From: Bradyrhizobium sp. CCGB01
GTDB lineage: Bacteria > Pseudomonadota > Alphaproteobacteria > Rhizobiales > Xanthobacteraceae
NCBI RefSeq assembly: GCF_024199795.1
Contig: NZ_JANADK010000001.1
Coordinates: 6,882,001 to 6,946,000, forward strand
Reading direction: 5' to 3'
Length of the DNA stretch: 64,000 nucleotides
Within the stretch, counting starts at the first letter, position 1; each line of letters begins with the position of its first letter. Position numbers and translations under genes: made by a program. The notes under the pieces were generated by a model. That model was not told the DNA's origin, did no database searches, and saw only the letters and a program-made list of their open reading frames with translations. Below, in pieces: positions 1-64,000 of the stretch.

Positions 1-937
1 CGAGCATGCCGGCATTGAGCCCGATCCGGTAGACGAAATGATCGATCGCCAGTTTTGCATTGAAGCTGTCGCTGGCCTCGAGTTCCCGCATGTCGTTGCT
101 GAGGCCGGACAGCCCCTTCAATCCGCAATCGCGATAGAGGAAGTCCTGGATTTTCGCGGCGGACAGGCCCTTTTCGGACATCAGGTAAAGCACGACGCCG
201 GGGTCCAGCTGTCCGGGGCGCGTGCCCATCGGAAGCCCGTCGAGCGCGGTAAAGCCCATCGTGCTCTCGACGCTCTGCCCGCCTTTCATCGCGCACATCG
301 ATGCACCGCTGCCGAGATGGGCGACAATCACGCGCAGCCCGGCAATCTCGGGCGCGATCTGCGGCAGGGCTTTCGAAATGTATTCGTACGATAGCCCGTG
401 GAATCCGTAACGCCGCACGCCCTCGGAATGAAGCTGGTGCGGGATCGCGTAATGGTCGGCGACCGCGCTGTGCGTGCGATGAAAGGCCGTGTCGAAACAG
501 GCGACCTGCGGCAGTTCGGGAAAGCGGCTCAGGATCGAGCGGATCGGGGCCAGGTTATGCGGCTGATGCAGGGGGGCCAGCGTGGCAAAGCGCTCGAGAC
601 GCGACACCACGCCATGTTCGATCAGCACGGGCCGATCATATTCCGGGCCGCCATGCACCACACGGTGTCCGACCGCGACCGGATGAATCCGCATTTCCTC
701 CCGCAGCCATTCGCCGGCAACACCCATCGCGCCCGGAACATCCGGGACTGCCTCGATCGGATAGGCACGATCGGCCAACGGGTCGCCGGTCGTGCCGCTC
801 GCCCGCAGACGCGGGCGGCTGCCGATGCCCTCCATCTGACCCTTGATCTGGCGCCGCAGCCTGCCTTCCCCCTCGATCGAGAAGACCTGGAACTTGACGC
901 TTGATGAGCCCGCGTTGACGACAAGAATGGTGTCCAT
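1..937 (-). CDS. ackA: Acetate kinase, C-terminal end cut off by the window edge
   Basis: Interconverts acetate + ATP and acetyl phosphate + ADP in the cytoplasm. About 312 codons of a roughly 400-residue family are present. Reading from the ATG at 937, the protein opens [17 protein letters not shown], the family's first phosphate-binding signature. It then shows [22 protein letters not shown] and a [16 protein letters not shown] stretch typical of the acetokinase family. The start lies 5 bases after the stop of the phosphate acyltransferase gene, so the two are almost certainly cotranscribed and together form the acetyl-CoA/acetyl phosphate/acetate branch. A GTG at 946 is also in frame, but the ATG gives the standard N-terminus. 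The reading frame stays open to base 1. Confidence 0.93.
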
Positions 938-942
938 GGCGA

Positions 943-1905
943 TCACGCCGCAACTGTCGGTGCTTTTTGCCGTCTAGCTTGTGCATAAAGCGCCGCGACG
1001 GCGCAGGACGCCATTCGCGCACGCGGCGCGTCGGCGCGCGATGTCAGCACCACCGGCACGCGAGCGCCGAGCACGACGCCGGCGCCATCCGCCTTGGCGA
1101 AATAGGCCAGGTTCTTCGCCAGCATGTTGCCGGCCTCGAGGTCGGGAACGACCAGGATCTGCGCCCGGCCGGCGACCTCCGACGTGATGCCCTTGATCCG
1201 TGCCGCCTCCAGATCGATGGCATTGTCGAACGCCAGCGGACCGTCGAGCAGGCCGCCGGTGATCTGCCCGCGATCGGCCATCTTGCAAAGCGCCGCCGCC
1301 TCGATCGTCGAGGGGATCTTCGACGTCACGGTCTCGACCGCCGACAGGATCGCCACCCGCGGCAGCTTGCCGAAGCCGGCCTGCACATAGAGGTCGATCG
1401 CGTTCTGGATGATGTCGCGCTTGGCGTCGAGGTCGGGGAAGATGTTGATTGCCGCATCGGTGACGAAAATCGTCTCGGCATAGGCCGGCACGTCCATGAC
1501 GAACACGTGGCTGATGCGCCGGTCGGTGCGCAGGCCACCGACCTTCGCCGTGACCGCACGCATCAATTCGTCCGTATGCAGACTGCCCTTCATCAGCAGC
1601 TCGCCCCTGGCAGCATGGATCAATTCGACGCTCTTGGTGGCTGCCTCGTCACTGTGCGCCGCATCGACAATCTCGAACGATGAGATGTCGAGGCCAAATT
1701 TGGCGGCGGTATCCCTTATCTTTCCGCTAGGTCCCACCAGAAGCGGTCGGATGATGCCGGCACTTGCGCTATCGACGGCACCGCGCAGCGATGTCTCGTC
1801 GCAGGGATGCACGACGACGGTCGGCGCCGGCGGCATGGCCTTGGCGGCTGCAATCAGCCGGTCATATTTGCTGGGCGACCGCGTCTGCATCGTGTCCACC
1901 GACAT
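943..1905 (-). CDS. pta: Phosphate acetyl/butyryltransferase family enzyme
   Basis: A 320-residue protein of the PTA_PTB family, which moves an acyl group between CoA and phosphate and supplies acetyl phosphate to acetate kinase. Visible family features include the N-terminal [17 protein letters not shown] segment, [38 protein letters not shown] and the C-terminal [15 protein letters not shown] region. It is a short stand-alone enzyme, not the long Pta with an N-terminal regulatory domain. The ATG at 1905 is preceded by a GGAGAGAG ribosome site. It sits between the DUF3141 gene (29-base gap) and ackA, so the three look like one operon. Butyryl or another acyl specificity cannot be excluded from sequence alone. 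Confidence 0.88.
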
Positions 1906-1934
1906 GATCTCTCTCCCGCTCCCGTGAACCTGCC

Positions 1935-4157
1935 TTACGACGCTTTCGCCTTGGGATCGAAAGGGGCTACGTTCGAGTCCCGCTCCCCTCCGGCCTCCAC
2001 GCCGAACAGACTGGCGATGCGTGTCAGGCGGCTTGCCCGCTCCCCCGTGATGTCCTCGCTGGCTGACAAAACGTCGCGGATCAGCGCGAAGGCTGTGCGC
2101 CTTTGATTGACGTCGTCGGGCAACAGCTTTGGAATGGCTGCCAGCGCCCCTTCCCGGTCCAACAGCAGCATGAAGAACTGCTCGCGCACCAGCATCTTGA
2201 ACTCCGGCAGCGACATGCGCTCGCCGCCGTGCTCACGGCGAGCCCGCCGCAACGCCTCGATGCTTCGCTCATCGACCATGCCTCGTGCCGAGCCGACATA
2301 GAGCAACGCACGAAGAGCGGCCTCGCGCAGCCCGCCCTCGCCGATCCCTGACTCCAACTCCGCAATGCGTTTTTCGAGCATCGCACGGTGTTCGGGCGAC
2401 ATTTCCCGCCGGCGGGACGGCTCGGACTTCGGATCGATGCCGACGGCAACCTGAAGCGCGGGCGAGCCATAAACGTTGAGGAAGATCGCCTCGCTCATCG
2501 CCTCCTGCGAATCGCGCCAGCTGTCCAGCGCGTGAACGATCTGCTTGGACATTAGCTCCTGGAACGCCAGGAAAGGATTGTCCTTCGAAACCGGCTTGCG
2601 GTTCTCCTCGACCCGTTCGACCACCGAGCTCACGGCGGACATGATCGGGTTCTTTTCGCTGAAGGCTTCATACTGGAGCCGCAGCGGATGCATGTTGCGC
2701 GCCAACTCCGCCATCTGCGGTGTCACCATCCGCTTGATCCAGGGTTGGACGTACTTCTGGTAGGCGGCGAGATTGAGCTCCGAGACACGCTTGGCGGTGG
2801 CAAAGCGCCGCTCATCCTCGGGCGAATTGCCGCCCATGGCGCGGATGTCGTCCAGCGTTCGCGCCTCGCAGCGCATCACCCATTGGCCGACGGCCAGCTC
2901 GGCGTTGGCGGTATCGGCACCCTTGGCTTCGAACGTGGCTTCATAGAGCCCGGGCGGCAGCACGTCGATCAGGTCGATATTGCTCGAGAACTCGGCATGC
3001 TCCTTCTTCGCCACGCCGCCGGACACGAAGATGCCGAGATGGCCGACGCTTTCATGAACCGTATAGACGATGGTCTGCCCATAGGCCCTGATCTCGTCGA
3101 CGTCGGCATAGCAGTCAAGGATCCAGTCCAACGCCTGTTGTGGCGGCGTGATGTTGTCGCCCTTGGAGCAGAACACCACGATCGGCGAGCGGATATTGCG
3201 CAGGTCCACTTTGCGGCCGCCGGACATTTCGATCTTGCCAGCGGCGAGGTTGTTGCCGATGAAGAGCTCGTCGACGATGAACTGGATCTCCTCGGCGTTC
3301 AGGTTGACATGCCCGCCCCACCAGCGTTCGAATTCGAGATAGCGATCGGCTTCGGTGTCGACCTTGGAATAGACGTTGTATTGCTTGGTCCAGAGCGTGT
3401 TCGAGGGATTCTGGTTTTCGAAGTTCTGCACCAGCCAGGCACCATCGAACTTGCCGGCACCGAGATCGCCGGCCAGTGCCGTCAGCCAGCTTCCGCCCAA
3501 CAGGCCCCCCGAATAGCGCATCGGGTATTTGCCATGTACGCCCGCCCAGTAGGCCAGCGGTGCGCCGGCGATGATCAGCGGCCCGAACAATTCCGGACGC
3601 AGCGACGCCAAAATCATGACGGCCCAGCCGGCCTGGCAATTTCCGATCACGCACGGCTTGCCGTCCGCGTCCGGGTGTCGGCTGATGACTTTCTCGATGA
3701 ACAGCGCCTCGGCGTGCGCGACGCGCTCGATCGTCTGCCCCGGCATCGGCTCGGGCAGGAAGCCGATGAAGTAGCAGGGGTGACCGGCGTTCATGGCGAC
3801 GCCGATTTCGCTGTCTGCCTTGAAGCCGCCAATGCCCGGACCGTGACCGGCACGCGGATCGATCACGATGAATGGCCGCCGCTTCAGATCGATTTCGACG
3901 TTCTTGGGCGGAATGATGCGGACAAGCGCATAATTGACCGGCTCGTCCAGCTTGCGGCCATCGATGATCAGTTCGGCGGCGTATTGCAGAACATGGGGCG
4001 CCGTCTGTGCGACGTGATCCCGATACTGGTCGCCGCGCTGACGCATGACGTCGAGGAACAGGACGCTGCGCTGTCCCGCATCGACCATGTATTCGATCGC
4101 CGATGCGATGAGTTCGGATATCGGACCGCCCGGCAGGCTTGCGTTTTCCATCGCCAT
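1935..4157 (-). CDS. DUF3141-type alpha/beta hydrolase, PHA-synthase-like
   Basis: About 740 residues resembling the DUF3141 family, which is often annotated as 3-hydroxyalkanoate synthetase-like. The N-terminal half is an alpha/beta hydrolase. It contains FIVIDPRAGHGPGIGGFK, a cysteine elbow GNCQAG near residues 172-181 in the place of the lipase box, and a VFCSKGDNITPP acid-region motif. A long helical C-terminal half follows. A cysteine nucleophile in GxCxxG is typical of PHA synthases, but the true substrate is unknown. GTG 4169 is the longest start. ATG 4157 has an AGG-type ribosome site 6-8 bases upstream and is preferred. A FixK/FNR-like palindrome lies about 60 bases upstream. The gene leads an operon with pta and ackA. 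Confidence 0.85.
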   Translation of the reverse strand: MAMENASLPGGPISELIASAIEYMVDAGQRSVLFLDVMRQRGDQYRDHVAQTAPHVLQYAAELIIDGRKLDEPVNYALVRIIPPKNVEIDLKRRPFIVIDPRAGHGPGIGGFKADSEIGVAMNAGHPCYFIGFLPEPMPGQTIERVAHAEALFIEKVISRHPDADGKPCVIGNCQAGWAVMILASLRPELFGPLIIAGAPLAYWAGVHGKYPMRYSGGLLGGSWLTALAGDLGAGKFDGAWLVQNFENQNPSNTLWTKQYNVYSKVDTEADRYLEFERWWGGHVNLNAEEIQFIVDELFIGNNLAAGKIEMSGGRKVDLRNIRSPIVVFCSKGDNITPPQQALDWILDCYADVDEIRAYGQTIVYTVHESVGHLGIFVSGGVAKKEHAEFSSNIDLIDVLPPGLYEATFEAKGADTANAELAVGQWVMRCEARTLDDIRAMGGNSPEDERRFATAKRVSELNLAAYQKYVQPWIKRMVTPQMAELARNMHPLRLQYEAFSEKNPIMSAVSSVVERVEENRKPVSKDNPFLAFQELMSKQIVHALDSWRDSQEAMSEAIFLNVYGSPALQVAVGIDPKSEPSRRREMSPEHRAMLEKRIAELESGIGEGGLREAALRALLYVGSARGMVDERSIEALRRARREHGGERMSLPEFKMLVREQFFMLLLDREGALAAIPKLLPDDVNQRRTAFALIRDVLSASEDITGERASRLTRIASLFGVEAGGERDSNVAPFDPKAKAS

Positions 4158-4210
4158 GTTCCGCCTCACTGTCGCGCGAATTCATTCAATGCGGTGCGGC
4201 GCGGCGAACG

Positions 4211-4224
4211 TTGATCTAGGTCAA
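4211..4224. promoter_or_regulatory. FixK/FNR-like box upstream of the DUF3141-pta-ackA operon
   Basis: TTGATCTAGGTCAA fits TTGAT-N4-ATCAA with one mismatch (G for A). The centre lies about 60 bases from the preferred start of the DUF3141 gene, where a box near -41 would normally sit. It overlaps the last codons of the AI-2E-family gene. Rhizobial FixK2 and FNR-type regulators recognise this pattern under low oxygen. The role is inferred. Confidence 0.6.
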
Positions 4225-5310
4225 CGATCCGGGTTCGCGTTTGTTCGGTATGGGGCGATCGTCGCGGATCCAGGCGGCCATCAGTTCCCAGGCCACCGAC
4301 AGAATGATCGGTCCGATGAAGAGGCCGACGATCCCATGCGCGAGCGTCCCGCTGATCACGCCTATAAAGATGACGAGCGTGGGCGTCGTCAGACCACGCC
4401 CCATCACCAGCGGCTTCAATATGTTGTCGAGCACTCCGACAATGCAGAGATAGATGGTCAGCAGTAGCGCGGTCGTGAAATCCTTGTCCATCCAGATCCA
4501 GATGATCGCAGGCAGGATCACGATCGCCGCGCCGATCTGCACGATGGTGAGGAGCATGACCGCGAAGGCGAGCAGTCCGGCACTCGGGATGTCGGCGAGT
4601 TTGAAACCGATGCCGGCCAGCAGGGCCTGAACCACGGCGACGCCGATGACCCCCTGGGATACCGCGCGGATGGTGGCACCGGCCAATTCAAGGAAGTGCT
4701 CGCTTTGCTCGGGCACGATGTGGGACAGAAACTCTCTGCCGGCTGCAACCAGCTGCGGTCCATAGGGAAAGAGGAAGCCGGCCACCGCAACCGAGAGGAG
4801 AAACTTGAGCGTGCCCATCCCAGCATTGCCGGCAAGGGCCAGCATCGTTCCGGCCAAAGGCTTGAGATGCGGCGCCACCTCTCGCAAGGCTGCCCGAATA
4901 TTGTTCGAGGCCTGATTCCAGAGTTCATAGATCTGCGGGCCGACAAGCGGCCAGTCCTTCACCCGCTCGGGTGGAGAGGGAACCACCAGGTCGCCCGCGC
5001 TGAGCGACCCGGCAAGTTCCTGCACCCCCGCGACGGCACTCACACCGAGCCATGTGGCCGGCCCGATGATGATTCCGAGATTGATGATAGTCAGGATCGC
5101 GGCGGCCGTCTTGGGTCGCCCGCCCAGGCATTTCGCCAGCCAGGCGAACAGCGGATAGAAGGCGACCGCCAGGACCGCGCTCCAGGCCAGGATCGGCACG
5201 AAAGGCCGGAGCAGGACGAACGTCCATGCGATCAGCAGGGCGAGCAATCCAAGCCGAAGCACAAGCTGGATGATGTCGTTCCCGGACAGGAGCTGGCGAA
5301 TGGTCTTCAC
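4216..5310 (-). CDS. AI-2E family transporter (UPF0118/PerM-like permease)
   Basis: A 364-residue inner-membrane protein with about eight hydrophobic segments: two N-terminal helices, a third pair near residues 65-95, a soluble loop, then a run of five after residue 160. The segment near residue 320 (TPTLVIFIGVISGTLAHGIVGLFIGP) is the conserved AI-2E/PerM C-terminal signature. Family members are proposed to export small molecules or act in antiport; the substrate here is not known. The start is GTG at 5310 with a GAAGG site about 8 bases upstream. A FixK/FNR-like box centred 72 bases upstream suggests microoxic expression. The gene is followed after 58 bases by the DUF3141 operon on the same strand. 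Confidence 0.88.
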   Translation of the reverse strand: MKTIRQLLSGNDIIQLVLRLGLLALLIAWTFVLLRPFVPILAWSAVLAVAFYPLFAWLAKCLGGRPKTAAAILTIINLGIIIGPATWLGVSAVAGVQELAGSLSAGDLVVPSPPERVKDWPLVGPQIYELWNQASNNIRAALREVAPHLKPLAGTMLALAGNAGMGTLKFLLSVAVAGFLFPYGPQLVAAGREFLSHIVPEQSEHFLELAGATIRAVSQGVIGVAVVQALLAGIGFKLADIPSAGLLAFAVMLLTIVQIGAAIVILPAIIWIWMDKDFTTALLLTIYLCIVGVLDNILKPLVMGRGLTTPTLVIFIGVISGTLAHGIVGLFIGPIILSVAWELMAAWIRDDRPIPNKREPGSLT

Positions 5311-5375
5311 GAACGCGCCTTCATCTCGACCAGGCAGGTGGCGCCTAGGCTAGCTGCCGCTCTGGTGCAGCGAGC

Positions 5376-5389
5376 TTGATCCAGATCAA
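5376..5389. promoter_or_regulatory. FixK/FNR-like box upstream of the AI-2E-family permease
   Basis: TTGATCCAGATCAA is a perfect TTGAT-N4-ATCAA palindrome, and the symmetry extends one further base on each side (C...G). It is centred about 72 bases upstream of the GTG start at 5310, which would place a transcription start around 30 bases before the gene if the box sits at -41. Regulation by FixK2/FNR is inferred from the motif only. Confidence 0.68.
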
Positions 5390-5575
5390 GCGACCGCACC
5401 TCATCGCGCCAGCTCGCTGCGCCGCTTCGAAATCCTCGCGGCTGTTGGTCTCGAAGGCGGACGATGCTTTCGGGCCGTTGACGGCTTAACCACCTCGGCG
5501 TAACGTTCCGGTTGGTTCCGGATCGCCGTCCGAATGAAATCGGGACGGCTCGAGTAGAAGCCCTCCAGATCCCTC

Positions 5576-6388
5576 ATGCTTCGTGATGAGAAATCCGCTT
5601 CGCAGGGTCCCCAGGAACGTTCTTCGGCCGTAGCGCTCACCAGAAACAATGATGATCGCCCAAGCGACAAGGATCGCCCCGTCGCGACGAGTAACGAAGC
5701 ATCCGCCTTCCATGGTGTGGACGAAATCGCCCCAGATGTCTTTGCGTTGCCGGACCATAGATTCGGATCCGGGCAAGACGCCTCCCCGCCCTCCGATTTC
5801 CTCTTGAGGCTAAGGGCGCGCATGCGGCAAGGGATGAATGCCTGGCGCCGCCACGTTCACGAGGATCAAGCGCGTCAAGTAAGGCGAACTTCGAGTACAA
5901 GCGTCGAGCGCGGGCTGCTTGCGGTGCTGAGCCTGCTCGTCATCATGAGTTGCGCCGGCGCGGTCGGTGCTCTCATGCAGGTCAAGTCCTTGAAATCGGA
6001 GTTGACCATCCTGCAGCGCGAGCTGCCTCCGCTGAAGGAGCGGATAGCAGCGCTCGATCAGATCGAAAGAAGAAAAGAAGTACAGGAGAAACAGAGCGAG
6101 CAAAAAGCCCAATCATTGCGAGAGACGCGCGGCGAACAACCCCCGCTTGTTCTTTCGCGCGAGGAAATTCAGCTCATTCGCGACTATATCAAGCCTGCTC
6201 CGGTCGTAGGTTCTCCCACGGCCGCGGTCAATGTTGGGGATGCTATCGCCGGGCCGACCATCCCCTTTCCGTCTCCGGTCACGGAGAAGATACCCAAATT
6301 GCTCGGCGCGACTTTCGCGATACGAAATGGGGTAATTGTCATTGTCAGGAAGGACAGTCGTAAGGCCGACGCTGTGCTGGGGCCTTGA
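5576..6388 (+). CDS. Hypothetical single-pass membrane protein with a coiled coil
   Basis: I do not recognise a named family. The 270-residue frame has a low-complexity polar N-terminus, then one strong membrane helix around residues 113-135 (LLAVLSLLVIMSCAGAVGAL). A charged heptad-like segment follows (about 138-190, rich in K, E, Q and L), then a proline-rich linker and a short C-terminal block TFAIRNGVIVIVRKDSRKAD. This predicts an inner-membrane anchor with a periplasmic coiled coil. The start is uncertain: ATG 5576 is the longest, and an internal ATG at 5821 also leaves the helix intact. No neighbour shares its strand closely, so context says little. Species-restricted rhizobial proteins often look like this. 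Confidence 0.55.
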   Translation: MLRDEKSASQGPQERSSAVALTRNNDDRPSDKDRPVATSNEASAFHGVDEIAPDVFALPDHRFGSGQDASPPSDFLLRLRARMRQGMNAWRRHVHEDQARQVRRTSSTSVERGLLAVLSLLVIMSCAGAVGALMQVKSLKSELTILQRELPPLKERIAALDQIERRKEVQEKQSEQKAQSLRETRGEQPPLVLSREEIQLIRDYIKPAPVVGSPTAAVNVGDAIAGPTIPFPSPVTEKIPKLLGATFAIRNGVIVIVRKDSRKADAVLGP

Positions 6389-6394
6389 CGGACA

Positions 6395-6474
6395 GCGAGC
6401 CATAGCCGGATGGATGCGAGGTGGACGAAGGCATGATAGAAGGCTGCAGGCTTATCGTAGCCGGGCGGCTGCAA
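6395..6474 (-). pseudogene. IS5-type transposase C-terminal remnant
   Basis: The minus strand reads GYDKPAAFYHAFVHLASIRLWL, closely resembling the conserved C-terminus of IS5-family (IS427-group) transposases, usually written as RYDK...FLAFVHLASIxxWLR. The rest of the transposase is absent: the upstream side is degraded and then replaced by the GNAT gene promoter region, and no terminal inverted repeats are evident. It is a scrap of about 80 bases, not a functional element. Confidence 0.5.
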
Positions 6475-6527
6475 TATTTTCGAGTTGCGATTAGCGAAGC
6501 ACCGCCGATCGTTCGCAAAGGCACCCG

Positions 6528-7043
6528 ATGACCATTACCGTTCGTCCAATGACTTTGCAGGAGACTGCGCTGATCATTGAGTACTTCCACGCAGCGACGC
6601 CAGAGCACCTGGAAATGCTCGGGGTCGATCCGACGCGACTGCCGCCGGCATCGCAATGGCAGCGACTCTATGAGCAGATGTTCGATCATCCCGTTGAGCA
6701 GAGAGGCAGCTTTTTGGTGAGCTGGCTTAGCGATGATAGGTTCTTTGGGTTCTCGACTGCCGACAAGATCCGCGTTGGGCAGCAAGCAAATATGCACCTT
6801 CACATCACGGATCCTTCACTACGCAAGCAGGGGATCGGCGCAGAGTGTGTCAGGCAGACCGTCGAACTCTATTTTCAGAGTCTGAAGCTGAAGCAACTCT
6901 TCTGTGAGCCCAATGCGTTCAATGTGGCTCCTAACCGCGCCCTACAAAAGGCAGGTTTCAAGTACGTCAAGACGCACATGACCGTTCCGGGCCCTCTTAA
7001 CTTTCATCAAGCAGTAAACCGCTGGATGATAGATAGAGGCTGA
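6528..7043 (+). CDS. GNAT family N-acetyltransferase
   Basis: A 171-residue cytoplasmic acetyltransferase. The acetyl-CoA loop is visible as RKQGIGAECVRQT (about residues 102-114), followed by the typical EPNAFNVAPNRALQKAGFKY segment (about 126-145) seen in RimJ/RimL-like members. The N-terminal TITVRPMTLQET strand is also standard. The acceptor cannot be named. Start ATG 6528 gives the usual family N-terminus. The gene stands alone on the plus strand just downstream of a transposase scrap, which suggests local rearrangement. The ribosome site is weak. Confidence 0.8.
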   Translation: MTITVRPMTLQETALIIEYFHAATPEHLEMLGVDPTRLPPASQWQRLYEQMFDHPVEQRGSFLVSWLSDDRFFGFSTADKIRVGQQANMHLHITDPSLRKQGIGAECVRQTVELYFQSLKLKQLFCEPNAFNVAPNRALQKAGFKYVKTHMTVPGPLNFHQAVNRWMIDRG

Positions 7044-7147
7044 GGGCATCTAACGGACCGCTGTCGACGAATCGATGAGTACGCGCCCCAGCCGAAGGCT
7101 TACAACGGCTGGGCGATGCGAATTGGACCCGAGTGCGATCGTGAAGA

Positions 7148-7630
7148 TCAAGCGTCCGTCTGCACGGGGCGGAGATAGAGCAAGTGCGAAATGACGCACG
7201 ACAGCAGAGTCACACCCAGAATCCCCGTCAGCATATAGAACCCTTCGCCTGCCGGGACCGCGATCCACCCCAATGCAACCTGCGTGGTTGGCCGCGCGGG
7301 GCTCTGCCACGACATCAGCAGGAAGCCCGCGTAGCCGGCCGCGAACTGTGTCGACACGGCCAAGGGCAATCTGGAGCGCGTCACGAGCCCGGCACAGGCC
7401 AGCGCAAAGATCGGCAGCGCAATCCCGAACAGCTGGAAGCCTGCCAGGTCAACGTACCCGCTTAGCGCCTCATGACTGCGCTGGAATAGCCCGAACACCC
7501 CAAGATTGAGGTGCCAGAGCGTCTCGGAGGAAGGCGCACATTCAAGGGCACGGGCGGCAAGTTCGGCCGACAGCGTGGCCACGAACAGCGCCGACGGTCC
7601 CAGAAACTGGAGCTGCAGTAGCCGACTCAT
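7148..7630 (-). CDS. Hypothetical integral membrane protein
   Basis: A 160-residue protein with about four predicted membrane helices (around residues 5-25, 60-85, 90-112 and 125-150) and short polar loops; no catalytic motif is visible. It resembles small four-helix membrane proteins of unknown function. The ATG at 7630 begins MSRLLQLQFLGPSALFVATL. The gene is downstream of, and on the same strand as, the Tad pilus locus, separated by 105 bases from the TadD-like gene. A functional link to pili is possible but unsupported. Confidence 0.6.
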   Translation of the reverse strand: MSRLLQLQFLGPSALFVATLSAELAARALECAPSSETLWHLNLGVFGLFQRSHEALSGYVDLAGFQLFGIALPIFALACAGLVTRSRLPLAVSTQFAAGYAGFLLMSWQSPARPTTQVALGWIAVPAGEGFYMLTGILGVTLLSCVISHLLYLRPVQTDA

Positions 7631-7735
7631 TCAACAAGGTTAGCTTCACAAACGTTGACCTTGTTTTAAAAGCTCCCGCTCTCCTGCCGGAGATCGCACT
7701 GCGTCACCCCGTACGGCATCACCCGCTAAGACTCG

Positions 7736-8272
7736 TCAGGGCTGGTTGTTCGGCGGTCTTTCGATGAATCTGCGGCTGCCATTGAGCAGTTCGAGATTAT
7801 TGGCGATGACCGGATTGCCCGGATCGAGTGAATAGGCTTTCTCGAACTTTCGCCGCGCAGCATTCAGATTGCCGCGCAGCATGTAGGAATAGCCCTGATC
7901 ATTCAGGATCTGGACGGTTTCGCCGCCAAGGCGGATCGCCTGCGCATAGGCTGGATCGGCCAGATCAAAGCGGCGCAATCGGTCGTAGCTCGCCGCGAGG
8001 CCGATCCAGGCCGTCACGTCCTTGGGCGACTTCTCGACTGCGTCCTTGAAGTAGCGCTGGGAAATCCCGTAACTGCCGCGGTTGAAATGCTCCAGCCCAA
8101 GCCGCACAGGCTCGTCGGAGGGGTAGTATTTGACGTCGGTCGGTTCCTGCACGGGGTCCCCACCCGGCGGCTCCACAGGCGCCACGATTGCGGCCTCCCT
8201 CAGCGTCTGGTCACACGCAGCAAGGCCGGTCGCCAACCAGCAACACGTCAGCATCAAGATAAGACGCCGCAT
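7736..8272 (-). CDS. tadD: TadD-like tetratricopeptide-repeat lipoprotein
   Basis: A 178-residue lipoprotein with an N-terminal signal ending in the lipobox LAAC at about residues 17-20. TPR helices follow from about residue 55 to 165: LEHFNRGSYGISQRYFKDAV, AWIGLAASYDRLRRFDLADPAY, GYSYMLRGNLNAARRKFEKA and NNLELL. TadD proteins are periplasmic/outer-membrane pilotins that help the secretin assemble in Tad pilus systems. Position supports this: it is the last gene of the secretin sub-operon (secretin, lipoprotein, TPR protein). Other TPR lipoproteins look alike, so the name rests partly on context. Confidence 0.78.
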   Translation of the reverse strand: MRRLILMLTCCWLATGLAACDQTLREAAIVAPVEPPGGDPVQEPTDVKYYPSDEPVRLGLEHFNRGSYGISQRYFKDAVEKSPKDVTAWIGLAASYDRLRRFDLADPAYAQAIRLGGETVQILNDQGYSYMLRGNLNAARRKFEKAYSLDPGNPVIANNLELLNGSRRFIERPPNNQP

Positions 8273-8341
8273 ACTCTTTATCCCCCACGGCCCCGCAAAC
8301 CCGCTGCGCCGTTCGCAAACAACACTACTCGCCGAAAGCCG

Positions 8342-8740
8342 CTACCGGCCTCCTGCCCCGCCGATCGGCACCGATACGCCGGCTGACGAACCCGCCCCCA
8401 ATCCTTCTATGTTGACGTTTTGGTTCGTGGGCGGCCGCTGCCCCATTGCCTCCGTCGCATTTCCGATATCGGGAAGCTGGTCCACAGGTCGCGTGGTTCT
8501 GCCATAACGCGTGACAGCGGCGCCCGCACGTCGCGCATCGGTCGCAATCCTGGTATCGCCGACATAGCGCGGCCATGGATTGATCGTGTGCGTGACGGCG
8601 TTGACCTGCTTGGCATCGCCGGCGGTCATCGTGATGGTGTCGGAGCGCTGGTAGTAGCGGTCCACCTCGTCATGACCGGCGAGCCCATAACAGCCCCCGA
8701 GCAGCACGGGTGCGACCAGAGCCAGATACCTGATGGTCAT
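8342..8740 (-). CDS. Small Tad-locus lipoprotein (CpaD position)
   Basis: A 132-residue predicted lipoprotein: the signal ends in LLGGC near residue 17, followed by a polar, glycine-rich C-terminus without membrane segments. A central stretch (TITMTAGDAKQVNAVTHTI) is reminiscent of short CpaD-like pilus biogenesis lipoproteins, but the protein is too small and divergent to call CpaD firmly. It begins 12 bases after the secretin stop and precedes the TadD-like gene, so it is probably an accessory of the outer-membrane channel. Confidence 0.65.
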   Translation of the reverse strand: MTIRYLALVAPVLLGGCYGLAGHDEVDRYYQRSDTITMTAGDAKQVNAVTHTINPWPRYVGDTRIATDARRAGAAVTRYGRTTRPVDQLPDIGNATEAMGQRPPTNQNVNIEGLGAGSSAGVSVPIGGAGGR

Positions 8741-8752
8741 CTCTCGCCTCCG

Positions 8753-10408
8753 CTAATTCAGGGTTTTCACGACCGGCTGGTCGGCAGCCGCGGCCGGTAA
8801 CACGACGGGCGCCCTGACTTCGGGCGCGATGATATGGCCGTACGGTCCTTTCACGTCGCCACCAGAGTTGACGTAGTCGTTATAGCGCTTGCGGACTTCC
8901 ATCTGCCCGTTGAGGAAGAAGTCGACATCGTTGGCCGGCAGGCGCGAGTCGAGCGGCGAGGCCAATTGCTGGCCGGGTGCGGCCGGCGCGACCAGGCGCG
9001 GCGTCACGATGATGACGAGATCCGTTTCCTCCTGCTGGTACGACTTGCTGCCGAACAAGGTTCCAAGCACCGGCACCGAACCAATCCAGGGCAATTGCGA
9101 AACGTCCTGACGGTTGCGGGTCTGCAGCAGGCCGGCGATTGCAAAACTCTGGCCGTCCCGCAATTCAACCGTGGTGCGCGCGTCGCGGCGGGTCAGCGCC
9201 GGAACCGTTGTCCCCTGAATCATCACCGCATTGGAGAAGTCGAGCTCGCTGACCGATGGCTCGACCCGAAGATTGATCACGCCGCGCGAGAGAACAGTGG
9301 GCACGAAGGCCAGCTCGACACCGAACTTTTTGTAGTCGATGGTGACGGTGGGAAAGCCGTTCGTCGTCGTGTTCGGGATCGGTACGGGAAACTCTCCGCC
9401 AGCCAGGAAGCGGGCGGCATCCCCCGACAGCGTGGTCAAGTTCGGTTCAGCCAGCCGGCGAGCCAATCCCTTGGTTTCCAGCGCGGAGACCAACAAGTCC
9501 ACCGAACCGCCGCCGCTGGTCCTGATGATGCTGGTCAACAAGCTCCCGAACGGGACTGGAGCGATGCCGCCTGCGGTACCGATGAGCGTCTGTGCGGTTC
9601 CGAGTATTGGAAGACTACCCGTCGGAGGAGCGCCGACGGCCCCTCCCCCGGCACCGAGCGGACCGTTGTTGGTATTGATGCCACCAATCGGTGATCGACC
9701 GGCGGCGGTCACCCCACCAAGCCCCGTATTGCCAATGTTGGTGCCATTGGCATTCGCGGCATAAAGGTTCACGCCGAGATTACGCCCCGCTTGTCGACTG
9801 ACCTCGAGGAAGCGCACTTCCAGCATCACCTGCTGCGGCGCAGCGACGCTCATGGCATTGACGACGGTACCGCCCCTGGCAACGCTGCCGGTGGCAATCG
9901 CCACGGCACGCTCGGCAGCGACGGCGTCGGCCGCCATTCCGCTCAACACCACCTGGCCCTCGGACGATGACACACGAATGCCGTGAGAGCCGGTACCGGA
10001 CCGAATGTTCTGCTGAAGATTGCCGGTATCGATCCCGACCTCGACATCGAGGATCCCGATCTGCTTCATCGAGGAGTCCAGCAGGATGACGTTGGTGGTG
10101 CCGGTCTGCTTGCCCTGGATGTAGATCAGGCGATCGCTAAGCGACTTCACATCGATGATGTCGGATGAGCCGGCCACAATGGTGGCAAACGCCGTGTCGA
10201 CTCTGAACGTTCGCGACTTGTTGACAGTCACCCGGACGCGCTGGACGTCGTTCATCTCGCTGACGAAGACGCCGCCGGAAGACCCCCGCCGGTCTGCGGC
10301 CTCCGCGGGATCGGTCGAACTCGACACCGCTAGCCCGGCGCCGAGACCCATCACACTCAAAACGAAAAGGCCTGTTCGTGCTTTGCTCGAAACGCGTACG
10401 CACCCCAT
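8753..10408 (-). CDS. cpaC: Tad pilus secretin CpaC/RcpA
   Basis: A 551-residue outer-membrane secretin that forms the pilus exit pore. Order: signal-like N-terminus (about 1-38), a CpaC N-terminal domain (about 53-125, QRVRVTVNKSRTFRVD...), a BON-type domain (about 135-190), and the secretin core (about 195-475) with RRLAEPNLTTLSGDAARFLAGGEFPVPI and TRRDARTTVELRDGQSFAIAGLL, ending near IIVTPRLV. Between core segments there is a glycine/asparagine-rich insertion of about 60 residues (around 222-285). The gene is separated from the other pilus genes by 440 bases and probably has its own promoter; in Caulobacter-type loci cpaC lies between cpaB and cpaE. Confidence 0.93.
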   Translation of the reverse strand: MGCVRVSSKARTGLFVLSVMGLGAGLAVSSSTDPAEAADRRGSSGGVFVSEMNDVQRVRVTVNKSRTFRVDTAFATIVAGSSDIIDVKSLSDRLIYIQGKQTGTTNVILLDSSMKQIGILDVEVGIDTGNLQQNIRSGTGSHGIRVSSSEGQVVLSGMAADAVAAERAVAIATGSVARGGTVVNAMSVAAPQQVMLEVRFLEVSRQAGRNLGVNLYAANANGTNIGNTGLGGVTAAGRSPIGGINTNNGPLGAGGGAVGAPPTGSLPILGTAQTLIGTAGGIAPVPFGSLLTSIIRTSGGGSVDLLVSALETKGLARRLAEPNLTTLSGDAARFLAGGEFPVPIPNTTTNGFPTVTIDYKKFGVELAFVPTVLSRGVINLRVEPSVSELDFSNAVMIQGTTVPALTRRDARTTVELRDGQSFAIAGLLQTRNRQDVSQLPWIGSVPVLGTLFGSKSYQQEETDLVIIVTPRLVAPAAPGQQLASPLDSRLPANDVDFFLNGQMEVRKRYNDYVNSGGDVKGPYGHIIAPEVRAPVVLPAAAADQPVVKTLN

Positions 10409-10848
10409 TTCGATACCCCTTCGCCGCGATCCGCGGCCCCCGCAAATCTACGTACTCGGCGCTTCGCGCAACTCTCCTTCACGCATCCCCGCCGCAAAGT
10501 TTACATTCAGTCCCAATACAAATCGTTACTGCGCAGTCCAGTTGCCGGCGCGCCCGCATCTGATCTTGCGATCCGCTGTCGCGTGCGACGCCGGAAACAT
10601 CATCATCCTTCCCCCCGCCACCTTGCAAGACGAGACAATTACTGTGCTGTCGCAGCTCGGGAAAAACTTGCAAGTTGTTGCCAGCGCGCACCACTCTTGT
10701 ATCCGAGCGCGCTAATCGGTCGCACGATCGGCTTCGGGTTTTCCGTTTCCCGTCCGCGCAGCAAGCTCCATATCGATTTTCGGAAACTCGGGCCCCCGTA
10801 GTCGCTTACCTTCTTACCGTCGCGCAGGCGCATTTCAGGATGGCTCCG
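10409..10848. other. 440-base gap inside the Tad locus, likely cpaC promoter region
   Basis: No convincing coding frame. It lies between the stop of the TadE-type gene (10849) and the secretin start (10408) on the same strand. It contains two copies of the palindrome CTTGCAAG (10622-10629 and 10667-10674). It probably carries the promoter for the secretin-lipoprotein-tadD unit. Confidence 0.6.
10622..10676. promoter_or_regulatory. Paired CTTGCAAG palindromes upstream of cpaC
   Basis: CTTGCAAG occurs at 10622-10629 and again at 10667-10674, where it is extended to the 12-base palindrome AACTTGCAAGTT (10665-10676). The two sit 45 bases apart centre to centre, a little over four helical turns, about 215-260 bases before the secretin start. 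This looks like a dual operator for a dimeric regulator; no protein is identified. Confidence 0.35.
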
Positions 10849-11262
10849 CTAGAATGGGACCTGAGTGGACGCGCTCGGCGCGTTCAATGCCGTGCCCCAT
10901 ACCGGCACCAGCATGGTGAAGCCCGGTTCAGATGCCGTCACGGTAAAAGCGGAGCCTGCCATCGTCATACCCAGCGTCGGGGACAGTCCGCCGGCATACA
11001 GGAAGGGGGCAATGGCCCGTTTGGCCGCCGCCGACGGCAAGGGATCTCCGCTGCAGGTCGGGACCGTCTTGTTGATAGCAGCATTGACATAGCAGTCGCT
11101 GATCATCATCGATCGAGCGCCCGCATTTGCGAGCGCCCGCAGTGACTGCATCGTTATGGCGTAACGTGCCAGATCGAGGATGGCGAACACCAACGTGAAA
11201 AACGCCACGGCGACGACGACGAATTCGAACGAAGCGACACCGCGCTGATCGAGCTTGCGCAT
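10849..11262 (-). CDS. tadE: TadE-like pseudopilin
   Basis: A 137-residue protein beginning MRKLDQRGVASFEFVVVAVAFFTLVFAILDLARY, i.e. a short basic leader, then a Gly-Val-Ala-Ser-Phe-Glu junction and one hydrophobic helix (about residues 10-32). This is the TadE pseudopilin pattern processed by the prepilin peptidase. Longer in-frame starts exist upstream but would overlap the preceding gene deeply. The chosen ATG at 11262 overlaps its stop by ATGA. The C-terminal part is periplasmic and poorly conserved. TadE-type minor pilins are needed for Flp fibre assembly in Tad systems. Confidence 0.82.
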   Translation of the reverse strand: MRKLDQRGVASFEFVVVAVAFFTLVFAILDLARYAITMQSLRALANAGARSMMISDCYVNAAINKTVPTCSGDPLPSAAAKRAIAPFLYAGGLSPTLGMTMAGSAFTVTASEPGFTMLVPVWGTALNAPSASTQVPF

Positions 11263-12578
11263 CACTGCACCAACCGCACCGTCTGGACATTCGGCGTAGC
11301 GGCCGAATCCTGCTTGCACTTCGAATTGTCGAGATACGTATTGCCGGAAAACGTTACGGCATAGGCAATGAGTTGGTAGCACCCCGTGCTGGGGGCAGAT
11401 GTACTGCTGTTGCCGGAATACGTTACGGGAGAATTTGGCACATAGATCGTGCCGTTGAAATAGCTCGCCGAGTTGCCGCTGATGTTGACGCCTTTGCTCG
11501 AATAGGGCTCATCGTCATAGATAAGAAGATCAGTCATCAAGCCCCTAACTCCTGAAAGCGCCGGTGGCACCGCAGGAGACTTCATCGCCGTGAGCTGTAT
11601 CGTTGGCCCGCCGGTAATCGTCAGCGACCCGCCCCCGAAGAACACCAACGTAGCCGTTCCCGTTATGAGGGGACTGCCATTTATCTTCACGTTTCCAGTG
11701 AAGTAATAGGTGCCGCTCAGCGTCATGCTGTTTATCGACTGAGTGCCGGCGTTGTAGCAGGCCCCTGTCTCGTACGACTTGATCGTTGAACCGCCGCACG
11801 ACTTGTTGGGAAAATCCGACGTCTTCAATGCCGTGATCGCCGTCTTCAACGCACTCAGCGGATCGGGGATCGCTTGCTGGTAGGTCTGCACCTTGCTGCA
11901 CTGGTTGCCTCCCGTCTGGGAGCAATCGCCAACCGTGTAGCTCGGCGCGTTGACCTGGATACCGGTATTGCCTTTGAATCCAATCGCATTTGCCGCGGTG
12001 CTGTTTGAGGATATCCCGCAATTTGCCGAAGATAACGTCGGACTGCCCTGGAACGTGATCGGATCCTTCAATGCCAGGACACAGGGAGGTTTCGCGAGCG
12101 CATCTATTCTTGCCACGGCCGTCGCCCGTATATTGACAGTGGACAGACTGAGCACCTTCGACAGGTAAGCCGATTGCTGCTGGGTTACCGTGGCCTGGAC
12201 GTAATTTCCGTTTGCGCCGTTCCATGACGTTAGCGAAGCAACCGTGACCTGCTGTGAGACGCCGCTCGGAAGGCTCGTGCTGCATATGGATCCGGGGTAG
12301 GACGTGTCGCCCGAATTGCAGAAGGAGTTCCGCGCCGCTGATTGCTTTGCGCGGTAGTCTAATGGTTGTGTATCGGTACACGAGCCGGCAGCGATTGAAC
12401 AAGCAAACCGCAGCCCCCCCGAATAAGCCGCCGCATCGGCGGCGTTTTGCGCGTGATGCTTGGTGACGTACCACGACCCAGCCTCGGCCCCGAGGGCAAT
12501 GGCCCCGACCAGCGGCACCATGGCCGCTACGGTTGCGAATGCGACTGAACCTCGACGGGAATGAAGCAGGTTGCGCAT
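11262..12578 (-). CDS. tadG: TadG-like pilus assembly protein
   Basis: A 438-residue protein. The N-terminus MRNLLHSRRGSVAFATVAAMVPLVGAIALG is the TadE/G-like (Flp pilus-assembly) leader plus membrane helix (about residues 10-32), followed by the typical HHAQNAADAAAYSGG segment. The rest is a large Ser/Thr/Asn/Gly-rich periplasmic region with many aromatic residues and about ten cysteines, perhaps beta-rich. No von Willebrand A MIDAS motif (DxSxS) is evident, unlike classical TadG, so it is a TadG-like paralogue. It lies between two TadE-type genes, 9 bases downstream of one and overlapping the next by four bases. Confidence 0.8.
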   Translation of the reverse strand: MRNLLHSRRGSVAFATVAAMVPLVGAIALGAEAGSWYVTKHHAQNAADAAAYSGGLRFACSIAAGSCTDTQPLDYRAKQSAARNSFCNSGDTSYPGSICSTSLPSGVSQQVTVASLTSWNGANGNYVQATVTQQQSAYLSKVLSLSTVNIRATAVARIDALAKPPCVLALKDPITFQGSPTLSSANCGISSNSTAANAIGFKGNTGIQVNAPSYTVGDCSQTGGNQCSKVQTYQQAIPDPLSALKTAITALKTSDFPNKSCGGSTIKSYETGACYNAGTQSINSMTLSGTYYFTGNVKINGSPLITGTATLVFFGGGSLTITGGPTIQLTAMKSPAVPPALSGVRGLMTDLLIYDDEPYSSKGVNISGNSASYFNGTIYVPNSPVTYSGNSSTSAPSTGCYQLIAYAVTFSGNTYLDNSKCKQDSAATPNVQTVRLVQ

Positions 12579-12587
12579 GGTGGATCC

Positions 12588-13037
12588 CTATTGAAACTGC
12601 TCCGAATATCGCAGCGTATAGGTGCAATTTCCGGCGGCGCACAAAACCGGTCTCAGGACCATCGGGGCCAACGTCACGTTGGTCGCATAGGCATAGTACT
12701 TGGGGTTCGCGGTATTGCCCGAGGAACAGACAGCGTTGCCGTCACCGCATATGAGCACAAGACTGGAAATGGGATACTTGGGATCGGCCTTGCCGATCGC
12801 AGTCGATGCCCAGGTCGACGGGCTGGCGACGTCGGGCGGTGGCGAGTACTGAATCGATTGTCCGAAGGCGCGCAACGCTTGCCGTGCGGATATGTACTGA
12901 AAGCCTGCAATCGCGAGGTCGGCGAGCGGGAGAAGGACGGCCAGCATCAAGAAAAGGAAGACCGCCGGCAGCTCGAACGCGACGGCGCCGCGTTGGTCCG
13001 CGACGAAGGGCATTTTACGTCTTAAGAGCCTGCTCAT
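12588..13037 (-). CDS. tadE: TadE-like pseudopilin
   Basis: A 149-residue protein. The chosen start (ATG 13037) gives MSRLLRRKMPFVADQRGAVA, then FELPAVFLFLMLAVLLPLADLAIA. This is the basic leader, the RGAVAFE cleavage region and a hydrophobic helix (about residues 21-44) of TadE/TadF pseudopilins. The open frame extends further upstream, but that part lies over tadC in another frame and is noise. The periplasmic part carries four cysteines (CGDGNAVC, CAAGNC). The gene starts 8 bases after the tadC stop and ends 9 bases before tadG. It is likely a minor pilin. Confidence 0.82.
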   Translation of the reverse strand: MSRLLRRKMPFVADQRGAVAFELPAVFLFLMLAVLLPLADLAIAGFQYISARQALRAFGQSIQYSPPPDVASPSTWASTAIGKADPKYPISSLVLICGDGNAVCSSGNTANPKYYAYATNVTLAPMVLRPVLCAAGNCTYTLRYSEQFQ

Positions 13038-13045
13038 GGCTGCTA

Positions 13046-13954
13046 TCAATGACCGAACTTGCTGAAGGCACGAATGAGGTGGAGGAACGAACTTCCGCCC
13101 AGAACGACAAACATGGCCGGAAGCAGGAACAACACCATCGGAACGGTCAGCTTGGCGCCCAGCTTGTGCGCTCTTTCTTCCAGCTTGGTGATACGTTCCC
13201 GCCGCAGGTCCACGGCGATACTGCGCAGCGCCTGGCTCAGCGGCGTGCCGTATTGCAGGCTTTGGCTGATCATGGTGCCGAAGCGGCGAAGTCCATCCGA
13301 TACGGATCCCAGCTTCTCGAATGCCTCGAAGCGGTTTGGCAACATGCGCAGATCGTCGAGCAGGCCGCGCAGGACCTGGGCCATGGCCGGGTTGGTCCCC
13401 ACCATTTCCGCCGCGACGCGCTCCAGCGCACTTTCCAGGCCCAGTCCCGCTTCGCTGCACACGACCAGCAGATCGATCGTATCCGGCGTGCCCAGCCGAA
13501 CGGCCGCGTCAAAGCGGCGCTTCAGAACCCACAGAACCAGTCGCGGCCCCACGATGCCGATCATCACGCCGAAAACCGCGAAGATCAGCATATCCATCGG
13601 CTCCCGTCCCGAGAGCTGCGCAGCCAGCAAGGCGAGCGCCGGAAACAGGAACATGCTGACTGTCTTGATGCCGATCCAGACCGGCAAGGCCCGATGATGA
13701 TTGAATCCCGATGATTGCAGGACCGCCCGCAGCTGCTCCAGATTTTCCTCGGCGTAGAAGCGCCGATACCGCTTTCCGACCGATGACATCCAGCCGACCA
13801 GATCCTGCGAGGTCGTCGACCGGTCGGGGATGCCCAGCACCGCATTCGAAACCCGTGTGCCCAGCGCACGGAGATGCACCTCACGGATAATCAGCAACAT
13901 GGTCGCAGCCGCGACTGCAACGGCAAGGGTCGCCATACCGAGAGCGGCAGTCAT
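13046..13954 (-). CDS. tadC: Tad inner-membrane platform protein TadC
   Basis: A 302-residue type II secretion F-domain protein. One N-terminal membrane helix (about 5-22), two around residues 90-130, and a C-terminal helix near 270-290 flank the T2SSF domain (about 145-270: FDAAVRLGTPDTIDLLVVCSEAGLGLESAL, LRRFGTMISQSLQYGTPLSQALR). With TadB it forms the platform through which the CpaF ATPase drives pilin assembly. ATG 13954 overlaps the tadB stop by four bases, indicating translational coupling. Confidence 0.92.
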   Translation of the reverse strand: MTAALGMATLAVAVAAATMLLIIREVHLRALGTRVSNAVLGIPDRSTTSQDLVGWMSSVGKRYRRFYAEENLEQLRAVLQSSGFNHHRALPVWIGIKTVSMFLFPALALLAAQLSGREPMDMLIFAVFGVMIGIVGPRLVLWVLKRRFDAAVRLGTPDTIDLLVVCSEAGLGLESALERVAAEMVGTNPAMAQVLRGLLDDLRMLPNRFEAFEKLGSVSDGLRRFGTMISQSLQYGTPLSQALRSIAVDLRRERITKLEERAHKLGAKLTVPMVLFLLPAMFVVLGGSSFLHLIRAFSKFGH

Positions 13955-14883
13955 AGCGCCGTTTCCCTTCTGATCATCCAGCGTATTACAAAGTGCCCCG
14001 CCAGCACTGACGCAACCGCGTAGGCCAGCAGCACGTTTCCGGTCGCATCATGGAACAGCAAGTCGACCGATTGCGGACTGATGGTGTAGAGGATCGCGCC
14101 GATGATGAGCGGCGCGCATGAAAGCGCACGCGAGGAGAAGATCACCTCACCTGCCAGAGCCTTCGCGCGGGCTGCCAGCGCCACGCGCTGACTCACCGTC
14201 TCTCCAAGAGTCTGCAAGGTTTCAGCCAGACTGCCACCCGACTTCAACTGGACGGCAAGCGTCACCGCGAAGATTCCGTATTCCGCCACCTGCGTCCGCC
14301 GGTAGAGACCTTCGACGGCTTCCTCCGGAGGCCTCCCCAGATTCAGTTCGCTGCATACGATGGCAAACTGCCCCGCTGTCGGTTGCGGCATCTCGCGAGC
14401 GATGGTTCGAAACGCTTCGTGCACCGGAAGTCCTGATCGAACGGTGCTGGTCACCAGCTGGATCGTGTCCGGAAGCTGCCGGAACAGCTTGTCGACGTAA
14501 CGACGTCGCTGCCATCCGAACAGACCGCGCACCACCAAGATGGCGGCACCTGCCGCCGCAATCGAGGCGAAGAGGGTGGGAAATTGCAGCAGGCTGTTGG
14601 CGTAAAGTATTGTGGCCGCCGCCACGGCACCGGCAAGCAGCACGTAGGCCGGATGCAAGGCGTAGGGGATCTGCGGCCTGTAGTTGGCCAGTCGGTGGAG
14701 GAACAGCGAGCGGGCTCCAGTCTCCGCCCGACGAATTGAAGGCAGACTGGCGGGATGTGAGGCCGGCAGCGCCACCGCGAGCTGACGATCGACGCGCCTT
14801 TGCCGCGCGTCAAGCCACAGCGAAGTGCATGCTGCGCACACCAGAAGGCCGAGGACAGTCATGATCACGGACGTCGGTATCAT
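13951..14883 (-). CDS. tadB: Tad inner-membrane platform protein TadB
   Basis: A 310-residue type II secretion F-domain protein, partner of TadC. An N-terminal membrane helix (about 4-25), a pair around 75-120, the T2SSF domain (about 130-255: FRQLPDTIQLVTSTVRSGLPVHEAF, GGSLAETLQTLGETVSQR) and two C-terminal helices (about 255-305) are visible. It overlaps the cpaF stop by ATGA on one side and the tadC start on the other. The order cpaF-tadB-tadC is the canonical Tad core. Confidence 0.92.
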   Translation of the reverse strand: MIPTSVIMTVLGLLVCAACTSLWLDARQRRVDRQLAVALPASHPASLPSIRRAETGARSLFLHRLANYRPQIPYALHPAYVLLAGAVAAATILYANSLLQFPTLFASIAAAGAAILVVRGLFGWQRRRYVDKLFRQLPDTIQLVTSTVRSGLPVHEAFRTIAREMPQPTAGQFAIVCSELNLGRPPEEAVEGLYRRTQVAEYGIFAVTLAVQLKSGGSLAETLQTLGETVSQRVALAARAKALAGEVIFSSRALSCAPLIIGAILYTISPQSVDLLFHDATGNVLLAYAVASVLAGHFVIRWMIRRETAL

Positions 14884-16283
14884 ATCTGCCTCATGGCCTC
14901 GGCCCAGGCTCGGTCAAGTCCGTAATAAAGGAGACGGCTCTTGAACTTCGGGACCGCATGAGTAGACCGGTAAGTGCCGGACAATCTGCCGTGAACGTCC
15001 TCGTCCCTGTATTCGAATGCCGCGATGTCGTTGGTGGTGATCACCTCGCCTTCGAGGCCGGTCACCTCGCTGATCTGGACAATGCGGCGCTGTCCGTCCC
15101 GCATGCGTTCGACCTGGACGATGAGATCCAACGCCGCGACGATCTGGGTTCGAATAGCCCGCGACGGCAGATTGACCTGCCCCATCTGCACCATGTTCTC
15201 GATCCGGGTCAGCGCGTCGCGGCTGCTGTTGGCGTGCACGGTGGAGATCGAGCCGTCATGCCCCGTGTTCATCGCCTGAAGCATGTCGAATGCTTCAGCA
15301 CCGCGCACCTCGCCTACAACGATCCGGTCCGGCCGCATGCGCAGCGCATTCCACAGGAGATCGCGTTGAGTCACCTGCCCGGTGCCTTCGAGGCTGGGCG
15401 GCCGGGTCTCGAGGCTGATCACGTGCGGCTGCTGAAGCTGCAATTCTGCGGCGTCCTCGATGGTGACAACACGCTCGCCATGATCGATGAACTGGCTCAT
15501 CGCGTTCAGCAGCGTCGTCTTGCCTGAGCCGGTACCGCCCGAGACCAGAACGTTGAGTCGCGACCGCGCCGCAATCTCCAGCAATTGCCCAATGGCCGCA
15601 GTCATTGATCCGTTTTCGATCATCCCGGCCATATCCAAGCGGCGGCTCGGAAATTTCCGGATGGAGATGCAGGGGCTATGCAATGCCAGCGGCGGCAGGA
15701 TGATGTTGACCCGGCTGCCGTCCGGCAGGCGGCAGTCCACCATCGGGCTGGATTCGTCGACGCGCCGGCCGACCTGCGCGGCGATTTTCTGCGCCACCGA
15801 CGCAATGTGATTGTTGTCGCGAAACCGGACGGCGACCCTCTCGAGCTTGCCGGCCCGCTCGACATAGATGTTACTGGGACCGTTGACCATGATATCGTTG
15901 ATCGTTTGATCCAGGAGCAGCGGGCGGAGCGGACCGTAGCCCGTCATGTCGTCGGCGATTTCGTCAGCAAGCTGAAGCTGCTCGCGCCCCGACAGCTCGA
16001 GCCGCTCCTGGTTGGCGATCCCGTGGATGATCTCCTCGATCTGTCGCCGAAGAACATCGCGTGAGACAGTTGCGGCGGCCGCGGGTTCAATCTGCTCGAT
16101 GACGCGCTCGCGCAGCGAAGCCGACATCGCGGCATGATGCGAGGCAGGTTCGTTAAGCCGTGGCGGCGATGCCGGCGAACTCGCTATCGACGCCGCCGGG
16201 CCTGGCGAAGACACGGGCAGGGTCGGCGCCAATGAAGGCAAGCGAGCCTGCGTGTCGTCTGCGCGTTGACCGAATCTCTTCAT
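14880..16283 (-). CDS. cpaF: Tad pilus secretion ATPase CpaF/TadA
   Basis: A 467-residue type II/IV secretion-system ATPase. After a proline/alanine-rich N-terminal tail (about 1-55) comes the N-terminal domain with GYGPLRPLLLDQTINDIMVNG (about 115-135). The Walker A GGTGSGKT is at 249-256, an Asp box is present (ERVVTIEDAAELQL), Walker B lies in RMRPDRIVVGEVRGAEAFDMLQAMNTGHDG, and the His box is in GSISTVHANS. It hydrolyses ATP at the inner membrane to drive Flp pilus assembly. It overlaps cpaE upstream and tadB downstream by four bases each. Confidence 0.96.
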   Translation of the reverse strand: MKRFGQRADDTQARLPSLAPTLPVSSPGPAASIASSPASPPRLNEPASHHAAMSASLRERVIEQIEPAAAATVSRDVLRRQIEEIIHGIANQERLELSGREQLQLADEIADDMTGYGPLRPLLLDQTINDIMVNGPSNIYVERAGKLERVAVRFRDNNHIASVAQKIAAQVGRRVDESSPMVDCRLPDGSRVNIILPPLALHSPCISIRKFPSRRLDMAGMIENGSMTAAIGQLLEIAARSRLNVLVSGGTGSGKTTLLNAMSQFIDHGERVVTIEDAAELQLQQPHVISLETRPPSLEGTGQVTQRDLLWNALRMRPDRIVVGEVRGAEAFDMLQAMNTGHDGSISTVHANSSRDALTRIENMVQMGQVNLPSRAIRTQIVAALDLIVQVERMRDGQRRIVQISEVTGLEGEVITTNDIAAFEYRDEDVHGRLSGTYRSTHAVPKFKSRLLYYGLDRAWAEAMRQI

Positions 16284-17476
16284 AGCCCGAGCAGCCTCCT
16301 CAACACTCCCTTCCGCTCGGCATCGACACCCGATATCTCCCTTACGATCGGAGCAAGGTGACGGCGCAGTCCCGATACATGCTTGAGCGCCGGAATCCCG
16401 AGATTGACCGCTTGCGTCATCCCCTTCCCGAGATCGGGAACCACCATGTCCGGTTCTGCACCCAGCGCCTTGACAATCGTGGCCCTCGGAAGACCCCCCG
16501 CACGATTGGCGCGGTTGAGCAAGGTAAAGACCCTGTCTTGACCGGCGATGTTGGTGACGGCCATGCGGAGCGCATGGGCATTGCGAAGCCCGGTCACCTC
16601 GGCTTCCAGCAGCACCAGCGCGTGACGAGAAAGACTGATCACCGGATGCATGGACGGCGGAAACGGCACCGGCACGTCGACGACGATGTAGTTGAAACGT
16701 TGCCGGAGCAGACCCAGCACGTGCCGAACTCCCGCCTCTGTGATGTCGAGCTGCGCGTCCAGCTCCTCGTCGGCGGAGATCAGGGAGACTCGCTCGTTGA
16801 CTTCGATTGCGGCGCGCTCGAGGAATAGCGTGTCCGCCCGCATGGGGTTTTCGAGAGCAATCCGCAATCCGGGCCCGGGCCGGACGCCCAGCATCACGGC
16901 AGTTTCGCCGCCTTGCAGATGAAGATCGAGCAGCGCGACCTTGGCCTTGGTGGTCTCGGCCAGCTGCAGTGCGAGATTGATAGCGATGCTCGTTGCTCCG
17001 GCCCCTCCCTGCGCACCGCAGATCGAAATCACGTGTCCACCGCGATCGGCCGGACCGGGCGCCGCGTCTCCCAGCAGCTTCGGACGCAGTTGGTCCAGCA
17101 CCATATCCCGCGTCAGCGGCTTCGGAAGATACTCGGTCAGGCCGAGTTCCATCAGCTCGCGATAGAAGGTGATCTCCCTGTCTTCTCCGACCAGGGCAAC
17201 CCGGACATCCGGCGGGCAGACGCCGGCCAACCTTTGCAGCTCCGCAAATGGGTTGTCGATGCCGCTGATGTCCGTCACCAGCGCGAACAGGTCGGTGTCG
17301 GTTTCAAGCATCTTTATGGCGTTGCGGATCGTGCCACGCCTGATCGACAAGTTGCTGCCTTCGAGGCCCTTGCGCAGGGCCGCAGCAGTGAGCTCGTCGT
17401 TCACAAAGCACACGATGCGGCTGCGGGCGACGACGGACGTCGTTTCTTCGGGTGGGGTGGCTACGGCTATGTTCAT
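16280..17476 (-). CDS. cpaE: Pilus assembly ATPase CpaE
   Basis: A 398-residue protein with two parts: a receiver-like domain lacking the usual phosphorylation triad (about 20-135) and a ParA/MinD-like domain from about residue 148. The deviant P-loop reads GAQGGAGATS (154-163) and lacks the canonical lysine, as is common in CpaE. A MinD-like DLHLQGG follows. CpaE positions the pilus machine at the pole in Caulobacter; a similar role is inferred. The start ATG 17476 (MNIAVATPPE) overlaps the cpaB stop by ATGA. A longer open frame upstream is an accident of reading over cpaB. Confidence 0.92.
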   Translation of the reverse strand: MNIAVATPPEETTSVVARSRIVCFVNDELTAAALRKGLEGSNLSIRRGTIRNAIKMLETDTDLFALVTDISGIDNPFAELQRLAGVCPPDVRVALVGEDREITFYRELMELGLTEYLPKPLTRDMVLDQLRPKLLGDAAPGPADRGGHVISICGAQGGAGATSIAINLALQLAETTKAKVALLDLHLQGGETAVMLGVRPGPGLRIALENPMRADTLFLERAAIEVNERVSLISADEELDAQLDITEAGVRHVLGLLRQRFNYIVVDVPVPFPPSMHPVISLSRHALVLLEAEVTGLRNAHALRMAVTNIAGQDRVFTLLNRANRAGGLPRATIVKALGAEPDMVVPDLGKGMTQAVNLGIPALKHVSGLRRHLAPIVREISGVDAERKGVLRRLLGL

Positions 17477-18435
17477 CGACGTTTCTCCGGCGTCATGTCG
17501 AGGTCGCGCATCGCCGTTGCGGTCTTGCGCACGATTTCGGACGAACCGTCGCAGCTCGCGACGGAATCGATGAGTTCGGTGTCCTGCCGCCTGACCGTGT
17601 ATTGTTTGACCTCGCCACCGGAATGGACGACCACCGCCGTTCTCTGGCCGGCGATCGCGTTCTGGCGAGCAAGCTCCGGTGACACGTCGCAGCTCGACAT
17701 CGCGCCGGTGTCGCCCTTGTCCCACTGATCGACCGCCGCCCGTACGGCCAGCGAGAGCGTTCCAAGCTGCTTTGCGACCGTGACTCTCTTGACCTGATCC
17801 TGCGTCAGCTCCAGCGACACTGTTTGCGCCAGCCTGCCGGCTACGACGCTGATGCCTCGCCCGCCTTCCGTGATCTCCTGGTCGATTGCGATCACCCGGA
17901 CGTTGCGCAAGACGGTTTCGCTCAGGGCGCGACGCGCCGGATCTGCCTTCTCGAACACCTGGGTCAACACGACATCCACGTGGTCACCGGGCCTGATCAG
18001 CCCCGAAACGCCCGACTCCTCGTCAACCTTGATGCTGATGGCCCGGCTGTCGGGAGCCAGGACGCTGGCGAGAAAGCCCCGATCCCGCGGACGCAAAATG
18101 TCCTGCAATGTCACGGGACTGCCTGCCTCGACGAACCTGCGAACCAGAGAACCGGGAAGCCCGACCTTGGACTCCGGCGTTTCGACGATCACGCCGGTCG
18201 GGACGCGGTCCGGCGGTACCGAGCGGATCGTGAAATCCTCTTCGCGGGCCAGCGTCCCCTTCGGTAGCGGGCGTGCGGCAACGAAATAACCGACGGTCGC
18301 GGGCGCCGAAGGTCCCGTGTCGGTGATCTGCACCGGCGCCTGCTTCGGCAGGTTCATGTTGTAGGCAATCAGACCGAGCGCTGTGGCCGCAAGCAGCAGC
18401 ACCATGATGATCGAAAAACGCAAACTGGACGACAT
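17473..18435 (-). CDS. cpaB: Flp pilus assembly protein CpaB/RcpC
   Basis: A 320-residue protein with one N-terminal membrane anchor (about 7-27), an SAF domain (about 48-112: VGYFVAARPLPKGTLAREEDF) and an RcpC/CpaB domain with RAISIKVDEESGVSGLIRPGDHVDVVLTQ (about 130-160) and a C-terminal region near 200-250. It is a periplasmic partner of the secretin. The start lies one base after the cpaA stop, and the gene overlaps cpaE by four bases. Confidence 0.93.
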   Translation of the reverse strand: MSSSLRFSIIMVLLLAATALGLIAYNMNLPKQAPVQITDTGPSAPATVGYFVAARPLPKGTLAREEDFTIRSVPPDRVPTGVIVETPESKVGLPGSLVRRFVEAGSPVTLQDILRPRDRGFLASVLAPDSRAISIKVDEESGVSGLIRPGDHVDVVLTQVFEKADPARRALSETVLRNVRVIAIDQEITEGGRGISVVAGRLAQTVSLELTQDQVKRVTVAKQLGTLSLAVRAAVDQWDKGDTGAMSSCDVSPELARQNAIAGQRTAVVVHSGGEVKQYTVRRQDTELIDSVASCDGSSEIVRKTATAMRDLDMTPEKRR

Positions 18436-18436
18436 G

Positions 18437-18943
18437 TCAAAATCCTCGATTGAAAATGCTCCAGATGCCCCCGCCGGCTATGGCGACTCCGTAAGGCAGA
18501 GGTGCATGGCGCAGATGACGCCAGCGCTCGACCACGTAGACACGGCGTGCGATCGACGACCCGGCGGGCGCCAGTTTGGGATATGGCAGGTTGCGCATCA
18601 GCAGATGCACCAGGGCCAGCGCTCCGCCGACCAGCGCGGTGACAGTCAGCAGTTCGGCGATGCCCGCGAGGGGAAGACCGACTGCCAAGGCCACCAGCAA
18701 CTTCACGTCACCGCCGCCCATCCATCCCCGCGTATAGATGAAGAGCAGCAGCAGAAAGAGGATTGCAGCCGATATCAGGGACTCGACGAGCTGCAGCGGG
18801 CTGGCGATCTGAGTGGATATCCCGAGCAGCGCCAGCGCCAGACAGATCTCATTTCTGATCAATCGTGTCGCGATATCGAGCGTCGCGACATAGAGCAACA
18901 GGAGAATCTCCAGAACCGAGGCTATGGGAACGATCCAACTCAT
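18437..18943 (-). CDS. cpaA: Prepilin peptidase CpaA (A24 family)
   Basis: A 168-residue inner-membrane aspartyl protease that removes the leader from Flp pilin and the TadE/G pseudopilins. Both catalytic aspartates are visible: Asp23 in ATLDIATR and Asp79 in the GGGDVK motif. About five membrane helices surround them. It lacks the N-terminal methylase domain of PilD-type enzymes, as expected for Tad systems. It lies 86 bases after the second pilin gene and one base before cpaB. Confidence 0.92.
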   Translation of the reverse strand: MSWIVPIASVLEILLLLYVATLDIATRLIRNEICLALALLGISTQIASPLQLVESLISAAILFLLLLFIYTRGWMGGGDVKLLVALAVGLPLAGIAELLTVTALVGGALALVHLLMRNLPYPKLAPAGSSIARRVYVVERWRHLRHAPLPYGVAIAGGGIWSIFNRGF

Positions 18944-19029
18944 ATTACGCGTGCCTCAAACTCATCAAACAAAGCACTCAGGAAAACGCTGATCGCGGAT
19001 GCCGATGTCCGCCGATCCGAACGCCCGCA

Positions 19030-19242
19030 CTAACCTCCGCCAAATGTTGAGACAGCCGTGCCGACCCTGTTCAATGTACTGGTCAGTGCAGTCATGATGG
19101 GGCCGGCAGTCGCCGCCTTGAACACGGCGCTCACAGTGGCAACCACAATGGCCGCGACGGCGACGTACTCAAAAGATATCAAGCCGCCGTCATCCGTGCC
19201 CAGGCGCCTCAGCGCGCCCGAGGATTTAATGCGATGGGACAT
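19030..19242 (-). CDS. Flp family type IVb pilin (second copy)
   Basis: A 70-residue pilin from ATG 19242 (MSHRIKSSGALRRLGTDDGG). The leader ends in DGG, followed by LISFEYVAVAAIVVATVSAVF, the Flp hydrophobic helix with the conserved Glu-Tyr. Longer in-frame starts (e.g. MLPSG at about 19266) would give an unusually long leader. The gene sits downstream of the first pilin beyond a strong hairpin and upstream of cpaA. It diverges clearly from copy 1, especially in the helix and C-terminus, so it may be a minor or alternative subunit. Confidence 0.85.
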   Translation of the reverse strand: MSHRIKSSGALRRLGTDDGGLISFEYVAVAAIVVATVSAVFKAATAGPIMTALTSTLNRVGTAVSTFGGG

Positions 19243-19322
19243 GGGAGAAATCCCCGAAGGCAACATTTTCAATAGGGTGATGCGGCTCGCAGAAACAGGA
19301 AGTCTTCCAAAATAGAGAAGTG

Positions 19323-19345
19323 GGCGGAGGGGACTGCCCTCCGCC
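19323..19345 (-). terminator. Strong hairpin between the two flp pilin genes
   Basis: GGCGGAGGG at 19323-19331 pairs perfectly with CCCTCCGCC at 19337-19345 around a 5-base loop. On the minus strand it begins 10 bases after the stop of the first pilin gene and is followed by a pyrimidine/T-rich run. It fits an intrinsic terminator or attenuator that would give far more pilin 1 mRNA than downstream mRNA. Confidence 0.72.
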
Positions 19346-19355
19346 GGAGCCACAC

Positions 19356-19562
19356 TTACAGCGTGCCGATGGCAGTCGTGATTGCGGTGAGACCGGTGTT
19401 GAGCGCGCCTCTGATGGTACCGGCGCCATTACCGTTGAACACGGCGATCACGACGGTGACGACGCAGGCGGCGACGATCACGTACTCGAAGGAGACGACG
19501 CCGTCCTTGTCCGAGCGCAGCTGCTTCAAGGATTCCGTGGCCGTGTGAAAAAACTTCGACAT
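19356..19562 (-). CDS. flp: Flp family type IVb major pilin (first copy)
   Basis: A 68-residue pilin: MSKFFHTATESLKQLRSDKDG leader, cleavage after the glycine, then VVSFEYVIVAACVVTVVIAVF, the Flp helix with the conserved Glu-Tyr pair. An AAGAGGGA ribosome site lies just upstream of the ATG at 19562. As the first gene of the locus, followed by a hairpin terminator/attenuator, it is the likely major subunit. The promoter should lie in 19563-19800. Confidence 0.9.
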   Translation of the reverse strand: MSKFFHTATESLKQLRSDKDGVVSFEYVIVAACVVTVVIAVFNGNGAGTIRGALNTGLTAITTAIGTL

Positions 19563-20200
19563 AAGACATCCCTCTTGTTAAGATTGGTTAACCCACGAGG
19601 CCGCCGGATAATTCGCGCCAGCCACCGACATTCTGAACAACAAACTTGTCGTGCTGCCATCGTTCATTGATCCTACCTCTGTTGGTCCTTCGGTCGTCGC
19701 TTGGGTAATCCGAAATCAGGGGCGGCACGTAGTAATACGGTCAAACCGAATTTCTATAGCGTTGCACGAAAAGTCTCGTAACCTCGCTCATGCAGGTTGC
19801 GAGCAGATCGAACACTCGCAAGCTGACGTACTGGCGATGCCGCGATCCGTTTCAACCGGAAGACGCGCTTCTTCCAGAAGCACTGCCTGACGTAGCAACC
19901 GCTGCTCACTCGTATCCATCGGCGTCGGCAGCGCGGAAGCTCCTTGACGATGGCCGCCGCCTGTCGCGGCGCCGCAGCCGTGCTCGTCAAAAGGACTCTG
20001 GTCTCGTGGGCCTGCCTCTACTGGCAGTGATGAGCTTCATCTCGATCCTCCGGCGCACACGTGGCACACACGGAGACTCACCATCGCGAACCGCTGAAGT
20101 CGGACTCCGATCTTGTCAGCTGAGCAACGACACCGTCGGACAGGAAGGGAGCCCGACTTGCGATGCTCAACTTCAACGTCTCGCCGGCCAAGGCGTTGAA

Positions 20201-20245
20201 TGGTGGGCGCACCTGGGCTCGAACCTGGGACTCGCTGATTAAGAG
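20201..20245 (-). pseudogene. 3' fragment of tRNA-Lys(CTT)
   Basis: On the minus strand the sequence runs from an anticodon loop CTCTTAA with its 3' stem, through a variable region and a TTCGAGC T-loop, to an acceptor end GCGCCCACCA. This corresponds to the 3' half of a tRNA-Lys with anticodon CTT. The 5' half (a GGGCGCA start) is absent upstream, and the T-stem carries one A-A mismatch, so it cannot be a working tRNA. Such 3' halves are left by elements that integrate into tRNA genes. Confidence 0.65.
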
Positions 20246-20395
20246 CGGCATCCGCCAGAATAACGGATAACATAACAGACGTCGTACCCTGCATCAGTTC
20301 ATATCAAACTGTTGCAAATGTGTATTATTTGTTCGCTAGAGAGTGGCAATCAACGTTACGGGAGCTGGCGTCACGGCTCAGCGGGCGGTGCTTGG

Positions 20396-20500
20396 TCATG
20401 GCACGACCATGAGCCGAGATACTCCTAGCCGGTAGAGTTATGCGACGATCAATGCCTCTCCAGAGAGGGCGAGATGCCTCGGTCAGGGGAGACTCCCCTG
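20396..20500. repeat. Cluster of three perfect inverted repeats
   Basis: TCATGG-N5-CCATGA at 20396-20412, CCTCTC-N2-GAGAGG at 20455-20468, and CAGGGGAG-N1-CTCCCCTG at 20484-20500. All three are perfect and lie within 105 bases of non-coding DNA between a tRNA scrap and a pseudogene. Function unknown; they could be transposon-end hairpins or recombination sites. Confidence 0.5.
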
Positions 20501-20532
20501 CCAACGACGCGCTGTGCGCTGAGTTCATCTGA

Positions 20533-20998
20533 GACATCATCGCGATCGCCGCGAACGTAATCCCGGCTGCGCATCAAAACGGCGCCGAGAAGCTGATGTT
20601 CCTAGGCTCGTCCTGCATCTATCCGAAGCGGGCGCCACAGCCGCTGCGCGAAGGCTCGGTGCCGACTGGCCCGCTCGAGCTGAGCAACGAGCCCTATGCG
20701 ATCGCTAAAATCGCCGCCATCAAGATGGTGGAGGCCTATCGCAGCCAGTATGGCAGCGACTTCATCAGCGTGATGCCGACCAATCTCTACGGTCCCGGCG
20801 ACAATTATCATCCGGAACGGTGCCGCGTACGTCGCCGCGCTGATCCGCCGCTTCCACGAGGCGAAGGTCGCGGGCGCGCAGCATGTCGCGGTGTGGGGCA
20901 CCGGCACACCGCGCAAGCTGCTCGACGTCAGCCGCCTCAAATAGCTCGGCTGGCACGCCACGACCTCGCTCGAGGACGGCTTGAAGCGAGCTTACTAA
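20533..20998 (+). pseudogene. fcl: Broken GDP-L-fucose synthase gene
   Basis: The plus strand encodes an internal part of GDP-L-fucose synthase (epimerase/reductase of GDP-fucose synthesis): [15 protein letters not shown], then [20 protein letters not shown] and the active-site region [20 protein letters not shown] (YxxxK). After [12 protein letters not shown] the frame shifts and resumes with [35 protein letters not shown], a stop, then [17 protein letters not shown], the enzyme's C-terminus. The N-terminal NAD-binding third and an internal block are deleted. It is a relic of a surface-polysaccharide locus and does not encode a working enzyme. Confidence 0.82.
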
Positions 20999-21099
20999 GC
21001 GTATCTGCCGGACCATCCAGCCGCAGCACGTCCAACCGTCTCGAGTTTTGCGCTAGATTCGTGAAAGCGATATGGCAGGCCGGAAGGTCGGTTCTGGCA

Positions 21100-21462
21100 C
21101 TAGCCGTTGTCGGGGCGCCGCAATCGCGTCCCTTGGCGCGCCCGAAGCTCCTCTTCGTATTTCAGCTTTTCCAGCAGCATGTCCGTCACGAGACGTCGCA
21201 ATTGCGCATTCTCAAGCTCTAACCGCTTGATCGTGTCCACAGTGCTGGCGTCGCTCGGACCGGATCGCCGGTCATCGGTCTCGCAGCGCCGACCATCAAG
21301 CGGTGCTGAAGAACCAGGCATCTTCTTCCAGCGGTGGTAGGTCATTACGCTGACGCCAAGCGCCTTCGATATCTCACGTTGGGTCTTCCCCTTGGCCGCA
21401 AGTTCGTTGGCCTGCGCCAGCTTGGCCGTAATCTCCTCCGAGGCATGCCTCTTGCCAACCAT
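21100..21462 (-). CDS. Orphan IS3-type transposase OrfA-like protein
   Basis: A 120-residue protein starting at ATG 21462 with a GGAGAGGA ribosome site. It has an HTH region, [44 protein letters not shown], and a C-terminal leucine-zipper-like segment ([23 protein letters not shown]), the layout of IS3-family OrfA. No OrfB (DDE catalytic subunit) follows: the next 100 bases are non-coding and then the fcl relic begins. It is therefore either an incomplete insertion sequence or a domesticated OrfA. The longer frame to 21582 adds a segment without family likeness. Confidence 0.7.
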
Positions 21463-21689
21463 AGTAGTCCTCTCCGGCCAAAATTTCGCCAGTCCGGGCT
21501 TAGTAAGCGCGACTCGTACACGTTTTTCAATTGGCCGGCGAGAAATCCTGGACCGGATATCGACCGGCTGCCCCAATAGCACACACGACCACTGATGCGA
21601 CCAGACATCATAAAGCGGCTGTCCGCTGCTCCAGCCGGGCGCGCCAATGAACCATTCCCAGATCTACCAATGTTAGCTCTTGCCACAAC

Positions 21690-22928
21690 ACCGCTTCGAG
21701 GCCGATCGCAACCGGCAAGATCGTGCCCGACGGCCGCACCAAGGTGATCCAGCCGTTCGAGACTGCGGTCGTCCGCGCGATCCATGTGCAGGACGGCCAG
21801 CGCGTGAAGGCAGGCGACCTCCTGATCGAGCTCGATCCCACCATGAGCCAGGCCGAGCTCGGCCACCTCCAGAGCGATCTGCTCGCGAGCGAACTCGACA
21901 TCGCGCGCCTGCACGCGGCCCTGGCCGGCGGCGATCCCGCCAGGTTCACCCCGCCCGTGCGCGCGTCCTCCGATCAGATCCGCACCGCAAAACGCTTCCT
22001 GGCGTCGCAGACCGCCGAACAGGCGGCCAAGATCACCTCGCTCGAATGGCAGGGGACGCAGAAGAAGGCGGAACGTTCGACCACCGAGGCCACGATCGGC
22101 AAGATCAGCGCCCTGATCCCGATCATGCAGCAGCGGGTCGACGTGCGAAAATATCTCGTCGACCGCGAGTTCGGTTCGAAACTGCAATATCTGACGGAAA
22201 CGCAGGACCTTGTCGCGCAACAGCAGGAATTGCTGGTGCAGAAGAGTCATTTTGCCGAGGCCGATGCCGCCGTCGGAGGCATCGAGGAGACGCTGCGACG
22301 CACCGAGGCGGAATACAATCGCGGCCTGTTCGACGAGCTCGCCAAAGCCGAGCAGAAGGCGGCGGGCCTACGCCAGGACATCGTCAAGGCCGAGCAGCGC
22401 ACCAGCCTGCTCCGCCTCGCCGCGCAGGAAGACGGCATCGTCCAGCAGCTCGCGGTGCATTCGGTCGGCGGCGTCGTGACGCCGGCGCAGACGCTGATGG
22501 TGGTGGTGCCGACCTCAGGCGGTCTCGAGATCGAGGCGATGATCTCCAACCGCGACATCGGCTTCGTCACCCCCGGCGAGGAAGCCGCGATCAAAGTCGA
22601 CACCTTCAGCTTCACCCGCTACGGCCTGCGCCAGGGCAAAGTGCTCAGCGTCTCCCAGGACGCCATCGTCCGCCAGAAGCCCCCGGAAAAGCCCGGCGAC
22701 ACGCCCGCCGGCACCGACACCGCCTCCAGTGAGCCCAAAGGCCAGGAGCTCGTCTACTCCGCCCGCGTCTCGCTCGACCGCGCCCAGATGGACATCGACG
22801 GACGGACGGTCAACCTCACGCCCGGCATGGCGGTGACGGTGGAGATCAAGACCGGCTCCCGCCGCATCATCTCGTACGTGCTCTCACCGCTGCTCCGCTA
22901 CAGCCAGGAGAGCCTGCGCGAGCGATGA
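21690..22928 (+). pseudogene. 5'-truncated HlyD-type secretion adaptor
   Basis: The frame encodes about 410 residues of a type I secretion membrane-fusion protein: ATGKIVPDGRTKVIQPFETAVV, the lipoyl-like segment (VQDGQRVKAGDLLIELDPT), a long coiled coil (about residues 40-260) and the beta-barrel/C-terminal region ending in the HlyD signature TPGMAVTVEIKTGSRRIISYVLSPL. The cytoplasmic N-terminus and membrane anchor (about 60-80 residues in the family) are missing; the homology begins abruptly about 230 bases beyond the orfA start. A GTG at 21723 could start translation, but the product would lack its anchor. No ABC partner is nearby, so it is probably a dead fragment. Confidence 0.8.
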
Positions 22929-23636
22929 GAAGGCCAATAATGGACCAGCTTGAGCTAGCTTCGGCCAAACAGCGGAAATCAAGCAAGGCGCGACACAATA
23001 CCAGCGCCCGCCTCATCCATCGCAGCTCGCGCACTCGGCATCTACGATATACACCCAGATGACTACCAACGATTTTACCGAGCTGTTTCGCGCGAGCGCT
23101 CTTGCACCGAGGCGATTGCCGATAACGAGGAGCAACGACGACTACTCTTCCGAACGGAAGAGCGTCGCAACGCAAAATGGCAGATGACGCAGTCGAGACT
23201 CTCGTTGACGTCGCGCATGCGATGCCCGTGAAAGGCCATCCAATTCTCGATCCGGCGCACGCCCGTGCGTCCCAGCCCCGGCTGCGCAAGGAGTTCGGCC
23301 CTGGTATGGAGCGACGCAATCTCGAGGAGATAGTTCATGCGCGTCAACGGCTCTCGGCCGATCAACGCCGCAAGCGGGCTGTGGACCAATATGACTGCAA
23401 TCCGCTCCGGCAAATGACTGTGGCTTTGCTTGAGAGCGAAGATTTTCGTCACGTAAGTTCCACCCGAACCTGCAACCATTCCAAAGATCGTTCTAAGAAC
23501 ATCTCTATCAGAGCCGTTCGGCGTTGTCCCCGGCGCACACGCCCTGGTTGATCTCGATTAGACAAGTTCTAGATCGAGGCCGCTCCAAATCGAGATCGGA
23601 ACACGCCAAATTGCGTTCAGCGGACATCGCGGATGG
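22929..23636. other. 708-base gene-poor stretch before the siderophore locus
   Basis: No gene can be supported with confidence. The only recognisable trace is a helix-hairpin-helix-like segment on the minus strand around 23190-23340 (separate entry). The last bases should contain the promoter for the phosphopantetheinyl transferase gene that starts at 23637. Confidence 0.5.
23075..23479 (-). other. Possible small protein or relic with an RNA-polymerase alpha-CTD-like fold
   Basis: A minus-strand frame of 134 codons. Residues 48-90 read MNYLLEIASLHTRAELLAQP then GLGRTGVRRIENWMAFHGHRM, which resembles the double helix-hairpin-helix of RpoA C-terminal domains (ELL..P.LGR..L..IE..). The N-terminal and C-terminal parts look non-conserved, and no good ribosome site was seen at the internal ATG (23338). 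It may be a short real gene, a relic or chance. Confidence 0.28.
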
Positions 23637-24446
23637 ATGGAGACGGTGCAGCTGAAGGCGGAATACGGACCATTTGCGAGTGCGTCATCGACTCTGCTTG
23701 CAGGCGAGACGTTCGTCTGGTCGATCGCCGTCAGATCCGCGGTTCCGCTCGGTCAATCGCGCCTGCGATTCCTGCCAGGTCCGTGCCTTCTGGGACAAGT
23801 CGCGTTCCAGAGTCCGCAGGAGATCCTCTTATGGGTCGGCGAGACGCATGGCTGGCGCGGCGCGACGCGCGACACCTACGCGGTACTCGGCGTCGACGAA
23901 GCCAAGCTGCTGCTCGATACCGAAGAATCTAGGCGTCTGGCACGATTTCGCGACGCGGAAGATCGACTGAGCTTTCTTGCCGCACACGCCGGCGCGCGTC
24001 TCCTGCTGGGAGCCCTGGCCGGGCAACCGGCCGACCGGGTGCGATTTGAGACATCCCCGCTGGGCAAACCCCGGCTCGTTGATGCCCCCACAGGCCTCGA
24101 CTTCAGCTTAAGCCATGCCAGAGGCGCGGTCGCCGTTGCCGCGGCATACATGCCGATCGGGGTGGATATCGAGCCGATCAGACAAATATCAGATCTGGAT
24201 CAGATGGTCGAAATCGCGTTGTCGCCAGAGGAACGCAGGACCCTCGCAAGAACGCCCGACTCGCTGCGATCCCGTCTCTTTCTTCGCTACTGGACGTTGA
24301 AGGAAGCAATCCTCAAGGCCGCAGGCGTCGGTTTTGCAGTCTCACCGCACACATTGATCCTCGATGCGCGGGTACCGCCGGCAGTGCTTGCCGTGCCGGA
24401 TGCGCTTGGTCCGGCAGAGCAATGGCGGGTCACCACCGCGGGTTAA
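23637..24446 (+). CDS. Sfp-type 4'-phosphopantetheinyl transferase
   Basis: A 269-residue enzyme that transfers phosphopantetheine from CoA to the carrier-domain serines of the NRPSs. Visible family motifs: PLGKPRL and FSLSHARG (about 141-163), the Mg-binding GVDIEP (175-180) and the catalytic WTLKEAILKA (219-228). Length and motif order fit the Sfp/EntD-like group rather than the short AcpS. It converges on the N-hydroxylase gene, and the two stop codons share one TTAA. Its position at the edge of the NRPS locus supports a dedicated siderophore role. Confidence 0.92.
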   Translation: METVQLKAEYGPFASASSTLLAGETFVWSIAVRSAVPLGQSRLRFLPGPCLLGQVAFQSPQEILLWVGETHGWRGATRDTYAVLGVDEAKLLLDTEESRRLARFRDAEDRLSFLAAHAGARLLLGALAGQPADRVRFETSPLGKPRLVDAPTGLDFSLSHARGAVAVAAAYMPIGVDIEPIRQISDLDQMVEIALSPEERRTLARTPDSLRSRLFLRYWTLKEAILKAAGVGFAVSPHTLILDARVPPAVLAVPDALGPAEQWRVTTAG

Positions 24447-25741
24447 GCGATGAGCTCCCGGCGCGATATGGTCGAGAGCAGTGACTCCGCAATCTCCTGG
24501 GACCGCACGGCGAGAACCGAGAGCAGCGTGTCGCTCAAGCCGTGGGAGGACTCCGAATAGCCCTGGAGATGGATCTGCGGGCGGAACGCCGGGCCGGTGA
24601 CGAGCCTGTAATTGCGATCGAGCGTCGCACCGCGAATGTAGCGACGGACCGGCTCGAGAAACCCGTGCGGGGTTTCCCTGTCGTATCCCGTTGCCAGGAC
24701 GACGGCGTCATAGGTCGAACGACGATTTTCGCTACGGAATTTGTCGACCAGGCCGATTTCGATACCGTCCGGTCCCACATCCACGTTCGTAATCTCGCTG
24801 CGAGGGCGCAATAGGATCGTTTCGTCGCCACCGACGCGCTGCTGATAGAGCAGCCGATAGAGCTGATCCAGCAGGTCGGAATCGACCACGGCATAGTTCG
24901 TATTCCGGAAATTGCGAACGATTACGTCTCGCCGCTCGGCAGGCTGGGCATAGACGAAGTCCGTATAGTCGGGGTTGAAAATCTCGTTGACGAAGGGGCT
25001 GCTGTCCGACGGCTTGAGGGCATGACCGCGAAAGATCAGATCGATATGCGCCTGGGGGCGTCTGCTATGGAGATCGACCGTCACCTCGGTCGCGCTCTGT
25101 CCGCCGCCGACGACCGCCACGCGGACGGCCTGGCCGCGCGGGACGATTTGCTCGATCAGGTCGAGATAGCGGCTGGAATGCAGCAGCCTGCGGTCGTCAG
25201 CGAGCCTGGCAAACACCTGCGGGACATACGGCTGGCCTCCCACCGCGACCACGAGGTTTCGTGCGAGCCGCACGGTCTCTCCGCCGGTGAGCGAGCGTGA
25301 ATGCACCCGCAACGACGTCACCGTCTGCCCGGCTGTCACCGGCTCGACGGCGACGATGGATTCGCCGTAAGCGGCCTGCGACTTGAAATGGCCCGCCACC
25401 CACTGGAGGTAATCATTGAATTCGACGCGGCTCGGATGGAACGTCCGGCAGTTGATGAACTCCAGCAAGCGTCCGCGCTTGTGCAGATAATTCACGAAGG
25501 TGAAGGGACTGGTCGGGTCGCGCAAGGAGACCAGATCCTTGAGAAACGATATCTGCATGTCGCTGCCTGGAAGCAACATGCCGCCATGCCAGGTGAAGTG
25601 CGGCTGCTTCTCCACGAACAGCGGCGCGCATTTTAGCCGCGATCGCTTCATGCATTCGTCCAACGCGATGGCGAGCGCGAGGTTGGATGGCCCGAATCCG
25701 ACGCCGATAACGTCGTGCTCGATCGCAAGTTGATGAGACAT
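24443..25741 (-). CDS. L-ornithine/L-lysine N-monooxygenase (SidA/PvdA/IucD family)
   Basis: A 432-residue FAD/NADPH enzyme that hydroxylates the side-chain amine of ornithine (or lysine), the first step to a hydroxamate. The start is ATG 25741 (MSHQLAIEHDVIGVGFGPSN); a longer frame upstream reads over the preceding intergenic and coding DNA. Visible are the FAD loop GVGFGPSN (13-20), the HFTWHGGMLLPGSDMQISFLKDL segment, an NADPH loop VVGGGQSATE (around 215) and the C-terminal ATGYDRETP. Ornithine is favoured because two NRPS adenylation domains carry hydroxyornithine-like codes. The gene follows the acyltransferase by 23 bases. Confidence 0.93.
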   Translation of the reverse strand: MSHQLAIEHDVIGVGFGPSNLALAIALDECMKRSRLKCAPLFVEKQPHFTWHGGMLLPGSDMQISFLKDLVSLRDPTSPFTFVNYLHKRGRLLEFINCRTFHPSRVEFNDYLQWVAGHFKSQAAYGESIVAVEPVTAGQTVTSLRVHSRSLTGGETVRLARNLVVAVGGQPYVPQVFARLADDRRLLHSSRYLDLIEQIVPRGQAVRVAVVGGGQSATEVTVDLHSRRPQAHIDLIFRGHALKPSDSSPFVNEIFNPDYTDFVYAQPAERRDVIVRNFRNTNYAVVDSDLLDQLYRLLYQQRVGGDETILLRPRSEITNVDVGPDGIEIGLVDKFRSENRRSTYDAVVLATGYDRETPHGFLEPVRRYIRGATLDRNYRLVTGPAFRPQIHLQGYSESSHGLSDTLLSVLAVRSQEIAESLLSTISRRELIA

Positions 25742-25764
25742 GAAAGCTGCGCTCCGCTCGCGCT

Positions 25765-26826
25765 TTAGGACAGGACCGCCTGGCCGGCGGCTGCCGGAAG
25801 CCAGAGCCGATCGCCGAAGAAGCGCTCGCGCATCAGCATCACCAGGGTCGCGCGCTTGTGGGGAAAGTCGAAATTCTTGATCTTCGCAAATCCCGAGAGC
25901 TCGAGATTGCGAAGCTGCTGGGAATGCGCCGCCGCCGGCTCCCCGACGATCCGCTGCGTCCGGCAATCGTCGAGGAACATATAGTGCATCAGCGAGGGCA
26001 GCCACGCGCTGATGTAACGACGGCCACGAAAAGCATCCTCGCCTACGACCACATGCCATCCCCGGTCATAGTCGCCAGCGTTATAAAACGGCGCGATGCG
26101 GTTTTCCTTGGCCCAATAGAGCTCGAAATAACCAAATGGCTCATCACCGAAGCAGCCGATCAGCGGCAGCATATGCGGGTCGGCCAGGATGCCGGCCAGA
26201 TATCGACGATGCTTGTCGAGATCGCCCGCCTCGTTCCAGAATGCATCGACGCGAGGGTCATTCATCCAGCGATGCAGCAAGTGGAGGTCATTCTCGAGAT
26301 CGGCCACGCGGAACGAGATGACCTCGGACAGCCAGGGAATGAACCGGCCATACACTTTTCCCGTCGGTTTTGCGGCGCGACGCGGATGCCTCCGTCCGTC
26401 CGTCATGACGTGGAGCTGCGAGAATGGCGGTCGCCCGGGGTTCACCAGCCAATTGTCCCGTCGCTGCATGACCAGTTCGGAAAGCAGCACCAATTGTCCC
26501 TCGGACATGATGGCCAGACCGCCGTCCATCAGCGCTCGTGCAAGCGATGCTCCATCGGCGAAATCCAGAACGAGCCGATCAGCACCCGGCCGCCAAGCGA
26601 GCAGCGCTTCGGCGGACGCCGACACAGCCCGTGCCGCAAGCTGAAGGTCCTCCGACGCATTCAGGATCTCGAGGTGATCGCCCCGATCCCGAAGCCGAAG
26701 TTCCAGTGCCGTGACGCCGTCGGCAACGACGCGAAGGCGATCGCCCTCCTGAAAAACGGTCAGATCAGAATATGGGCCGACCGGAAACGCACGAGGTCCG
26801 GTCCCGGAATCCGAAGCCTTGTTCAT
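25765..26826 (-). CDS. IucB-like siderophore N-acyltransferase (GNAT)
   Basis: A 353-residue protein. Its C-terminal half (about 165-340) matches the siderophore acetyltransferase group (Acetyltransf_8/IucB-like): FRVADLENDLHLLHRWMNDPRVDAFWNE, FGYFELYWAKENRIAPFY, DRGWHVVVGEDAFRGRRYIS and the C-terminal NLELSGFAKIKNFDFPHKRATLVML. Such enzymes acylate N-hydroxyornithine or N-hydroxylysine to the hydroxamate. The N-terminal half is the usual poorly conserved domain. It precedes the hydroxylase gene, so the pair probably makes acyl-hydroxyornithine for the NRPS. The acyl group (acetyl or other) cannot be read from sequence. Confidence 0.9.
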   Translation of the reverse strand: MNKASDSGTGPRAFPVGPYSDLTVFQEGDRLRVVADGVTALELRLRDRGDHLEILNASEDLQLAARAVSASAEALLAWRPGADRLVLDFADGASLARALMDGGLAIMSEGQLVLLSELVMQRRDNWLVNPGRPPFSQLHVMTDGRRHPRRAAKPTGKVYGRFIPWLSEVISFRVADLENDLHLLHRWMNDPRVDAFWNEAGDLDKHRRYLAGILADPHMLPLIGCFGDEPFGYFELYWAKENRIAPFYNAGDYDRGWHVVVGEDAFRGRRYISAWLPSLMHYMFLDDCRTQRIVGEPAAAHSQQLRNLELSGFAKIKNFDFPHKRATLVMLMRERFFGDRLWLPAAAGQAVLS

Positions 26827-26877
26827 CCGGCCCTCGCATCTCGATCATCGCTGACGCGTGGTGTAGATCACTCGCCT

Positions 26878-26938
26878 ACAGGCTGACAAGAAATGCGCGC
26901 ACACGTAGATTAGATTCTCTACAAATCTGACAGCCTGT
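26878..26938. repeat. Nested inverted repeat in the leader of the acyltransferase gene
   Basis: ACAGGCTG at 26878-26885 pairs with CAGCCTGT at 26931-26938, extending to 11-base arms with one mismatch. Inside lies GTAGA (26905-26909) pairing with TCTAC (26918-26922). It sits 52 bases before the acyltransferase start, in the 179-base gap after the exporter gene. It could be a terminator for the exporter, a leader structure or a regulator site. Confidence 0.4.
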
Positions 26939-27005
26939 CGCAAAACGGATCGCGTGTTGTCGTTTGCATGCGACAAAAAGGTACCCGCACTTCACCACAA
27001 TAAGT

Positions 27006-28706
27006 CTAAAGCGGCGCGTCGGTCGGAACTGCGGAAGCCCCGGCGACGTTATCGGCCTTCACCTCGCTTGCGACGATCTTGCCGTCGCGCAGCCGCACCA
27101 GATGATCCGCGATCCCGAAATAGCGATCATCGTGCGAAATCACGATGATAGTTTTTCCGAGACGCTTCAGATCGGGCAGAAGCTCCGTGTAGAAGATGTG
27201 CCGGAAGGCCGGATCCTGATCCGCGGCCCACTCGTCGAACACGAGGACGGGTCTTTCCTCGACCCATGCATTCATCAGGGCCAATCGCTTGCGCTGCCCG
27301 GTCGACAGGTCCGTCGTCGTGAATACGCCTTTCTCGACGGAGACCTTGTGCGCGACTTCCAATCGCTGAAGGTAGCGTTCCGCGACATCCGGAACTACGC
27401 CGCCTTCTCCACGTATGAGATCTTCGAACAGATAGTAGTCGGAAAAAATGGTCGTGAAGAGCTGGCGGTAATCGTCCCGCGTCTCCGCCAGGACGGGCGA
27501 ACCGTCGCGAAGCATCGTGCCGCCGTGCGGAGCATACAGGCCCAGCAACAGCTTGATCAGGGTCGTCTTTCCGCTTCCATTCTGCCCCACGATGAAGACG
27601 ATGTCTCCCTGCCGGACAAAAAGATCGACGGGCCCAAGGACAAAAGGGTCACTTCCCGGCACGGCGCGGAAGGCATAGGTCACGCCGCGAAGCTCGATGG
27701 ATTCGATCGCGGTCTTGCCCGGCGCGGCAGGAGCAGTGGCCAGCAGATCATGCTCGGGAGTCGAGAACTGCTCGGAAAGCTCCACAATGCGGCGCATCGC
27801 GACCTGGGCGCGGCCAAGCGCCGGCAGGATACCGATGACCTGATCAATCGGTCCGCGCATATAGAGCAGGACCAGCACGAAGCCACTGGACACCGCGGCG
27901 GGGCTGTCCGGCCACAGGAACGGACGCAGGGTCAGCGCCACGCCGATCACCACGAAAAACAGCATCGTGCCGAACGCCCGCGCCGTCACGAACAGATTGA
28001 TCGACCTGATCTGCACCGAGCTGATCCGGTCGACCGTGCGCTGAAGTTGCTCGACATAGACGCGCCGACGGCGTACGCGATTGAGACGCAGCTCCTTGGC
28101 GCCTTCAGCGATCGCGCGATACTGCTTGTGCAGCTGATCTTCCGAATCGCGCGCCGCACTGAAGCCGTGAACGCCTCGCGTTCTTGCATAGCCATGCGCA
28201 AGCGACCCCAGGATGATGACGGCTCCCGTGATCAGGAAAAGTGGCCACGACAGCACTGCAAGGTAAACCATGCAGCCGAGCGCAATCACGAGCGACACGA
28301 AAAAGGACGAAAAGAAGAACGCGAAATCACTGATCGTATCGACGTCCTGGGTGAGGACCGGGATCAGGCGATGCGTCCGGTAGATTTCGAGCTGATCGAT
28401 CGGCGCCGCCAGGATCCTGGCGGCCAGCGACTTGCGAAGCTCGGCGATAATCCGCTGTCCGACATAATTGGCGCTGATATCGGCGCCGATGGAGCCGATC
28501 AGGATCAGGAGACACAAGCCGGCGAATGCGAAAAGCAGTGTGACGACGTCGGCCTGCGTCGCATAGAGCCCGCGATTGACGACCGCGAGCAACGCCGCGA
28601 CGCTGGCGCCACCCACCAGACCCAGAGCGATGCCGCCGAGCACGAGCGGCCAATAGGGCCGCAGGAGGTGCAGGATCTGCGCCGTCAGGCCGCTTCGTGA
28701 GTTCAT
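27006..28706 (-). CDS. Cyclic-peptide/siderophore export ABC transporter
   Basis: A 566-residue fused membrane-ATPase half-transporter of the PvdE/SyrD-like cyclic peptide export family. About six membrane helices occupy residues 10-300. The ATPase domain (about 345-550) has Walker A VGQNGSGKTT, the unusual signature LSTGQRKR in place of LSGGQ, and Walker B VLVFDEWAADQDP. The latter two forms are typical of this family. The true start is ATG 28706 (MNSRSGLTAQILHLLRPYWP); the frame is open far upstream but over the divergent reductase gene. It probably moves the peptide siderophore or its precursor across the inner membrane. Confidence 0.92.
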   Translation of the reverse strand: MNSRSGLTAQILHLLRPYWPLVLGGIALGLVGGASVAALLAVVNRGLYATQADVVTLLFAFAGLCLLILIGSIGADISANYVGQRIIAELRKSLAARILAAPIDQLEIYRTHRLIPVLTQDVDTISDFAFFFSSFFVSLVIALGCMVYLAVLSWPLFLITGAVIILGSLAHGYARTRGVHGFSAARDSEDQLHKQYRAIAEGAKELRLNRVRRRRVYVEQLQRTVDRISSVQIRSINLFVTARAFGTMLFFVVIGVALTLRPFLWPDSPAAVSSGFVLVLLYMRGPIDQVIGILPALGRAQVAMRRIVELSEQFSTPEHDLLATAPAAPGKTAIESIELRGVTYAFRAVPGSDPFVLGPVDLFVRQGDIVFIVGQNGSGKTTLIKLLLGLYAPHGGTMLRDGSPVLAETRDDYRQLFTTIFSDYYLFEDLIRGEGGVVPDVAERYLQRLEVAHKVSVEKGVFTTTDLSTGQRKRLALMNAWVEERPVLVFDEWAADQDPAFRHIFYTELLPDLKRLGKTIIVISHDDRYFGIADHLVRLRDGKIVASEVKADNVAGASAVPTDAPL

Positions 28707-29000
28707 GATGAGAGCCGCGCTGGAGGGGACCTGAAGCGAACCTATACGGCCCGTCACGATCAGAACAAGCCGTGCCGATGTGATGCGAATACATGATGGC
28801 AGCACCGCACTTCCAGCGCTTATTTTCCCCGCTCTTTCGATGGATTCTAATTTGGGATCGGCAATGCCTTTAATATGATGCGGGTAGTACCGCTTTTGCG
28901 TCGCAGCCGGCGAGCGAGTGGGATTTTGATCCAGTGCCGGGCTGCAACATCCGGACATCGAAGCGCTTGCAGGCCAGCATCGGGCAGGCCCGATGGAGAA
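28707..29000. promoter_or_regulatory. Divergent promoter region of exporter and reductase genes
   Basis: A 294-base gap between the exporter (minus) and the siderophore-interacting protein (plus), so promoters for both should lie here. AT-richer patches occur around 28820-28885. I see no clean Fur, RirA or Irr palindrome. Confidence 0.45.
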
Positions 29001-30068
29001 ATGACTTTGGACTTGCTTATCTCCGAAACCTGCATCGCGCTTCCCGATGCCGCCGGCCTCGCCGCGCGGATGATCGATCATCTGGCCGAGCATGACATCG
29101 CCTTCGAGAAGCGGGACGGTCTCATGGTGGCGAAATTGCCGTTCGGCACCAGTTCCCTCGCCGTCGAGGCGGAAGCCCTCAAGATCCGCGTCGAGGCCAA
29201 CGACAAGGGCAATCTGGAGATGCTGCGCTCGGTCGTCGCCTCGCATGTGATCGAGTTCGCGGGCGACGACGCACCGACCATCGTTTGGTCCGGTCATGAA
29301 TCCAGCGGCGGCATGCTGGCCAACTTCCGCGAGGTGCGGCTGAAGGCCGCGATCACCCTGACGCCGCACATGCGGCGGCTGACCTTTACAGGCGACGACA
29401 TCGCCCGTTTCGCGAACGACGACGAGCTGCACGTGCGGCTGTACTTCCCGCCCGAAGGCCTCGCCAAGCCCGAATGGCCGTGGCCCGCTCCCGACGGGCG
29501 TATCCTGTGGCCGGAGCCCGACCGCAGGCCCATCACCCGTTATTACACGATCCGTCGCATCGACCTGCCGAGCCGCGAGATCGATATCGACTTCGTGGTC
29601 CATGATCACGCCGGACCGGGCTCGGCGTTTGCCGTCAACGCGAAGGCCGGCGCCATCTGCGGCATGGCCGGTCCGCTCGGCCGCGGCATTCGTCCGGCGC
29701 GCTGGTTGCTGCTGGCGGGCGACGAAACCGCCCTGCCCGCCATCGCGCGAATTCTCGAGACGCTGCCGGCGACGGCGACGGGTGAGGCCTTCATCGAGGT
29801 TGCGGATCGGCGCGAAGAAGTTCCGCTGATCGCCCCGCGCGGCGTAGCGATCCGCTGGCTGCATCGCGCCGGCCGTCCGGCCGGGACGACGCAGCTCCTG
29901 GTCGACGCCGTCAAGGCAGTGCAATGGCCCGACCATCGGGAGGTCTTCGCCTGGGTCGCGTGTGAGGCGCAGGCGCTGAAGGCCCTGCGAAACCATTTGC
30001 GCGACGAGCGAAAGCTCTCCCGCGATCAGCATCTGGCCGTCGCCTATTGGAGCCTGCGCCAACCATGA
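29001..30068 (+). CDS. Siderophore-interacting protein (ferric-siderophore reductase)
   Basis: About 355 residues: an N-terminal DUF2218-like domain (about 1-95) fused to a siderophore-interacting FAD-binding domain (about 105-240) and a C-terminal SIP domain (about 240-355). The flavin motif RYYTIRRID and the GPLGRGIRPARWLLLAGDETALPAIARIL stretch are diagnostic. It reduces ferric siderophore in the cytoplasm to release iron. ATG 29001 begins MTLDLLISETCIALPDA, but its GGAG is very close. A longer frame from 28875 exists, so the start is not settled. Its stop overlaps the fhuC-like start by ATGA. Confidence 0.9.
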   Translation: MTLDLLISETCIALPDAAGLAARMIDHLAEHDIAFEKRDGLMVAKLPFGTSSLAVEAEALKIRVEANDKGNLEMLRSVVASHVIEFAGDDAPTIVWSGHESSGGMLANFREVRLKAAITLTPHMRRLTFTGDDIARFANDDELHVRLYFPPEGLAKPEWPWPAPDGRILWPEPDRRPITRYYTIRRIDLPSREIDIDFVVHDHAGPGSAFAVNAKAGAICGMAGPLGRGIRPARWLLLAGDETALPAIARILETLPATATGEAFIEVADRREEVPLIAPRGVAIRWLHRAGRPAGTTQLLVDAVKAVQWPDHREVFAWVACEAQALKALRNHLRDERKLSRDQHLAVAYWSLRQP

Positions 30069-30919
30069 CGTTCCAACATGCGCAGACGGGCGAAAGGACG
30101 CTCGCCTTGCCAACCGGAATCACGCAGGCCTCGCCCGATGTACCCGCGCCCCTGTTCGAGCTCGACCGGGTCGGCTTCGCGGTAGGCGGGCGCGCGCTGC
30201 TCGAACCGCTCACCTTGTCCCTCCCCGCGCGCAGCGTCGTCGGGCTGATCGGACATAACGGCTCCGGCAAATCGACCCTGCTGAAATTGTTGTCGCGCCA
30301 GCAGCCAAGCTCGTCGGGAACGATTCGTTTCGAAGGCCGCGCGCTGCGCGCATGGAGCGATCGGGACTATGCCCGCAAGGTCGCCTATCTGCCGCAGCAG
30401 ACGCCACCTGCCGCCGGCATGCTCGTCAAGGAGCTGGTTGCACTCGGCCGATATCCCTGGCACGGCGCGCTCGGCCGGTTCGGCGACATCGATCGCGAGA
30501 AGGTCGCGAACGCCATGGCGCTAACCCATATCGAGCCGTTCGCGGATCGGCTGGTCGATACGCTGTCGGGCGGCGAGCGACAGCGGGTCTGGATCGCCAT
30601 GCTGGTCGCGCAGGATGCCGAATGCCTGCTGCTCGACGAGCCGACCTCGGCGCTGGACATCGCCCATCAGATCGAGGTGCTGTCGCTCGTCAAACAGCTC
30701 GCCCGCGAACGCAATCTCGGCGTGGTCGTTGTGCTCCACGACGTCAACATGGCCGCCCGCTTCTGCGACGAGATCATCGCGCTCCATTCCGGAAAGCTGA
30801 TCGCTCGTGGCACGCCGGACCAGATCATGACGCCGGCCGAACTCGAGACCATCTATGGCATCCCGATGGGCGTGATGCCGTCACCGGATCACGGCCATCT
30901 CATCAGCTTCGCGCGGTAG
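30065..30919 (+). CDS. fhuC: Ferric-siderophore ABC transporter ATPase (FhuC/FecE type)
   Basis: A 284-residue ATPase powering import of the ferric siderophore through the FhuB-like permease. Walker A GHNGSGKS is at 63-70, the Q-loop is in YLPQQTPPA, the signature is LSGGERQR, Walker B is CLLLDEPTSALD, and the H-loop is VVVLHDVNMAAR. ATG 30065 overlaps the reductase stop by four bases. It converges on the fhuB-like gene with only 6 bases between stop codons, so the transporter is split over two oppositely oriented units. Confidence 0.93.
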   Translation: MTFQHAQTGERTLALPTGITQASPDVPAPLFELDRVGFAVGGRALLEPLTLSLPARSVVGLIGHNGSGKSTLLKLLSRQQPSSSGTIRFEGRALRAWSDRDYARKVAYLPQQTPPAAGMLVKELVALGRYPWHGALGRFGDIDREKVANAMALTHIEPFADRLVDTLSGGERQRVWIAMLVAQDAECLLLDEPTSALDIAHQIEVLSLVKQLARERNLGVVVVLHDVNMAARFCDEIIALHSGKLIARGTPDQIMTPAELETIYGIPMGVMPSPDHGHLISFAR

Positions 30920-30925
30920 GGGCAG

Positions 30926-32932
30926 TCATCCCCGCTGCGGCCGCAGCAGCCAGATGAGATAGGGGCCGGCCAGCATCATGGCGAAAATGCCGGCGGGCAT
31001 CTGGAACGGAAATATCACCATGCGGCCGGCCCAATCCGCCGTGACCATCAGGATCGCCCCGATCAATGCGGCCAGCGCCGCCTGATGCAGGGCGCGCTGC
31101 GCGCCCATCATCCGCGCCATGTGCGGCGCGATAAATCCGACCAGGCTCAGAAGCCCCACCATCAGCGTCGCCGTCGCCGTCAGCAACGCCGTCAGCAGCA
31201 TGATGATGATGCGGCTTCTCGCCAGCGAGATGCCGATCGAACGCGAGGTCGCCGCTCCCAGCGGCAGGATGTCGAGCCAGCGCGACAGCATCGGCACCAT
31301 GATCAGCAGAACGAGCGCCGCGGCGGCCAGGATTGCGGCCTCGGCCGGACCGATCTGGTAGAGCGACCCGGTGAGCAGCGCCAGCAGCGTGCCGATGCGC
31401 GGATCACCGGTGGCCAGCGCCATGGCGATGATCGCGCCGAACGCTGCACTCATGGCGACGCCGGCCAGCAGCACGCGCTCTGGACTGAACTCGGACCGCC
31501 GGCTGAACAACAGCACCAGCGCCAGCACGATGAAGGCGCCGATCCCGGCCGCCCCTATCTGCGCCAACCGCGTGTGGGCGGGAAAGAGATAGAGCAGGAC
31601 GATCACGCCCATCGCGGCGCCATAGCTGATGCCCATGACCTCCGGCGCGGCCATCGGGTTTCCGGTCATCCGTTGCAGCAGCGTACCGGCGACCGCCAGC
31701 GTCGCGCCTGCGGCCAGCGCCGACACCACACGCGGCCAGCGCCACGGCCAGAATTCCTGCAAGCCGGACAGACCGCTCCAGCGCCAGCCGTCGGCGCTGA
31801 CCCCGAGGGCGAGTGCGATCCAGACGGCGAGCAGCAGCACGGCGAGCGCGAACAGGATCACGCGCCAGGGGTGGTCGAGACGCGGCGGAGCGGATGGCGT
31901 GAGGTTTCCCATCGGCATGGCGGCCCGCAGCCGTGGCAGCAACACGAGCAACATCGGCGCGCCGATCAGGGCCGTCACCGCGCCGGCCGGCATTTCGCGA
32001 TAGCCGGGCGGGATCAACAGCACGAGCTGATCCGTCAGCCACAGCAGCAGGGCGCCGCAAAGAGGCGCCCAGATCAGCCGATCGCGAAAGCGGCGCGCGC
32101 CAGACAGCATGACGATCGCCGGCGCGGACAGGCCGACAAATCCCATGACGCCGACCACGCTGACGACAGAAGCGCTGAGCGCGATCGCGATGACGAGCGC
32201 GAAGACCCGGGCTCTCGTCAATCCGAGGCCCAGATTGCGCGCGGTCTCGTCGTCGAAGCCGAGCAATGTCAGCGGACGAACCATCGCCGCAATCAGGACG
32301 ATCGAAATCAGCAGCCGCGGCGCCAGGAACGTGACGTTGCTCCAGTCCTGTTGATTGAGGAAGCCAGCGCCCCAGATGAACAGACCAATCAGATATTCGT
32401 GGTTGAGCAGTACCAGCGCCTGGGTCGTCACGGCGCAGTAGTAACTGACGATCAATCCGGCGAGCACGAGGACGACGGGCGACAGCGCACGTTTCCAGGT
32501 CAGCCCGAACACGCACAGGAACGCAGCGAACCCGCCGAACAGCGCAATCCACTCCCGGCCCAGAGACAGCAGCGACGGCGCCCACAAGGTGGTCACGGCC
32601 AGTGCAAGATAGGCGCCGTTCAACACACCGATGGTGCTCGGTTCAGCGAGCGGATTGCGCAGCACCTGCTGAGAGACAGTGCCGGCGAGACCGAGGGCTG
32701 CGCCGGCCAGCAGCGCCACCGCGATGCGCGGAAACACGGTGTAGTGCACGAGCATCTGCTGGGGATCAGTGATCTCGGGCTGCCACAACACCTGCAACCA
32801 GGCGCTGACGGGCAGATATCCGGACAGGTTCCGCCAGGTGAGCGCGGCCGCGGCCGTCACCAATAGCCCGATCAGAATCGCCGGATGCATGTCGAAGCCG
32901 GACCGCGCCGGCAGCGCATCAACCTTGCTCAT
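30926..32932 (-). CDS. fhuB: Ferric-hydroxamate permease, fused double FecCD (FhuB type)
   Basis: A 668-residue inner-membrane permease made of two FecCD halves in one chain (about 20-330 and 345-665), with roughly 20 hydrophobic segments. The conserved motifs appear in both halves: FPRIAVALLAGAALGLAGTVSQQVLRNPLAEPSTIGV and WPRVVSALAAGATLAVAGTLLQRMTGNPMAAPEVMG, as do the GFVGLSAPAIV and GLLSLVGFIAPHMAR coupling helices. Fusion of two halves is characteristic of FhuB, which fits a hydroxamate ligand. The ATG at 32932 overlaps the end of the binding-protein gene by 14 bases. Confidence 0.93.
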   Translation of the reverse strand: MSKVDALPARSGFDMHPAILIGLLVTAAAALTWRNLSGYLPVSAWLQVLWQPEITDPQQMLVHYTVFPRIAVALLAGAALGLAGTVSQQVLRNPLAEPSTIGVLNGAYLALAVTTLWAPSLLSLGREWIALFGGFAAFLCVFGLTWKRALSPVVLVLAGLIVSYYCAVTTQALVLLNHEYLIGLFIWGAGFLNQQDWSNVTFLAPRLLISIVLIAAMVRPLTLLGFDDETARNLGLGLTRARVFALVIAIALSASVVSVVGVMGFVGLSAPAIVMLSGARRFRDRLIWAPLCGALLLWLTDQLVLLIPPGYREMPAGAVTALIGAPMLLVLLPRLRAAMPMGNLTPSAPPRLDHPWRVILFALAVLLLAVWIALALGVSADGWRWSGLSGLQEFWPWRWPRVVSALAAGATLAVAGTLLQRMTGNPMAAPEVMGISYGAAMGVIVLLYLFPAHTRLAQIGAAGIGAFIVLALVLLFSRRSEFSPERVLLAGVAMSAAFGAIIAMALATGDPRIGTLLALLTGSLYQIGPAEAAILAAAALVLLIMVPMLSRWLDILPLGAATSRSIGISLARSRIIIMLLTALLTATATLMVGLLSLVGFIAPHMARMMGAQRALHQAALAALIGAILMVTADWAGRMVIFPFQMPAGIFAMMLAGPYLIWLLRPQRG

Positions 32933-33851
32933 GGCTTTCCCGCGGCAGACGTTCGGCGAGAAGGCGAGCGAAACGTTCGGCCGCCGGCACGCCGCCATAG
33001 AAGAACTGATTGTCCAGGACCGTCAGCCGATGCGACCGAAGAGACGGCAGGGTCCGGAGCACCGGGCTTGCCTTCAGCAGGGCCTCGACGTCGGCAACCC
33101 GCGAGGTCATCAGGACGAGCCGCGCGTCCGGAACCGCGGCAAGCACTTCGAGGCCCACACTGGTATAGCCCCATGGGCCGCTCTGTCCGGTCCAGGCATT
33201 CTTCAATCCGAACTGATCGAGCACTTCCTGATAGAGGCTGTTCGGACCGAACACGAGCGCGCGGTTGCGCGCGATCTCGCTGACGAGATAGAGCGGCTTG
33301 CCGCCGCGGTCGCGGAGCCGCTCACGATAGCCGGCCATGGCGACATCGAAGCGGGCGAAATAGGCTTCGCACGCCGACTGCACCCCGAGACGCTTCGCAA
33401 GCTCCATCGTCGAACGGCGTGCCGTGTCGAGAGGATGACCGCCGGGTCTGAAGATCGTGAACATCTCGACCGGCGCGATCAGCTTGAGCCGGGGGACGGC
33501 GGCCGCGATGCTGGGATCGATGATGATGATGTCGGGCGCGAAGCTCTGGAGAAGCTCGAGATTTGGCTCCGAGCGCAGGCCAATCTCTTGCACACCGGGC
33601 GGGACAACCGGCTCGACGACGAGCCGGCCATAGCGCTCGATCTCCGGTATCACCAGCGGCACGACGCCGAGCGCCAGGATCGTCTGGGCACAGGCCCAGC
33701 CGAGCGCGGCGATCCGGGGCCCGGATGGCGATCCGGCGGCTTGGGCAAATGCCATTGGCCATGCCCCCGCAAGTGCCGTGCCTCCGATCGCAGCACCCGC
33801 GCCGAGGAGCGCGCGGCGGGACAGCCTGTGGTCTGGGATAGATGAGCTCAT
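32919..33851 (-). CDS. fhuD: Periplasmic ferric-siderophore binding protein (FhuD type)
   Basis: A 310-residue solute-binding protein. A twin-arginine-like signal, SRRALLGAGAAIGGTALAGA (about 11-30), is followed by the class III binding-protein fold: RIAALGWACAQTILALGVVPL, LELLQSFAPDIIIIDPS (about 100) and a C-terminal lobe with GYTSVGLEVLAAVPDARLVLM. Tat export is reported for some FhuD proteins. It lies between the hydrolase and fhuB on the NRPS strand, so uptake may be cotranscribed with synthesis. Confidence 0.9.
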   Translation of the reverse strand: MSSSIPDHRLSRRALLGAGAAIGGTALAGAWPMAFAQAAGSPSGPRIAALGWACAQTILALGVVPLVIPEIERYGRLVVEPVVPPGVQEIGLRSEPNLELLQSFAPDIIIIDPSIAAAVPRLKLIAPVEMFTIFRPGGHPLDTARRSTMELAKRLGVQSACEAYFARFDVAMAGYRERLRDRGGKPLYLVSEIARNRALVFGPNSLYQEVLDQFGLKNAWTGQSGPWGYTSVGLEVLAAVPDARLVLMTSRVADVEALLKASPVLRTLPSLRSHRLTVLDNQFFYGGVPAAERFARLLAERLPRESHEQG

Positions 33852-33934
33852 GGGATTCGGTTCAGGAGCCCCTTGCAGAGAGGCCGCGGGAGATGACAGT
33901 CATGACATATCCCCCTTCATGCTGCATTACCATA

Positions 33935-34915
33935 TCAAGCCGCTCCTTCGCCGGCGGCACGAAAGGCGCTCGCCAGCGCCTGCCCGATCGCTGCCCTCGC
34001 CTGCAAGGCATCGGCCACGACATTCCCCATGCGCAGGAATTCATGGATCATGCCCGGATAGACGCGCAGGTCGACCGGAACGCCGGCCGCGCTGAGGCGT
34101 GCCGCATAGTCGCGCCCCTCATCCACCAGGGGATCGAACTCGGCGAGCACGATGAACGCGGGAGCCAGGCCCGATAGATCGTTTGCCGCAAGCGGTGCGA
34201 AGCGCCAATCGTCGCGATTGGAATCGTCGCGGAGATATTGCTGGAAGAACCAATCGACGGTGCTGCGCTCCAGGAGATGGCCGGAGCCATACCGTTCGTA
34301 GGACGCGGAGGTCTGCCTGGAGCTGAGGCCGGGATAGGCGAGAACCTGAAGCACCGGCCGCGGAAGGTTGCCATTTGCCCTCGCCTCAATCGCGAGCGCG
34401 GCGGCAAGCGTCCCGCCGGCGCTGTCGCCGCCGACGGCAACGCGGTGCGTGTCGAGCCCGATCGCGCGGCCCTCGCGGCCGATCCAGGCCAGCGCATCGA
34501 CCGCATCCTCGAAGGCGGTCGGAAACTTGTGCTCCGGCGCAAGCCTGTAGCCGACCGACAGCACGGCCGCGCCGCTGTCCTCGACAAGGCCGCGGCACAA
34601 TGGTTGATGCGAATCGAGGCTGCCGACGACGAAGCCGCCGCCATGCATATAGAGAAAGACCGGGACCGGATTGCGTTCGCTCGGCGCCTCACTTGCATAG
34701 AGCCGCGCCTCGATCATCGCGCCGTCCCGCGTCGGCAGCGAGAGACGGCGCTCGTAGCCAAGCGCCGGCGGATCGACATCGAGCAGCGGCGAGGACGCAT
34801 CGAAATCGGCCCGCGCCTGCGCGGCGGTCAACTGCGGAAACGGGATGCGCGCGCCGCTCTCGGTGCCCGCCTGCACCATCTCAAGCAATGCGGCGATGTC
34901 TGGATCAAGACTCAA
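33935..34915 (-). CDS. Alpha/beta hydrolase of the HSL family, possible siderophore esterase
   Basis: A 326-residue hydrolase of the hormone-sensitive-lipase group: oxyanion motif HGGG (91-94), nucleophile elbow GDSAGG (163-168), acid region EFDPLVDEG and the catalytic His in YPGMIHEF. The best start is TTG 34915, which has a GGAG seven bases upstream that overlaps the end of the NRPS C gene; ATG 34879 is a shorter alternative. Tight coupling to the NRPS suggests a role in the siderophore pathway, such as hydrolysis of an ester, lactone or acyl chain, or proofreading. The substrate is not known. Confidence 0.85.
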   Translation of the reverse strand: MSLDPDIAALLEMVQAGTESGARIPFPQLTAAQARADFDASSPLLDVDPPALGYERRLSLPTRDGAMIEARLYASEAPSERNPVPVFLYMHGGGFVVGSLDSHQPLCRGLVEDSGAAVLSVGYRLAPEHKFPTAFEDAVDALAWIGREGRAIGLDTHRVAVGGDSAGGTLAAALAIEARANGNLPRPVLQVLAYPGLSSRQTSASYERYGSGHLLERSTVDWFFQQYLRDDSNRDDWRFAPLAANDLSGLAPAFIVLAEFDPLVDEGRDYAARLSAAGVPVDLRVYPGMIHEFLRMGNVVADALQARAAIGQALASAFRAAGEGAA

Positions 34916-34919
34916 AAGT

Positions 34920-37900
34920 TCACTCCGCCGGTTCAGTAACCGTATCCTGCGCGATCGTCGACGCCGCCGCCGGCACGAGCAGGCCGCAGATCTCATCGAG
35001 CAGGCCGATATCCTTCAGAATTGTGAAATGGTTGTCGCCTGCGACACCGCGATCGATGGCCGTCGGCAGTTGCAGTTCCAGCCGATCGCGCTGCGCCACG
35101 CGGACCGACGTCCACCAGCAGAGCGGCGTGGCTTCGAGGCCGCGCGGCAGCGTGGCGTTCTGCGCCAGCCTGTTGAGATGCCGTCCGACCGCGAAGGCGG
35201 CGGACAGGTCGTCTGCGCCGAGCAACGCGTCGTCGGCCTGCACCCTCCGGCCCTGCTCCAGAACAGTCGCCACCAGATCGCGGATGTTCTCCGGCGTCTC
35301 CCGCAGGTCAGCGCGTTTCGCTGCCTCGACCTGCGCATCGATGCGAAAGGCCGCCGCGTTCGGAAGAACCGCCGACAGCAATCCGGCGAGATCATCGACC
35401 CAGTGGGACATCGTCTCTTGCCGGCTCGATCCATCCCGCTGCCGCGGCACGAAGCTGTCGACCATCGCAAGACGATCGACGCGCTCGCCGCCGCGTTCGA
35501 GATCGGCTGCGACGAGGCTGGCCAGAAGCCCTCCCAGCGACCAGCCGACCAGGCTGTAGGGGCCCCGCGGCTGCATCCGCCGGATCTCGGTCGCATAGTC
35601 CATCACCATCGCTTCGAGCGAGCTGTCGGTCCACGAACTGTCGACCAGCATTCTCGACTGCAGCCCGATCACCTGGCGGTGTCCTTCGAGGCGGCGCGCC
35701 AGCGGCCCATAATCGAAGACCGTGCCGAAGCCGCCATGCACGCAGAACACCGGATTGAGGCCGCGAACCACGGCATTCAGCGGCAGCAACGCCGATGGCG
35801 CCGCCGCAACGGCGGACGCCGCGGTGGCGTTGCCGGCGAGCAGCGCACGGATCGTCGGCTTCTGAAGCAGATCGCGCAGCTTGATCTCGATTCCGAACGT
35901 CTTGTCCTGACGGAGCCGCGCCACGACCTTGAGGCACAGAATCGAATTGCCGCCCAGCTCGAAGAAATTGTCGGTGACCCCGACCTCCGGCACTTTCAGA
36001 ATTTCGGACCACAGGCGGGCCATCGCGATCTCTGCCGGGCCTCGCGGCGCGACGAAGCTTCGCAGCGACGCGTCGGGAGCCGGCAACGCACGGCGGTCGA
36101 TCTTGCCGCTCGACAATGTCGGCAGTCGCTCCAGCACCATGATCCGCGCCGGCACCATATAGGCCGGCAGGATCTGCTTCAGGAAGGCGATCAAACGCTC
36201 GACCAGGCTCGCGGCTGCATCGGGCGTGGCGCCGCCTGCCGCCTTCGGCGCGACATAGGCAATGAGCTGATTTCCGGCTGCGCCCGGCACTGCCACAACC
36301 GCGGCTTGTGCGATCGCCTCGTGACGAAGCAGCGACGTCTGGATCTCTCCGAGCTCGATCCGGAAGCCGTTGACCTTGACCTGGTCGTCGCTGCGGCCGA
36401 GATATTCGACGATGCCGTCTTCGCGCCATCGCGCCAGGTCGCCGGTGCGGTACAGCCGGGCGCCCGGCACCGCCGAGAACGGGTCAGGCACGAAGCGCTC
36501 CGCGGTCATGCCGGCCTTGCCGTGATAACCGCGCGCCAGCCCGAAGCCTCCGAGATAGAGCTCGCCTGCGACACCGGCGGGAATGATGTCGAGCGCGCCA
36601 TCGAGAATGTAGGCGCGGCGGTCACCGACCGGAACGCCGATCGGCGCATATGGCGTGTCGCATTCGGACGCGCCGTCAACCTTCCAGACCAGGGGTGTGA
36701 CGACGGTTTCGGTCGGGCCATAACCATTGATCAGGATGCGCGGCTTGAGAACGCGCCTGACCTTGTCGAAGCCCGCCTTCGGCATCGCCTCGCCGCCGAA
36801 CGAGTAGAGCTTGACCGGCGGCGGGTTGCCGCTCTGCTCGACGTGCTCCGCGACCTGCTGGAGATAGGCCGGCGGCAATCCGATATGGCTGACGCGATGG
36901 GCGTGCAGGTTTTCGACGGTCTGCTCTGGCGTCCACAATTCGGCGTCACGCATCAACAGCCGCGCGCCATGCGACAGGACCGTCAGCCAACGCTCATGGG
37001 CGCCGTCGAAGGCCAGCGACAGGAAGTGCAGTTCGCAGGAGCTTTCGTCGATCTCGTAGAGGCTCCCGGTGACGTGACAGTGCATCGCCAGCGGCCCATG
37101 GGCGACGGCGACGCCCTTCGGCGTCCCCGTCGAACCCGAAGTGTAGATCAGATAGGCCAGGTTTTCAGGATGCAACTCGGGTTGCGGCGGATGGCCGGGT
37201 CCCGCGTCGAAATCGAACGTGGACAGCGCGATCCTTTCCACACCATCCGGGCTGCCCCCGATCTCGAGCCGTCCCGTCAACAGGAACGCGATTGCGGCAT
37301 CGCGCATGACGAATGCATGCCGCTCGGATGGCAGCTCAGGATCAAGCGGAACGTAAGCCCCGCCTGCCTTGAGCACAGCCAGCAACGCGATCATCGTGAT
37401 CTCAGATCGCTCGACCACGACGCCGACGCGCTGCTCGGGTTTGAGCCCGCGGGCGATCAGGTGATGGGCCAGACGATTGGCCCGGCGCTCAAGCTCTCCG
37501 AACGAGAGCACTGTGCCGCCGATGGTCAGGGCCGTCCGCCCCGGATGACGCTGCGCGTGGCCGCTGATCGCCTCGTGCACCAGCGGCAGCGGAGCACTTG
37601 ACGTGGCGTTACGATTGCAGCGTTCGGCAAGCGCAGCGTCGGCGTTCGTGACGGGATCGATGCCGCCAAGCAGAGCCGTGGCGTCCCGCGTCAGCGCCGC
37701 CAGCAAATGCTCGAACTGCGCCTTGATCTGCGTGGCCTGCGCCCCGGTGAAATGGCTCGGCATATAGGTGTATTCGACTTGAAGCGTGTCTTCGACCAGC
37801 ACCGACAGGTCCATCGGGTAGTTCGTCACGTCAACATTCCGCAGGTCGCTGAACTGCAATGCGCCCGCGCCGCGATGCATGCTGCGTTCGATCGGATAGT

Positions 37901-40900
37901 TCTCGAAGACGATGATGCTGTCGAACATCGTCTGACCGGCGCGGCCGGCCCAGCCCTGGATGTCATAGAGCGGTGTATGCTCGTAATCCCGGATCGCCGA
38001 ATTGCGGTCCTGCAGCGCGCGCAGCCATTCTCCGATAGAGCTGGCGGACGGAAGCGTTTCGATCACGGGCAGCGTATTGATGAAGAGCCCGAGCATCTGC
38101 TGCGATCCGTCGAGACTGGCCGGACGACCGGCCACCGTCACACCGAAGGTCACGGTGTTCTGGCCCGTATAACGCTGTAGCAGCAGCGCCCACACGCCCT
38201 GGACGATGGTGTTCAACGTGATCCGCTCGCGGCGCGCGAACGCCTTCAGCTCCGCGGTCGCCGTCTCTCCGAGACGCGTGTAGCAGCGTTCGTGGCCGGA
38301 TACCTGATGGCGGCGCGCGCCGAAGGCGTCGGCCAGCTGCGTCGGCTGGTCGAAGCTCTTGAGCTGCTCACGCCAGAAAGCTTCGGCTGCCTTGGCATCC
38401 TGCGCCAGCAGCCAGGCGATGTAGTCGCGGTAGCGCGTCGCGTTCGCCGTAGGCGTGCCGCCGTAATAGCACTCCAGGACTTCTCCGACGAACCTGGCTG
38501 AACTCCAGCCGTCCATCAGGATGTGATGATAGGTCCAGATCAGCCGATATAGGTCGTCCTGCAGCCGCAGCAGCCGCACCCGCTGTAGTGGCGGTGCCTG
38601 AAGATCGAACTCGGCGGCGCGCTCCTCGGCAAGGGCAGCGGCAATCCGTTCGTCGCCGATCTCCTGCCCGCGCCAGTCGTCCTGCTCGAACGGCACGACG
38701 ATGTCGCGATAGACGGCTTGCAGTGGAGAGCCGGAGAGCTCGCGCCACAAGAAGCCGGTTCGTAGCATCTGATGACGCGCGCTCACCTCACGCCATGCCG
38801 TGTCGAGGCGTCCCGGATCGAGGCCCCGGATCTCGACGCTGACCTGGTTGACATAGACGCCGCTGCCGGCATCGCGCAGGCTATGAAACAGCATGCCCTG
38901 CTGCATCGGCGACAACGGATAGACGTCCTCGATGCGGCTCAAGTCCAGACCGAGCCGCTCGAGCTGCTCGCCGGACAGCCCCGAGAGCGAGCCACGTTGT
39001 GAGGTCGCGTCGTCCTTGCCAGGGCCGACATCGCGGGACGCCGCCGCCAGTGTTTCGATGGTCTGATGCCGGAAGACATCGCGCGGCTCGATGAGCACGC
39101 CTTCGCGCCGCGCGCGGCTCACCATTTGCAGCGAGATGATCGAATCGCCGCCGAGCTCGAAGAAATTGTCGGTGACGCCGACTTTGGGCTGGCGCAGCAG
39201 ATCGGCCCAGATCGCGGCCAGCGCCGCCTCGGCCGGCGTGCGCGGCGCGACATGCTCGACGGACGCCGCGAGCTGATCCGGCGCCGGCAGCGCCTTGCGG
39301 TCGATCTTGCCATTCGGCGTCAGCGGCAGGCGATCCAGCACCGCGATCCGCGCCGGGACCATGTAGTCCGGCAGCACCGCGGACAAGGCCGCCTTGAGCG
39401 CGGCCCCATCCAACGCTTCGCCGCTGACATAGCCGACCAGCTGGCGGCCGGTGCCGGCCTCGCGCGCCACCACCACGGCCGCGCGCACACCTTGCTGCCC
39501 CAGAAGCTGCGCCTCGATCTCGCCGAGCTCGATGCGGAAGCCGCGGATCTTCACCTGGTGGTCGGCGCGGCCGACATAGTCGAGCACGCCGTCGGGTCGC
39601 CACCGCGCCACGTCGCCGGTGCGGTACAGCCGCGCGCCCGCTGGACCGAACGGATCGGGGATGAAGCGCTCCGCCGTCAGCCCGCCGCGCCGCCAATAGC
39701 CGCGCGCCAGCCCCGCTCCGCCGATATAGAGCTCGCCGGCAACGCCGACCGGCGCCAGGTTGAGATCGCCGTCGAGAATGTGCAGCGTGGTGTTACCGAT
39801 CGGGCCGCCCAGCAGCGGACGATCGTTCGCCTTATCGAGCCGGTGACGGGCCGACCACACCGTGGTCTCGGTCGGACCGTACAGGTTCCAGACCTCGCCG
39901 GCCTGCCCCACCAGCCGCCGCGCCAGATCCGGCGGCAGCGCCTCGCCGCCGCACAGCACCCGGCAGCTTGCCGGCAGCGAGCGACCTTCCTGATCGAGCA
40001 GCATCCGCCAGGTCGATGGCGTTGCCTGGATCAAGGATACGCCGTGCCGCTCCACGATCGCCTTGAGCTTGACCGGATCCTGCGCCGCCGCACGATCCGC
40101 CAGCACCACGCAGGCGCCGATCGTCAGCGGCAGCCACAGCTCCAGGACCGCGATGTCGAAGGACAGCGAGGTCAAGCCGAGCACGCGGTCGGCGGCCGTC
40201 ATGCCGGGCTGCTCCGCCATGGTCGCCATGAAATTGGTCACCGCGTGGTGGCGGACCATCACGCCCTTCGGCAGGCCGGTCGAACCGGAAGTGTAGATCA
40301 CATAGGCGAGGCTCTCGGCGTGAACGGCGACATCGAGATTGCCGGCATCGCCACCCTCGCCGTCCTGCCCGTCGAGCAGCCAGGCCTCGGCGCCGGTCTC
40401 CTCCAGCACCGCGGCGAACTGATCGCGCAATTCCTTCTGCGTCAGCACCAGCGCTGCGCCGCTGTCGCGCAGCATGTGCGCCAGCCGTTCCGGCGGGTAA
40501 TCCGGATCGAGCGGCAGATAGGCCCCGCCGGCCTTCAACACGGCCACCAGAGCAACCAGCATCTCGACGCCCCGGTCGAGCGCCAGCCCGACCACGACGT
40601 CGGTCCCGACGCCGTGATCCCGCAATCGCCGCGCCAGCCGGTTGGCACGCGCGTTCAGCGCGGCGTAACTCAGCTCCGTCTCGCCGACCACCAGCGCTAT
40701 CGCTTCGGGTGACTTCCGGACCTGCGCCTCAAATTGCGCGACGATTCCCTTGCGCAGCTGGTCTCGTCGCGTGTCGTTCGCCCGTGCGAGGAGGACGTCA
40801 TCCGTGGGATCGCAGGCCGCAATCGCGCCGACCGGTCGATTGGCATCGATGCTCAGTGCTTCGATCAGCCGCACAAAGGCGCGCTGTAGCCGCGCGATCT

Positions 40901-43900
40901 GCGCCTCATCAAAATGCGCGCGCTGATAGTTGAAGACGAGACGCAGACGCTCATCGACGCCGACACTTGCGAACAGCGGATAATTGCTGGTCTCGACGAT
41001 CCGGGTCTCACCCACCTGGATCTGCCGGTTCTTTCCGATCAGTGCGTGGTCAACCGGGTAATTCTCGAACACCAGGATGCTGTCGAACAGCGGCCGTCCG
41101 GGGCGTCCTGCCAGGCGCTGGATTTCGTAGAGCGGCGTCGAGCCGAATTCGCGCAGGGCCAGATTGCAATCCTGCAACTCGCGCAGCCATGCCCCGACAG
41201 TCTGCTGCGGGCTGACGTCGTCGACGACCGGCAACGTGTTGATGAACAAGCCGACCATCTCTTCAGCGCCGGCGAGCTCCGGCGGCCTGCCCGACACGGT
41301 GACACCGAAGCAAACCCTGCCCTGCCCGGTATGCTGCCGCAGCAACTGCGCCCATGCCGCCTGCACCAGCGTATTCATCGTGATGCGCTCGCGCACCGCA
41401 AATTCCTGCAACCGTCCGGTCACGGCAGGATCCAGCTCCAGCGCAAGCATGCCGTGGCCGGATGATTCCGCGCCCGTTGGTTCAGCCAAGCCGCCCGCCA
41501 GGAAACTCGGCTCGTCCAGCCCAGCCGTCGCGTTGCGCCAGAACGCCGCCGATGCGGCGCCATCACGGTCCTTCAGCCACGCGATGTAGTCGCGATAGCG
41601 GTGCTGCAACGCCGGCAGACGTCCCTCGCCGTTGTGCTGCATCACCTCGGCGATCAACCGCGCCGAGCTCCACCCGTCGAGCAGGATGTGATGGTGCGTC
41701 CAGATCAGCCAATGCCGGTCTTCGCCGAGCCGGATCAGCCGGACCCGCTGCAAGGGCGGCCGTGACAGGTCGAATCCTGCGGCCTGCTCCTGCCGCGAGA
41801 CGTCCGCCAGCGCCGCGTCTAGTTGGGCCTGGTCCCACCCCACAATCCGCGTCCGCCAATCGTCCTCGGTAAAGGGCACCTCGGCCCGCCGATAGACGAT
41901 CTGTTGCGACGCGCCGGACAGGTCACGCCAGACGAATCCCGTCCGCAGCACCGCATGGCGATCGCTGGCCGCCTGCCAGGCGCGGTGTAGCTTTCCGGCA
42001 TCAAGGCCGTGGATCTCCGCGGCGACCTGATTGACGTAGACCCCGCTCTCGCCGTCGTGCATCGCGTGGAACAACATGCCCTGCTGCATCGGCGACAATG
42101 GATAGATGTCCTCGATCTCGCGCCAGTCGAGCGCAAGCCTGTCGAGCTCGACCTGATCGAGTCCCGACAACGCCACGTCTGATGGCGTCAGGCCGCAGGC
42201 GCCGCCGGTGCAGTGTTCGACCAGCTCGCGCAGTGCAGCCTCGTACAACGCGGCCAGTCGCTCGACCGTCTCGCGCCGATAGCGCTTGCGACCGAAGCCG
42301 AACGACAGCCGCAACCGGCCATCGCGCACCGTGCCGTTCACGCTCAGCCAGCGTCGTAGCACGCTCGATGCATCGCGCGACGGACCGGCGCTTTCCGCTG
42401 CCATCGTAAACAGCGCGGCCTCATCGTCACCGCCGTCGATCTGGCCGAGATAGTTGAAGGCAATCTTCGGCTCACTGAGGTTCGACAGCGCCATGCGTTG
42501 CTCTTCGGAGCCGAGATGCCGCAAGACACCATAACCCAGCCCGCGGTCGGGAATCCCGCGAAGCTCCTCCTTCACGGTCTTGATCAAGAGCGAGGACTCT
42601 TGCGAGCCGCCAGCCAGCCGCACGGGAAAGGCCGTCGTGAACCAGCCAACCGTGCGCGAGAGGTCAAGATCGCCGGACAGGTGCTCGCGGCCATGACCTT
42701 CCAGCTCGATGAGAACGTCATCCTGCCCGCTCCACCGCCAGACGGCGCGTGCAAGGCCAGCAAGAAGAAGATCATTGATCTGCGTGCGATAGGCTGACGG
42801 CGCATCCCTCAGCAGGCGCTGCGTCCATTCGCTTTCGAACGACAGCAGGACCTCATCGGCATCCGCAATGCGATCGATGCCCACATGATCGTCATCGCAT
42901 GGAATATCCGCATTCGCACCGCGGCCGATCCAATAGGACAGTTCCGTCGCCAGTTCGGGCAACGTTGCGTAGGCTCGCAAGCGCTGTCCCCACAGCGCGT
43001 AGGCGTGGCTCTTCGGCGGAAGTGCAACTGTGGTGTCGCCTCTGGCAAGCTGCGTGTACGCAGAAGCGACGTCGTCTAGCAGAATTCGCCATGACACACC
43101 GTCGACCACCAGATGGTGGATCACGATCAAGAATCGCTGGCTGCCGTCGGAGAGATCGATGCCGACCGCCCGCAACAGCAATCCGCTGGAAATCGACAGG
43201 CTTTCCTGCGCCGACGACGCCAGTGCCGTCACGGCCTCGCGGTCAACCGCCCGCCGGACCCAGAGCAGCGCGTCCGCGGCCGGAGCAGCACCGTGCTCGG
43301 CACGCCAGCCCCCCTGGCTCTCCTCGAAGCGAAGGCGCAGCGCGTCATGATGATCGATCACGGCGGCGAGCGCGCGCCGCATCACGTCCCAGTCGAGGCG
43401 ATCCTTCGGCTGCAACAGCACCGCCTGGTTCCAGTGATCGCGATGTCCTGTGTCTTCGGCAAAGAAGCGGGACTGAATCGGCAACAGCGGATGCGGGCCG
43501 CTGACCTGCCCCTGATCGGCGAGCGTCCCGGTGCGCTGCTCGGTTCGAGCCGTGAGCGCCAGCGCTTCCAGCGTCTGATGCTGAAAGACGTCGCGGGGCT
43601 CGATCAGATATCCGGCGCGCCGGGCGCGGCTCACCATCTGGAGCGAGATGATCGAATCGCCGCCGAGCTCGAAAAAATTGTCGGTGAGGCTAACGGCCGA
43701 CCGGCCGAGCAGCACGGCCCAGATCGCCGCAAAGGCCATCTCGGCCGGCGTGCGTGGCGCCTGATGCTCCGCATCCCCATGGGCCACGTCGGGAGCCGGC
43801 AGCGCATGGCGATCCACCTTGCCGCTCGGCATCAGGGGCAGCCGCTCCAGCACCGCGATTCTCGGCGGCACCATGTAATCGGGCAAGACGGCCGAGAGCG

Positions 43901-46900
43901 CCGTCCGCAGCGTTGCCTCTTCCAATTCACGCGTGCCGCTGACGTAGCCAACGAGCTGGCGGCCGGCGCCGACCTCGCGCGCCACCACGACTGCCGAGCG
44001 AACGCCGGGCTGCTCGAGCAGCCGCGCCTCGATCTCGCCGAGCTCGATGCGGAAGCCGCGAATCTTGATCTGGTGATCCCCGCGCCCGACATAGTCGATC
44101 GCGCCATCGGCGCGCCAGCGCGCCAGATCTCCCGACCGATAGAGCCGCTCGCCGGTCTCGCCGAAGGGATCGGGAATGAAGCGCTCCGCCGACAGCTTTT
44201 CGCGCCGCCAATAGCCCCGCGCCAATCCAGCCCCACCTATGAACAACTCGCCGGTGACGCCCGCCGGAACCATGTTCAGATCGGTGTCGAGAATACGAAT
44301 CGTCACGCCGGGAATGGGCCGTCCGATCGGCACGCGCGCGGCACCCTCGTCACGACAGTTCCAGTAGGTGGCGTTGATCAGCGCTTCGGTCGGACCGTAG
44401 CGATTGTCGAACCGTACATTGGGGAACGCCGCAAGCACGCGCGTCATCAGTTCGAGCGACAGCGCCTCGCCTCCGGCAAACAGGCGCTTGAGCGAGGTGC
44501 AGCGTGTCGCGCCGGGCTCGGTCACAAAATGCTCGAGCATCTGCGGCACGAAATGCAGCGTCGTCACGTCGTGCGCGATGACGGCGTCCACCAGAAGCCG
44601 CGGCTCGCGATGCGTCCCCGGAGCCGCGATCGCAAGCCGCGCGCCGATCACCAGCGGCCACAGAATCTCCCAGACCGAGACGTCGAAGCTGAACGGTGTC
44701 TTGTGCAGCAAGGTCTCATCGACATCGAGGCGATATTCCGCTTGCATCCAGCCGAGCCGAGCCGCGAGCGCGCGATGCGAGCAGGCGACGCCCTTGGGCA
44801 CACCGGTCGACCCCGACGTGTACATGACATAGGCCAGGCTGTCCGGATGAAGTGACGCATCTAGATTGCCGGCGAGCCCCTCGATGCCAGATACGTTCTC
44901 TCCATCGATGGACCAGGCCTCAGTGCCCGCATCCGCGATCACTGCCTCCAGACGCGGGAGCAGCCGTTCCTGGGTGAGCAACAGGGCTGTTCCACTGTCG
45001 CCCAGCATGTGAAGGAGGCGATCGGACGGATAGTCAGGATCGAGCGGCAAATAGACGCCGCCGGCCTTCAACACGGCGAGGACGCCGACGATCAGCTCGA
45101 CGCTGCGCTCGATCGCTATTCCGACCAGCCGGTCACGACCGATCCCGTGGTCTCGCAGCCGCCACGCCAGCCGATTGGCGCGTGCATTCAGTTCGCCATA
45201 GCTGATCTGTTGGTCACCGAAAACCAATGCGATCGACGATGGCGAGGCCGCAGCACGGGCCTCGATCTGCGCGACGATGCTGTCGCCAAGCTTCGGCGTC
45301 CTCTCGACGCTGCCAGTCCAGCCGAGCACCTTCCGCATCTCGTCCGCATCGAGGCTGTCGAGTGCGCCAAGCGGCCGCGACGCGTCAGCCACGATCCGGG
45401 CCAGCAGCCGCGACAGCGAGGCTTGCAGATACCTGATCTGGTCGTCATCGAAGCGACCGCGGTCGTAGCGAAAACCCAGATTGATGCCCTCCGACTTGGC
45501 GAACACCGCGACTGTCAGCGCATAATTGGTGATCGAGATCTGCTCGACCCGGCCGAACTGGCGTCCGCTTTCGTTCTCGCCTCGCAGCGCCTGATCGATC
45601 GGGTAGTTCTCGAACACGAGGATATTGTCGAACAGCGCGCGCCCGGAGCTGCCGGCAAGACGCTGAATATCATAGAGCGGCATCCAGCCGTGATCGCGCA
45701 AATCCGTGTTACGCGCCTGGAGGTCACGCAGCCATGCTCCGACTTCGGCTTGCGGGCTTGTCTGTTCGACGACGGGCAGCGTGTTGATAAACAAGCCGAC
45801 CATGTCCTCGGCTCCGCTGATCTCGGCCGGCCGGCCCGATACCGTCGCGCCGAAACAGACCGCGCGTTGGCCGGTGTGACGACGCAGCAGCCGCGCCCAC
45901 GCGCCTTGCACCAGCGTGTTCAGCGTGACGCGCTCCCGCCTGGCAAATGCTTGCAGGCTTGCCGTCAGGTCGGCCGCGAGGAGCAGGTCCAGCGAGCCGT
46001 GGCCAGACGCTCCCCTCCTGGCCGGTCCTCCCAGCGTGTCTGCGAGAAAACTGGGCTCCTCCAATTCTGCCAATGCGGAGCGCCAGAACGCCGTCGACAC
46101 ATTGCGGTCTTGCTTTTGCAGCCACTCGATGTAGTCGCGATAGCGGCCCGTTACGGACGGCAAGCGCTCGCCGCGCTCGTGCTGCAAGATCTCGGCCATC
46201 AGACGTGCCGCGCTCCAACCGTCGAGCAGGATATGGTGATGCGTCCAGATCAGCCAGTGGCGTGCGTCGTCGAGCCGGATCAGCCGCACCCGCTGCAGCG
46301 GCGCGCGCGCCAAGTCGAATGCTTGGTCGCGATCAGCTCGCGAGACGCGTGCCAGCGCGGCCCGGAGCTCTTCGTCGTCCATGGAGGCGGCCTGCGCGCG
46401 CCAGTCTTCTTCCTCAAATGGCAGATTCGCAGAGCGATAGACCACCTGCTGCGCCGCCCCCGACAGTTCGCGCCAAGCAAATCCGGTTCGCAACACGGCG
46501 TGCCGCGCGCTGACCTCGTGCCAGGCTGCGCGCAGCCTGCCAGCATCGAGGCCGCGGACCTCCAGGCCGATCTGATTGACGTAGTTGCCGCTCTCGCCAT
46601 CACTCAGAGCGTGGAACAGCATGCCCTGCTGCATCGGCGACAACGGATAGATATCCTCGATCTCACGGCAGTCGATCGTCGCGACCAGCGCGTCGAGATC
46701 ACCCTGGTTCAGGTCCGACAACGCGAAGTCCGAAGGCGTCACGCCGCGCGCGCCACCCGTGCAGTGGTCGACCAGCTCGCGCAAGGCCGCAGCGTAATGC
46801 TCCGCGAGACGTTCGATCGTTGTCCGCCGGTAACGCCGGCGGCCATAGCTGAACGACAGGCGCAATTGCCCTTCGCCGACTTGGCCGTTGATGCTCACCC

Positions 46901-49900
46901 AGCGACCAAGCGGCGCGCTGTCGCTGCGCGACGGTCCGGAGCTCTCTGGCGCGAGCCGGAACGGCGCGCCCTCACCCATGCTGGAATCGAACTGGCCGAG
47001 ATAGTTGAAGACGATGCGCGGCTCGGGAAGCGCCTCCAGCGCGCTACGCTGCACCTCGGTGCCGAGATGGCGCAGGACGCCGTAACCCAGCCCGCGGTTG
47101 GGAACGGCGCGAAGCTCCTCCTTGACGGATTTGATCAGCGCGGCGGCGTCACCGGAGCCGCCCGGCAGGCGCACCGGAAAAGCCGTGGTGAACCAGCCAA
47201 TGGTGCGGGACACGTCCACGCCCGCGAAGATGTCCTCGCGACCATGCCCTTCGAGCTCGACGACGACATCCTCAATTCCGCTCCAGCGCGAGACCGCTCG
47301 CGCAAGCGCGGCCAGCAGGAGATCATTGACCTGAGTGCGATAAGCGGATGGCGCTTCCTTCAGCAGCCGCGCGGTCAATCCCGCGTCGAATGCCAGCAGA
47401 ATTTCCTCACCGTCGGCAACCCTGTCAACGCTGCCATGATCATCGTCGCAGGGAAACTCGGCACGTGATTGACGTTCCAGCCAATAGCCGAGCTCGGCCG
47501 CCAGCTCATCGGCACCGCCATAGGCGTGCAACCGCGCGCCCCAAGATGCATAGGGCTCGCTCCTCGCCAGTGCGACCGCGGCCGCACCTTGGCGGAGCTG
47601 ATTGTACGCCGTCGCAAAATCTTCGAGCAGCACACGCCATGACACGCCATCAATGACGAGATGATGCACCACCACCAGAAGCCGCTGGCTGCCGTCCGCA
47701 AGGTCCATACCGACCACACGCAGCAGCGGTCCGGCCAGCGAGAGGCTGGCCTGAGCTTCAGAAGCAACTTTCGTGACCGCGACAGCGTCGCAGACGTCGC
47801 TGCGAATCCAGAGCAGCTCCGATGTCGCCAGCGGCGAGCCATGGGTCGCACGCCAGACGCCATCCATCTCCTCGAAGCATAGGCGCAAAGCCGCGTGATG
47901 AGCCACAAGGGCATCGACCGTGCGTTCGACAAGTCTCCAATCGAGCCGCGACTTCGGCATCAACAGAACCGCCTGGTTCCAATGATGGCGGTCCCCCGCA
48001 TCCTCGCCAAAGAACCGCAACTGGATCGGCAGCAGCGGATGCTCGCGGCCCTCGATATCGAGCTCTGGGGCGACATCTTCCGCCCTGCCTTCGCTGCGCG
48101 CCACGCGCGCCAGATCCTGCAAGGTCTGATGTCGAAAGACGTCTCGCGGCTCGATCAGCAGGCCCGCCTGGCGGGCGCGGCCAACCAGTTGCAATGAGAT
48201 GATGGAATCGCCACCGAGCTCGAAGAAATTGTCCTCGACACCGATGACGGGCTGGCCGAGCAGCTCGGCCCAGATCGCGGCGAGCACCGTCTCGGCCGCC
48301 GAGCGCGGCGCGACATGTGCGGCGGTTGCGGTGGGTGTCTCGGGCGCTGGCAGGGCGTCGCGATCCACCTTGCCGTGCGCCGTAAGCGGCAGCCGCTCGA
48401 GCCTGACGATCCGGGCCGGCACCATGTAGTCGGGCAGTTCGTCCGAGAGTGCCGCACGCATCGCCGTTTCGTCGAACAGACCATCGCCGGCAACATAGCC
48501 GACCAATTGCCGGCCGACGCCGGCTTCGCGGGCGATGACGACGGCCGACTGCACGCCGGACTGCCGCATCAGCCATGCCTCGATTTCGCCGAGCTCGATC
48601 CGGAAGCCGCGGATCTTCACCTGGTGATCGGAGCGGCCGACATATTCGATCACGTCGTCGGCGCGCCATCGCGCCAGATCGCCAGTACGATAGAGCCGAG
48701 CCCCCGGCACACCAAAGGGATCGGGAACGAAGCGCGCGGCCGTGAGCTCGGCGCGCCGCCAATAACCGCGCGCCAGTCCCTCGCCGCCGATGAACAGCTC
48801 GCCGGTCACGCCGACCGGAACGATGTTGAGATCACTGTCCAGAATGTAGGCCGAACGACGGCCGACCGGACGACCGATCGGCGCGTAATTGCCATCGATC
48901 TCCTCGCTGGCATCGACTTTCCAGACCAGCGGCGTCACCACGGTTTCGGTCGGGCCGTAACCGTTGATCAATGTCCGCGGCCTGAGCGCACGCTTGACCT
49001 TGTCGAAGCCTGCCTTGGGCATCGCCTCGCCGCCGAACGAGTAGAGCTCCACCGGTGGCGGATCGCCACGCCACATCGCGAAGTCGGCGAGCTGTTGCAG
49101 GTAGGCGGGCGGAAATCCGGCGTTGGTGACGCGCTGCCGACGCAGAACATCGATGGTCTGCTCCGCCGACCACAAATCGGCATCGCGCATCACGAGCGTT
49201 GCACCGCAGGTCAGCGCGGTCCAGAGCCGCTCATGGGCACCATCGAAGGTGAAGGACAGGAAGTGCAGCTCGCGCGACTGCCGGTCCATGTCGTAGAGCC
49301 TGGCCGTCACCTCGCAATGCATCGCGAACGGACCGTGCTCGACCGCGACACCCTTGGGGATGCCGGTGGAGCCGGAAGTGTAGATCACATAGGCAAGGCT
49401 GGTCGCGGCCACCGCGATCTCCGAATCGCTTTCGCTCTCCCGGGCGAGGTCGATCGCATCGAGCGGGACGACCTCGATGCCGGGTGGCGGCGGCGCCAGT
49501 GCCGAGCCATCCGCGTCAACCAGCACGACACGCGCACCGGCATCGCGCATGGTGCCGACCTGCCGCCTCACGGGATGCTCGGGATCGAGCGGCAGATAGG
49601 CGGCACCCGTCTTCAAAATGGCGAGCAGGGCCACAACGAGATACGGCGAGCGTCGTGCCGAGACGCCGACGAGATCGGAATGCCTGACGCCCAGCCGCAA
49701 CAGATAGTGCGCGAGCCGATTGGCGCGACGGTTGAGCTCGGCATAGGTGATTTCATCATCGCCGAAGACCAGCGCCGGCGCGGCGGGCGTTTCGGCCGCC
49801 AGCCGTGCGACCGTCCGGTGCACCGGCGTGAACGGTGTGCTTGTCGTTCCACCATCCGCATCGTTCCATTGGCGCAGCCTCTCCAGCTCCTGTTCGGAGA

Positions 49901-51362
49901 GCAGCGCCACATCGGCGATGGATTGCGTGTCGTCAGTGACCATCGCCTTCAGGATCGTAGTCCAGTGCGCGGCAAGGCGCTCGATCGTCGCTGCCTCGAA
50001 CAGCGCCGTCGCATAAGTGAAGATCGCGCGAATTTCGCCCGACGGCCCCTCGTCGGTGTCGAGCGCGAGGTCGAACTTGACCGTATCGACGTCGGCGTCG
50101 ATCGTCTCGATCTGGAGGCTGGTGCGATCCGGCGGATGGCCTGACGCCCGACGGCGCTGGTGATTGTAGAGGACCTGGAAGAGCGGATTCTGGCTCAGGC
50201 TGCGCGCGGGCTGGTGGATCTCGAGCAGTCGCTCGAACGGAAGATCCTGGTTTTCCTGTGCCTCGATCGTGGCCGCATGGACCGCCGCGATGAGGTCCGC
50301 GATCCCAATGCGGCCGTCGATCTGCGTGCGAAGCACCTGGGTGTTGACGAACAAGCCGATCAACCCGCGCGTTTCATCGCGGTGCCGATTGGCCACGGGC
50401 ACGCCGATGTTGATATCGGATTGACCGGTGTAGCGATAGAGCAGCAGTTTGAAGCTCGCCAGCAAGACGACGAACAGCGTCGTGCGGTGTCGCCGCGCCA
50501 GAGCGCGCAAGCCATCGGCCAGCACCGGATCGAGCGGGATGCGGCGTGCCGACCCGGCAAGATCCGGGACCGCCGGCCGCGCCCGGTCGATCGGCAGCTG
50601 GAGCACGGCCGGATCGGCAAGGCGCTTGGTCCAGTAGTCGGCCTGCCGCGTGCCGTCGACCGCGCTCATCCAGAGCCGCTGCCACTCGGCGTAGTCGGCA
50701 TAGTCGATCTCTGGCTCCGGCAGGACCGGTGTTTCGCCGCATGCAAATGCCGCGTACAGCTTCCAGAATTCGTCGACCAGAACGCCCATCGACCAGCCGT
50801 CGGTGACGATATGGTGCAGGCTCACGACGAGGATGTGGTCGCCCTCGTCCAGCGTCAGCAACGCCACGCGCATGAGCGGGCCGGCTTCGAGATCGAACGG
50901 CAGCGAGGCTTCCTGCCGCGCCAGCGAACGCGCCTGCGCTTCGCGGTCATCGCCGTTGAAGGTCACATAGCGCACCGCGACCGGTTGCGGCTCCCCTATG
51001 AATTGTTCGGCTATCTCGCCTTCCTGCCGAAACACGGTGCGAAGCGCACTATGGCGGGCGACCAGTGCATCGAACGCCTGTTGCAAGGCGCGCGGTTGCA
51101 GCGTGCCGCGCACGCGCACCGTCGCCGAGATGTTGTAGGCGGCGCTGCCCGGATCCATCCGCCAAAGAAACCAGAGGCGAGATTGTGCAAAGGACAGCGG
51201 CGCCCGCTTCCGCTCCTGGTGCACGATCGGCAGCATGGCGAGATTGACGCCCTTCGCTGCGAGCTGCGACAGGAATGCGTGCTGCTTGCCGGCATCGAGG
51301 CGCATGAGCCGCCGTGAGACGTCGCGCAGCTGCTGCTTTTGCGTGGTTGCCGTGTCACTCAT
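34920..51362 (-). CDS. Four-module NRPS with terminal thioesterase (NRPS C)
   Basis: A 5,480-residue synthetase ending the assembly line. Approximate domains: C1 45-480, A1 497-1010, T1 1020-1085, E1 1100-1550, C2 1565-2010, A2 2030-2520, T2 2535-2600, E2 2620-3070, C3 3080-3520, A3 3541-4020, T3 4045-4110, C4 4144-4580, A4 4604-5095, T4 5105-5170, TE 5200-5440 (elbow GWSLGG). Hand-read ten-residue codes: A1 and A4 DGEGSGGVTK (N5-hydroxyornithine-like), A2 DVWHFGRINK (Ser-like, unsure), A3 DILQLGLVWK (Gly). E domains keep HHLVxDGVSW. T3 has the GGDSIISLQ form of carriers that feed E domains, but no E follows. A3 is part of a block identical to one in NRPS B. It overlaps the NRPS B stop by 8 bases. 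Confidence 0.96.
39142..40744 (-). repeat. Copy 1 of a 1,603-base identical A-T block (in NRPS C)
   Basis: Line-by-line comparison shows this stretch identical to 51551-53153 at a constant offset of 12,409 bases; no mismatch was found. It spans from just before the A3 domain to the Ser codon of the T3 GGDS motif, and identity stops inside that codon on one side and after [12 protein letters not shown] on the other. Confidence 0.95.
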
Positions 51363-54300
51363 CGGACAGTTCGACTTCCTTCAACATATCGAGCATCGCG
51401 GCAATGTCGCCGCTCCGCTTATCGGTTTCGCCCTCCAGGCCCAGCCCAGCCGCCATGGTTTCAACAGTCGTCATTTCGAACAGACGGTTGAGCGGCAGAT
51501 CGTGGCCGAGATCGCGCTTGATGCGGCTGACGAGCTGGACGGCGATCAGGGAATCGCCGCCGAGCTCGAAGAAATTGTCGGTGACGCCGACTTTGGGCTG
51601 GCGCAGCAGATCGGCCCAGATCGCGGCCAGCGCCGCCTCGGCCGGCGTGCGCGGCGCGACATGCTCGACGGACGCCGCGAGCTGATCCGGCGCCGGCAGC
51701 GCCTTGCGGTCGATCTTGCCATTCGGCGTCAGCGGCAGGCGATCCAGCACCGCGATCCGCGCCGGGACCATGTAGTCCGGCAGCACCGCGGACAAGGCCG
51801 CCTTGAGCGCGGCCCCATCCAACGCTTCGCCGCTGACATAGCCGACCAGCTGGCGGCCGGTGCCGGCCTCGCGCGCCACCACCACGGCCGCGCGCACACC
51901 TTGCTGCCCCAGAAGCTGCGCCTCGATCTCGCCGAGCTCGATGCGGAAGCCGCGGATCTTCACCTGGTGGTCGGCGCGGCCGACATAGTCGAGCACGCCG
52001 TCGGGTCGCCACCGCGCCACGTCGCCGGTGCGGTACAGCCGCGCGCCCGCTGGACCGAACGGATCGGGGATGAAGCGCTCCGCCGTCAGCCCGCCGCGCC
52101 GCCAATAGCCGCGCGCCAGCCCCGCTCCGCCGATATAGAGCTCGCCGGCAACGCCGACCGGCGCCAGGTTGAGATCGCCGTCGAGAATGTGCAGCGTGGT
52201 GTTACCGATCGGGCCGCCCAGCAGCGGACGATCGTTCGCCTTATCGAGCCGGTGACGGGCCGACCACACCGTGGTCTCGGTCGGACCGTACAGGTTCCAG
52301 ACCTCGCCGGCCTGCCCCACCAGCCGCCGCGCCAGATCCGGCGGCAGCGCCTCGCCGCCGCACAGCACCCGGCAGCTTGCCGGCAGCGAGCGACCTTCCT
52401 GATCGAGCAGCATCCGCCAGGTCGATGGCGTTGCCTGGATCAAGGATACGCCGTGCCGCTCCACGATCGCCTTGAGCTTGACCGGATCCTGCGCCGCCGC
52501 ACGATCCGCCAGCACCACGCAGGCGCCGATCGTCAGCGGCAGCCACAGCTCCAGGACCGCGATGTCGAAGGACAGCGAGGTCAAGCCGAGCACGCGGTCG
52601 GCGGCCGTCATGCCGGGCTGCTCCGCCATGGTCGCCATGAAATTGGTCACCGCGTGGTGGCGGACCATCACGCCCTTCGGCAGGCCGGTCGAACCGGAAG
52701 TGTAGATCACATAGGCGAGGCTCTCGGCGTGAACGGCGACATCGAGATTGCCGGCATCGCCACCCTCGCCGTCCTGCCCGTCGAGCAGCCAGGCCTCGGC
52801 GCCGGTCTCCTCCAGCACCGCGGCGAACTGATCGCGCAATTCCTTCTGCGTCAGCACCAGCGCTGCGCCGCTGTCGCGCAGCATGTGCGCCAGCCGTTCC
52901 GGCGGGTAATCCGGATCGAGCGGCAGATAGGCCCCGCCGGCCTTCAACACGGCCACCAGAGCAACCAGCATCTCGACGCCCCGGTCGAGCGCCAGCCCGA
53001 CCACGACGTCGGTCCCGACGCCGTGATCCCGCAATCGCCGCGCCAGCCGGTTGGCACGCGCGTTCAGCGCGGCGTAACTCAGCTCCGTCTCGCCGACCAC
53101 CAGCGCTATCGCTTCGGGTGACTTCCGGACCTGCGCCTCAAATTGCGCGACGAACGACCCCAATTCCAGATATTGCGCCTGCGTCCGATTCCACGTCTCC
53201 AGCAAAAGCTGGCGCTCCTCGGGAGGCAGAATGTCGAGTTGTCGGACCGGCGTGCGCGGCGCATGTTCCAGCACCTCCGCCAATTGATCGAGTGCCTGCT
53301 GCATCAACGCGCAGATACGATCAGCCGAGAGCGGAGGGACGACCTGAGCGGTCAGACCAAGTGCCTGACCATAATCCTCGACGGCCAGCATCAGGGGGTA
53401 ATTGGTGCGCTCTTCGCCTCCGAGCCATTCGATACCGGAGCCACCACTGTCGGCGGTCAAATCAACCGGCATTGCATTATGCCGATAGTTCAGAATCGAG
53501 CTGAACAGAGGCGCCGACGCCGCGACGCCGCTGCATCGTTGCGCAAGCGCCAAAGAGGCGTGCTCGTGCGCCATCAGCTCGGTCAGCCTATTATGCGCAT
53601 CACGAACACTGTCTTCGACCGCCGTATCATCGAGATCGAGCCGCAGCGGCAAGGTGTTGATGAACAAGCCCATGGTGCGATCGCCGCCGGCACCGGCCTG
53701 CATGCGACCGAACAGGACGGTCCCGAACACGACGTGCTCGCGCCCGCTGGTTCGCGCCACCACCTGTCCCCAGGCAAGATGGCAAAGGCTGGCGAGGCTG
53801 ACGCCCAACCGCCGCGCCTGGGCACGAAGCCTTGCGCTCAGTTGTTCAGGTAGTATCCGCCGGGCTTCGGTCACGCCGCCACCGTCGCCGTGCACCCGGT
53901 CCAGCCCAAACGGCGTCGTCGGCTCGTCGATGCCGGCGAGCATGCCATGGAAGAAGCGCTCATGCTCGGCGGTGGCCGCCGATCCGCGCGCCTGCGCCAC
54001 CAGATTCCGGAACGGATATGGCGGCGGCAACTCGTGGCTCCGCCCGGACAAGATCTTCCCGACCTCGTCGTGCATCACCTCCAGTGTGGAGTGGTCGCCG
54101 ATCAGGTGATGCAGCAGGACCAGGAGCAGCCAGCGCCCTCGGTCAGGATCGGCAGCGACTGCAAATCGCAGCAGCGGCGGCTGGCCGAGATCGATCCGAT
54201 GGAAACGCGGATCGAATCGTCGCGCGAGTTGCTCATCGGCGGGGCCTTCGCCATCCAGCACGACCTCGCTGACAACCAAGGGAGCCTGCCGCCAGACCAC

Positions 54301-57300
54301 CTGCGCCGGCGTGGACAGTCCATTCCACACAATGGACGTTCGCAGAATGTCGTGGCGGCTCACCACCTGCTGAACCGCGTCGAGATAGCGATCGAGCAGA
54401 TCGCGGCTGGCAAATGCCATCCTGCCGACCAGCAGATATGGATCTCCCTCCTTCGACAGCAGATGGTGAAAGAGGATACCATCCTGGAGCGGCGACAGGC
54501 CGTAAATGTCCTGGATGTTAGCGACACCGCCGGGAACTCCGGCCACGATGGTGTCGATGTCGTATTGCGTTAGCGCGATCAGCGGCAACAATTCGGGCGT
54601 GATTGCCGTCGCCTGCCGCGTGATCTGGTTAGCTGGAACGTCGGCTTCTCTGCCGCCATCGAGGCCAGCAGCAAAATCGGCCAGCACCGGCTTTGCGAAC
54701 AGCGTGCGCGCGTCCGCACTGAGTGCATGCCGCTGCAACCGCTCCAGCATCCGGACCGCAAGCAACGAGTGGCCACCGAGCTCAAAGAAGTGGTCGGTGC
54801 GTCCGATCCGATCGACGCGCAACAGCTCGGCCCAGACGTTCGCGACGATCTGCTCAACATCGCCTCGCGGTGGCTCGAAGCGGCGCCGCCCGTACGCATC
54901 GTCCTCCGGCGCCGGCAGCGCCTTGCGGTCGATCTTGCCGTTCGGCGTGAGCGGCAGTGCATCGAGGCGCACAAAGGCTGACGGCACCATGTAGTCCGGC
55001 AGGCGCGCACGCAGGTGATCGCGCATCGCGCAGGCAAATTCACCGGCGTTGAGCCCCGCACCGTCCCCGCGACGCGCGGCCACATAAGCGACCAGTCGCG
55101 AGTCGCCGCCGGGATGCCGGTGCACCAGCGCGATGGAGTCGGCCACGTCGGCGTGCTCGTTGAGACGAAACTCGATCTCACCGAGCTCGATGCGGAAGCC
55201 GCGGATCTTGACCTGATGGTCGTTGCGGCCGAGAAACGCGATATTGCCATCGGGCAAGTAGCGCCCGAGATCGCCGGTGCGATACATGCGCGCGGCAGCA
55301 TCGCGGTGGAAGGGATCGCGCACGAAGCGCTCCGCCGTCAGGTCGGCGCGGTTGAGATAGCCGCGCGCAACTCCGGCTCCACCGATCCAGATTTCACCCA
55401 CCGCGCCGAGAGGAACGGGCACGCCGAACCGATCCAGAAGATAGATCCGCGCATTTGGCAGCGGTCGACCGATCGGAGCAGCGTCGCCATCGAAGCCCGG
55501 AGGCCGCAGCCAGCTCGTGGCGCAGACCGTTGCTTCCGTCGGCCCGTAACCGTTGAAGACGGCGACGCCAGCAGGCAATCCCTTGATCAGCTCGGCCCTG
55601 GGCAATTCACCGGCAAGGACAAGAACCCGCAGAGAGGCAAGTCGGTCGAGATCGGTCCGCCCGTGCAGCATCGCCGGCGGCAAGGTCGCATGCGTAATCT
55701 CGTTGTCCGCAAGGAAGCCGAGCAATTCCGAAGTGTTCTGATGCTCTCGCGAGCCCGCCAGAAACAGCGCGGCGCCCGAGCACAGCGCCATGACGATTTC
55801 CCAGATGCTGGCATCGAAGCTGAACGAGGCAAACTGCACGACGCGGCTGTGCGAATTGACGTCAAATAGCGCCCGTTGCGCCAGCGCCAGATTCACCAGG
55901 CCACGGTGCTCGACCATCACCCCCTTCGGCCGGCCGGTCGAGCCGGACGTATAGATAATGTAAGCGAGGTTTCGCGAGGTCAGTCCCTGGACGAGGTCGC
56001 TTGGATCCGGTGTCGCCTGCGCCGTGACGGCGGATGCATTCGCCTCCGGATCGACGATCTCACAGGTCCCATCCAGGAAAATCGCTCTTCTCGCTTCGTC
56101 AGCGATCAGCACCTTCGGCTTGGCATCATCGACAATCTGACGCAGCCGCTCCGCTGGATAGGCGGGATCGAGCGGCAGATAGGCACCGCCCGCCTTCAGC
56201 ACGGCCAGCAGGCTCACCACCATGGCAATACCGCGCGGCAGACAGATTGCGACGGGCTGATCCGGCACCACACCCAAGGCCATCATGCGCCGCGCAAGCC
56301 GGCTCGCCCTGGCATCGAGGTCGCCATAGTTCAGGCAAACGCCCTCGTGCACCAGGGCGACGGCCTCCGGCGTTCTTCTCATCTGCTCCGCAAACAATTC
56401 ATGAATGCAGCGCTCGGAGGGAACCGGTGCTGCGGTCTCGTTCCATGTATCGAGAACGCGGTTGCGCTCTTCCGCACCAACGATATCGATCCGCTCGACC
56501 GCCTGGTCCGCATCAGCAACCATGGCCCGCAGCAGGACCAACAGGTAGTCCCGGTGGCGCCTGATCGTCGTCTCGTCAAACAGCGCCGTCGCATAGTTCA
56601 AGGACCCGACGATACGTCCGTCCAGCTCGCCCAGACCAAGCTCGAGATCGAACTTGACCTGCTGGAGCGGGATATCGGCGACCTCGGCCTTGAGGCCGGG
56701 CAGCTCGAGGGCCCCCGTTTCGTTGCTCTGCCAGGCGAACACGACTTGAAAGACCGGCGTCTGCTCCAGCCCTCGCAGCGGCTGGGCGATCTCGACGACC
56801 TGCTCGAACGGCAGATCCTGATGATCCTGCGCGGCCAGCGCCGCGGCGCGCACGCGACGGAGCAGTTCGGCGACGCTGGGCCCAGCCGAGAGATCGATGC
56901 GGACGGCCAGCATGTTGACGAAGAACCCGATCAGGCCCTCGATCTCGGGTCTGTTTCGATTTGCGGTCGGCGTACCGATCACGATGTCCGTCTGCCCGGA
57001 GAGCCTTGATAGCACCGCCGCCCAGGCCGCCAGCACCGTCATGAATGAGCTGGCGCCGAGCGATTGGCCCAGCCGCCGGATGCCGGATACCAACTCCGCA
57101 TCGATATCGATCGGCAGAGATGCGCCTGCGAGCGACCTGACCGGCGGACGCGGCCGATCCGTCGGCAATTCGAGCATGGCCGGGGCATCCGCGAGCGCCT
57201 CCCGCCAATAGTCAACCTGCCGCTGCAATCGCTCGCCGCGAAGCCATTGCCGCTGCCAGGCGGCATAGTCGGGATACTGGATTGCCAATGGCGGCAGGAA

Positions 57301-57924
57301 ATCGTCCTTGCCGGCGACGAAGGCCCGGTAGAGACCACCCAGCTCGCGTATGATCACACCGATCGACCAGCCGTCGGAGACGATGTGATGCTGGGTGAGC
57401 AGGAAGAGATGTTCCCGCTCCTCCGTCCGGATCAGCCGGCCGCGGATCAACGGTCCCGCGGCGAGATCGAACGGCATCGCAGCCTCCTCGCGGCAGAGGC
57501 GCGCGAGCTCCTGCTCGCGATCGTCCCGGCCGCGCAGATCGTGTTCGAGCAGCGGCACGCGTTCATGCGCGGGCAGCAGCATCACGTGCGGCTGTTCGTC
57601 GATCATGCGAAAGACGCTGCGCAGCGCTTCGTGGCGCGCGAACAAACGGTCGATGCTCCGACGCAGCGCCTCGACATCGAGCACACCCGAGAGCCGCAAT
57701 GCTCCGCGAATGTGATAGCTCGAATTGGCACCATCGAGTTGCGCCAACAGCCAAAGCCGCTGCTGCGCAAAGGACATCTCGAGTGATCCGTCGCGCGCCA
57801 CCACAGGAATCGCGGTGGCACCGCTCCTGTCGGCGTTCCGGCCGCGGTCTCTGGCGAGCGAGACGAGCTTTCTCATCTGCGCGGGATCCAGATCTCGCAA
57901 GCTCGGTTTTGCCGTGTCGGCCAT
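51355..57924 (-). CDS. Two-module NRPS (NRPS B)
   Basis: About 2,190 residues: C1 40-470 (HHIVSDGWS), A1 490-1000, T1 1025-1085 (GGHSLLAV), C2 1138-1560, A2 1593-2085, T2 2100-2160, then a short C-terminal tail rich in acidic residues, probably a docking end. Hand-read codes: A1 DAWTVAGVCK (Phe/aromatic-like, with GELP in place of GGEA), A2 DILQLGLVWK (Gly). C2 has HHLIGDHS, a His in place of the usual Gly of HHxxxDG. ATG 57924 has a GGAG eight bases upstream; GTG 57930, overlapping the NRPS A stop, is the longer alternative. No E domain is present. A2 to the T2 serine is the second copy of the identical block. Confidence 0.95.
51551..53153 (-). repeat. Copy 2 of the 1,603-base identical A-T block (in NRPS B)
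   Basis: Same sequence and orientation as 39142-40744. Left limit: the last shared base is inside the phosphopantetheine Ser codon (TCC here, TCG in copy 1). Right limit: the shared part ends after the codons for VAQFEAQ. Flanks differ completely, so this is a clean replacement of a functional unit. Confidence 0.95.
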
Positions 57925-57926
57925 GC

Positions 57927-60900
57927 TCACTGCTCCGCCCCAACCAGTTCCTGGAGCTCTTCGGCGTCGAACTCCTGTTCGATCAGCCTGATCGACACGA
58001 CGCGCGCAAACGACACGAGATCCGGATGAGCGAACAGATCCGACACCGCGATCGGCACGCCGATCTCCTGTGACACCCGGCTGAGCACCCGCACGGCAAG
58101 CAAGGAATGTCCGCCAAGCTCGAAGAAGTGATCGTTGCGTCCGACCTGGTCGACATCGAGCAGCTCCGCCCAGATCCGGGCCAGCGCAAGCTCGATCTCG
58201 TCCTCGGGCGGTTCATAGGAGCGGCGCATCAGCGCATCCTCGCCCGGCGCCGGCAGTGCCCGCCGATCGATCTTCCCATTCGGGGTGAGCGGCAGCTGCT
58301 CCAGCACCGTGACCGTCGATGGCACCATGTAATCGGGCAGAATGGCCGACAATGCGTCGCGCAACGCGCGGCCGTCGAGTAAGGGGTCACCGCTGGCATA
58401 GGCGAACAACTGGCGTCCGGTCCTGCCCTCGCCGGCCACCACGGCCGCCGCACGCACACCGCGCTGATCGAGCAGGCGCGCCTCGATCTCGCCGAGCTCG
58501 ATGCGGAAGCCGCGGATCTTCACCTGCTGGTCGGCACGGCCGACATATTCGATCACGCCATCGTCGCGCCAGCGCGCGAGATCCCCGGTGCGATAGAGGC
58601 GCATGCCGCTGTCGTCGAACGGATCCGGGACGAACCGTTCGGCGGTCAGCGCCCCCCGGTTCAGATAGCCGCGGGCCAGGCCAACCCCACCGATGAACAG
58701 CTCGCCGGTCACACCAACGGGAACGATGTTGAGGTCGGAATCGAGGATGTGCGCGGATCTCACGCCGACGGGCCGTCCGATCGGCGCGGACTGGCCAGGC
58801 GTCAACGTGGCTTCGTCGACGATCCATGCTGTCGGCGCGATCACCGTCTCAGTCGGACCATAGGCGTTGACCAGAAGGTCGACATCGGCAGCCCCGCGCA
58901 ATGCCTTGATCCCGGTATCCGACCACGCCTCGCCGCCGACGATACAGGCCCTCATCGCCAGCCTGCGCCCGCTCAGCCGCAACGCCGCGCTCAATTGATC
59001 CGCATAGGCCGGCGGAAGAAAGATCGAGGTCACCGAATTGCGCGCGATCTCGCTAACGAGATCGTCGATCAAAAGGCCGGGTTTCGACGGCAGGACGAGC
59101 GACCCGCCCGTCATCAGCGGCACCAGCCATCGCTCGTGGGCAATATCGAAACTGATCGACGCCGTCTGGAACTCGCGGTCGCGGGACGTCATGCGGTACA
59201 GCCTTCCGATCGCTTCGCAATGCATGGCCAGCGGCCCACGCGCAACAGCCACGCCCTTCGGCATGCCGGTCGACCCCGACGTGTAGATGACATAGGCCAG
59301 GCTGTCGGGATGGATTTCGACGTTCAGATTACCGCTGTCTTCGCCGGCGGGCGGCGATAGCTCATCGATGCAGAGCGCCTCGACTCCGGCGTCGCGTAGC
59401 ACCGGCAAGAGCTGCTCCAGCAGCCAGCCTTGCGTCAAGACCAACGCCGCGCCGCTGTCACGCAGCATGTAGGCAAGGCGCTCGGCCGGATAGTCCGGAT
59501 CGAGCGGCAAATAGGCGCCGCCGGCCTTCAGGACCGCGAGCAGCGCAATGATCATGTCCGGGCTTCGCGTCAGGGCAATGCCGACCAGTCGATCTGGACC
59601 GAGATTCCAGAGGCGCAGCCGCCGTGCGAGCGCGTTAGCACGCGCGTTCAACTCGCCATAGCAGATGTGCTGGTCGCCCCAGACAAGGGCAACGGCAGAC
59701 GGCGCCTGCGCGGCCTGCGCTTCGATATGCGTCACAACGTCGGCAGAGGAAGCCGGCGGCGCCCCCGCTGCGCCGCTCCATCCGAAGATTCGTCGCGCAT
59801 CTTGATCGGTGACCGATCGGAGATCACCGAGCACGCGCTCCGCATTCGCTACGATCCGTTCCAGCAGATCATGCAGAATATCGCGAAGACGCAGGATGGC
59901 CGCCTCATCGAACCGGCACCGATCATAATTAAATTCGATATTCAGCCTGTCGCTTGCGGCGAACACGGCAACCGCCAGCGCATAGTTCGTCGGCGTCACA
60001 TGCGCCACACGCCCGAGCCGAGGGCCGCCCTCCCCGCCCCGGAGCAATCCCTCGTCGATCGGATAGTTCTCAAACACCAGGATGCTGTCGAATAGCGGCT
60101 GCCCGGCATGGCCTGCGAGGCGCTGAATCTCATAGAGCGGCGTCCAGCCATGCTCGCGCAGAGTCAGGTTCTGTTCCTGCAACTGGCGCAGCCAATCGCC
60201 GACGATGGCCTGCGGGTTCGGTGCATCGACGATGGGGAGCGTGTTGATGAAGAGGCCCACCATCTCCTCTGAGCCGGGCAATTCGGCCGGACGGCCCGAT
60301 ATGGTCACGCCGAAGCAGACCGCGGACTGACCTGAATGTCTGCGCAACAACTGTGCCCACGCTCCTTGTATGAGCGTGTTGAGCGTCACCCGCTCGCGCT
60401 TGGCGAACGATTTCAGACGCTCGGTCAGCCTCGCGTCCACCGCAAGCCCGACACTGGCGTGCCCCTCGGCCCCGGAGATCTTGCTGATCGCGTTCGCAAG
60501 CAATGTCGGCGTTTCGAGCCCCGCCAGCGCTTCGCGCCAGAACCTGTCAGCGCTTTCGCGATCGCGACCTTGCAGCCATGCAATGTAGTCACGATAGCAG
60601 CCCTGTACGGCGGGCAGTGTGTCACCGCTCGCGTGCTGCAACACCTCCGCGATCAGCCGGGCCGAGCTCCAACCATCGACGAAGATGTGATGATGCGTCC
60701 AGATCAGCCAATGCCTGTTGTCGTCGAGACGTATCAGGCGAATGCGCTGGAGAGGCGGCTGTGAAATGTCGAAGCCACTCTCGCGGTCATGCCGGGATCT
60801 CTCGGCCAGCGCGGCTTCCATATCCATGGGCGTGTCGTCGCGCCAGTCCTCCTCAACGAACGGCACCGTCGCATGGCGATATACCACCTGCTGCGCTGCG

Positions 60901-63900
60901 CCCGACAGGTTCTGCCAGACAAACCCGGTCCGCAAGGCGGCGTGCCGGTCGCTGACCGCCTGCCACGCGGCCTGCAGCTTGCCGGCATCGACGCCGAACA
61001 GCTCGAGCCCGACCTGGTTCACATAGGCATCGTTGGGGCCGTCACGCAGCGCATGGAACAGCATGCCCTGCTGCATCGGCGAAAGCGGATAGATGTCCTC
61101 GATGCCGCGAGGATCCAGGGTCGTCGCGAGCCGATCGAGATCGACCTGGCCGAGCCCGGCCAATGCGACGTCCGATGGCGTAAGGCCGAACGCTCCGTCA
61201 CAGCAATGCGCGACAAGTTCGCGCAGCGCGTCCTCGTAATGCGCCGCCAGTCGCTCGACCGTGGCGGGCCGATAGCGCCTGCGTCCATATCCGAAAGTCA
61301 ATTCCAGCCGGCTCTCACGCACCAGGCCGGTGATGTTCAGCCTTCCTCGCATGGGCGCCGTGGCGCTGCGCGAAGGACCTGCGCTCTCCGGTGCGAAGGT
61401 AAAGAGCTGGGTCGTGCCCATGCTGCCGTCGAACCGGCCCAGATAGTTGAAGACGATCTGCGGCTCCGCCAATTGCGCCAAGGCATGGCGCTGTTGCTCG
61501 GAGCCGAGGTGGCGCAGCACGCCATAGCCGAGCCCGCGGTTCGGAATTGCACGAAGCCGTTCCTTGACCGCCTTGATCAGTGAAGCCTCGTCGGCGGCGC
61601 CATCGTTCAGTCGGACCGGGAATGCTGTCGTTAACCAGCCGACGGTCCGGGAGATATCCGCGTCCGGGAAAATGTCCTCGCGGCCGTGGCCTTCGAGCTC
61701 CACCGTGACCTCGTCGTGCTGGCTCCAGCGCGACACCGCCCGCACGAGGGCGGCCAGCAACAGGTCGTTGACTTGCGTCCGATAGGCGGCCGGCGCCTGT
61801 TCGAGCAGCCGCGACGTCAGGTCGGTATCGAACACCAATGACACCTCGCCGCCATCGCCGACGCGATCGACGCCGTCATGATCATCGTCACATGGCAGGG
61901 GCGCGCCGGCACCACAATCGCGCCAGTGGGGCAATTCGGCTGCAATCTCCGCGGTCGCCGCATAGGCATGCAGCCGCTCGCTCCACGAGGCATAGGAATC
62001 ACTCTTCGGAGGCAGCGAGACCGCATTGCCGCGTTGCAGCTGGTCATAAGCCGCCGCCAGGTCTTCCAGCAGGATGCGCCAGGACACGCCGTCGACGACG
62101 AGATGATGGATCGCGAGCAGCAGCCGCTGGCCGCCGTCTGCCAGGTCCATGCCGACCGCGCGCAGCAGCGGTCCCGAAGATAGCGAGAGGCTTTCCTGCG
62201 CGGCGTGGGCGAACCCGGTGACCTCCGTCGCCCCACCAACGTCCGCATGAAGCCACAGCAATTCCGAGGGGGCCGGCGGGGGGCCTTGCTCGGCCTGCCA
62301 AGCGCCATCGACCTGCTTGAACCTCAGGCGCAATGCACCGTGATGGTGCACGATGGCTGCGAGCGCGCGCCGCAGCGTCTCCCAGTCGAGCCGCATCTGA
62401 GGTCGCAGCAGAACCGCTTGGTTCCAGTGATCGCGGTTGCCGATATCCTCGGCGAAGAAGCGCGCCTGGATTGGCATCAAGCGACGCATGCCGAGTGCAG
62501 CATCGCCATCGGTCGACGTCTTCGCGTCCCGCTTCTCGTTCTTCGCGGTCGCCCCTGTCGACAGGACGGCAACCGTCGCCAATCCAGCAATTGTCTGCTG
62601 GCTGAAGATCTGCTTCGGAGTCAGGCGGATGCCGCGCTTGCGCAAGCGCGCGATGATCTGGAGGCTGAGGATGGAATCGCCGCCAAGCTCGAAGAAATTA
62701 TCATTGCGACCGATACGGTCGCGGCCGAGCACCTCGCACCAGACCGCCGCGATCGCCCCCTCGGTATCTCCCGCAGGCGCGGCATAGCCGACGGACGCCT
62801 CGTCTTGCGCCGGCTCAGGCAACGCGCGACGATCGACTTTTCCATTGGGCGTCAGCGGCAGTCGCGCCAGCATGACCATGTGCGCCGGCACCATATAGTC
62901 CGGTACGATCGCAGCCAGCTGTTGCTTGATCGCATCGGCCTGCGGACCCACGCCGCTCTCAGGCACGCAATAAGCGACCAGTTCCTGGCGTTCGGCGTTC
63001 CCGCCGATCGCGCGCGAGACCACCACCGCATCGTCGATCCCCGGCAGCGCCTTGATGACGCGCCCGACCTCGCCGAGTTCGATGCGATAGCCGCGCAATT
63101 TGATCTGATCATCGGTGCGGCCCAGAAATATCAAGCGCCCCGCCCCGTCGCAGCGGACACGGTCTCCGGTTCGGTAGAGCCGCTCGCCTGCGGCCCCGAA
63201 CGGATCCGGCACGAAGCGTTCCGCAGTCAGACCTGCCGCGCCACGATAGCCGCGCGCCAGCCCGGCACCACCGATATAGAGCTCGCCGGTGACGCCAATC
63301 GGCACTTCGTTCAGTGTGTCATCCAGGACATGGGCTCGCAGATTGGCAAGAGGTAGTCCGATCGGTACAGGATCGGTCTCATGCTCAGCCGCGCACTCAT
63401 GCGTCAATACGCCGACGGTCGTTTCCGTAGGCCCGTAGTGATTCAGAATGCGGCATTCCGGCCGCAAGCGCCGGACTTCGTCCAGCAGCGCCTGGTCGCA
63501 AGCCTCTCCCCCAAGGATGAGCGCTTCGCGGGGCAAAAGATCGGTCGAACGCGAGGCCTTCAGCAACCCTCGCAGATGGCTCGGCACGATCTTGAGAACG
63601 TCGACCTCCCCCTCGCGCATGGCTTGCGCGAACGCATCCGCATCGAATACGGCGTCCGGAGGCAGCAGATGCAACGTCCTGCCGGTCGCGAGTGCTCCGA
63701 ACAAGACAGTGTGGCCGAGATCGGCCGCCACCGTCGATACCATGGCCATGTTCGCTGACGGACGCGGCTCCAGGCGTTGCAGCAGCGCCTGCACATAATT
63801 GGCCAGAGCGCCGTGCGAGATGCTCACGCCCTTCGGCGCGCCGGTCGATCCCGACGTATAGATGACGTAAGCGGTCTGCTCCGGGTGAATCGCCGTGCCG

Positions 63901-64000
63901 ACCGGCAGGCTCGATAGCTCTTCACGCGCGGCTTCCGCTTCCACATCGAGCACCAGGCCACCGAGCCCGCGCGCTTCGGCCAATGCCTCACCCGCCGCCA
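57927..64000 (-). CDS. NRPS A, N-terminal part beyond the window
   Basis: At least 2,020 residues; the frame is open to the right edge, so the true start is outside. Domains by position: A1 from the edge to about 62860 (already inside the domain), T1 around 62670 (GGDSILSL), E about 62480-61150 ([10 protein letters not shown]), C about 61100-59800 ([10 protein letters not shown]), A2 about 59700-58250, T2 around 58100 (GGHSLLAV), and an acidic tail. Hand-read codes: A1 DLTKIGHVGK, close to the published Asp code; A2 DIEFIGAIAK, not assigned. The E domain predicts D-Asp. The stop at 57927 overlaps the GTG alternative start of NRPS B. No aspartate beta-hydroxylase domain is visible in this part. 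Confidence 0.95.

What the first reader, a model, noticed from the sequence alone, without database searches (positions are those of the whole stretch)
39142..53153. Identical 1,603-base A-T block shared by two NRPS genes: a natural adenylation-domain swap
39142-40744 (NRPS C module 3) and 51551-53153 (NRPS B module 2) match at every base compared, while flanks on both sides diverge at once. The edges are functional: one lies just before the A domain, the other inside the codon of the phosphopantetheine serine (TCG versus TCC). Perfect identity including third positions implies very recent gene conversion or duplication. It places the same Gly-type code in two modules and shows where nature cuts an NRPS.
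Basis: seen in the sequence. Interest (0 to 1): 0.88.

Follow-up and report, generated by a model that had tools for sequence, protein, structure and literature searches.

The report
Two NRPS glycine blocks kept identical
Two distant stretches of a bacterial peptide-making enzyme's genes are letter-for-letter identical because they keep being copied over one another, apparently independently in many related species; the same kind of copying is already known from a cyanobacterial toxin synthetase.

Summary
In detail: 39142-40744 and 51551-53153 are identical over exactly 1,603 bases and the flanks drop to about 40% at once. The edges lie a few residues before the A domain and inside the phosphopantetheine-serine codon. 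The reading "very recent A-domain swap" is half right. The same two blocks with the same edges occur in all 30 Bradyrhizobium genomes compared, and the pair is also in a Nitrobacter, so the swap is old. In the block tree the two copies of one genome are sisters in 27 of 30 (one of these at support 34), while the condensation domains in front of them sort by position. Four control module pairs never show this (0 of 30 each). This is concerted evolution: repeated gene conversion between two modules with one Gly-type code, caught here just after a complete conversion. A second single-contig genome, G195, has its own identical pair, 86% like this one. The kind is known: mcyB1/mcyC of microcystin synthetase (PMC2174460) and concerted evolution of NRPS A domains (PMC4256081). 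The cluster probably makes a hydroxamate siderophore. Reads were not available.

The parts
39142..40744 (-). Block copy C: A domain plus first half of the T domain of NRPS C module 3 (code DILQLGLVWK, Gly-type)
   Evidence: exact 1603-base identity to copy B; Pfam AMP-binding, AMP-binding_C, PP-binding; code
51551..53153 (-). Block copy B: A domain plus first half of the T domain of NRPS B module 2 (same code)
   Evidence: Pfam; code
39141..39143 (-). Phosphopantetheine-Ser codon of copy C (TCG); the shared block ends at its second base
51550..51552 (-). Phosphopantetheine-Ser codon of copy B (TCC); the shared block ends at its second base
40809..42095 (-). Condensation domain before copy C (C module 3), not shared with gene B
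   Evidence: Pfam PF00668; position-sorted tree
53200..54500 (-). Condensation domain before copy B (B module 2; approximate limits), active-site motif HHLIGDH
   Evidence: Pfam PF00668 in gene B; motif and identities; tree
37600..38934 (-). Condensation domain of C module 4 (approximate limits), like the C domains that follow E domains, directly after copy C with no E domain between
34920..51362 (-). NRPS C, 5480 aa: C-A-T-E, C-A-T-E, C-A-T, C-A-T-TE
51355..57930 (-). NRPS B, 2191 aa: C-A-T, C-A-T
57927..64000 (-). NRPS A, runs past the window end (3269 codons incl. stop, to window-equivalent 67733 on L009)
24443..26059 (-). L-lysine/L-ornithine monooxygenase (hydroxamate formation)
   Evidence: PF13434
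23637..24446 (+). 4'-phosphopantetheinyl transferase
   Evidence: PF01648
28875..30068 (+). Siderophore-interacting protein
   Evidence: PF04954, PF08021
30926..32998 (-). FecCD iron-siderophore permease
   Evidence: PF01032
32919..33851 (-). Periplasmic binding protein
   Evidence: PF01497

Best explanation
A block made of one A domain and the first half of a T domain, with a Gly-type code, came to sit in two modules of one siderophore NRPS before Bradyrhizobium and Nitrobacter diverged. Since then the two direct repeats, about 12.4 kb apart, have kept exchanging sequence by homologous recombination without net loss of the DNA between them (gene conversion). The blocks therefore evolve in concert within each lineage while the sequence on either side evolves by position. 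In this genome the last conversion covered the whole block and is recent. Shown by comparison: the edges, the identity, pairing by genome, position-sorted flanks, the invariant code. Inferred: the molecular step (RecA-type conversion), glycine as the substrate, the direction of the founding swap (gene C into gene B, because the T half in the block has the GGDS motif of the T domains that precede E domains in gene C), and an ancient loss of an E domain from C module 3.
For: Two copies of one genome are sisters in 27 of 30; one clade of all B copies is rejected (p-AU 2e-65, two identical pairs left free). Upstream C domains sort by position with one change, support 100 (30 C rows, 28 B rows). 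Whole-block identity within a genome exceeds both best same-position matches in 26 of 30, and 24 of 30 in each half tested. Controls: C-M1/C-M2, C-M1/C-M3, C-M2/C-M3 0 of 30; C-M1/C-M4, one shared code, 0 of 30. Edges at the same place in 30 of 30. Long exact runs in part of the block in several genomes: 1224 (G129), 993 (G295), 888 (G094); differences clustered, p<0.01, in 13 of 28 non-identical pairs. Third codon positions are homogenised: within-genome divergence is 0.27-0.39 of cross-genome divergence along the block. G195, a single-contig genome, has its own identical pair. Nb-311A copies differ at 4 of 1599 bases.
Against: G176, G214 and G215 do not pair by genome, and G021 pairs with support of only 34. 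G211, G214 and G176 fall below a same-position match in whole-block identity and G215 ties. G275 B and C are 0.811 alike, less than G275_B to G145_B at 0.834. 15 of 28 pairs show no clustering at p<0.01. No fall-off of homogenisation toward the edges was seen, which limited-homology conversion might predict. No recombination was observed directly.
Confidence: 0.9

Rival explanations
1. A single, very recent A-domain swap in this strain only.
For: Exact identity in G000, sharp edges.
Against: Both blocks with the same edges in 30 of 30 genomes; pair also in Nitrobacter; G195 has an independent identical pair.
Confidence: 0.02
2. The exact identity in G000 is an assembly or polishing artefact laid over a truly homogenised but not identical pair.
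For: Repeats of this sort do trouble assemblers: contigs of six genomes end inside the block (G114, G300, G252, G246, G212, G028), and G196 carries a suspicious 12.4 kb tandem repeat.
Against: G000 is one contig; exact or near-exact pairs recur in unrelated assemblies (G195, G212, G129); the graded divergence in the other genomes cannot be made by an assembler.
Confidence: 0.06
3. No exchange: purifying selection for one substrate keeps two old copies alike.
For: The 10-residue code is invariant in 59 of 59 rows with an open frame.
Against: Silent sites are homogenised too: 1611 of 2491 remaining differences are third positions, and within-genome divergence is a third of cross-genome divergence. 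C-M1 and C-M4 share a code yet average 0.638. A third Gly-type block in gene A keeps to 75.5-80.0% in the four genomes measured.
Confidence: 0.01
4. Homogenisation by import: DNA from other strains recombines into the wrong copy, rather than exchange inside one chromosome.
For: Bacterial recombination can use incoming DNA; the pattern would look alike if donors are conspecific.
Against: Donors from other species are not favoured: in 27 of 30 the nearest block is the same genome's other copy.
Confidence: 0.1

Closest known systems
mcyB1/mcyC recurrent adenylation-domain replacement in microcystin synthetase (Fewer et al. 2007, PMC2174460; passages read)
   Same: Two modules of one NRPS system exchange A domains repeatedly; the recombining area spans A1-A10 into the middle of the T domain; A domains become alike within strains while C domains stay positional.
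   Different: There the exchange is tied to altered substrate use and other A domains also come in; here one Gly-type code is kept in every open row, in a siderophore cluster of alphaproteobacteria, and the edges are the same in 30 genomes.
Concerted evolution of PKS/NRPS domains (Medema et al. 2014, PMC4256081; passages read)
   Same: Cluster-specific clustering of A domains, explained by internal recombination.
   Different: There whole sets of domains of a cluster (daptomycin, A54145, CDA); here one pair only, with sibling modules unaffected and exact edges.
A-core exchange as the main mode of natural NRPS diversification (Baunach et al. 2021, PMC8097286; passages read)
   Same: Natural intragenomic exchange of A sequence.
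   Different: Those events tend to keep the native A-sub/T interface; here A-sub and half of T move with the core.
XUT exchange unit, T1/2-C-A-T1/2 (Bozhuyuk et al. 2024; seen only as described in the review PMC11355689)
   Same: A cut inside the T domain.
   Different: The natural unit here is A-T1/2; its other cut is at the C-A junction, not in a T domain.
Wollamide/desotamide Gly A-domain recombination (Booth et al. 2022, PMC9205934; passages read)
   Same: Intragenomic recombination concerning a Gly A domain.
   Different: One event between two clusters that changed the substrate; here recurrent exchange inside one cluster without change of code.

Membership tests
Concerted evolution of NRPS domains by gene conversion | Paralogous copies more alike within a genome than to orthologous positions elsewhere | tested here: met
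   26 of 30 by identity, 27 of 30 sisters in the tree; controls 0 of 30
Concerted evolution of NRPS domains by gene conversion | Flanking sequence keeps its positional history | tested here: met
   one change, support 100
Concerted evolution of NRPS domains by gene conversion | Silent sites homogenised | tested here: met
Concerted evolution of NRPS domains by gene conversion | Discrete conversion tracts (clustered differences) | tested here: inconclusive
   13 of 28 pairs at p<0.01
Concerted evolution of NRPS domains by gene conversion | Exchange seen in the laboratory or in a population | not testable with these tools
   one genome per species held
mcyB1/mcyC-type A-domain replacement | Exchanged unit spans A1-A10 into mid-T without the C domain | tested here: met
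   paper passages
mcyB1/mcyC-type A-domain replacement | Exchange alters the substrate code | tested here: not met
   DILQLGLVWK in 59 of 59 open rows
Gly-activating A domain | Gly-type specificity code | tested here: inconclusive
   code DILQLGLVWK read by motif alignment; its positions and its link to Gly are recalled; no assay
Hydroxamate siderophore NRPS cluster | Orn/Lys monooxygenase, TonB receptor and iron-siderophore uptake genes beside the NRPS | tested here: met
Hydroxamate siderophore NRPS cluster | A hydroxamate product | not testable with these tools
   no chemistry
XUT exchange unit | Both cuts inside T domains | tested here: not met
   3' cut in T, other cut at the C-A junction

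The most novel reading that the evidence does not exclude
The pair is a permanent conversion couple kept by selection and not a neutral by-product: each Gly-type A domain serves as the template that mends the other, so that through the history of Bradyrhizobium and Nitrobacter neither module drifts alone, and the cut at the carrier-protein serine has stayed put because it leaves the downstream T interface of each module untouched.
Probability: 0.15. Interest if true: 0.65.

Novelty: new member of a known kind. Interest (0 to 1): 0.45.

Why it matters
It is a clean, replicated natural experiment: one pair of modules, fixed edges, thirty compared species, sibling modules as controls. It suggests that an A-T1/2 unit cut at the carrier serine goes on working after repeated replacement, which bears on where NRPS genes can be cut for engineering. 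It also warns that identity between modules does not date a domain swap, and that assemblies of such clusters can break or mis-join at these blocks.

Tried and rejected
One-off swap and selection without exchange were tested and rejected; assembly artefact was rejected as the general cause (see rivals). I looked for weaker homogenisation toward the edges and did not find it: within/cross ratio 0.33 and 0.28 in the first two bins, 0.37 in the last, 0.27-0.39 between. I first took the 12.4 kb tandem repeat of G196 for an unequal crossover between the blocks. Aligned, its two units show 71 substitutions, of which 3 lie between columns 2000 and 12500, and many one-base indels that break the reading frames; I think it is probably an assembly artefact, not settled. 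I expected contig ends in drafts to mean identical copies; the three drafts that I could compare in part show 95.2% (1106 bases, G114), 95.3% (685, G300) and 97.8% (971, G252).

Coverage: one search found a match at E<=1e-130 in 42 of 265 genomes of the genus, the window's own included. 30 of the 42 (G000 and 29 others) went into the main comparison. Four with further copies were treated apart (G145, G275, G144; G196), three drafts in part, and G294, G028, G246, G076 and G024 were left out because a full second copy was not on the contigs found or not fetched. In the tree, 2 of 30 B rows were missing (match under 85% of the query). In one search a gap counts as a difference; gap columns are set aside. 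One search used 12 of the 30 genomes plus 19 extra rows. Literature: no paper was read whole; passages of PMC4256081, PMC9205934, PMC12815270, PMC8097286, PMC7486941, PMC12184294, PMC11355689, PMC2174460 and PMC3640908 were seen. A search for Bradyrhizobium with gene conversion and nonribosomal peptide found no paper, and I saw none on this pair in the listings; the library lacks most subscription journals.
Full report
WHAT IS THERE. The two stretches are identical over 1,603 bases and no further. They lie on the minus strand in two neighbouring NRPS genes, B (51355-57930) and C (34920-51362). By motif and Pfam B is C-A-T, C-A-T and C is C-A-T-E, C-A-T-E, C-A-T, C-A-T-TE. The block is the A domain plus the T domain up to the second base of its phosphopantetheine-serine codon; it starts about four residues before the Pfam A domain. 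By sequence the block with its flanks is nearest to solved NRPS modules such as linear gramicidin synthetase A. The window lies in a single contig of 9,317,328 bases. The closest named records are Bradyrhizobium, and the genomes that one search gives as the same genus include contigs of the same lengths as those records (328108 and 8416216 bases).

SURROUNDINGS. An Orn/Lys monooxygenase, a FecCD permease, a periplasmic binding protein, a siderophore-interacting protein and a phosphopantetheinyl transferase stand on one side; TauD, a thioesterase and a TonB receptor on the other, beyond the window. A-domain codes read by alignment are DLTKIGHVGK and DIEFIGAIAK (gene A), DAWTVAGVCK and DILQLGLVWK (B), and DGEGSGGVTK, one beginning DVWHF (read through an alignment gap, not relied on), DILQLGLVWK and DGEGSGGVTK (C). 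A hydroxamate peptide siderophore is the likely product. That DILQLGLVWK means Gly and DLTKIGHVGK Asp is recalled. A 2025 survey reports NRPS-siderophore clusters in 234 Bradyrhizobium genomes, yet detected siderophore from only one of the strains it tested (PMC12815270, passages).

THE KEY TEST. 42 of 265 genomes of the genus, the window's own included, hold a strong match. I cut out the region with both copies from 29 others and compared them with the window. Identity between the two copies of one genome runs from 0.895 to 1.000, median 0.938, 9 of 30 at 0.98 or more. The best match of a copy to the same position in another genome is 0.82-0.94; the within-genome value exceeds both such matches in 26 of 30, ties in G215 and falls short in G211, G214 and G176. 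In a tree of the 60 blocks the two copies of one genome are sisters in 27 of 30, G021 among them with support of only 34; the exceptions are G176, G214 and G215. Holding all B copies together is rejected. The C domains just upstream sort by position with a single change and full support. One stretch of DNA thus carries two histories that switch at the block edge.

CONTROLS. The same comparison for C-M1/C-M2, C-M1/C-M3 and C-M2/C-M3, in two segments each, gives within-genome identity above both same-position bests in 0 of 30; B-C gives 24 of 30 in each segment. C-M1/C-M4, which share a code, give 0 of 30 at mean identity 0.638. In G094, G266, G287, G145, G275 and G144 gene A carries a third block with a Gly-type code (DILQLG followed by LVWK or MVWK). 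These form a clade of their own with one further Bradyrhizobium row, and stay at 75.5-80.0% to B or C in the four genomes measured. Shared specificity alone therefore does not homogenise.

TRACTS. Exact runs between the copies reach 1603 (G000), 1606 (G195), 1554 up to a contig end (G212), 1224 (G129), 993 (G295) and 888 (G094) bases; others are patchy. Differences are clustered beyond chance (p<0.01) in 13 of 28 non-identical pairs and not in 15. Third codon positions hold 1611 of 2491 differences. Zero differences in 1,603 bases, against about 8.5% to the nearest sampled species, puts the last full conversion in G000 within roughly 2% of the time since that split (my estimate, with 3/1603 as upper bound).

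OLD SWAP, OLD E LOSS. Nitrobacter sp. Nb-311A has the pair, with four differences in 1599 bases, at positions 1, 3, 4 and 7. A Hyphomicrobiales MAG (L050) has two such blocks at 84%, sisters in the tree; there the C domain in front of the B-side block is of another kind. In 30 of 30 genomes only 199-208 bases separate the block from the next C domain, against about 1,560 from Ser to the next C motif where an E domain lies between in G000. The C domain of C module 4 is 48-51% identical to the three C domains that follow E domains and 19-30% to the other C and E domains compared. I infer that C module 3 once had an E domain, superfluous once an achiral glycine is loaded, and that the block moved from gene C to gene B. 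This is inference.

EXCEPTIONS. G275 has B and C at 0.811, below G275_B to G145_B at 0.834, so that pair is not homogenised; G145 (0.970) and G144 (0.900) are. One row, G001_B, has an 11-base gap and no open frame.

ARTEFACT CHECK. Contigs of six genomes end inside the block (G114, G300, G252, G246, G212 and G028), as expected of near-identical repeats. G196 has three copies through a 12.4 kb tandem repeat, probably an assembly error. The exact identity in G000 could in principle owe something to assembly; the graded pattern over 30 genomes cannot.

COMPARISON WITH THE KNOWN. Fewer et al. 2007 describe recombination between mcyB1 and mcyC over A1-A10 into mid-T, with homogenised A domains and positional C domains (PMC2174460, passages). 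Medema et al. 2014 describe concerted evolution of NRPS A domains (PMC4256081, passages). Shishido et al. 2013 use the term gene conversion for McyA2 (PMC3640908, passages). Calcott et al. 2020 find recombination hotspots between C and A and on either side of the A pocket (PMC7486941, passages). Baunach et al. [quoted passage not shown] The case is a new, well replicated member of a known kind, and I score it so.

Noticed in passing
L160 17149-17790 and L161 1-860 (Nitrobacter sp. Nb-311A): The A C-terminal part plus half T of C module 1 is 99.8% identical (642 bases) to the block, although its A core is of the module's own type: a partial conversion with a cut at the A core/sub border. The two contigs end there and overlap, so assembly may play a part.
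   Followed up: partly
G196, L146 and L145: Three block copies and a 12.4 kb tandem repeat whose ends coincide with the blocks; many one-base indels inside it suggest an assembly artefact.
   Followed up: partly
window 38934-39141: C module 3 has a T domain of the GGDS type and is followed by a C domain of the after-E type, but no E domain lies between them.
   Followed up: partly
window 53200-54500: The C domain of B module 2 has the motif HHLIGDH in place of HHxxxDG and only 21-31% identity to the other C and E domains compared.
   Followed up: no
L130 (G001), B copy: The B copy has an 11-base gap and no open frame; pseudogene or sequencing error.
   Followed up: no
gene A of G094, G266, G287, G145, G275, G144 (L156, L157, L158, L147, L149, L152): A third A-T block with a Gly-type code, in a separate clade, not homogenised with B and C.
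   Followed up: partly
C modules 1-3 in 30 genomes: The A C-terminal part plus half T is much more alike between modules (72-74%) than the A core (51-58%), as if that sub-unit had also been exchanged in the past.
   Followed up: no
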